A stretch of 34,561 nucleotides of DNA from contig JAADFS010000192.1 of NCBI GenBank assembly GCA_013152795.1, positions 1 to 34,561 of the forward strand, in the 5' to 3' direction. The stretch is from Deferribacteres bacterium. GTDB taxonomy: Bacteria > Nitrospirota > Thermodesulfovibrionia > UBA6902. The position numbers and the translations under genes are program-made. Every line of letters begins with the position of its first letter. Positions within the stretch are counted from its first letter, which is position 1. The notes below the pieces were generated by a model. The model saw only the letters and a list, made by a program, of their open reading frames with translations. It searched no databases and was not told where the DNA came from. Positions 1 through 34,561 of this stretch are shown in pieces.

Positions 1-104
1 GGGAACGCCTTCTCAATAAGCAGGCTCCTGAGTCTCGCCCTCGCAGTATAAAGCCCTGCTGTCAGGCCAGCAGGGCCGCCGCCGATAATTACAACATCAT
101 ACAT
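1..104 (-). CDS. trxB: Thioredoxin reductase, N-terminal fragment (runs off the window)
   Basis: Reading the minus strand from the ATG at 104 gives [19 protein letters not shown] followed by a typical flavoprotein continuation ([13 protein letters not shown]). This is the FAD-binding GxGxxG beta-alpha-beta motif at the start of thioredoxin reductases. Only about 34 residues are present; the redox-active CxxC and the NADPH domain lie outside the window. It starts 17 bases after the trxA stop codon, so the two are probably cotranscribed and would form a thioredoxin/thioredoxin reductase pair. Other small FAD-dependent pyridine nucleotide oxidoreductases share this N-terminus, but the trxA neighbour makes TrxB the best reading. 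Confidence 0.85.
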
Positions 105-121
105 CAGATTATCCGGAACTG

Positions 122-448
122 TTAAAGCAGGGAATCTATCTTGGATTTGAGCTGGGCCTTGGGTACGGCTCCGACTATCTGGTCAGCCACCTTGCCGTCT
201 TTAAAAAACATGAGCGTCGGTATACCCCTGATATTATACCGGCTTGCAAGATCAGGATTCTCATCCGTGTTAACCTTTGCAAACAGCACCCTGCCCTCGT
301 ATTCCTTTGCAAGTTCTTCAACAACAGGAGAGACTATCTTGCACGGCCCGCACCATGTTGCCCAGAAGTCAACCATTACAAGATTCTGCGCCTTAAGAAC
401 CGTCTCCTCAAAATTATCGCTCGTAACACTTGCCACTGTCTCTGACAT
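122..448 (-). CDS. trxA: Thioredoxin
   Basis: A 108-residue protein of normal thioredoxin length with the redox-active motif WCGPC at residues 32-36 and the conserved cis-proline segment [11 protein letters not shown] near residue 75. It reduces protein disulfides in the cytoplasm, using electrons from thioredoxin reductase (trxB follows directly). A strong ribosome binding site (AGAGGAGG) lies just upstream of the ATG at 448. It sits 76 bases after the NuoG-like gene on the same strand, so it may be the distal part of the CODH operon or have its own promoter. Its presence next to oxygen-labile Fe-S enzymes fits a redox-maintenance role, which is inferred from position only. Confidence 0.95.
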
Positions 449-524
449 TATAAGATCCTCCTCTGCAATAAAAGTTTATAAATTATATTTCTTAAATAAT
501 GTCTTTGTCAATTTCCCGTGTCTC

Positions 525-2540
525 CTAAACCCCTGCTGTCTCCGATTCCTTCAGCCACAGGAGCCTTGAATGGTCGAGGACGGATCTGTTAAGCGCTTCG
601 ATTATATCTGCCGGGCCGGTGTCAAGACCCTGCTTTTCCTCGAACGGCCTGAATACAGGTTCAGCCTCTTCAGGGCCGCCCTTTGTTTTCGGGGTGATAT
701 CTTTTAAAGGCTCCCCGATTGCCTTTGAAAGATTGATAATGATATCACGGTGCTGCTTGGAAACGCCCAGAGGGTCGACAACCTTCCTGACGTCCTTAAC
801 CTTGCCCAGGTAGTTGATTATTGTGCCCTTTGATTCAAGGTATGTTGCGGCCGGCAGCACTATATCGGCCTGTTTTGCAAAATCCGTAAGGTAAGATGTC
901 TGGGCTATGATAAACTTTGCGCCGGGTCTCTTGGAGACAGGGATTTCCCCTACTGCATAAAGCACATCCATGTCACCGGAGATCATCTCCTTGTAGGTCT
1001 TCCCGTCCGCGGGCAGGCCTGCTGCGGCAATGCCCCTTGCATTGGCCTCATACGGCACTGCAACGACCTTGACATCGATCAGCAGCGAGATATTCCTTGA
1101 GGCACTGAAAAGGGACGGGGCGCAGAATATTGCGGGTGACCCCGCACCGGCCAGTATGGCGGCGGCCTTTTCAATATCTTCCGTTACCGCAAGACCTGAG
1201 ACAGCGGCCTCCAGTTCCTTGCCGCCTGTCTTCCCCTTGTCGATCAGGCCCCTTGCTATGTGCGCAAGCGTTGTCGCCTCCTCAGCCTTGATGCTTACTG
1301 TTGCTGCACGGCCTATCCTGATTTCCGCCGAGTTTATGACAATAAGTTTGGCGCCTCTTGAGACCCTCTTTCTTATGCCTGCATCAAGGGCCGGCAGTAC
1401 CCTGCTCCACTGCGAGGGGTCAAGTCCTGCAAGGACGATTGCATCCGTGCCGTCAAGATCAACGGTATCGGAGAGGTTCAGGGAATCGGCATCTGCATAA
1501 AGACTCGCTGTTGTATCCACATTGCCCGTCCGGATTACGTCAGAGGCGAATCTCGAAAGTGCAAGGGCATCCTGGTTGAGTATGCCCGCTGTGCTTATGA
1601 TCCCCGCACCGGCACCTGCCTGCTTTAATCTCTCGGCTGCGGTTTCCAGTGCATCTTTCCATGTGGTCTCCTGCAGCTCGCCGTTGACCCTTTTCATCGG
1701 GACAGTGACCCTTGCGTCCGACGTCACCGCGTCGAATCCGAACCTGCCGGTTGCGCATATGTATCTTTCAGCCGACCCGTCAGCCGCACCAGTGTTTATC
1801 TTTATGATTTCACCGTCTCTTTCACTGGCGATTATATCGCAGCCGCAGCCGCAGGAAAGACAGGCGGATGCGGTCTTCGTATATTCCCACTCCCTGCCCT
1901 TTCTCCACCTGCCGGCTTCAAGGAGGGCATTGACAGGGCATACGTCGATACAGCTCCCGCAGAAAGTGCAGTCGGATTTCTGCAGCGGCCTGTCCATGGC
2001 AGTGACAACCTTTGCACCGACTCCCCTTCCCATGAATTCAAGGACGCTCGTGCCCTGTTCCTTGCACACCCGCACACATCTTCCGCATATGATGCAGTAG
2101 TCAGGGTCTCTCCTGATAAACGGATTTTCCTCATCAACAGGGTATCCGAATTTCTTCCTGCTGAAGCTTGATTCCTTTATTCCAAAGTCATACGCATACT
2201 GCTGCAGAGTGCATGCACCGGCCTTTGTGCAGGTCATGCAGTCAAGCGGATGCATGGAGAGGATAAGGTCTATCACGAATTTCCTTATCTCCTCTAACTT
2301 TTCGGTTCTGGTGTTGACGACCATCCCTTCCTTTACCTTTGTGGTGCAGCCTATCAGCGGGGCCTTCATACCCTCCACCTCAACAAGACACATCCTGCAT
2401 GCGCCTATTCCCCTCATCCCCTTCAGGTAACAGAGGTTCGGAATGTGGATTCCCGCTGTCTCGGCAGCATCAATGAGATTGGTTCCCGCCGGAACACGCA
2501 CTGCCTTGCCATCTATTTTCAGAGTAACTTTTTTTGACAT
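525..2540 (-). CDS. NuoG-like / HndD-like iron-sulfur and molybdopterin-fold oxidoreductase subunit
   Basis: A 671-residue electron-transfer subunit. The N-terminus is a [2Fe-2S] ferredoxin domain with Cys37, 48, 51 and 65 in exact C-x10-C-x2-C-x13-C spacing. Next is the His-Cys3 cluster motif (His97, Cys101, 104, 110), then two [4Fe-4S] sites (Cys149/152/155/159 and Cys191/194/197/201). A fifth site follows (cysteines 227-234 plus Cys262) at the start of a molybdopterin-oxidoreductase-like fold. That fold is short compared with catalytic formate dehydrogenases of about 890 residues, and the C-terminal dinucleotide-binding domain is absent. It therefore looks like a NuoG-type wire rather than an active formate dehydrogenase. 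An AGGAGG site precedes the ATG. It is the last subunit of the four-gene module downstream of cooS. Confidence 0.85.
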   Translation of the reverse strand: MSKKVTLKIDGKAVRVPAGTNLIDAAETAGIHIPNLCYLKGMRGIGACRMCLVEVEGMKAPLIGCTTKVKEGMVVNTRTEKLEEIRKFVIDLILSMHPLDCMTCTKAGACTLQQYAYDFGIKESSFSRKKFGYPVDEENPFIRRDPDYCIICGRCVRVCKEQGTSVLEFMGRGVGAKVVTAMDRPLQKSDCTFCGSCIDVCPVNALLEAGRWRKGREWEYTKTASACLSCGCGCDIIASERDGEIIKINTGAADGSAERYICATGRFGFDAVTSDARVTVPMKRVNGELQETTWKDALETAAERLKQAGAGAGIISTAGILNQDALALSRFASDVIRTGNVDTTASLYADADSLNLSDTVDLDGTDAIVLAGLDPSQWSRVLPALDAGIRKRVSRGAKLIVINSAEIRIGRAATVSIKAEEATTLAHIARGLIDKGKTGGKELEAAVSGLAVTEDIEKAAAILAGAGSPAIFCAPSLFSASRNISLLIDVKVVAVPYEANARGIAAAGLPADGKTYKEMISGDMDVLYAVGEIPVSKRPGAKFIIAQTSYLTDFAKQADIVLPAATYLESKGTIINYLGKVKDVRKVVDPLGVSKQHRDIIINLSKAIGEPLKDITPKTKGGPEEAEPVFRPFEEKQGLDTGPADIIEALNRSVLDHSRLLWLKESETAGV

Positions 2541-2630
2541 CTGCTCCTCCTGTCTATCATATCCGGAAACAGGGAGACCCCCGCCGCCGTTTCGAAATTT
2601 ATTTTAAGGGCGTATTGCGATACACCCCTG

Positions 2631-3224
2631 CTATGTTCCAACTGTTTCAGCCTCTTTGACTTTTGCATCAACAACTGCAATAGCCTTTTCCGGACACGCC
2701 GGGACGCATTCGCCGCACTTGACGCATTTGGTCTGCCTGATCTCAAACGGCTGGTACCCGCTGATAAACGCCCGTCTCTTTTCGCCATAGATAGCGCCGT
2801 ATTTGCAGGCCGTCAGGCATTCGCCGCACATGGTGCACTTCGCAGTGATAATCGTGTATTCAATGTAGGCCCCGCATGTCCGCTCCGGACAAATGCCTTC
2901 GACATGCCTGTCGAAGTCTCCTGTATCGAGCCACTGAAGCATAAACCGTGCAGTATCTTTTCCCTTTTTACACATGGAGCCGTCCAGCATATCAGAGGCG
3001 ATCCTTCGGAGTTTGGACAGATCCTCCTCCGCGGCCTTCCCCTCAATCATATTATTCAGAATCACCCTTGCCTCATAGCTCCCCATGGAGCAGGGAAAGC
3101 ACTTGCCGCACATCGGCCCGGCGAGGAATTCCGTCATATAGAAAAGTGCCCTTTCCAAAGGGCATTTCTTTTCATCCGCCGCCTTTTTGATGTCGTCTGT
3201 CTTTATGAGTCTCTTATCTGTCAT
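2631..3224 (-). CDS. NuoF C-terminal-like iron-sulfur protein with two extra [4Fe-4S] sites
   Basis: A 197-residue protein that looks like the C-terminal third of NuoF without the FMN/NADH-binding part. It has a CGKCFPC motif near residue 39, followed by a later single cysteine as in the NuoF [4Fe-4S] region, and two ferredoxin-type motifs (CTMCGECLTAC and CVKCGECVPACP). It probably relays electrons between the larger NuoF-like subunit encoded just upstream (10 bases away) and the NuoG-like subunit. I chose the ATG at 3224 because a GAGG site lies 7 bases before it; an in-frame TTG two codons earlier is an alternative. I know no standard gene symbol for this split arrangement. Confidence 0.8.
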   Translation of the reverse strand: MTDKRLIKTDDIKKAADEKKCPLERALFYMTEFLAGPMCGKCFPCSMGSYEARVILNNMIEGKAAEEDLSKLRRIASDMLDGSMCKKGKDTARFMLQWLDTGDFDRHVEGICPERTCGAYIEYTIITAKCTMCGECLTACKYGAIYGEKRRAFISGYQPFEIRQTKCVKCGECVPACPEKAIAVVDAKVKEAETVGT

Positions 3225-3233
3225 GGCCAAACC

Positions 3234-5573
3234 TCAGTATATCGCCTCTGCCATGTAGATAATCTCCGGCAGGACGTGGGCAACCAGGTCTCTGTAAGTG
3301 ACCATTCCTATGAGCCTGCCCTTTTCAACAATCGGCAGATGGCGTATCTTTTCTTTTGAGACAACCTGGATTGCGGCATTGATCTCTGTTGAAGGTTCAA
3401 ATGTTATGATCTTCGTGGTCATTAAATTCCCGATGGGCTCTGCCTTCAGGTCAACATTCTTGTGGACATAGCGGACTACGTCCCTTTCGGTAAAAATACC
3501 GGCTATTTTCCCTTCTTCGTCAACCACTATCACGTCGCTTATATTCTTCTCAGCCATAAGCCTTACGGCTGCATCCGCAGTCTGGTCCCGGGTAACGGTG
3601 GTCAACTCATCGGGTTTTTTCTTTAAGATATCTCTAAGGACCATTCTCGCCCTCCTGTCTATAAGTTCTATTGTTTCCGTAGGCACCTTGAATTCTTCCT
3701 CAAGTATTACATGCCTCTGTTTCTTTATCATAACGGCATTGATCGGACATGCATTATAACAGGCCATGCACTGTGTGCAGGCATTGCGGTCGATTATATA
3801 TCTCTTTCTCGTCTCGGTAACCGCATTGAACGCGCAGGCCTCTTTGCACAGTCCGCACCTGATGCACGCCGCCTGATCGATGACGAATGCCCCCATGCCG
3901 GTGCATGCCTTTGCACGGCAGTACTTTTCATAGACATGCTCTTCATACTCCTCCCTGAAATACTTGATCGTGCTCAGCACAGGGTTGGGCGCGCTCTGGC
4001 CGAGACCGCAGAGTGAGGCCTTCTGGATGTACTGACCGAGCTCCACGAGCCTGCGGATGTCGCCCTGTTCACCCCTGCCCGATGTGATCCTGTCGAGTAT
4101 CTGGAGCATCTGGTAGGTACCTATTCTGCACGGCGGGCATTTGCCGCAGGATTCGGACTGTGTAAATGAGAGGAAGAACTTGGCCACATCAACCATACAT
4201 GTATCTTCATCCATCACCACCATTCCGCCCGAGCCCATCATGGAGCCCACGGATGCAAGGGAATCAAAGTCTATCGGCAGGTCAAGGTGTTCGGCAGGTA
4301 TACAGCCGCCTGAAGGGCCGCCCGTCTGCACGGCCTTGAACTTCTTATCACCGAGCATACCGCCGCCGATGTCAAATATTATCTCCCTCAGGGTCATGCC
4401 CATGGGTACCTCGACCAAGCCGGTGTTCTTGACCTTGCCGGTAAGTGCAAACACCTTGGTACCGGGTGATGTCTTGGTTCCGATGGACGTGAAGTAGTCG
4501 GAGCCCTTTTCAACGATCACGGGGACGCACGCATAGGTTTCAATGTTGTTGAGATTGCTCGGATAGCCCCACGGGCCGCCCCCTGGTTGTGAAAGCCTCG
4601 GCGGCCTGGGCCTCGGGAAACCCCTCTCACCTTCGATGGAGGCAACAAGGGCCGTGGACTCACCGCATACGAACGCCCCTGCGCCTTCCCTTATATCCAC
4701 TGTAAAACTGAAGTCCGTGCCGAGGATGTTTTTCCCGAGCAGCCCCAGTTCTTCGGCCTGTTTTATTGCTATCCTGAGGTTCTGAACCGCCAGGGGGTAT
4801 TCATGCCTGACATATATAAATCCGTACTGCGCGCCTATTGCATATGCACACAGCGCCATTCCCTCAAGGAGGCTGTGGGGGTCGCCCTCCATAATAGACC
4901 TGTCCATGAATGCGCCCGGGTCGCCTTCGTCACCGTTTGCGATCACAAACTTGATATCCCCCGGCGCCGACTTGGTATGGGCCCATTTCTTGCCTGCAGG
5001 GAATCCTGCGCCGCCCCTTCCCCTGAGATTCGCCCTGTCGACTTCCTGAAGAACCAGATCAGGTGTCATTAAGGCCAGGGCCTTTTCCAGCGCGGCGTAT
5101 CCCCCGACCGCGAGGTAATGATTAATATTGCACGGGTCGATCACCCCGTTGTTTCTCAGGGCGATCCTTATCTGTTTCTTATAAAACGGGATATCCGTCA
5201 TAACGGGTATGGGCTCGCTGAGGATGCCGTCACGGTAAAGGCCCTGCCTGTAGGGCATGTTGCCCAGCATGGAATAGCTCATGATGGAAGATACATTTTC
5301 GGGCCTGGTCCTCTGGTAGAAGATGTTCATGGGTTCCACCTTGAGCACCGGACCTTTCTGGCATATCCCCTGGCAGCCTGTCCTGACTATCTCCACCTCA
5401 ACGCCGCTGTCCGCCGCCTCTTTTTTAAACGCATCTATCACCTTGTGGGCGCCCGTTGCAGTGCATGCAGTTCCACAGCATACCCTCGCCCTGAGGGCGT
5501 CGGGCTTGAATGTGGTATCTTTCAGGCGCTCTCTGAACTCGTAAAGCTCTTTTGGACTGTTAAGTTTCTTCAT
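3234..5573 (-). CDS. NuoF/HndC-like NAD(P)H-ferredoxin oxidoreductase subunit with C-terminal CBS pair
   Basis: A 779-residue diaphorase subunit. Domains in order: a thioredoxin-like [2Fe-2S] domain (cysteines at 32/33, 37, 67, 71); the NuoF FMN- and NADH-binding core with GRGGAGFP (185-192) and ANGDEGDPGAF (212-222); an SLBB-like segment; the NuoF [4Fe-4S] site (Cys476, 479, 482, 522); two ferredoxin [4Fe-4S] motifs (Cys570-580 and 599-609); and two CBS domains at about 645-705 and 715-770. Everything up to residue 620 matches HndC-type subunits of NAD(P)-linked hydrogenases and formate dehydrogenases. The CBS tail is unusual and suggests allosteric control by an adenine nucleotide. A GGTGA-type ribosome site precedes the ATG. 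No hydrogenase or formate dehydrogenase catalytic gene is adjacent; the neighbour is CODH. Confidence 0.9.
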   Translation of the reverse strand: MKKLNSPKELYEFRERLKDTTFKPDALRARVCCGTACTATGAHKVIDAFKKEAADSGVEVEIVRTGCQGICQKGPVLKVEPMNIFYQRTRPENVSSIMSYSMLGNMPYRQGLYRDGILSEPIPVMTDIPFYKKQIRIALRNNGVIDPCNINHYLAVGGYAALEKALALMTPDLVLQEVDRANLRGRGGAGFPAGKKWAHTKSAPGDIKFVIANGDEGDPGAFMDRSIMEGDPHSLLEGMALCAYAIGAQYGFIYVRHEYPLAVQNLRIAIKQAEELGLLGKNILGTDFSFTVDIREGAGAFVCGESTALVASIEGERGFPRPRPPRLSQPGGGPWGYPSNLNNIETYACVPVIVEKGSDYFTSIGTKTSPGTKVFALTGKVKNTGLVEVPMGMTLREIIFDIGGGMLGDKKFKAVQTGGPSGGCIPAEHLDLPIDFDSLASVGSMMGSGGMVVMDEDTCMVDVAKFFLSFTQSESCGKCPPCRIGTYQMLQILDRITSGRGEQGDIRRLVELGQYIQKASLCGLGQSAPNPVLSTIKYFREEYEEHVYEKYCRAKACTGMGAFVIDQAACIRCGLCKEACAFNAVTETRKRYIIDRNACTQCMACYNACPINAVMIKKQRHVILEEEFKVPTETIELIDRRARMVLRDILKKKPDELTTVTRDQTADAAVRLMAEKNISDVIVVDEEGKIAGIFTERDVVRYVHKNVDLKAEPIGNLMTTKIITFEPSTEINAAIQVVSKEKIRHLPIVEKGRLIGMVTYRDLVAHVLPEIIYMAEAIY

Positions 5574-5607
5574 ATCTTCACCTTAATTAATATTTAATGT
5601 AATTAAG

Positions 5608-6090
5608 CTATCCGTCGCCGCTTTTAATATCCTCGACTATCTCATCAAGCCTTTTCATGTCTATTTCACCGACGATGCTCTCATTGACCGTCGCCACCGG
5701 TGCAAGGCCGCAGCAGCCGATGCATCCCACGGTCTCAAGGGTCATCGCAAGATCAGGCGTTGTCTCTCCTTCATCTATCTTGAACTCATCCTTGATCCTG
5801 TCGAGAACTTTATCCGCCCCCCTTACATGGCAGGCGGTGCCCGTGCAGACGCGTACTATCTTCCTGCCCCGCGGCGTGAAATAGAACTGTTTGTAAAACG
5901 TCGCTGTGCTGTAAACATCTGACAGCGGTATATCCAGCTTTTTAGATAACCTTATCAGGTCTTCCTCCGGCAGATAATTGCGTTCCTTCTGTATCTGCTG
6001 GAAGGCATGTATGAGGATGCCCCTTTTCTTCTGTGTATCGGTCAGAATATCGCCGACATGTCCTATGACTTCATCAACCTTGAGATTCAC
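5608..6090 (-). CDS. NuoE/HndA-like [2Fe-2S] subunit
   Basis: About 160 residues, the usual length for NuoE-type subunits. The thioredoxin-like [2Fe-2S] ligands are visible as CTGTAC and, about 35 residues later, CIGCC (C-x4-C and C-x3-C). The N-terminal helical part (AFQQIQKERNYLPEE) is typical. It would form the small subunit of a NuoEF-type diaphorase with the gene at 3234-5573. I favour the GTG at 6088-6090 because GGGAGG lies just ahead of it; the ATG at 6111 is an in-frame alternative seven codons earlier without a good site. Either start overlaps the end of cooS, so translation is probably coupled to CODH. Confidence 0.9.
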   Translation of the reverse strand: MNLKVDEVIGHVGDILTDTQKKRGILIHAFQQIQKERNYLPEEDLIRLSKKLDIPLSDVYSTATFYKQFYFTPRGRKIVRVCTGTACHVRGADKVLDRIKDEFKIDEGETTPDLAMTLETVGCIGCCGLAPVATVNESIVGEIDMKRLDEIVEDIKSGDG

Positions 6091-8086
6091 TGATACCTCC
6101 CACTCCGGCATGGGCTGCGCCGGCTGCTGATCTTTCCAGTTCCCTCCTGGCAGCCATGTCCATAAGGACCCTTTCGGCGCCGAACTTTCCGGGTTCGTAT
6201 TTTCTCAATTTGAGCCTCTCCCTCGCCTTGTCTATGTAGTCAAGTGTCATCGCAAGAATCTTTTCAGGATCCGGCTCGAAATGAAGCGCTCCCATGTAGC
6301 GCTCAAACCATACTTCGGTCATGATCCTTTCAACTTCCTTGCTCGCTCCGACCGGTGACTCCCCGCCCATGATTACGGGAACACCGGATGCCGCGAAATA
6401 TGTACCGATTGCAATGGCCTTCTCGGACATCCACTCCGGAGCGATTCCAACGGCAGGCATTCCGCCGATCTCATCGGACAGGCCCCCTTCATGCGCCATG
6501 GCCGTTGCTATCGTGAGTATCCTCGAGTTGTCTACGCACGCGCCGAGGTGAAGGATGGGCGGGATTCCGATTGCCTCACAGACCTCCCTGAGGCCTGGGC
6601 CGGCATTTTCAAGCGCCATCTCGGGCGTTAAATATCCGGCGGTCCCGCATGCTGCAGAGCCGCAGCCGGTTGAGACGATGAGAACGTCATTTTTTATAAG
6701 CTCGGTTGCAAGGTATTTGTGAATGCTTGTGGCCTGCACCCTCGGGTTGTCGCATCCTACCAGCCCGACCACGCCCCGGATCCTTCCGGCCATGATGGCG
6801 TCATTCAAAGGCCTGAAGGATGCACGCCATTTTCCGCCCTGCATGTATTCGATATACTCATGGGAGAAACCTGCTATCAGCGGCGTCTTGCGGGTGATAT
6901 GGCTTCCCTCGCTTGTCCTGTTCGGGAAATTGTCTATGGCCATTCTTATAATCTTCTCCGCCGTCTCCCTTGCATGGTGCTCGTCGTATTCAACGTGGAC
7001 TGCCCCGGGTATCTTGGCCTTGGGGCTGGTGGTGATGATCTTTGTATGGAATTTCTCCGACAGCTTGGCGATGGCAGGCATGATGCACTGCACATCAACC
7101 GTCATGGCGTCGATCAGACCAGTCATAATACCCAGTTCCTGGTTTGTAAACCCGCCGGCAGTGGGTATCCCGTGCCTCATGAGGACCTCGTTTGCAGTGC
7201 AGCACATGCCGCCGAGATTGATGCCCTTCGCCCCCTTGGATTTTGCGTATTCAATCATCTCCGGCGAGGATGCCACATCAACGATTATCTCGGCAAGGGT
7301 GGGCTCGTGGCCGTGGACGATGAGGTTGACCTCGTCCTCCTTGAATATGCCGAAGCTGGATTCGGCCCTGAGGGGTTTGGGTGTTCCGAAGAGGATGTCC
7401 GTGATGTCCGTGGAGATCATGCAGCCGCCCCAGCCGTCCGCCAGTGCGGTCCTTAATCCCTGTGCCAGCAGGTGATCGGCCTCGTGGTCCACACCCACAC
7501 TTGTCCGGTGCATGGCCTCCACCACCTCCCTGTCTATGCCGCGCGGGGCAATCCCCCATTTCCTCCATCTCTCCTGCGTCTTCTCGGGAGCCCTTTTGTT
7601 GTAATTCAGTTCCCCTGTCTGGCGCCCGAAATCCTCAAGGAATTTAAGGGCGACATCTTTTGCAACATCATTGACAGGCCTGCCCTCGAATTCTATTCCG
7701 AGTATACCGGCAACCTTGTACAGTTTTTTGACGTCGGTTATCTTGAAGTCCTTTGCCGTACCCTCGGCGGCCGCCAGGAGGGTCATGGCCATGTCTCTTG
7801 CGTGATCAGAGTGGGCGGCGGTGCCTGCCGCTATCATCCTTACGAGGTTTCTTGCAGCCACCGTGGCAAGCGATGCGCCGCATACCCCTGCCGCCTTTTC
7901 CTCGGCGTTCCGGCCCACGAGCCTGCACGGGCCCATATGGCATACCCTGCAGCAGGCCCCGGTCTCGCCTATGGGGCACTGCTTCAGTTTCTCCGCACGC
8001 TCAAAGCATGTCTCAAGATGGTGGGACTCACCCCATTCTATTATCTCTTCTGCTGATGTGCTTGCGCTTTTTGTCACTTTATCCAT
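6074..8086 (-). CDS. acsA: Anaerobic Ni-Fe carbon monoxide dehydrogenase, catalytic subunit
   Basis: A 670-residue CooS/AcsA protein that interconverts CO and CO2 at a [Ni-4Fe-4S] C-cluster. B/D-cluster cysteines are present at 37, 45, 46, 49, 54 and 69. Probable C-cluster ligands are His260 (in VHGHEP), Cys295 or 296, Cys334, Cys445 (GCDNPR), Cys475 (STGCGS) and Cys517 (LGACVDN), so the enzyme looks intact. GGAGG precedes the ATG. It follows acsB by 74 bases, which identifies it as the CODH partner of acetyl-CoA synthase, although cooS would be an equally valid name. The 3' end overlaps the NuoE-like gene. No cooC/acsF nickel-insertion ATPase gene is in the window. Confidence 0.97.
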   Translation of the reverse strand: MDKVTKSASTSAEEIIEWGESHHLETCFERAEKLKQCPIGETGACCRVCHMGPCRLVGRNAEEKAAGVCGASLATVAARNLVRMIAAGTAAHSDHARDMAMTLLAAAEGTAKDFKITDVKKLYKVAGILGIEFEGRPVNDVAKDVALKFLEDFGRQTGELNYNKRAPEKTQERWRKWGIAPRGIDREVVEAMHRTSVGVDHEADHLLAQGLRTALADGWGGCMISTDITDILFGTPKPLRAESSFGIFKEDEVNLIVHGHEPTLAEIIVDVASSPEMIEYAKSKGAKGINLGGMCCTANEVLMRHGIPTAGGFTNQELGIMTGLIDAMTVDVQCIMPAIAKLSEKFHTKIITTSPKAKIPGAVHVEYDEHHARETAEKIIRMAIDNFPNRTSEGSHITRKTPLIAGFSHEYIEYMQGGKWRASFRPLNDAIMAGRIRGVVGLVGCDNPRVQATSIHKYLATELIKNDVLIVSTGCGSAACGTAGYLTPEMALENAGPGLREVCEAIGIPPILHLGACVDNSRILTIATAMAHEGGLSDEIGGMPAVGIAPEWMSEKAIAIGTYFAASGVPVIMGGESPVGASKEVERIMTEVWFERYMGALHFEPDPEKILAMTLDYIDKARERLKLRKYEPGKFGAERVLMDMAARRELERSAAGAAHAGVGGISESQG

Positions 8087-8160
8087 ATATCCTCCATAAT
8101 TCGTGAATCGTGTCCGGTCGGCGTGTCCGTAAAAATGCTCAACTCAGACGGACAACCTCT

Positions 8161-10359
8161 TTAGAACATCGGTTCCATCTCAAGCGCCGGATGCCCGACA
8201 CTTGCAAGATATTCCAGAAGCTTTTCAGAATCTTCCGCGATAGTCTCATCCGCAATCTTATCCATTAAATCAGGCACCCCCTCTTCCTCGCACCTCTTTT
8301 TGAAATCCTCGGCGATTCTCTCCTTGAGATTCTTTGTCATCCAGACTATTCTCCTGATTCCGCCGTCTGCATAGAGGAACTTGCGGCTTGTAATGAAATT
8401 CACCCCTATCCCCATAAAACCGGGGTTCTGCGTGCCTCCACCGACTGTACCGGCCAGTGTGGAGAATTTCATTCCAACAGGGGTCATGCCTGTATGGCCT
8501 CTCTGCACGAGCATTACCCCGTTGGCCTCAGGGATAATTGCAACGATACACTCAAAACAGCCGCAGGATGTCATGGGATTATCCATGATTGTGTACAGAT
8601 TGAGCGATTCAACCGCACCCGCGGAATTGGCCTTGAGGTATTCATCAACACCGGCCCACCTGCCTGCCTTGGCGTCCAGCACCTCGCCCTTCTTTATGGG
8701 CTGGTTGCCGCCTGTGGGGTCTATCTCGAAGGCGGCCTTTGTGTCCAGCCAGTTGTAAGCGCCGCACAGACCCAGGCGCTCCGGGCTTATAACGCATACG
8801 TGGGACGGCGCGAACGACTGGCACAGGAGGCAGGAGTAATAGGTATCCACTGATTCGTCCGTGAGGCCGGCAAGCCTGTGGTCCCTTTCCTTGTAGACGG
8901 CCCTTGCCTGTTCCTGGAGTTCGAGGACGTCCTTTTCATCGAAATAAAGTGTGACCTGGACCTTATCGACAATCGCCTTGAACCTGTTGTGTGTCATGGT
9001 GTTGTGTATTATGCCGATATGCTCCAGCGTGATGCCGTCCTTGTACGCCTGTTTGCTGATTCTCATCCATACGATGTCGCGTTGTCCCATGTGCCACAGG
9101 CCCTGTGCTTCGTTTATGTTATGATGGAGCTTTCTCTCGATAATGGCCTCAAAGTCCTTCTGCATCTTCCGGCCTGCAACGTCTATGACAATCCCGAGCG
9201 GCATCTGCCCGCCGGCCTTGTATCTCTCTTCTATATCAGTGCCCACAAGCACTACTTTGCCGTCTTCGATCTCATCCATTTCCCTTGTTCTTACCCATTC
9301 AAATGCAGGTGTGCGGTTGCCGCCGAACTCTATGAACATGTCTTCTTTCCTGATCCTCTCGCCCTCGAATGCAGGGCCGTAGGAGACGGGGATAGGCGGT
9401 TTCTCAACCGTTACCTTAAGCCCTCTGACCTCAAAGGCCCTCTGTACGATCTTGCTGTGGTCGAGTTCTTTTTCGACATGCTCGTAGGTGCATACCCCTG
9501 TCGGGTGGATGACCGGGACATCGGTATCGCATATTGCGGGGTATCCCATATTGATGGCTCCGGCACCCGTGGACCACTTGACGTCGTCAAGCTCGCCCAG
9601 GACAAGGGCGAAAGCAAAGACCCTGTCTTTTGTATATTTCAGATGCGCCTTGTAATCCCCGGGCTTGTTGCCGCCGAAGATCAGGGACGCCCTGATGGAC
9701 CAGTCGAGCGCATAGAGTGTATGTTCTGTTTTCGTGCCGAGAGGGACGATATATGTATCCCAGCCGAGCTCGACATTCTTCCTCAGAAGTTGCCTCGTGA
9801 CGCTGTCGCCTCCCGATTCCCCGGAGAGGAATATGAGGATGTTCTTTTCCTGCAGTTCCCTCACGATTTTCACCGCGGTTTCATCATCAGGGGCCGCGCC
9901 GATGATGGCTGCAAAACCCGGCATCCTGCCGTCAACAAGCTGGATGCCCAGGTTTCTCTGAATGGTGTCCGTGATGAAGCCGTTGTATACATAACCTGTT
10001 TCAGGGTCTGTATCCGGCTCAAGCCCCTCAATATATCTCAGGGCCAGTATGATCTCCTCGCAGAAAAGGGTTGCCATGCCCGAATCCAGGGCCTCTCCGA
10101 GATATGGTTTCCAGAGCTTTTCCTCCGGCTCCTCGTGCAGCATCTCCCTTGCCATTTCCAGGGCAACCTTCATGTCGGCAAGTGTCTTGACAGGGAATGC
10201 CGTCATTGCATACACCAGCGGAAGGTAAAAAGCAGTGTCCGGAAACTCAAACACGAAGTCCTTTCCTTTTTCCGCAATCGCCTTATCAAGCATCTCCTCC
10301 GCCGTCCTGAAGAGACTGTGTGAAGCCCTTATTGCAGCAGAGGCAATTATCTTTGACAT
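8161..10359 (-). CDS. acsB: Acetyl-CoA synthase (CO dehydrogenase/acetyl-CoA synthase alpha subunit)
   Basis: A 732-residue AcsB, close to the 729 residues of the Moorella enzyme. It condenses CO, a methyl group from the corrinoid iron-sulfur protein, and CoA into acetyl-CoA at the Ni-Ni-[4Fe-4S] A-cluster. The expected ligands are all present at Cys510, 513, 522, 532, 599 and 601 (motifs CLLCQSF, VCVISPE, LGLCGAY and TSCGCFEC), offset by four residues from the Moorella numbering I recall. AGGAGG precedes the ATG. It lies 47 bases downstream of the PerR-like gene and upstream of acsA on the same strand, so the regulator, synthase and CODH are probably one transcript. Confidence 0.98.
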   Translation of the reverse strand: MSKIIASAAIRASHSLFRTAEEMLDKAIAEKGKDFVFEFPDTAFYLPLVYAMTAFPVKTLADMKVALEMAREMLHEEPEEKLWKPYLGEALDSGMATLFCEEIILALRYIEGLEPDTDPETGYVYNGFITDTIQRNLGIQLVDGRMPGFAAIIGAAPDDETAVKIVRELQEKNILIFLSGESGGDSVTRQLLRKNVELGWDTYIVPLGTKTEHTLYALDWSIRASLIFGGNKPGDYKAHLKYTKDRVFAFALVLGELDDVKWSTGAGAINMGYPAICDTDVPVIHPTGVCTYEHVEKELDHSKIVQRAFEVRGLKVTVEKPPIPVSYGPAFEGERIRKEDMFIEFGGNRTPAFEWVRTREMDEIEDGKVVLVGTDIEERYKAGGQMPLGIVIDVAGRKMQKDFEAIIERKLHHNINEAQGLWHMGQRDIVWMRISKQAYKDGITLEHIGIIHNTMTHNRFKAIVDKVQVTLYFDEKDVLELQEQARAVYKERDHRLAGLTDESVDTYYSCLLCQSFAPSHVCVISPERLGLCGAYNWLDTKAAFEIDPTGGNQPIKKGEVLDAKAGRWAGVDEYLKANSAGAVESLNLYTIMDNPMTSCGCFECIVAIIPEANGVMLVQRGHTGMTPVGMKFSTLAGTVGGGTQNPGFMGIGVNFITSRKFLYADGGIRRIVWMTKNLKERIAEDFKKRCEEEGVPDLMDKIADETIAEDSEKLLEYLASVGHPALEMEPMF

Positions 10360-10406
10360 TTCAACCTCCTAAACGGTAATTATATGTACGGTAATAAATC
10401 TCCTGC

Positions 10407-10805
10407 CTAATGGCGCTTCCTGCACTTCCGGCATAAGCCGTAAAACTCGATACTGTTGCCGAGCAATTCAAATCCGTGTGTGAGCTCTTCCGGCACGTCC
10501 AGCTTGAAATCCGTGTGCAGATCGAGAATCTTCTTGCACTTAATGCACAAAATATGGTGGTGTTTGGTGGTGTCCGGGTCATATCTTTTCTTGCCGGAAT
10601 CTATCTTGAGCTCCTTCACGCGTTGTTTGTTTTTCAGCGCCTCAAGCGTGTTGTAAACCGTTGCAAAAGACATTGTGGGATAGTGTTTCAGCACCGCCTT
10701 GTAAATGTCTTCGGCAGACGGATGCGACTTGTTGCCCCTCAGAAAATTCAGTATGGCAAGCCGCTGGGGCGTTAATTTAATCTGAAGTCGTCTGAATTCT
10801 TTCAT
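10407..10805 (-). CDS. perR: Fur-family regulator of PerR type
   Basis: A metal-dependent repressor of about 132 residues. The winged-helix part contains LTPQRLAILNFL and the recognition region SFATVYNTLEAL. The two CxxC pairs (CIKC and CRKC) match the structural zinc site of PerR. The regulatory ligands of PerR also seem present: His in SHPSAED, Asp in KRYDPD, the HHH run and Asp in ILDL. PerR proteins sense peroxide through oxidation of iron-coordinating histidines; that function is inferred here from the ligands. I used the ATG at 10805; an in-frame TTG at 10835 would add ten residues. The gene sits directly upstream of acsB, and a PerR-box-like palindrome lies about 115 bases upstream of its start. 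Confidence 0.85.
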   Translation of the reverse strand: MKEFRRLQIKLTPQRLAILNFLRGNKSHPSAEDIYKAVLKHYPTMSFATVYNTLEALKNKQRVKELKIDSGKKRYDPDTTKHHHILCIKCKKILDLHTDFKLDVPEELTHGFELLGNSIEFYGLCRKCRKRH

Positions 10806-10920
10806 GGTTTTGATTTTTCTTCTGTCATTCCTCAACTTCTCCGGGGGTCGTTTTTCCGGCAGGGATTACCGGTGTGCTCCCGCCTCCGGGAATGACACGT
10901 TCTTAAGTACTCAAATTAGT

Positions 10921-10935
10921 TAATAATAATTATTA
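10921..10935. promoter_or_regulatory. PerR-box-like 7-1-7 palindrome
   Basis: The 15 bases TAATAATAATTATTA form a perfect 7-1-7 inverted repeat (TAATAAT, A, ATTATTA). This is the architecture and AT-rich character of Fur/PerR operators (PerR consensus TTATAATnATTATAA). It lies in an AT-rich stretch between acsC and the PerR-like gene, where a promoter for perR-acsB-acsA would be expected. Autoregulation and control of the CODH/ACS genes are inferred. Confidence 0.55.
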
Positions 10936-11015
10936 GTTAATAAAACGTCATAATATCTTACAGATGTCCGCCCCCCCTGTCAAACAGGCTGCACATAAAT
11001 AAACCCTCCAGGGGC

Positions 11016-11038
11016 GTAAAAATACCGCCCGCGGGCGG
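11016..11038 (-). terminator. Candidate intrinsic terminator after acsC
   Basis: On the minus strand a perfect GC-rich palindrome (CCGCCCGCGGGCGG, 11025-11038) is followed by TATTTTTA. It lies 44 bases past the acsC stop. The T run is short, so it may be only partly efficient, separating the acsEDC transcript from perR-acsBA. Confidence 0.5.
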
Positions 11039-11081
11039 GAGGGAGGGCCTGCAGCGTTCAGGCAACATCAGGCCAGAAAAC

Positions 11082-12422
11082 CTATGCACGGTTTTTCAGA
11101 AAAGTCGGAATGGCGTTCGCCTCCCTCGGGCCGACCGTTATCTTCCATCCCTCGAGCTTGTCCTCGAGCGCGCCGCTGAGGATTGCAACCTGACCCGGCA
11201 GGATAAGCTCCTTGTGGCTGATCTGGTTCTCCACCCCGCTTTCCTTTATGAACTGCGCGATCTTTGCGGCCGTGAACTTACCGGCAGCCCAGGCAGTCAG
11301 AACGGAAAGACCCTCGCAGTCCATTACGGCAAGCCGTGCCGGCACCCGGCTGTTTTCAATCTCACCCGATACAATGAAATAGGTGAGCGAGAAATTCGTT
11401 GTAATCATAAGCGGTGAATCCGGACCCGGCTCTCCGATTTCGTAAATCTTCTGCTCCACCTGCATCGGCACCTGCGGGTCGGTGTAGAGATTCTGCCTCA
11501 GCGTGAAGAGCGCGAGATTCTTCCACTTTTCAATACTGCCGAGTATGACTATTGAGGCGTATTTGGCGATTGCCACAGAGGCAATGGATGCCTCGAAAAG
11601 GGGATCATCCCTCAACACGCTGTTTATCACCGGATATCCGAGCGGTTTGAAGTTCTTCTTAAGCGCAGAACGCCTGATCTGCGTATTGTGCTCTATGATC
11701 TCCCTTGCCGTCTTTGCGCCGGAGTCAAGTACGATATCCTCCACGCCGAGCCCCTTGATCTTTTCAGTGAGCACCGAGAGGGCCTCCGGACCCTGCGCGC
11801 ATGCAACAAGGGGAACACCGTGAGCCTTTGCAACAGCGGCCATGGCTTCGGCGTTTCCGTCATCAGCTCCGTAGATCAGCGGCTTTCTCTCTGCAACGGC
11901 CTTTACGGCGGCCTCGGCCGCAGCGACATCCTTGCAGTTCAGTATGATGGCCGCCTCCGGCGCCTTCTCCGCCACAAGCCTTACGGCAGCCTCATATCTG
12001 GCGGCGTCGCCCGAAGCATATTCCACGGATATGGCATCAACCCTCAGTTTCTGCCCCACCCGGTCGATTTCGGAAGAGGCCACTTCGGATGCCTTTTCCG
12101 CAAGTTCGCCGTCGCTTAAGCTGTCTTTAACATTAAGCGCCAGGGCACAGGGATTGATGAACTTCTTCTCATGCCTGAACAGAACGGTCTCTCCGCCCAG
12201 CTTTACAGCCTTTTCCCCGGTGCCGAGCTCGAATGACCTTATGGGCGGCGCCGACGCCTCGCCGAGGGTTTTCTTTGCCTCCTCCGACACATCAGGACAC
12301 GCTGAAAGCTCCACGCCTCCCTGCGCGAGTTTCATTGCAAAGGCCAGACATGTGGGAAATCCGCATTTCTTGCAGTTTGTCTTCGGAAGAAGCTTAAATA
12401 TCTGAATTCCGGTTAATGCCAT
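11082..12422 (-). CDS. acsC: Corrinoid iron-sulfur protein, large subunit
   Basis: A 446-residue gamma subunit of CFeSP, which carries a methyl group on cobalt from methyltetrahydrofolate to the A-cluster of AcsB. The N-terminal [4Fe-4S] domain has Cys17, 20, 25 and 42 (CKKCGFPTC and SACPDVS). It is followed by the TIM-barrel domain and the C-terminal corrinoid-binding domain. GGAGG lies 7 bases before the ATG, and the acsD stop is 20 bases upstream. The order acsE-acsD-acsC keeps the methyl-branch genes together in one transcript. Confidence 0.96.
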   Translation of the reverse strand: MALTGIQIFKLLPKTNCKKCGFPTCLAFAMKLAQGGVELSACPDVSEEAKKTLGEASAPPIRSFELGTGEKAVKLGGETVLFRHEKKFINPCALALNVKDSLSDGELAEKASEVASSEIDRVGQKLRVDAISVEYASGDAARYEAAVRLVAEKAPEAAIILNCKDVAAAEAAVKAVAERKPLIYGADDGNAEAMAAVAKAHGVPLVACAQGPEALSVLTEKIKGLGVEDIVLDSGAKTAREIIEHNTQIRRSALKKNFKPLGYPVINSVLRDDPLFEASIASVAIAKYASIVILGSIEKWKNLALFTLRQNLYTDPQVPMQVEQKIYEIGEPGPDSPLMITTNFSLTYFIVSGEIENSRVPARLAVMDCEGLSVLTAWAAGKFTAAKIAQFIKESGVENQISHKELILPGQVAILSGALEDKLEGWKITVGPREANAIPTFLKNRA

Positions 12423-12442
12423 TGTTTACCTCCATATTTTGC

Positions 12443-13384
12443 TCAAACCAGTTCACCGATGGTCTTTTCAACGGTCTCTATCGCCGCAGGATGCCTCATG
12501 ATAAGGAGGTTTGTCCCGGCCAGAAGCATCGCCGTTGCGGTAATCGCCTCCCAGGCAATGCCCCTCTCACGGAGCGCCCCCCATTCAGGAACATCCGCTT
12601 CCGGGGCAACGGTCTCCTTTATCTTCCAGACATACATGCCGACATCCCCGAGTATCGGAGGCTGCATGGTCGGATCATTCTGGGCAAGCGCGGCAAGCCG
12701 TATCCTCTCCATCACTGAATAGGTATACTCCAGGCCGTACCCGAGCGCAGAGCACATCGGGTCTGTAATGAGCTTTTCTTTGCTGAAACCCATCTGGGTT
12801 ATCAGGATGTTCAACTGTTTTGCAAGATTGATGTCAAGCTCCGACATTGCTATCAGTTTATGATTATGCGCGAGGGCCGCGGCCACTATGGTTTTGTAAT
12901 TGCCCTCCTGGGCCTTTCCGATTATGCAGTTGTACCCGCTTGCAGCCTCGGCTGCGGCAACCAGCACCGTGGAGTCCTTTTCAATGTGGTTGGAGCCGAG
13001 TATGACAAGGGGCACATCAACAGCCGCCAGCACATCCTTGACGGTCTTGGCGGCATCCTCGGCAGACCTGTCGTCCCTGTCTGGATGGGTGCTCAGAAGC
13101 CTGAGCGCAATGGCCTTTGCATTCAGGACATCCTGGCAGTGTTTGGCCCATGCAACAGGATCGCCGCTTACATCCTTGTATGCCTCTTTTACTGTATCCG
13201 GCCAGTCATCGGGCGGACAGTCCTGAATCTCATAGGCAATCACGGGCTTGTTGGGCTGTTGTCCTTCAAAGGACAGGAACGGAAGGGTGTTTTCACCGCC
13301 TACTGTAACCGCCCTGTCGTCTTTGCCGAAATCAAAGCTTAGGACTTTACCGGTATATGACTCCTTAGGAATAACGTAAGACAT
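12443..13384 (-). CDS. acsD: Corrinoid iron-sulfur protein, small subunit
   Basis: A 313-residue beta subunit of CFeSP, of the usual length. It has a TIM-barrel-type fold with the conserved segments PVIAYEIQDCPPDDWPD near residue 50 and DPMCSALGYGLEYTYSVMERIR near 210, as in AcsD/CdhD. It pairs with AcsC (20 bases downstream) and supports cobalamin binding at the subunit interface. GGAGG precedes the ATG. It is encoded between acsE and acsC. Confidence 0.95.
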   Translation of the reverse strand: MSYVIPKESYTGKVLSFDFGKDDRAVTVGGENTLPFLSFEGQQPNKPVIAYEIQDCPPDDWPDTVKEAYKDVSGDPVAWAKHCQDVLNAKAIALRLLSTHPDRDDRSAEDAAKTVKDVLAAVDVPLVILGSNHIEKDSTVLVAAAEAASGYNCIIGKAQEGNYKTIVAAALAHNHKLIAMSELDINLAKQLNILITQMGFSKEKLITDPMCSALGYGLEYTYSVMERIRLAALAQNDPTMQPPILGDVGMYVWKIKETVAPEADVPEWGALRERGIAWEAITATAMLLAGTNLLIMRHPAAIETVEKTIGELV

Positions 13385-13442
13385 ATTGACCTCCGTAAAA
13401 AGATTTGCTCAGGAAACAGACGCTGCTGCATTGAGCCTTTCA

Positions 13443-14231
13443 TTACATCTCCAGGTACGAGTGCGCATAAAGTGTATTTCCGAGAAAGATGTCCGTTGTC
13501 TTGAGCACATCCATAAGATCTTTGTCAAGAGGGTTCATGATCGCCGCTGAAAGACCCTCGTACATAAGCAGTGTCAGGTATACCCTGTCTATCAGGCTTC
13601 TCATCTCCTTCGGCACGCCGTTTGATACATTACTCAGCCCCACAACCGTTTTCATCGGGGGGTCATTCAGTTCCTGGAACATCTTCACGGCCTTGATGGC
13701 ATGGATGGCCTGATCCTGCATTGTGCAGACCTGGAGAATCAGCGGATCAAGGAAAAGATCTTCCATCGGCACGCCGTATTCAGCGGCCCTGGCCATAATC
13801 TCGGCGGCTATCCCGCATCTTTCCTCCGCGTCGGCAGGCAGGCTGCCCTTTCCGAGGGTCAGGGCGATACACTGCGCATTGTGTTTCGCCGCCATCTCGA
13901 GCATGACAAACCTGTCCGGCTCATTTGACGTGGAGTTGATAAGGGGCCTTCCCCATTCATTGTTATGCACCTGCAGGCCCGCCTCAAGCGCGGCCGCATT
14001 GGTGGTATCCAGGCACAGGGGGGCCTGCACCACCTGCTGTATGCTCTCGACCATCCACTTCATGAGGTCTTCGCCGTTTTCCTCGGCAGGACCTATATTT
14101 ACGTCTATGAAGTGTGCGCCTGCCTTCCACTGGGCTGCGGCAAGCTCCTGGATGGGTTTGGGGTCGCGGGCATTCATCGCCTCCCTGACCTTTTTCGCTA
14201 TAACGCTGATTTTTTCACCTATAATTATCAT
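13443..14231 (-). CDS. acsE: Methyltetrahydrofolate:corrinoid iron-sulfur protein methyltransferase
   Basis: A 262-residue pterin-binding TIM-barrel enzyme of the AcsE family that moves the methyl group of 5-methyltetrahydrofolate to Co(I) of CFeSP. The pterin-binding motifs are visible: HFIDVNIGPAEENGED near residue 36, DTTNAAALEAGL near 79, NSTSNEPDR near 98 and VGLSNVSNGVP near 199, which contains the conserved asparagine. AAGGAG lies about 9 bases before the ATG. It is first in the minus-strand acsEDC unit and divergent from the MtrA-like gene. A TATAAT element lies about 70 bases upstream. Confidence 0.96.
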   Translation of the reverse strand: MIIIGEKISVIAKKVREAMNARDPKPIQELAAAQWKAGAHFIDVNIGPAEENGEDLMKWMVESIQQVVQAPLCLDTTNAAALEAGLQVHNNEWGRPLINSTSNEPDRFVMLEMAAKHNAQCIALTLGKGSLPADAEERCGIAAEIMARAAEYGVPMEDLFLDPLILQVCTMQDQAIHAIKAVKMFQELNDPPMKTVVGLSNVSNGVPKEMRSLIDRVYLTLLMYEGLSAAIMNPLDKDLMDVLKTTDIFLGNTLYAHSYLEM

Positions 14232-14265
14232 TCTTCCGTTCTCCTTAATTGGGTTTTAAATCCTG

Positions 14266-14306
14266 CAGTTGAGAACTGACAACCTGAAGCAAAGTTGTGA
14301 ATTATA
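14266..14306 (-). promoter_or_regulatory. Candidate acsE promoter with palindrome in the leader
   Basis: On the minus strand a perfect TATAAT occurs at 14306-14301, which would start transcription near 14294 and give a leader of about 60 bases before acsE. No good -35 box is at standard spacing. Within the leader, CAGTTCTCAACTG (14278-14266) is a 5-3-5 inverted repeat. The 213-base divergent region 14232-14444 must also carry the plus-strand promoter for the MtrA-like gene, which I could not place. Confidence 0.4.
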
Positions 14307-14444
14307 ACATAAGTGGGAAGGAAAATATGTGCAATTATTTGGTAATAAGAATTTTAAATAAGAAGTCAGGGGCGGCACGGCGGTGCCGTTACGGGGGGCG
14401 CAGCGGAGTTGAAGTTTTCCGCCGGTATCAGACATAATATTGCC

Positions 14445-15605
14445 ATGAATCCCACGTTCAGGAAGGTCTATTCGGAAATCCAGGGCGGAATGAAGCTCTC
14501 CAAGTGCCGGAAATGCGGCTGCATGAGGGGAACGCTGGAGAATCTCAGGGCATCCCTGCCCTTGCTGAAAATCAAGGATGCAAAGGAACTTCTCCGGCAT
14601 GTGAATGAATGGCTCGGGCAGCTTGAACCGCTCGAATACCCGTGTTTCGGGTGCAAATACTGCATTCCGCCGGAGGCCATGACCAGGCTCACTGCAAAAT
14701 ACCCGGCCCTTGCATCAGCCAGTCTGTCAGGCTGCGGGATGACGGTGAATAATGATTCCTGGCCGCCTGTGGAAGGCGAGTATACTGTGCTGGACGCATC
14801 AGCTCCGGTGGCCGTCTCCACCCTCTCAAGCGTCAAACTCGAGGAAAAGCTGGCCAGGCTCAGGCCCGAAGGTCTCTGCATAGTCGGCAAGACAGAGACG
14901 GAAAACATCGGAATCGACAAAATAGTGAAAAACGTCACTTCCAATCCCGCCATCACCTCCCTGATCCTGGCGGGAAAAGACACCGAGGGGCACCAGAGCG
15001 GGAAAACTCTCCTGGCACTTTGGGAAAACGGGGTGGACGAAAACATGCGCGTGATCGGTTCAAACGGCAGGCGTCCCATACTCAAGAATGTAACCCGCTC
15101 GGATGTGGAAAAATTCAGAAAACAGATACACATAGAAGACCAGATAGGCTGTGAAAACACCCGGACGTTAGCCAGGAAAATCCGGGAAATGTCCCGGAAG
15201 GCCGCTGCAGCGGCGGGTGCTTCCTCTTGCGGATGCCACGGTGACTGCGGCACACCGGCTGTTGCCGTATCAATGCCCTCCCTGTCCGTTGCAAAGGTCG
15301 GTTCTTCAGAAGTTCCCGTGATTACGGCGAAAAAACACAGAAAATCAGCGGTCAGGCTTGACAGCGCGGGGTATTTCGTGATCCTGCCGTCTGAGAAGGA
15401 TAAATCCATCCTGGTGGAGCACTATTCCTATGACAATAAGCTGCTCAGGAAGATCAAAGGCAAAAACAGCCGGGATATTTATTTTACGATTATCAATAAT
15501 AAATGGGTTACAGAGTTAAGCCATGCGGCATACCTGGGGAAAGAACTCGCAAGGGCTGAATTATCCATCAGGGAAGGATTCAAATTTGTTCAGGACGGGG
15601 CATAG
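14445..15605 (+). CDS. MtrA-like corrinoid methyltransferase-subunit domain fused to DUF4346, with N-terminal cysteine cluster
   Basis: About 386 residues. The N-terminus has two cysteine groups, CRKCGC (21-26) and CFGCKYC (67-73), which look like Fe-S or zinc ligands. Residues of about 95-245 (from [12 protein letters not shown] through [13 protein letters not shown] and [14 protein letters not shown] to [15 protein letters not shown]) resemble MtrA, the cobamide-binding subunit of methanogen methyl-H4MPT:CoM methyltransferase. A Cys-rich linker ([10 protein letters not shown]) leads to a C-terminal DUF4346-like domain ending in [14 protein letters not shown]. Its position beside acsEDC points to corrinoid methyl transfer or corrinoid-protein repair, which is inferred. 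I chose the ATG at 14445; an in-frame TTG at 14409 is possible. The stop codon shares a base with the parA GTG. Confidence 0.75.
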
Positions 15606-16363
15606 TGGGAAAGGTAACGGCAGTAGCCAACCAGAAGGGGGGCGTTGGAAAGACTACTTCGGCGATTAATCTGGGCGCATCCCTTGCAGGTGAGGGGAAG
15701 CGTGTCCTGCTCATTGATTCCGACCCCCAGGGCAACTCAACAAGCGGCCTCGGCATTGACAAGGAAAACATCAACGGCAGTCTCTATGACCTGTACACCG
15801 GCGCGAAACGCATAGAAAGGATCATCCGCCGGACAGACGTGGAGCGTCTTGAGATCATATCATCGAATATCGAGCTTATAGGCGCCGAGCTTGAGCTTTC
15901 CTCAAGAGAGGGCAGGGAGACGATTCTGAGGCGCGCCCTTGAGCCGGTCAAATACCGGTATGATTACATCTTTATCGACTGCCCGCCTTCGCTGAGCCTG
16001 CTGACACTGAATGCCCTTGTTGCAGCGGACGGCCTCCTCATTCCCATGCAGTGTGAATATTATGCGCTTGAAGGGATCAGCATGCTTCTGAGAACCTTCA
16101 ATATGGTGAAAAGCTCGCTGAATCCCTCCCTTGAGATAGAAGGGATACTGATCACAATGTTTGACGGGAGGATCACCCTCGCCAACCAGGTGACGGATGA
16201 GTTGAGGAGGCATTTCGGCGACAAGGTCTACAGGACGATCATCCCCAGGAATGTCACCCTTGCCGAGGCCCCGAGCCACGGCAAACCGGTTATAATGTAT
16301 GATATACACTCAAAAGGCGCCCGGAGTTACCTGGAGCTTGCAAAGGAGATAATAGGTCAATGA
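15605..16363 (+). CDS. parA: ParA/Soj chromosome-partitioning ATPase
   Basis: A 252-residue ParA with the deviant Walker A motif [13 protein letters not shown] near residue 11 and the [11 protein letters not shown] and [14 protein letters not shown] motifs. It hydrolyses ATP on the nucleoid and works with ParB in origin segregation. It starts with GTG directly on the last base of the upstream stop codon and overlaps parB by four bases (ATGA). CooC nickel-insertion ATPases share the Walker motif, but the ParB partner and the DPQGN signature identify this as ParA. No parS-like palindrome (TGTTTCACGTGAAACA) was seen in the window. Confidence 0.95.
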
Positions 16364-17196
16364 AGCCCGCACTCGGAAAAGGCCTCTCCGCCCTGATCCC
16401 CGGGACAGGAAAAGGGAAGGCAAAGGAGATACTGGAAATAGACCCGGCGAATATCGTGCCCAACAAATACCAGCCGAGGAGGATATTCAGGGACGAGACC
16501 CTGAATGAACTCGTGGCCTCGATAAAGGAAAAGGGCGTGATCCAGCCTGTAATCGTGAGAAAGACGGACGGCGGCTCATACCAGTTGATTGCAGGCGAGC
16601 GGAGGTGGAGGGCCGCCAGGATGGCGGGGCTGTCCGGTATTCCGGCCATTGTCAAGGAAGCCGCCCCTTCCGAGGTGCTTGAACTCGCACTGATAGAAAA
16701 CATCCAGAGGGAGGACCTCAACCCCCTTGAGGCCGCAGAGGCCTTTCAGAGGCTGATAGACGATTTCAACCTCACCCATGACGACCTGTCCGCAAGGGTC
16801 GGCAAAGACAGGGCCACAGTGACCAATTACCTGAGGATACTGAAACTGCCTGCCGAGATCAAGCAGTGGATCGCCGAAGGCTCCCTGAGCATAGGCCATG
16901 CCAAGGCACTGCTGCGCGTTGACAACCGGCGACTTCAGATCAGCATGGCAAAGAGGATCATACGTGACGGCCTGAGCGTAAGGCAGGCCGAGGCATTAAG
17001 CAAAAAAAGCGCTGTTGTCTCACGGCCCAAACCAGCGGCCAGGGACCCGCAGATTGCCTCCCTTGAGGAAAAGCTCGTGCAGAGCCTCGGTACAAAAGTC
17101 CGCCTGATCCACAAATCGAACAAAAAGGGAAAGATAGAGATAGAGTACTATTCCCTTGAGGAGCTCGACAGGCTCCTTGAAATCCTCATAAACTGA
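16360..17196 (+). CDS. parB: ParB/Spo0J chromosome-partitioning protein
   Basis: A 278-residue ParB. It has the N-terminal KGLSALIPG segment typical of chromosomal ParBs, the CTPase/ParB-N boxes ([10 protein letters not shown] near 30, [13 protein letters not shown] near 77 and [17 protein letters not shown] near 112), a helix-turn-helix ([19 protein letters not shown]) and a C-terminal dimerisation domain. It binds parS and loads partition complexes. ATGA overlap with parA indicates translational coupling. A weak hairpin follows the stop. Confidence 0.95.
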
Positions 17197-17199
17197 AGC

Positions 17200-17219
17200 C
17201 TCTTTTCTACCCAAAAGAG
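17200..17219 (+). terminator. Weak hairpin after parB
   Basis: CTCTTTT and AAAAGAG form a perfect 7-base stem with a 6-base loop four bases past the parB stop. The stem is AT-rich and no T tract follows, so termination here is uncertain. Confidence 0.3.
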
Positions 17220-17341
17220 AGTTGCATCAGCCCCGATTGTGTGTTAACATTTTTATACACACAGAAAGCAATTTCCCATTACTATACCTTGACTAAACCC
17301 CGTTGGAATGCTCTGCCGGACTTTCTGACGGGTAATTTATT

Positions 17342-17366
17342 TTATTACGTGTAATAAAAATTACAC
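17342..17366. promoter_or_regulatory. Overlapping inverted repeats upstream of the first propeller gene
   Basis: TTATTAC-GT-GTAATAA (17342-17357) and GTGTAAT-AAAA-ATTACAC (17349-17366) are two perfect inverted repeats that share the middle arm, so only one hairpin can form at a time. They end just before the GGGGGGAGG ribosome site of the gene at 17381. They could be a protein operator or an RNA switch over the translation start. The rest of 17197-17380 contains only a GTGTGT/ACACAC repeat pair (17239-17262). Confidence 0.4.
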
Positions 17367-17380
17367 GGGGGGAGGCTGTT

Positions 17381-19825
17381 ATGAAATCAAGGAATTCATA
17401 TCTGATTCTGGGTGTGCTTATGATCGCCCTGCTGATGCCGTCTTCAGCAGGCGCAGCCTGGCGGACAGGCTGTGTGGATTGTCCGCGTCTTTTTTATCGT
17501 ATAGATATGCGGACGCTGGCGGTGGATTCTTCCGGGAATCCACATATTGTTTACGGTGGAGGGGGCTGGATCGGAGATGGTGTATATTATGCATATTATG
17601 ACGGAGACTCATGGCATATCGAAACAGTGGACGACAGGGGTGGTGGCACTCTCTCCATAGCCATAGACTCCTCGGATAAAGCGCATATCAGCTATGACGG
17701 CAGCGGCGGGTTGAAACATGCAACCAATGCATCCGGCTCGTGGGTGATTGAGACAGTGGACATTGAAGGAGGCGGTCGTCCCTCCATAGCCATAGACTCC
17801 TCGGATAAGATTCATATCAGTTATGGCAGCAGCCCTCTGAAATATGCGACGAATGCATCCGGTTCATGGGTGATTGAGACAGTGGAGGACGTGGGAGCCT
17901 GGTCTAACTCCATAGCGGCAGACTCGTCAGGCAACGTGCATATCACTTATCGTTATTCTACTGCTGATTCAAAAGATTACATCCTCAAATACGCGACGAA
18001 TGCATCCGGCTCATGGGTAACCGAGATTATAGACAGCGACGGAAGGGTAGGTGAGCATCACTCCATAGCTGTCGACTCATCGGATAAAGTGCATATTGCG
18101 TATGATTATTATCTTTATCTGAAATATGCGACGAATGCATCCGGCTCATGGGTAACCGAAATTGTAGACAGCGACGGAAGGGTGGGTGAGAGTAACTCCA
18201 TAGCCGTAGACTCGTCAGACAACGTGCACATCAGTTACGGTGATTATACCAGTTATCCGTATTATCAACTGAAATACGCAACAAATGCCTCAGGTTCATG
18301 GGTCACCGAGATAGTGGACGATAGCGCTGTATTATCGATTTTCTCCAGGACCTCCATAGCCGTAGATTCCTCAGATAATGTGCATATCAGTTACGTCCAT
18401 GACAGTCCTATTCCTACTTATATTTTTCCGAAGTTCTACCTCAGATATGCAACCAATGCATCCGGTTCGTGGGTCACCGAGACAGTGGACAGTGGCAGGA
18501 AAGTCAGCAAGTATAGTTCGGTAGCCATGGATTCAACAGGTAATGCACATATTAGTTATGTCAGCGATGAAGGTCTGATACATATGACCAACAACGTGGG
18601 TTCTTGGATAACCGAGGTTGTGGTCAGTGGGTTGGGAAGCTGGCCCAACTCCATAGCTGTAGACTCGGCAGACAATGTACATATCGGTTATCTCGGTGAT
18701 CAAGGTTTGATACACGTTACAAATGAGCAGGGTTCATGGGCAAGCGAAATTGTGGATACTAATGGAGGCATATCCAACTCCATCGTCATAGACTCCTCGG
18801 ATAAAGTGCATATTAGTTATCTTAGTCATTATGAGGACAAGGCCTATCCAAATGAGTATCTGAAATATGCGACAAATGCATCCGGTTCATGGGTCACTGA
18901 GACCGTATTGGTCGGCGCTGCAGGTGAATACTTTCACAACTCTATAGCCCTGGATTCTTCGGATAAGGTACATATTACTTATCGGGATGCGTACTGGCTG
19001 GTATTGCCAAGTAATATCAACCATGTGACGAATGCATCCGGTTCATGGATCACTGAGGTTGTCGATCGTGATGGAATGGCTCCTTCCATAGCCATAGACT
19101 CCGCAGACAATGTGCATATCAGTTATTTTTATCCTGTTTATTATTCAAGTTACAGATACCTGAAACATGCGACGAATGCATCCGGTTCGTGGGTGAATGA
19201 AGTTGTAGATAACACAGGAAGCCCGTCTTTCATAGCCATAGACTCCGCAGACAATGTGCATATCAGTTATAGCAACGCTCAATCTCTGATGTATATGACA
19301 AATGCATCGGGTTCATGGGTGAGCGAAACGGTGGACAGCGATGCAGGTGAGGTGATCTCCATGGCGATGGATTCAACGGATAAGGTTTACATTGTCTACT
19401 ATGACAGATTTCATTTTGACCTCAAGTATGCAACAAACAAGCCCTTGCCTGACATCTCGGTAACCGACTCGGTCGACCCCGCGGATGACCTCCAGATACC
19501 GTTTGGTGAAGTAAGGGGAGGCAGGTCACCAAGCCGGACAGCAACTGTAACAAATATTGCAGACAGCGGCAGCGAAAACCTTGTGATCAGTGCTGTATAT
19601 CTGACAGGTGCGAATCCGGAACAATTCGAGATATGGAAGGATAATTGTTCTGATACGGCATTAGCATCGTCCGGAAGCTGTACGATACGAGTGGTATTCA
19701 CGCCTGAAGAGGAAGGAGTGTACAGTGCAAGGCTGGGCATAGACAGCAACGACCCCGACACACCTACAGTTTATGTGAAATTAACCGGGACAAGCGTTGC
19801 AAAGCGCAAGCAGGGCCGCAGATAG
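17381..19825 (+). CDS. Secreted repeat protein (14 propeller-like repeats) with ASPM/SPD-2/Hydin-like C-terminal domain, copy 1
   Basis: An 814-residue exported protein. Residues 1-26 are a signal peptide (MKSRNSYLILGVLMIALLM, then an AGAA-type cleavage site). A conserved WRTGCVDCP cysteine pair follows. Fourteen repeats of about 45-55 residues come next, each with a core like SIAIDSSDNVHISY and a connecting strand like LKYATNASGSWVTEIVD. Four-strand repeats of this size suit propeller blades, and 14 would make two seven-bladed propellers. From about residue 690 a C-terminal domain (FGEVRGG, TVTN, SCTIRVVFTPEEEGVYSARL) matches the choice-of-anchor-D/ASPM-SPD-2-Hydin fold, ending in a basic tail. 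The function is unknown; surface binding is likely. GGGGGGAGG precedes the ATG. A paralogue follows in tandem. Confidence 0.85.
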   Translation: MKSRNSYLILGVLMIALLMPSSAGAAWRTGCVDCPRLFYRIDMRTLAVDSSGNPHIVYGGGGWIGDGVYYAYYDGDSWHIETVDDRGGGTLSIAIDSSDKAHISYDGSGGLKHATNASGSWVIETVDIEGGGRPSIAIDSSDKIHISYGSSPLKYATNASGSWVIETVEDVGAWSNSIAADSSGNVHITYRYSTADSKDYILKYATNASGSWVTEIIDSDGRVGEHHSIAVDSSDKVHIAYDYYLYLKYATNASGSWVTEIVDSDGRVGESNSIAVDSSDNVHISYGDYTSYPYYQLKYATNASGSWVTEIVDDSAVLSIFSRTSIAVDSSDNVHISYVHDSPIPTYIFPKFYLRYATNASGSWVTETVDSGRKVSKYSSVAMDSTGNAHISYVSDEGLIHMTNNVGSWITEVVVSGLGSWPNSIAVDSADNVHIGYLGDQGLIHVTNEQGSWASEIVDTNGGISNSIVIDSSDKVHISYLSHYEDKAYPNEYLKYATNASGSWVTETVLVGAAGEYFHNSIALDSSDKVHITYRDAYWLVLPSNINHVTNASGSWITEVVDRDGMAPSIAIDSADNVHISYFYPVYYSSYRYLKHATNASGSWVNEVVDNTGSPSFIAIDSADNVHISYSNAQSLMYMTNASGSWVSETVDSDAGEVISMAMDSTDKVYIVYYDRFHFDLKYATNKPLPDISVTDSVDPADDLQIPFGEVRGGRSPSRTATVTNIADSGSENLVISAVYLTGANPEQFEIWKDNCSDTALASSGSCTIRVVFTPEEEGVYSARLGIDSNDPDTPTVYVKLTGTSVAKRKQGRR

Positions 19826-19842
19826 CCCTGAGAGAGATCTGC

Positions 19843-19881
19843 GGGGATTGCAAAGCCGGAAGATCCGGCTTTACAATCCCC
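19843..19881 (+). terminator. Strong hairpin after propeller gene 1
   Basis: GGGGATTG..AAAGCCGGA and TCCGGCTTT..CAATCCCC form a long stem with one mismatch and a tiny loop, 17 bases after the stop codon. It is followed by ATTTATAA rather than a solid T run. It probably terminates or stabilises the first transcript and separates the two paralogues. Confidence 0.6.
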
Positions 19882-19960
19882 ATTTATAACCGTAAAAAGT
19901 ATTTCTCAGCTTTTTCTTTCCGAGGGGGTAAATATTAATGCAATAAAGGGGGAGGCTGTC

Positions 19961-22377
19961 ATGAAATCAAGAAATTCATATTTGATTCCGGGCGTTCTCA
20001 TAATCGCCCTGCTGTTGCCCTATTCAGCACTTGCCGGCTGGCGGACGGGGTGTGTGGATTGTCCACGTTATTTCGATGGTATGAATTCCAGGTCACTGGC
20101 GCTGGATTCTTCGGGGAATCCCCATATTGTTTATGGAAGTAGAGACGGTGTATATTATGCCTGGTATGACGGAGTTTCCTGGCATACTGAGACAGTGAAC
20201 ATCGATGGAGGCATATTTGCCTCCATAGCCATAGCCATAGACTCGTCAGATAAGGTACATATTATTTATTATGACGGTTATCCAAATAGGGCCCTGAAAT
20301 ACGCCACGAATGCCTCCGGCTCATGGGTGTCTGAAGTTGTGGACAGCGACGGAGGCTGGGCTACCTCCATAGCCATAGACTCATCAGATAAGGTGCATAT
20401 CAGTTATTCCTATTATCGTGGTTATCCGGACTACATCAATGCCCTGAAGTATGCGACGAATGCCTCCGGCTCATGGGTGTCTGAAGTTGTGGACAGCGAC
20501 GGAGGCTGGGCTACCTCCATAGCCATAGACTCATCAGATAAGGTGATATCAGTTATAATGTTAGTTATCCAAATTATGACCTGAAATATGCAACAAATGC
20601 CTCCGGCTCATGGGCGACTGAGATTGTGGACAGCGGTGAGGGCTGGGCTACCTCCATAGCCATAGACTCATCAGATAAGGTGCATATCAGTTATAATGTT
20701 GATTATCCAAATTATGACCTGAAATATGCAACAAACGCCTCAGGCTCATGGGTGTCTGAGATTGTGGACAGCAGAAGCATGTATCCCTCCATAGCCATAG
20801 ACTCATCGGATAAGGCGCATATCAGTTATTATAACCATTCGGATTACGACCTGAAATATGCCACGAATGCCTCCGGCTTATGGGTGACCGAGATTGTGGA
20901 CGATAAAGCAAGTTTAAAAGGAGACAATGGTAACTCCTCCATAGCGGTGGATTCATCAGATAATGTGCATATCAGTTATCTGTTCGCTCATATCGGTTAT
21001 ACGTCTGATTATGAATATGGCTTTACTGACCTCAAGTATGCAGTGAATTCATCCGGTTCATGGGTAATCGAGACAGTAGACAGCGGCAGAAAAGCCAGCG
21101 ATGGTTCAGTAGCAATAGATTCGTCAGATATGCTGCATATCAGTTATGTAACCGATCAGGGTTTGATGTACATGACGAATGCCTCAGGCTCATGGGTGAC
21201 TGAGATTGTGGACAGCGGCGGAAGCTGGGCTCCTTATATAGCCATAGACTCCTCAGATAAGGCGCATATCAGTTATGATAGTTATCCCTTCGAGAGGGGT
21301 GTAAAATATGCCACGAATGCCTCCGGTTCATGGGTAACTGAGATTATGGACAGCAAGAGCAAAGCCGATGTTACTTCCATAGCCATAGACTCATCGGATA
21401 AGGTGCATATTAGTTATTATAGCTATGATCCGGATTACGCCCTGAAATATACAACGAATGCCTCAGGCTTATGGGTGACTGAGATTGTGGACAGCAAAAG
21501 CAAATCTGCGGTTCCTTCTATAGCCATAGACTCCTCAGATAAGGCGCATATTAGTTATAACAGCAATTATCCGGATTTCGACCTGAAATACGCCACGAAT
21601 GCTTCGGGCTCATGGGTGTCTGAGATTGTGGACAGCTATGTGGACATTTTTTCCTCCATAGCCATAGACTCCTCAGATAAGGCACATATTAGTTATAACA
21701 GCAATTATCCGGATTCCAGCCTGAAATACGCCACTAATGCTTCGGGCTCATGGGTGTCTGAGATTGTGGACAGCGACGGAGGCTGGTCTAACTTCATAGC
21801 CATAGACTCCTCAGATAAGGCGCATATTAGTTATATCTCCCGTAGCAGTTTGAAATACGCTACGAATGCCTCCGGCTCATGGGAGGTTGAAACAGTGGTG
21901 AATCAAGGCAGGCCTAACTCCATAGCCATGGATTCATCAGACAATGTTTATATTATTTATTATGATATAGAGCATTATGACCTCAGGTATGCAACCAACA
22001 AGCCCTTACCGGAAATCTCGGCGACCGACTCGGTCGATCCCGCCGGTGACCTCCTGATACCGTTTGGTGAAGTAAGGGGAGGCAGGCCGTCAAGACAGAC
22101 AGCCACTGTAACAAATACCGGAGACGCAGACCTTGTAATCAGCGAGGTATATTTGACAGGCGCGGATCCGGAACAATTCGATATACGAAAGGACACCTGT
22201 TCAAATATGCCTGTAGCGCCCTCCGGAAGCTGCACGATAGATGTGGTATTCACTCCTCAAGAGGCAGGTGTGTACAGTGCAAGGCTGGGCATAGACAGCA
22301 ACGACCTCGACACACCGGAGCTTTATGTAAAGTTAACCGGGACAGGTATTGCAATGCGCATGAAAAGCCGCAAATAG
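19961..22377 (+). pseudogene. Secreted 14-repeat propeller-like protein, copy 2, broken by a 1-base deletion
   Basis: A paralogue of the preceding gene with the same signal peptide (MKSRNSYLIPGVLIIALLL), the same WRTGCVDCP pair, 14 repeats and the same C-terminal domain. As written the frame breaks at 20545/20546, where AAGGTGATATCAG replaces the AAGGTGCATATCAG found in sister repeats. Without that C, translation stops at 20584. Restoring it reopens the frame through to 22377 and gives about 805 residues. The rest of the gene is well preserved, so this is a recent mutation, a phase-variable site or a sequencing error. The ribosome site (GGGGGAGG) and first codons are nearly identical to copy 1. 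The downstream piece alone (20626-22377) has no signal peptide. Confidence 0.85.
20306..20545 (+). repeat. Identical 90-bp units within propeller gene 2
   Basis: Bases 20306-20395 and 20456-20545 are identical over 90 bp with a 150-bp offset, which is one protein repeat unit. The other units have drifted, so this unit was duplicated recently. The single-base deletion lies exactly at the end of the second copy. Confidence 0.9.
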
Positions 22378-22393
22378 CCCTGAGAGATATATG

Positions 22394-22414
22394 CAGGGGA
22401 AGGAATCCCCCCTG
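22394..22414. terminator. Small hairpin between convergent genes
   Basis: CAGGGG and CCCCTG flank a short loop in the 87-base gap between propeller gene 2 and the convergent activase gene. There is no T tract on either side, so a terminator role is only a possibility. Confidence 0.25.
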
Positions 22415-22464
22415 ATGAGGTTGCAACGGATGAGAACAATGGTGAAACGGTTCCTGTTGAGACT

Positions 22465-23365
22465 TCAGTACGGGTATCCCACCGATCTGAAAATCTCCCT
22501 GCACTCTTTCTCCTTTTCAACATCCGGTCTTATGCCGTTCAGTGCGGCGGGCGCATCCTTTCCGAGGGATTGTCTTTTTGCAATCCCCCCTGAATTATAG
22601 GGCAGCAGTTCATAATATGCGCAGCCTGTGTTTTTAATGAAAGAGGCGATACCGGTGAGATTCTCCGCCGTTGCCGTAATACCGGGGACAAGGGGTACTC
22701 TCGGGATGACCTGAATGTCCCGTGCCTGAACCAGGCTCGTGAAATTCTCCAGTATCGCATCATTCACTCTGCCCGTATATTTCTCATGCTCATGCCGGTC
22801 AATAAACTTGATGTCGTAATATATGAGGTCAACATAGGGCAGAATGCCTGTCCTGAATCCGGTGGATCCCGGATGTCTGGATTGCAATGTGAATATTGTT
22901 TTTCTTCAGTTCTTCCATTACCGGCTGAAGGTAACGGGTATAAAGCGCCGGCTCCCCACCTGAGAAAGTCACACCGCCGTTTGAGGTCTCATAAAAGACG
23001 CGGTCTCTCAAGAGTATCTCCACGAGTTCGCCGGCAAGATAATATCCGCCTATCAGCTCCACGGCCCCCGCAGGACAGATGTCCGCGCATCTGCCGCATG
23101 CAGTGCATTGCTCCCTGTTTATCCTCTGCATGTCATGCATACTGACCGCACCTTCGCTGCATACCCTCCGGCAGTCTCCGCACAGTATGCACCTGTCAGG
23201 ATAAAAGGCGACCTCGGCGGCAGGGTCCATGGATTCAGGATTGTGGCACCAGATGCACGAAAGAGGGCATCCCTTGAGAAAAACGGTGGTCCTTATGCCC
23301 GGGCCGTCATCAAGGGCAAAGCGGCGTATATTGAATATCAACGGCTGTTTTTGTTTCCTGCTCAT
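22465..23365 (-). pseudogene. Glycyl-radical-enzyme activating enzyme (radical SAM), frameshifted as written
   Basis: Encodes a roughly 300-residue activase in two frames. The first part (23365 to about 22860) has MSRKQKQPLIFNIRRFALDD, the radical SAM motif GCPLSCIWCHNPE (C-x3-C-x2-C) and two extra [4Fe-4S] motifs (CILCGDCRRVC and CTACGRCADIC), as in the activases of dehydratase- and decarboxylase-type glycyl radical enzymes. It continues through GGVTFSGGEPALY to IQTSG. Near 22857-22862 the frame shifts, and the C-terminal part (ILPYVDLIYYDIKFIDRHEHEKYTG onward) continues in another frame to 22465. Compared with relatives the segment after IQTSG looks a few residues short, so an 8-base deletion is as likely as a 1-base insertion. 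It starts on an ATGA overlap with the SCP2-like gene. Confidence 0.85.
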
Positions 23366-23823
23366 ACACTCCCTGTTGCCATCAACTGGAGACGCTTTGC
23401 CATATAGGCGAATTTGTACAGATAGTTGAGATTGCCGCGGGGCGTTACATCCTGCCTGAGCATTGAGCCGAGGATATCGGGTTTGGGTGAAATGAGATAG
23501 TTCAGGAGCACCCTGCCGTTTCTGAACTCTATCGTGATATCGGGATTATCTATTAATCTCTCGGAGACCCTCATCCTGTTGTCTCTGAAAACCGCTGAAA
23601 CGGTTATGCTCCCGTCCCTGCTCTTGAAGAGATACCTTCCGTTGAATCCCTCTATATTCCGCCTGAAGTCCCCGTAGTTTACAAGGAAGACAAGGCTCAT
23701 GAGTTTTAACAGTGTCTCCAGGAACTCCTCGGCGAACTCGGACTCCATGCACCTGAGCCATTTCTTCATCAGCCATCTGGCCCTGAGTTTCCGGAAAAGT
23801 ATGAAGTTCAGAAAATCTTCCAT
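23362..23823 (-). CDS. SCP2-like lipid-binding domain protein
   Basis: A 153-residue cytoplasmic protein whose C-terminal two-thirds looks like a sterol-carrier-protein-2 fold: SITVSAVFRDNRMRVSE, then DITIEFRNGRVLLNYLISP and NLNYLYKFAYMAKRLQLM. SCP2 domains bind acyl chains or other hydrophobic ligands in a tunnel. It lies between the glycyl radical enzyme (15 bases upstream) and its activase (4-base ATGA overlap), so all three are surely cotranscribed. A hydrophobic substrate, product or membrane location for the enzyme is implied but not shown. AAGGAGG precedes the ATG. Confidence 0.75.
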   Translation of the reverse strand: MEDFLNFILFRKLRARWLMKKWLRCMESEFAEEFLETLLKLMSLVFLVNYGDFRRNIEGFNGRYLFKSRDGSITVSAVFRDNRMRVSERLIDNPDITIEFRNGRVLLNYLISPKPDILGSMLRQDVTPRGNLNYLYKFAYMAKRLQLMATGSV

Positions 23824-23838
23824 CCATTGCCTCCTTCT

Positions 23839-26319
23839 CTACTCATACGGCAGCATTGATTTATGCGCCTCGGGAAACGGGTTTGCCTTGCCGGTCCTTA
23901 TGTCGTATTCGGTCCTGGTGATGATCTCTTCCTTCATCGCCTCGTTCAGGGCATTGAAGTATGCCGAATATCCCGATACCCTTACGAGAAGCTCCGGATA
24001 TTTATCCGGATTATTCCTGGCATCAAGAAGGGTTTCGTAAGACATGATATTAAACTGCACATGAAGGCCCCCGCTCCTGAAATACGCCTCCACAGCCGAG
24101 GCGAATCTCTCGAGGTCCTCCTCACCTGAAACAGACGGATATTTCAGGTTGAGGGCCTCTCCCATGGGGATGCAGAGACCGTCAAGGCCGCCCACTGTCC
24201 TGAGGCACGCGGCCAGGTCCCGGGCGGCCTGCGATACAGGGGTGATGCCGCTGGCGAATACCTCATAAGCCCTTCTGCCGTTGGGAAGCGCGCCGGAGAG
24301 CTTTCCCTGGCCTGCATGATTGGTCGTTGTCCAGTAAGCCGGCCTGTATTTGCCTCCGCGGTAGTTTGTATGGCCCTGGTAGAAATCATACAGGAAGCGT
24401 ATGAGGTTCTGCGAGTTCTTCACTGCAACAGGGTCTTCAGTGCCGTATTTGGGGGTCCTGTTGACAAGGTATGCATGCAGCTTTTCATGCCCGTTGAAGT
24501 TCGCCTTCAGGGCCTGGATGAGTTCGGCGAATGTGCATTTCCCCTCAATGAAGACCGCCTTCTCTATTGCATTGAGTGAATCAACGGTGTCGGCAAACCC
24601 GATATGGGTCGCGCCCGAGGCATTATACAGCGCGCCTCCGAATATAAGGTCCTTCCCCTTTTCCATAGGCCCCTCGAAAAAGGCCGAAAGCAGGGGCGTG
24701 GGATATATCTCCTGGTGCACGAGGCCGAAGTATTCGTTTAATTCAATGGCCTTGCCCATGAGCCAGGAAGCCTGTTTCTTGAATGCCTCCCAGAACTCTT
24801 CAAAGCTCCTGAACTCCTCGGGGTCGCCGGTCACAGGCCCTATCTGTTCATCACCGACAACGGGTCTTTTGCCGTTGTAGAGGGCCAGCTCAAGCGCCGA
24901 GACAAGATTGAACATGATGGAGCTTGAGGCATCATAGCTCTTGCCGGGGATGCCCATCTCCACGCAGCCGATTATACCGTAGTCCCGCGCATGTTCTGTC
25001 TTCACACCCTGGTTTTCAAGTGTCACAATGTCAACCACGTCATTATGAAATGCCGGCACGGCCCTTGTGTTCACTATAACCTCCGCGACCCTGTCGCGGT
25101 ACTCCCTGGTATTTTTCTCATAATGATACCTCGCGTTCATACTGGGGTCCCTGAGTTTGAGAAGCTCCGTCACCCTGAGTATGATATAGGTCAATTCATT
25201 GACCGCATCTTCACCGTTTTCGTCCACCCCGCCTACCGTAACCGCCGGGACGGTACCCGCTCCGCCCCAGAGTTCTTCAGCGGTCTCGGGCACGAGATTG
25301 GTGTTGTCGTTGAGCTTCAGCCAGAGACAGCTCATTATTTCAACGGCCTCTCTGTCGGTCAGGGTCCCGTTGTCAATATCATTCCTGTAGTATTTATAGA
25401 GCACCTGGTCGAGCCTCCCCGGGCTCATGGCCATATTGATGCTTTCGGCGTGGATGCCCACCTGTATAATCCACAGGGAATTGACGGCCTCGCGGAATGT
25501 GCCCGCAGGTTTTGCAGGCACCCTTGCGCATATTTCGGACATTGTCCGGAAATTCTGTTTCCTGAACGGGTCGTCCGTCTCTGCTGCAAGCTCAGCGGCC
25601 CTTCTGCTCAGGTTCCGTGCGTATGCAATAATTCCCTGAAGCGCTATTTGGACAGCCTGGTAAAACTCAAGCTTCTGTTTGTTTTCACCGGTGATATTCC
25701 CGCTCTCCCGGATATGCCTTTCCCTTGAGGCTGCCTCTTCAATGATGAATTCCAGCCCCCTGTCCAGTGCAACCTCGTATCCGGGAATGGTATGGGATAT
25801 GGTGCCGGCCTTGCCTGCTATGAAAAAGACGAACTTTTCAAAGAGGCCCATGCACTCGGGATTGTTATATTTTTTCCTGGTGTATTCAATAATGTTCCGC
25901 TCCATCCAGTAGGGGTAAATCTCGAAGTTCAGCTCATCGGCATCTTCAGGCGACAGCTTCAGCGGATTCTTCTTCCTGTCACTGATGGTATCCAGCTCGG
26001 GCCATATGGTCATCCCTGTATACTCCGGGTACACGGGTGCACCGAAGGCCTTTGAAGTGGTCGTGCCTGCAAGCAGGTTATCATCGAAAAAGAGCGGTTC
26101 CTTGTTGGAAAGGAAATAATTGACCGCCTTTGCATAACGGATTTCCGCGGGCTCCTCATCAGTGGACATATTCTTCAGATAATGTGTTAAATGCCTCGCG
26201 CGTTCAATACAGACCTCGGGCCTTATTTTGATCTGTGATTCCCTCAGCCTCCTTATCAGGTCCAGGTTGTCAAGCGAATACTCCCTGAGCCGGATATCTT
26301 TTAAACGAATGGACGACAT
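23839..26319 (-). CDS. Glycyl radical enzyme of the pyruvate formate-lyase superfamily, substrate unknown
   Basis: An 826-residue enzyme with an N-terminal PFL-like domain and a C-terminal glycine radical domain. The radical site is Gly783 in RVSGYSAYF. The thiyl-radical cysteine is Cys452 in GCVEM, with Glu454 as the usual acid/base of the dehydratase, choline-lyase and decarboxylase clades (pyruvate formate-lyase has two adjacent cysteines here). A conserved SPGRLDQVLYKYY segment lies near residue 300. The residues I would expect for glycerol dehydratase or choline lyase around ESNGHS are replaced by ESINMAMS, so I do not assign a substrate. No microcompartment shell genes are nearby. AGGAGG precedes the ATG. 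It is first in a three-gene operon with an SCP2-like protein and the activase. Confidence 0.9.
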   Translation of the reverse strand: MSSIRLKDIRLREYSLDNLDLIRRLRESQIKIRPEVCIERARHLTHYLKNMSTDEEPAEIRYAKAVNYFLSNKEPLFFDDNLLAGTTTSKAFGAPVYPEYTGMTIWPELDTISDRKKNPLKLSPEDADELNFEIYPYWMERNIIEYTRKKYNNPECMGLFEKFVFFIAGKAGTISHTIPGYEVALDRGLEFIIEEAASRERHIRESGNITGENKQKLEFYQAVQIALQGIIAYARNLSRRAAELAAETDDPFRKQNFRTMSEICARVPAKPAGTFREAVNSLWIIQVGIHAESINMAMSPGRLDQVLYKYYRNDIDNGTLTDREAVEIMSCLWLKLNDNTNLVPETAEELWGGAGTVPAVTVGGVDENGEDAVNELTYIILRVTELLKLRDPSMNARYHYEKNTREYRDRVAEVIVNTRAVPAFHNDVVDIVTLENQGVKTEHARDYGIIGCVEMGIPGKSYDASSSIMFNLVSALELALYNGKRPVVGDEQIGPVTGDPEEFRSFEEFWEAFKKQASWLMGKAIELNEYFGLVHQEIYPTPLLSAFFEGPMEKGKDLIFGGALYNASGATHIGFADTVDSLNAIEKAVFIEGKCTFAELIQALKANFNGHEKLHAYLVNRTPKYGTEDPVAVKNSQNLIRFLYDFYQGHTNYRGGKYRPAYWTTTNHAGQGKLSGALPNGRRAYEVFASGITPVSQAARDLAACLRTVGGLDGLCIPMGEALNLKYPSVSGEEDLERFASAVEAYFRSGGLHVQFNIMSYETLLDARNNPDKYPELLVRVSGYSAYFNALNEAMKEEIITRTEYDIRTGKANPFPEAHKSMLPYE

Positions 26320-26385
26320 ACCGCCTCCTTTATGGTTTCCTGACAGTACAAATAATTCTCACATTCCCCCGGCAGATTCCTCTGC

Positions 26386-26412
26386 CCTGTTTATGCAACA
26401 TTAAGATAAAGT
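26386..26412 (+). repeat. Intergenic motif copy A (TTTATGCAACATTAA core)
   Basis: The core TTTATGCAACATTAA lies at the 3' end of vapC. On the left it is preceded by GGCAGA-TTCC-TCTGCC, a small hairpin also recognisable beside copy D. It lies in the 93-base gap between the glycyl radical enzyme and the VapC gene. Confidence 0.7.
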
Positions 26413-26820
26413 TTAAATTGGATACAAAGCAACATTGAGTCTGTTGAAATGTTTCCTGTTGAAAGTCACTACACCTTCAGCATTAAGCTTTTTCGACAGG
26501 ACAGAGATATACGCATCTGCAAACTCTACCGGGTGCATTTTGTAAACCTCTAATGACTCTGTAATAATGTCAATATCGGAAACATCAAGTCCGGGAATAC
26601 CCGCGATGCTTAAAAGGCAGTTGTATATTTCACTCTTTTTCATTTCATAAAATGATTTCAATGTCCATGCAAGCTCAAAAAACACGGGCGGTCCCGTCAC
26701 AAGACGTATCTTCCCTTTTTCCGCCCTGTCCAGAAGTTTTTCAACCCTGTCCGCATGTTCAGGTTCGTCGTTGACAAGATAACGGATGAAGACATTTGTA
26801 TCAACAAAGTATTTCTTCAT
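26413..26820 (-). CDS. vapC: PIN-domain toxin (VapC-like ribonuclease)
   Basis: A 135-residue PIN nuclease with the acidic metal-binding residues Asp7 (FVDTNVFIRYL), Glu49 (VFFELAW) and Asp102 (EFADAY). The fourth position is Asn121 in TFNRKHF. VapC toxins cleave RNA, commonly initiator tRNA or rRNA, when free of antitoxin. It overlaps the upstream AbrB-type antitoxin gene by four bases, as in most such pairs. The stop codon abuts intergenic motif copy A. Confidence 0.9.
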   Translation of the reverse strand: MKKYFVDTNVFIRYLVNDEPEHADRVEKLLDRAEKGKIRLVTGPPVFFELAWTLKSFYEMKKSEIYNCLLSIAGIPGLDVSDIDIITESLEVYKMHPVEFADAYISVLSKKLNAEGVVTFNRKHFNRLNVALYPI

Positions 26821-27053
26821 TTATCCTTTCCCGTCACATGTTTTGAAACAGCCGCCTGCATTGCCCTGCGGGCAGAACCTTTTTTCGCGGGGATACTGCC
26901 CCTTAACTTTCTGAAAGAGGGAACCGATTTCAAAATAATTTCTCCATCCCTCATAATAATCTCAACCTTGTCTCTGGGTTTTATGTCAAGCTTATTCCTT
27001 ATGTAGGAAGGAAGCGTTATCTGCCCCTTTGATGAAACTGTAGCAAATCCCAT
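26817..27053 (-). CDS. vapB: AbrB/MazE-type antitoxin
   Basis: A 78-residue protein with a SpoVT-AbrB swapped-hairpin DNA-binding domain (ATVSSKGQITLPSYIRNKLDIKPRDKVEI) and a basic C-terminal tail that would wrap the toxin. It neutralises the PIN toxin encoded immediately downstream and represses its own promoter. I chose the ATG at 27053, six bases after AGGAGG; an upstream TTG codon (27056) is in frame. The operator-like repeat at 27076-27100 lies about 25 bases ahead. Confidence 0.9.
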   Translation of the reverse strand: MGFATVSSKGQITLPSYIRNKLDIKPRDKVEIIMRDGEIILKSVPSFRKLRGSIPAKKGSARRAMQAAVSKHVTGKDK

Positions 27054-27075
27054 CAAATTCCTCCTTTTCCTTTTT

Positions 27076-27100
27076 GCTTTACTATTATATCATGTAAAGC
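27076..27100 (-). promoter_or_regulatory. vapBC promoter with operator palindrome over an extended -10
   Basis: GCTTTAC and GTAAAGC form a perfect inverted repeat with an 11-base spacer. On the minus strand the spacer contains TGATATAAT, an extended -10 (TGnTATAAT). A bound AbrB dimer would therefore cover the promoter, giving simple autorepression. The -35 region is weak, as is usual with extended -10 promoters. Confidence 0.65.
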
Positions 27101-27137
27101 GGAGCCTCTGTTTATCCGAGTTAATATTAAGGACTTA

Positions 27138-28154
27138 TCACAGGACATGAAGGTTCACGCCCATTTTCCTGAACAGTTTATCAAGATGGCCCATTGCGAA
27201 TCTCTGATGCTCTTTTACCGCTTCCTGGAACCGGAACCAGTCCGTCTTTTCCCTGTTCACTCCATCCCTCCAGTAAAGCCTGTCACGAAGCATTGTAAAC
27301 ATTGAGAGCAATCCGCTGTCGGAATCCCTCAGTCCACGCACTTCGGTTTCTATGGCATCGTTAAACCAGTCGGCTTCGTCAAACTCCCCCAGCCATGGGG
27401 CGATTTCCTTGTAGCGGCTGATGCGCTCTTCGGTATACCACTTGCTGTCGCCGGAAAATGACGGGCCCATGGCCCTGATCAGCCAACTGCGCAAATCATC
27501 CCATCCGGCATTGGCATTTATGTTAATGCCCTGAAGGTAACTGCGGTATTTGCCGTAAATCTTCTCCGCAGCATCAATGTAACGCTCTGTATTGTCAATC
27601 TCGTCATTAACAAGGCGGCAGTCTTCCCACCTGTGGGCAGGCCAGTCTGGATGGTGTTCGGCATCGGCATGGCCGATATCGGGCTTCGGGTCCATCCCTA
27701 TATTGTTGAAGTAGTCATACCAGCCCACGAAGTTCTGATGCGCCCATGTGTCCGCGTAAGCGTGTGTCGCAATGCCTATCCGGTAGAGCCTCGTATCTTC
27801 CGGGGCCCTGAACGCCTCGTCCATCATGCTGCTGGCTGTCTCATTGCCGGGGGTAGTGTTTAACAGATGCATCTTGCCGTCAGTGCGGCAGGCCCTCTCG
27901 TCCGCAGGGTCGCCGGGGACGAAATGAAACACGGGATATATCCTCATCAACTTTCTTTTCGGCTTGAGAATATTCATTGTCTGTGAGATATAGTTTTCAT
28001 ACGGTTTTCCGCCCGAGCGGTCTTCGATCTTGAGGCATACATCGTTTTCATCAACGTACTCCGAGGCCGTTGCAATGGTTTTGGCCTCGGCCTCACTGAA
28101 ACCAGCGGCCCTGGCGATTATCCCCGTCATGTAATAATGAAATTCAGTATCCAT
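27138..28154 (-). CDS. DUF6765-like protein, possible zinc-dependent hydrolase fold
   Basis: A 338-residue cytoplasmic protein without signal peptide. The start EFHYYMTGIIARAAGFSEAEA and the central IATHAYADTWAHQNF resemble the DUF6765 family as I remember it. The spacing of His/Asp residues recalls the all-helical zinc phospholipase C/S1-P1 nuclease group, but that link is a guess. The C-terminal half contains many Trp and acidic residues. It lies 85 bases from the vapBC operator on the same strand and has its own GGAGGG site. No function can be stated. Confidence 0.6.
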   Translation of the reverse strand: MDTEFHYYMTGIIARAAGFSEAEAKTIATASEYVDENDVCLKIEDRSGGKPYENYISQTMNILKPKRKLMRIYPVFHFVPGDPADERACRTDGKMHLLNTTPGNETASSMMDEAFRAPEDTRLYRIGIATHAYADTWAHQNFVGWYDYFNNIGMDPKPDIGHADAEHHPDWPAHRWEDCRLVNDEIDNTERYIDAAEKIYGKYRSYLQGININANAGWDDLRSWLIRAMGPSFSGDSKWYTEERISRYKEIAPWLGEFDEADWFNDAIETEVRGLRDSDSGLLSMFTMLRDRLYWRDGVNREKTDWFRFQEAVKEHQRFAMGHLDKLFRKMGVNLHVL

Positions 28155-28212
28155 ACCATTCCCTCCTTTTTATTACTTTGCCTTGCAGTGGCATAAAAAC
28201 ACCGGTGTTCAA

Positions 28213-28305
28213 AGGGTGCAGTTGTCAGGGTGCAGGGTGCAGAAAAAAATACGAAATTTCATTCTGAACCCTGAACTCTGAACCCGTAACTCGCAACTCG
28301 CTCAC
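28213..28305 (+). repeat. Heptameric tandem repeats flanking copy B
   Basis: Three AGGGTGC heptamers (28213-28240) are followed, after an A-rich spacer, by six heptamers in register (CTGAACC, CTGAACT, CTGAACC, CGTAACT, CGCAACT, CGCTCAC; 28264-28305). The two sets are roughly inverted relative to each other, so they could pair as a hairpin. They fill most of the 212-base gap 28155-28366. Confidence 0.7.
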
Positions 28306-28332
28306 CCGTTTATGCAACATTAAAGTTAAGGT
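28306..28332 (+). repeat. Intergenic motif copy B (TTTATGCAACATTAA core)
   Basis: CCGTTTATGCAACATTAA, followed by AGTTAAGGTT, directly continues the heptamer series. The AAGTT insertion relative to copy C separates the core from the AAGGTT end. Confidence 0.75.
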
Positions 28333-28366
28333 TCAGTGATAAGAGCCCCCTCCTTTGTGTCGGTTA

Positions 28367-30235
28367 TCACCGGTCGGTGTCAAAGCCGATAAACTCCCTG
28401 ACCGCATACCAGTCGTCATCCATCAGCATAAAGTATCCGAAATTTTCATACTTATAGACAGCCGGGTCTTTTGCGGGATCATACGGTATCCCGGGTTTCG
28501 TCGAATAAAGGAGCTGCCCCAGGTACAGGCCGTCGGCTATCCTGACCAGCTCGTCTATGCAGAGGTTGTCCGGGGGCATGGTGTGTAATTCCGGCCACCG
28601 GTAGTTGAACTGCAGCACCTCCCTGCCGCCGTTTTCGGGGTTGATGGATCTGCTGTTGGCTGCAATGAAGTAAAAACTCTTGACATAAATGTCATCGCTT
28701 TTTTCCTTTTCATCCGGATATTCCACAATCATCCCCGTTCTGTCCAGTAGTTCTATAAACGCAGTAACCGGCAGGGAAAGCCCGAGGTCCTTCCTGTATG
28801 TATTGGCCCCGATGATAACGGGATTCATCCCCTCATAATACCGCGCGCTGTCTCCGATATACTTCCTTATCCCGTCTACGGATGAAGGTGTAAAGGTCTT
28901 GCCCGTCCACGGTGAAAACGGCCTGACGGCAGGGTATATGTCATTCAGCACGGTCCTGTCGAACTTTTTCAGGAAACCGCCGTTGTTGAAAGAGACGACA
29001 CCTCCGTGCAGGAAACCGCTGATGCCGCGGGGCGACTCTCCGCATTTAAACACCTCGAGAAGCCTGGCAAAGTACCGTTCCTTGTACCCCGGCCCTTTCT
29101 GTATCCCGTCGTAGATATCCCGCAGGTAATGGAGTATGGTCTCCCTGTCCCCCATATCCTCGGCAATTGCCCTGCACTCGGGAGAATCCCTGAACGTGAA
29201 TGTCCTGAATTTGCCGGAGAGGTCTTGGGACAAACTGTACGCAATTTCGGGAAAGAGCCTGTTCTTTTCACCAAGCCACGTGTCGTCCATGAGAAGGAAA
29301 TACCCGAAATTCCGGTACTTGTAATCCTTTACCGGCACGTCGGGGTCATAATCTTTAAACAGATATTTCAGGGAAGTTGCATAATAGAGCTTCCCGAGGT
29401 AGAGGCCCTTGGATATCTCAACTATTTCATCAATGAGGAGCCTGTTGGGAAAGACATTACCAAGGTTTTTCCAGCGGTAATTCAGGGCCAGCACCTCTTT
29501 TCCAGGATGGGCCGTGTCTACAGACATGGCTTTCCGCGCGAGAAAGAGGCCTCCCCTGGCATGTATCCATGAACGTTGCCTCTTGTCCGCGCCGGGCACT
29601 GCCTCCATATCTATAACGGCAGACAGCACATAGTTTGAAAGATTGTTGACAACTCCATTCTTTTCTTTGCGGAAAGAGTTTATCCCCAGATACACGGTAT
29701 CTCCTCCGGGGACGGCACCGCCGGTGAATTTCTTTACCTTCTCAGGCCCTATCTTCCTAAAATCCTTTCCTGCCCACGGTGATGTATCGGACAGCAGCCT
29801 GCCGTAAAGCACCTGAAGCATGTCAACCTCTCTGCCTATGCCGAGCCTCTGCCGGGTCTTCTCAAGGAAGGTGTAAACATCGGTTCCCGTCTTAAGGCTT
29901 ATGGTGATGCCGTGGTAGAATCCGTCAACTTCCCCGGGTGTCCTGCCGCAGAGGAAGAGCCGGTCGAGCTTGCCGGCGATTTCCCCGTGCGAGGTGCCTT
30001 TATTGAGGATGTCCGTATAGTAGCGCATCAGTTCCAGCGGGTTGTTCCTGCCCTTCATGTCCTTCTGCATTATCTCCATAAACAGGGGGTCTTCCCTGTC
30101 GCACGTATCCGCAAGGGTGAAATCCCGGGACACGCCGGGCCCGGCCGGAATGTCCCCGCCTCCCCGGCCCTCTTTTTTTATGCACGAGTAGAGAAAAAAC
30201 ACTGATAATACCACGCAGATGACTTTTATCCTCAT
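28367..30235 (-). CDS. Putative lipoprotein with internal duplication, function unknown
   Basis: 622 residues from the ATG at 30235. It begins with a lipoprotein signal (MRIKVICVVLSVFFLYSC; lipidated Cys18). Two halves of about 290 residues are clearly related. Each has a DGFYHG/SGFLHG motif, a SPWTGK or SPWAGK segment, an NSFRKE or NTYRKD segment, ALNYRWKNL versus LQFNYRWPEL, an IDEIVEISKGLYLGKLYY versus IDELVRIADGLYLGQLLY stretch, and a closing NFGYFLLMDD or NFGYFMLMDD. It is probably anchored to the periplasmic side of a membrane. A longer in-frame start at 30328 exists but would bury the signal peptide. I do not recognise the family. Confidence 0.7.
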   Translation of the reverse strand: MRIKVICVVLSVFFLYSCIKKEGRGGGDIPAGPGVSRDFTLADTCDREDPLFMEIMQKDMKGRNNPLELMRYYTDILNKGTSHGEIAGKLDRLFLCGRTPGEVDGFYHGITISLKTGTDVYTFLEKTRQRLGIGREVDMLQVLYGRLLSDTSPWAGKDFRKIGPEKVKKFTGGAVPGGDTVYLGINSFRKEKNGVVNNLSNYVLSAVIDMEAVPGADKRQRSWIHARGGLFLARKAMSVDTAHPGKEVLALNYRWKNLGNVFPNRLLIDEIVEISKGLYLGKLYYATSLKYLFKDYDPDVPVKDYKYRNFGYFLLMDDTWLGEKNRLFPEIAYSLSQDLSGKFRTFTFRDSPECRAIAEDMGDRETILHYLRDIYDGIQKGPGYKERYFARLLEVFKCGESPRGISGFLHGGVVSFNNGGFLKKFDRTVLNDIYPAVRPFSPWTGKTFTPSSVDGIRKYIGDSARYYEGMNPVIIGANTYRKDLGLSLPVTAFIELLDRTGMIVEYPDEKEKSDDIYVKSFYFIAANSRSINPENGGREVLQFNYRWPELHTMPPDNLCIDELVRIADGLYLGQLLYSTKPGIPYDPAKDPAVYKYENFGYFMLMDDDWYAVREFIGFDTDR

Positions 30236-30536
30236 TGACAGCCCCTTTCCGTTAAATGTCTTCTGTGTTAACCTTAAATCATTCTCGTCCCCTTGCGGGA
30301 AAGAAATATCCTCTTGGAAATACCTCAAACAGGGACAGTATTACCCCTTTATCTTGCTGAATTATAGTTTATTCACAGCCAAATGATTTGTAAACCTTAC
30401 AGTGGCAAAAAACATCGCCGGCGTGACAGGAGAGCCGAAGGTTTTACCGGAAATTTTCAACCGTTTTTTGTCAAATTTTGTAATTTCACGATTCCGGGTA
30501 TTGGCATATAAGGTGAAACTTCTGTATAATTCAATC
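30236..30536. other. Divergent intergenic region between the lipoprotein and CNB genes
   Basis: This 301-base region must carry promoters for both flanking genes. A good plus-strand promoter lies at 30501-30530 (described separately). The plus strand is open in frame from 30402, but no ribosome site supports that start and I do not call it coding. I found no repeat or RNA structure here. Confidence 0.5.
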
Positions 30537-30537
30537 A
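30501..30537 (+). promoter_or_regulatory. Sigma-70-type promoter, predicted leaderless
   Basis: TTGGCA (30501-30506) and a perfect TATAAT (30525-30530) are 18 bases apart. The predicted start point, about 7 bases after the -10, falls on the A of the ATG at 30537. No ribosome binding site precedes that ATG. Confidence 0.65.
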
Positions 30538-31010
30538 TGCTGTCCGAGGATAAAATTCAAATACTGTGCGATAAAATGAAAAAGGAGTTCAAGTTTTTCA
30601 AGAGCTTAAGCGATGAAGAACTCAGGGCCTTTCTCAGTTTCTGTGACAACAGGCAGGTGGATGCGGGACTCAATCTGTGGAGTGAAGGCGATTCAGACAA
30701 TTACGCGGTTTTTATCATTTCAGGGAAAATAGGCATAAAGAAGAAAACAGAGTTCGAGGGAAAATACATGATTGTCGGCACATTCGCCAAAGGCACGGTG
30801 GTGGGTGAGCTTTGCCTGCTCACGGATCAGGTCAGGTCCGTTACGGCCGTAATACTTGAACCCGTTGACATCGTGACCCTCTCCAGCAAGGACTTTGAAA
30901 AGCTTATGGAAAAATATCCCATGCTGGGGCTCAAGCTTCTCAGGCACATCTTCCTCGTGATATCAAAGCGGCTCAACAGGTCTACCGAGCGAATGGCTTC
31001 GATATTTTAA
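30537..31010 (+). CDS. Cyclic-nucleotide-binding-domain protein without a DNA-binding domain
   Basis: 157 residues made of a single CNB (cap-like) domain: FFKSLSDEELRAFL, the beta-roll with EGDSDNYAVFIISGKIGI, and the phosphate-binding-cassette-like GTVVGELCLLTDQVRSVTAVI. A C-terminal helix follows (KLLRHIFLVISKRLNR). A GELxLL segment with a following Arg is typical of cAMP/cGMP-binding cassettes, although the usual RSA is RSV here. The CRP-type helix-turn-helix is absent, so it may act through protein contacts. I chose the ATG at 30537, which lies at the predicted transcription start; the longer GTG start at 30402 lies upstream of the promoter. The neighbour on the other strand is the duplicated lipoprotein. 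Confidence 0.8.
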   Translation: MLSEDKIQILCDKMKKEFKFFKSLSDEELRAFLSFCDNRQVDAGLNLWSEGDSDNYAVFIISGKIGIKKKTEFEGKYMIVGTFAKGTVVGELCLLTDQVRSVTAVILEPVDIVTLSSKDFEKLMEKYPMLGLKLLRHIFLVISKRLNRSTERMASIF

Positions 31011-31036
31011 ACGGTCTTTTATATGCATCATAGCCG

Positions 31037-31064
31037 TTGAACCCGCAACCCGCAACCCTCCTGC
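31037..31064 (+). repeat. Heptameric tandem repeats flanking copy C
   Basis: TTGAACC, CGCAACC, CGCAACC and CTCCTGC run in register for four heptamers, then continue directly into motif copy C. The arrangement mirrors that at copy B, with the same heptamer consensus (about CGCAACC). Confidence 0.65.
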
Positions 31065-31087
31065 CCGTTTATGCAACATTAAGGTTA
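31065..31087 (+). repeat. Intergenic motif copy C
   Basis: CCG followed by TTTATGCAACATTAAGGTTA. Its 20-base core is the exact reverse complement of copy D at 34363-34382, so the two enclose the small membrane protein and the mla genes. Confidence 0.8.
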
Positions 31088-31089
31088 CC

Positions 31090-31126
31090 TGTCAAAATTG
31101 ACAAGTCCGTATCGTTAGTGTTAATT
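31090..31126 (+). promoter_or_regulatory. Palindrome containing a -35 box upstream of the small membrane protein
   Basis: TGTCAA-AA-TTGACA (31090-31103) is a perfect inverted repeat whose right arm is a consensus -35. A weak -10 (TTAATT) lies 17 bases downstream. A further 12-base palindrome, ATTAATATTAAT, is at 31135-31146. This could be a repressor-controlled promoter for the gene at 31168. Confidence 0.35.
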
Positions 31127-31167
31127 TAGTTATTATTAATATTAATACCCCCCGGAGAGTTCTGGAA

Positions 31168-31485
31168 ATGACAAGAGCAAAGAAAATCGGGATCATTATT
31201 CTCCTTGTCGGAATCTGCCTGCCTACAGCCACGCTTCCCTTTATCACGGAGTTTCATCCCAAACCCGACATATGCCTGACATCAAACTTTTTCGGAAACA
31301 TGGGCAACATGATAGTGGCATTCGGTGCAGAACAAACGGCCGTCTCCGGTAATTCCGGCACAGGAGGCAGCCCTCTGATTGCAATACCCTACAGATATCT
31401 CTTTGCCCTCGGCGTCATACTGACCTGTGTCGGAATAGGAATAATAGTTTTATCCCCCGGTAAGAAGCCTGACCGCAAATCCTGA
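31168..31485 (+). CDS. Small two-helix membrane protein, unknown
   Basis: A 105-residue protein with a hydrophobic N-terminal segment (IGIIILLVGICLPTATLPF) and a second one near the C-terminus (YLFALGVILTCVGIGIIVL), separated by a polar loop of about 50 residues rich in Gly, Asn and Ser with one cysteine. The short tail is basic (KKPDRKS), so both ends probably face the cytoplasm. A purine-rich CGGAGAG lies upstream of the ATG. I recognise no family. It lies inside the segment bounded by motif copies C and D, 181 bases before mlaE. Confidence 0.65.
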   Translation: MTRAKKIGIIILLVGICLPTATLPFITEFHPKPDICLTSNFFGNMGNMIVAFGAEQTAVSGNSGTGGSPLIAIPYRYLFALGVILTCVGIGIIVLSPGKKPDRKS

Positions 31486-31586
31486 ATCCCCGCAACCTCC
31501 CCGCTTTCCGCGTCTTTTTCCTTTTAACACAAGCCCCTCGAGAAAAATTTTAAAGAACCGCGCCTGTTATGCCGAACAAAAATTAA

Positions 31587-31620
31587 CGCCGGTCGTTTTA
31601 AACCGGAGGGATGACCGGCG
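31587..31620 (+). promoter_or_regulatory. Hairpin region ahead of mlaE
   Basis: CGCCGGTC (31587-31594) and GACCGGCG (31613-31620) form a perfect 8-base stem. A third CCGG inside the loop (near 31602) could pair with the first arm instead, giving alternative hairpins. It lies about 46 bases upstream of mlaE and may be a leader structure or a terminator of the small membrane-protein gene, though no T run follows. Confidence 0.35.
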
Positions 31621-31666
31621 CGGATGCTGGATTAAGTTTTCTTGAGAACACTTATTGTGAGAAAAG

Positions 31667-32459
31667 ATGATGCGTTTCTTTGAAAAGCTGGGTGCCGATG
31701 TCCTGTATCAGGTCAACCAGATCGGCAGGATGGGCATATTTCTCTTTTATTCCGCCATCAGCATAGTAATGCCGCCGTACAAGGTATTCCCTGTCGTCAA
31801 GCAGATATACCATATAGGCGCGCGTTCAGTGTTTGTCATTCTATTCACCGGTGTCTTTACCGGCATGGTCCTGGGGCTTCAGGGGTACAACACCCTCAGC
31901 AAGTTCGGTGCAGAGGGGCTCCTGGGGACTGCCGTGGCCCTAAGCCTTATCAGGGAGTTGGGCCCTGTCATGGCGGCGCTTATGGTAACGGGCAGGGCAG
32001 GCTCCGCCATATGCGCCGAGATAGGCATCATGCGCATCTCCGAACAGATCGACGGACGCCCTGGAGTGCATGGCTATTGATCCGCACAAGTATGTCGTAG
32101 CCCCCAAGTTCATAGCGGGAATCGTCTCCCTTCCACTGCTGACCGCTCTTTTTAACGTGATCGGAATCCTGGGGGGATATGTGGTTGGGGTAGGCCTCCT
32201 CGGAATCAATGAAGGGGCATATTTTTCAAGTATGTACAACGACGTGGAGTTCGGAGATATTTATATGGGATTTGTCAAATCCCTCTGCTTCGGGGTTCTG
32301 ATTATATGGATATGCTCTTCAAAGGGGTATTTTGTCCACTTGACAAAAGGCGGGGGGTTTGGAGCCGAAGGCGTAAGCAGTGTCACCACCAATGCGGTGG
32401 TCATGTCATCAGTCTGCATACTGTTATTCGATTATTTCCTGACATCGGTGCTTTTATGA
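31667..32459 (+). pseudogene. mlaE: MlaE-type ABC transporter permease, frameshifted as written
   Basis: Encodes an MlaE permease (about 262 residues when repaired) of the phospholipid transport complex at the inner membrane. The first frame runs MMRFFEKLGADVLYQVNQIG through the membrane segments and ELGPVMAALMVTGRAGSAICAEIG to SEQID, then goes out of frame and stops at 32080. The second frame picks up ALECMAIDPHKYVVAPKF and continues to 32459. Bases 32051-32060 read GACGGACGCC; removing GGAC gives GAC-GCC and restores the expected QIDALE sequence, so a 4-base near-tandem duplication is the likely lesion. The 3' end overlaps mlaF (ATGA). With this lesion the transporter would be non-functional unless the break is an assembly error. 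Confidence 0.85.
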
Positions 32460-33232
32460 GTGAAAAACCGGTTGTACAGCTTATAGACGTAAAAAAATCA
32501 TACGGCTCGCAGCAGGTCTTAAAGGGAGTGAACCTGTCGATAATGGAGGGGAAGACAACCGTTATCGTCGGCGGAAGCGGCCAGGGCAAGAGCCAGATCA
32601 TCAAGCATATCCTCGGCCTGGTCAGGCCTGACAGCGGCAAAGTGCTTGTCTACGGAAAGGACATAAGCAGGGCCGGCAAAAGGGAACTCCGGGCGATCAG
32701 GGCCAATTTCGGCGTCCTCTTTCAGAATGCGGCGCTCTTTGATTCAATGACCGTGTATGACAATGTGGCGCTTCCCCTCAGGGAACGGACAAGGCTGTCC
32801 GAGGCTGAGATAAAAAAAATCGTGGACAGAAACCTGGCGCTTATGGACATCATCGGCAGCGACGACAAGTATCCCGCACAGATCAGCGGCGGCATGAGAA
32901 AAAGGGTCGGTCTCGCGCGTGCGCTCGTGCTGGAACCGCGGATAATCTTTTTTGATGAACCCACGACAGGGCTTGACGTCGCAAAGAGCAACGAGATATA
33001 CCGCGTATTCTTCCGCACACAGACCCAGTTGAAATACACCGCCGTTATCGTCAGCCACGATGTGCCGAAGATATTCAAACTGGCCGATTACGTGGCATTG
33101 CTTCATAACGGCGTTATTCACAGTTGTATTACTCCCGAAGAGTTCCAGCTTTCTGACGACCCCGTGATCAGGGAATTTGTCGAGACCACCATGGGTCAGC
33201 TTTATTCAAGTGAAATGGAGGGTGAATTATGA
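32456..33232 (+). CDS. mlaF: MlaF-type ABC transporter ATP-binding protein
   Basis: A 258-residue ABC ATPase with Walker A GGSGQGKSQIIKHI near residue 37, the signature ISGGMRKRVGLARAL near 143, Walker B RIIFFDEPTTGLD near 161 and the switch His in VSHDV. The Q in GGSGQGKS and the GGMRKR signature are typical of MlaF/TTG2A. It powers phospholipid movement through MlaE. The real start is the ATG at 32456 overlapping the mlaE stop; a longer open frame upstream reads through mlaE. It overlaps mlaD by four bases. Confidence 0.95.
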   Translation: MSEKPVVQLIDVKKSYGSQQVLKGVNLSIMEGKTTVIVGGSGQGKSQIIKHILGLVRPDSGKVLVYGKDISRAGKRELRAIRANFGVLFQNAALFDSMTVYDNVALPLRERTRLSEAEIKKIVDRNLALMDIIGSDDKYPAQISGGMRKRVGLARALVLEPRIIFFDEPTTGLDVAKSNEIYRVFFRTQTQLKYTAVIVSHDVPKIFKLADYVALLHNGVIHSCITPEEFQLSDDPVIREFVETTMGQLYSSEMEGEL

Positions 33233-33669
33233 AAAAGATAAACATTGAGACCGCGGTAGGGATTTTTATAATCCTCGGCCTGCTCAGCCTTGGATACCTT
33301 TCTGTGAAACTGGGCGATGTCAGCCTGTTCGGGACGAAACAGTATACGGTAAGGGCCCGCTTTGCGAACGTATCCGGACTGAAGAAGGGAGCCGCCGTAG
33401 AAATTGCAGGGGTCAGGGTGGGAAAGGTCGCGGACATCAGGCTTGAGGACTATGAGGCCGACGTGGAACTTCTGATCGACCCGGATGTAAAACTGCAGGA
33501 GGACGCAATAGCCTCCATAAGGACACAGGGTATAATCGGCGATAAATACATCAAGATCAAGACAGGCGGCGCAGATGAGTATATCGGGGATAACGGGGAG
33601 ATCCTGGAGACCGAATCCGCGATTGAGCTGGAGGAACTCATAAGCAAATATATCTTCGAGAAAGAGTAG
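33229..33669 (+). CDS. mlaD: MlaD-type MCE-domain lipid transport protein
   Basis: A 146-residue protein with an N-terminal membrane anchor (ETAVGIFIILGLLSLGYLSV) and a single MCE domain (YTVRARFANVSGLKKGAAVEIAGVRVGKV, then SIRTQGIIGDKYIKI). MlaD forms a periplasmic hexameric ring on MlaEF and passes lipids to or from MlaC. The length matches single-MCE MlaD proteins. ATGA overlap with mlaF shows coupled translation. Confidence 0.95.
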   Translation: MKKINIETAVGIFIILGLLSLGYLSVKLGDVSLFGTKQYTVRARFANVSGLKKGAAVEIAGVRVGKVADIRLEDYEADVELLIDPDVKLQEDAIASIRTQGIIGDKYIKIKTGGADEYIGDNGEILETESAIELEELISKYIFEKE

Positions 33670-33735
33670 TGCTTAACTCTGCAAGAGCGGAAGGCGATAT
33701 TATTTTAAAGCACTAAAAAACAGAGGAGGCAGATA

Positions 33736-34365
33736 ATGATGAAAAGGACACTGCAAATCATAATTATAACGGCACTGGCCCTGGGTATGTCCGGAATAAG
33801 CGCGGCGGAAAATACACCTATAGAGGCGATAAGATCGACAGTTGACGCCGTCCTTGATATAATGAAAGATAAAGAACTTGCTGCACCCGGCAGGAGAGCG
33901 GAACGGCGGGAGAAGATACGGGCGCTGATCAGGGACCGTTTTGATTTCAGGGAGATGTCGAGACGCTCACTCGCCAGGCACTGGAAGAAACTAAGCCCTG
34001 AAGAGGAAAGAGAGTTCGTAGCCGTTTTTTCCGACTTGCTGGAGTCCTCGTATATAGGGAAAATCGAGGCATACACGGATGAAAAAGTCACCTATGACAA
34101 GGAAACCATCAGGGGCAAGGGTAAATACGGGATAGTCAATACAACAATTGTCACAAAGAATGTCGATATCCCGATTGACTACAAGCTTATTTTCAGGAAC
34201 GGAAAATGGTGGATTTACGATGTCGTCATCGAAGGGGTGAGCTTTATCAGTACCTACAGGAGCCAGTACAACAAGATCATAGTTAAACAATCTTTTGCAA
34301 AACTCCTCGAACGGATGAAGAGCAAGCTGAAAGAAATAAAGGCCATGGAAGCGAAAGAGGCTTAA
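33736..34365 (+). CDS. mlaC: MlaC-type periplasmic phospholipid-binding protein
   Basis: A 209-residue protein with a signal peptide (MMKRTLQIIIITALALGMS, likely cleaved after ISA) and the Tgt2/MlaC fold: IEAIRSTVDAVLDIM, FDFREMSRRSLARHW, PEEEREFVAVFSDLLESSYIGKI and the FRNGKWWIYDVVIEGVSFISTYRSQY stretch that forms the lipid pocket. It shuttles phospholipids across the periplasm between MlaD and an outer-membrane partner. AGAGGAGG precedes tandem ATG codons. The stop codon is part of intergenic motif copy D. Confidence 0.95.
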   Translation: MMKRTLQIIIITALALGMSGISAAENTPIEAIRSTVDAVLDIMKDKELAAPGRRAERREKIRALIRDRFDFREMSRRSLARHWKKLSPEEEREFVAVFSDLLESSYIGKIEAYTDEKVTYDKETIRGKGKYGIVNTTIVTKNVDIPIDYKLIFRNGKWWIYDVVIEGVSFISTYRSQYNKIIVKQSFAKLLERMKSKLKEIKAMEAKEA

Positions 34366-34384
34366 CCTTAATGTTGCATAAATG
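34363..34384 (-). repeat. Intergenic motif copy D, inverted relative to A-C
   Basis: TAACCTTAATGTTGCATAAA followed by TG begins at the mlaC stop codon. It is the exact reverse complement of copy C over 20 bases. Next to it GGCAAGGGAGGCTGCCG resembles the GGCAGAGGAATCTGCCG beside copy A, so the shared unit is longer than the core. Confidence 0.8.
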
Positions 34385-34385
34385 T

Positions 34386-34550
34386 GGCAAGGGAGGCTGC
34401 CGTAAAACCTTTATAAAGCGATAGGATATTGGAAATAACTCTTTATTGCAGGAAGTAACGGAGAGTGAAGTTGCAAAAGACGTCAAAATGCCGTGCGGAA
34501 TATTTCCTGAAGGTATCGCAGATAAAGCTTTTCCGGCAGCCTCCCTTGCC
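34386..34550. repeat. 165-bp element bounded by 17-bp perfect inverted repeats
   Basis: GGCAAGGGAGGCTGCCG (34386-34402) is perfectly inverted at 34534-34550. The similarity extends imperfectly inwards for about 13 more bases (TAAAACCTTTATA against GAAAAGCTTTATC read from the other end). The interior has no convincing gene. This has the form of a miniature inverted-repeat element or the footprint of a deleted insertion sequence. The region 34366-34561 holds nothing else I can identify. Confidence 0.6.
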
Positions 34551-34561
34551 CGCACGCAATG

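Follow-up and report, generated by a model that had tools for sequence, protein, structure and literature searches.

The closest described counterparts of the regulator analysed here are the PerR proteins of Bacillus subtilis (PDB 2fe3, 3f8n) and Clostridioides difficile, which it resembles in fold family, five regulatory ligands, zinc cysteines and the 7-1-7 architecture of the operator. In the model derived from these organisms metal-loaded PerR represses and H2O2 releases it (PMC4866751; PMC8546684). In C. difficile the rbr1 operon is under PerR repression, which H2O2 lifts (PMC8546684), and the operator consensus of B. subtilis PerR is TTATAATNATTATAA (PMC545781). The regulons of both organisms comprise peroxide and superoxide defence, metal and haem genes, whereas in the DNA studied here the perR gene and its candidate operator lie within a CODH/ACS operon. 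Few known enzymes are as oxygen-labile as CODH/ACS, which builds acetyl-CoA from CO2, and to our knowledge little has been learnt about the control of its genes. A literature search on PerR or Fur in connection with acetyl-CoA synthase or the Wood-Ljungdahl pathway, which reached subscription journals poorly, returned no description of this arrangement, and PerR at a CODH/ACS locus is not mentioned in the two CODH genomic-context surveys that we searched.

A Fur-family regulator in the acs gene run

The window, i.e. the whole stretch of 34,561 nucleotides analysed here, is a contig from a genome of 2.77 Mb (85% complete). Among genomes with names, those most closely related to it are metagenome genomes of Thermodesulfovibrio/Nitrospirota, many of which come from groundwater and the deep subsurface. 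The minus strand carries, in this order, acsE (methyltetrahydrofolate:CFeSP methyltransferase, 13443–14231), acsD and acsC (small and large subunit of the corrinoid iron-sulfur protein, 12443–13384 and 11082–12422), a gap with promoter and box, perR (10407–10805), acsB (acetyl-CoA synthase, 8161–10359) and the gene for the Ni-CO dehydrogenase catalytic subunit (cooS/acsA type, 6074–8086), so that the content of a CODH/ACS (Wood-Ljungdahl) operon, with acsB, acsC, acsD, acsE and Ni-CODH, is present in one run. Four Nuo-like genes follow, encoding a NuoE-like subunit (5608–6111), a NuoF-like subunit (3234–5573), a short NuoF-C-terminal-like iron-sulfur protein of 199 residues (2631–3230) and a NuoG-like molybdopterin/iron-sulfur subunit (525–2540). 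The NuoF-like protein (779 residues) combines an N-terminal 2Fe-2S domain with a ferredoxin domain in its C-terminal part and a C-terminal pair of nucleotide-sensing CBS domains. The run ends with trxA (122–448) and the first codons of trxB (104–1), which is cut by the contig end and complete in the congener G207. Both thioredoxin genes are thus where the original prediction had placed them, but their link to the run is confined to the genus and is a weak argument, as trxA/trxB are absent after nuoG in the 17 other family loci that show nuoG.

Several further gene groups lie upstream of acsE. Divergent from it, the plus strand encodes an MtrA-like pterin-binding protein (PF04208 + PterinBD-DUF4346), followed by ParA and ParB genes (14409–17196) and by a row of three repeat proteins with SBBP beta-propeller and HYDIN/ASH-type Ig domains (17381–22377). 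A pyruvate formate-lyase-like glycyl radical enzyme and a radical SAM activase-like gene (22829–26319, minus strand) form another oxygen-sensitive system near the acs cluster. On the plus strand mlaE is apparently split by a frameshift or assembly error (31667–32459), as the ORF at 31667–32080 covers only the first 87 of 212 MlaE model positions and overlaps the ORF at 32070–32459.

The product of perR has 132 residues when read from the ATG at 10805; a longer version from a TTG at 10835 is possible and was set aside, since the ATG aligns with all relatives. The protein matches PF01475 (7e-30), its top NCBIfam match is the PerR model (133 bits, under the cut-off of 180 bits), and the closest solved structure is B. 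subtilis PerR (2fe3, 1.1e-27; runner-up 5e-19). In the alignment with 2fe3 the B. subtilis ligands H37, D85, H91, H93 and D104 pair with H28, D76, H82, H84 and D95, none of which varies across 18 acs-linked homologues, and among the cysteines of the structural zinc site C87, C90 and C125 are invariant and C128 is nearly so in the same set. Fold domain, nearest structure, ligands and zinc cysteines thus identify the protein, at the level of sequence, as PerR-type, bearing out the proposal that a Fur protein with the PerR ligand set directly precedes acsB, which begins 47 bp downstream and is predicted to share the promoter of perR. The AlphaFold model has a mean pLDDT of 68. Between the window and two sister species synonymous sites of perR have diverged substantially (dS 0.32–0.53), and dN/dS between congeners is 0.02–0.06, showing that perR is under strong purifying selection.

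Being a member of the Fur family, the regulator might instead sense iron or manganese rather than peroxide and match synthesis of the iron- and nickel-rich complex to the metal supply, the more so as PerR-type proteins need Fe2+ or Mn2+ for DNA binding. We consider such control by metal status improbable. The fifth ligand, matching position 104 of B. subtilis PerR, is Asp and not Glu, and a Glu-to-Asp change at this ligand is reported to make Fur H2O2-sensitive (Parent 2013, as cited in PMC4866751). The closest relatives of the regulator adjoin rubrerythrin, superoxide reductase, FprA and peroxiredoxin genes. The genome also encodes a separate Fur-family protein that carries Glu at the D104 position, like true Fur, and whose gene is preceded by a Fur-like palindrome, AAATGAATTTCATTT, differing from the PerR-type box. 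Moreover, a plain repressor would cut synthesis of an iron enzyme at times of ample iron. Two Fur-family proteins were found in each of three congeners, including G207, which is listed as 100% complete; the acs-linked protein is therefore the only PerR found in the genus.

Promoter and candidate operator upstream of perR

Between acsC and perR we identified a predicted sigma-70 promoter, TTGACA-17-TAAGAT (10955–10983, minus strand; TATGAT in both congeners). Just downstream of it, at about +13 to +27 of the predicted transcription start, lies TAATAATAATTATTA (10921–10935), a PerR-box-type candidate operator on the promoter of perR itself and exactly the perfect, AT-rich 7-1-7 palindrome that the original prediction had described. 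Loss of the box in close relatives had been named beforehand as the finding that would speak against it; each of the two sister species has a perfect box, with both half-sites and the promoter block kept and only the central base of the core changed, while the surrounding spacer has largely diverged between the congeners. Allowing up to three mismatches, a box search yielded 12 matches in the window versus 0.5 in shuffled windows, the 12 including several overlapping or strand-symmetric readings of one site.

In genome-wide scans, which are pattern searches only, this site is the sole perfect match in the genomes of both congeners, G206 and G207, and the window's own genome, G000, has one more that is not shared. 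That second TAATAATAATTATTA of G000 (C49:4053) was rejected, having no counterpart in either congener and no adjoining stress gene, and TTAGAATGATTCTAA of G000 (C275) with its G207 counterpart overlaps the start of a sugar-nucleotide gene and was judged to be due to chance. A further palindrome, AAATAATAATTATTA (L078:1501, L082:1501, L083:170), is kept in all three congeners ahead of a run of coiled-coil/sensor genes that follows a P-type metal ATPase. It was not adopted, as it lies 170–190 nt upstream of a sensor-type gene with no stress gene adjoining; these sites are a possible second PerR target.

Most relatives have a box of the CAAGAATNATTCTAA type, from which the window box differs by one letter per half-site, located between TTGACA and GATAAT. 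The region between -35 and -10 is the usual place for a repressor. A like promoter and box are found at PerR homologues of Thermodesulfovibrionia that are not linked to acs and stand, as read from translations, beside rubrerythrin, superoxide reductase, FprA or peroxiredoxin genes, and a box precedes most of the 80 nearest PerR loci in named genomes. We trained a site matrix exclusively on 20 boxes from such non-acs loci (rubrerythrin, superoxide reductase, FprA and peroxiredoxin). The window box scored 19.7 of a maximum of about 21, exceeding all 300 shuffles, and 21 of 28 acs-linked upstream regions scored above 99% of 200-nt windows drawn at random from the same loci; the rough consensus for choosing the training boxes had been written after viewing the acs and the non-acs sets. 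A weak or no recognisable box was found at loci L023, L027, L020, L021 and L052. By pattern and matrix score, the box type before acs-linked perR is the same as at the classical oxidative-stress PerR loci of the class.

These data also bear on the idea that the palindrome arose by chance and that the promoter is free of PerR control in the window genus. In its favour, the box of this genus (g1) is all A/T and no longer lies between -35 and -10 but beyond the transcription start, on the downstream side, and the genome contains other A/T palindromes, though of lower quality. The perfection of the half-sites in three species amid diverging DNA, the uniqueness of the match in G206 and G207, the close resemblance to the relatives' box and the score on a matrix trained at non-acs loci make a chance origin very improbable.

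Regarding the genes served by this promoter, P(perR) is the only recognisable promoter between acsC and acsB in the window. Across 28 loci a promoter-like site (p<0.05) precedes perR in 20 and acsB in none, and the 47-bp gap between perR and acsB in the window contains neither a stable fold nor a terminator fold. Past acsC there is a terminator-like hairpin, CCGCCCGCGGGCGG followed by TATTTTT (11025–11038, minus strand), which is weak and not kept in G206; a stem with a T-run after acsC in G207 resembles it, but is likewise weak and not conserved. As a strong predicted promoter precedes perR but not acsB and the acsC hairpin is weak, acsB may be transcribed from P(perR), by read-through from acsEDC, or both. 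Since the box is located before perR, autoregulation is the minimal reading, and in its purest form PerR would set only its own level (and that of distant stress genes), its place before acsB being a neutral relic of hitch-hiking and acsB being expressed mainly by read-through from acsEDC. The position of box and promoter matches that at free-standing PerR loci, and in most relatives only about 80 bp with no clear terminator separate acsC from perR. The hairpin in the window and the stem in G207 count against read-through as the main source of acsB transcripts, and in the window genus no comparably strong PerR box common to all three species precedes a known stress gene. Taken together with the gene order described below, these points render pure autoregulation rather unlikely, although read-through could make P(perR) unimportant for acsB.

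Gene order and its history

Searches for the regulator and for acsB covered 231 genomes of the class, and the loci were then read. Within the Thermodesulfovibrionia family to which the window belongs, 32 genomes bear acsB, and 28 of them (13 genera) have the order acsC-perR-acsB, as counted by hand from two match lists; the contig of G222 begins at perR, so that acsC was not seen there. This order persists down to about 60% protein identity, which speaks against a neutral relic. In three of the four exceptions (G209, G210 and G211) perR is located elsewhere, beside superoxide reductase and FprA genes, and the fourth, G225, is without perR. Both perR and the box before acsB are absent in 20 of 20 control loci from outside families or from the four exceptions, acsC not being seen on the stretch in two of them (G004, G194).

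A tree built from 96 proteins places the acs-linked perR copies in one group except for three relocated ones, with 2 label changes versus about 26 in shuffles; many forks are poorly supported, as expected from 134 columns. Among the 80 nearest PerR loci in named genomes, acs linkage occurs only in members of this acs-PerR clade. The simplest account of tree and gene order would be a single insertion of perR with its own promoter into an existing acs operon, followed by relocation or loss in a few lineages.

One such case is G226 (contig C144, locus L051), where the acs-linked perR, 26 bp past acsC, lacks about 36 N-terminal residues, i.e. the DNA-binding end, and the box is lost. G226 thus represents a natural loss of the regulator in which the box goes with the protein. 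Retention of acs without a working perR in front, as in G225, G226 and genus g9, is in line with plain autoregulation, and in G225 and G226 it is a point against P(perR) being important for acsB. Four acsB copies, each preceded by perR, were found in a single bin, BMS3Bbin08 (G185; L097–L099, L163); one of these perR genes matches that of BMS3Abin06 at every position, which makes BMS3Bbin08 a probable mixture.

Direction of the response and comparison with known systems

We favour, with a probability of roughly 0.6, an autoregulated peroxide/iron-responsive promoter that was inserted once and also feeds the acsB, CODH and Nuo-like genes. A PerR-type repressor gene with this promoter would have entered an acsE-acsD-acsC-acsB-cooS-nuo operon at the junction of acsC and acsB, in the ancestor of one Thermodesulfovibrionia family. 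We infer that PerR loaded with Fe2+ (or Mn2+) binds the 7-1-7 box and partly represses the promoter, and that H2O2 oxidises histidines of the iron site and releases PerR, which would increase transcription of perR and, on the same transcript, of acsB and the genes for CO dehydrogenase and the Nuo-like subunits.

If PerR is classical, peroxide should thus raise and not lower perR-acsB transcription, since in the B. subtilis/C. difficile model H2O2 relieves repression. Such derepression would fit a need to replace damaged enzyme, to supply electrons or to use those derived from CO, rather than shut-down. In C. ljungdahlii and C. acetobutylicum, exposure to O2 raises expression of Ni-CODH genes (PMC6344411), but predicted PerR operons of D. 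vulgaris are reported to be lowered by oxygen stress (PMC545781), so the direction of the response in anaerobes is not always as in B. subtilis. Given the expected rise and these differing responses, protection of the enzyme through the response of acsB, as originally proposed, is no more than a possibility.

The window genus may have gone further. At its rubrerythrin and superoxide reductase loci, inspected in three congeners, no box precedes those genes. With a single PerR, boxless stress loci and a moved box, local specialisation on the acs operon is a live possibility: stress genes would have left the regulon, and the sole PerR would be a dedicated CODH/ACS regulator with acsB-CODH-Nuo-TrxAB as main target, coupling carbon fixation to peroxide. 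We put this forward tentatively, as a doubtful reading. For the family as a whole, the lasting position of perR before acsB suggests a probable wiring of carbon fixation to oxidative stress in these uncultured deep-subsurface bacteria. If this is true, a clade-wide, singly acquired peroxide-sensor module would link oxidative stress directly to transcription of the Wood-Ljungdahl pathway. The proposed link between PerR and box can be tested with two purified components, and sister lineages with perR, without it, or with perR relocated from beside the same operon provide a natural experiment.

Among known systems, the perR-rbr-rdl and perR-rbr-roo loci of Desulfovibrio and Geobacter (PMC545781) resemble the window in that PerR stands in a run with its predicted targets and a palindrome covers the promoter; the D. 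vulgaris site CAGGAATGATTCCTG (PMC545781) is close to the CAAGAATNATTCTTG type of acs-linked loci. Their targets are rubrerythrin and oxygen reductases, unlike the carbon fixation genes here. Closer still are the other PerR loci of Thermodesulfovibrionia (L019, L022, L028–L031, L053–L072), which adjoin rubrerythrin, superoxide reductase, FprA or peroxiredoxin genes, encode proteins 52–69% identical and have the same promoter with the box between -35 and -10, but are unlinked to acs; theirs is likely to be the ancestral arrangement. The Ni-CODH of C. ljungdahlii and C. acetobutylicum (PMC6344411), the latter case coming from a PerR study, shares with the window the tie of CO dehydrogenase expression to oxygen stress, whereas the oxygen-induced clostridial enzyme belongs to clade C and is encoded outside an acs operon, in a genomic context other than that of the window.
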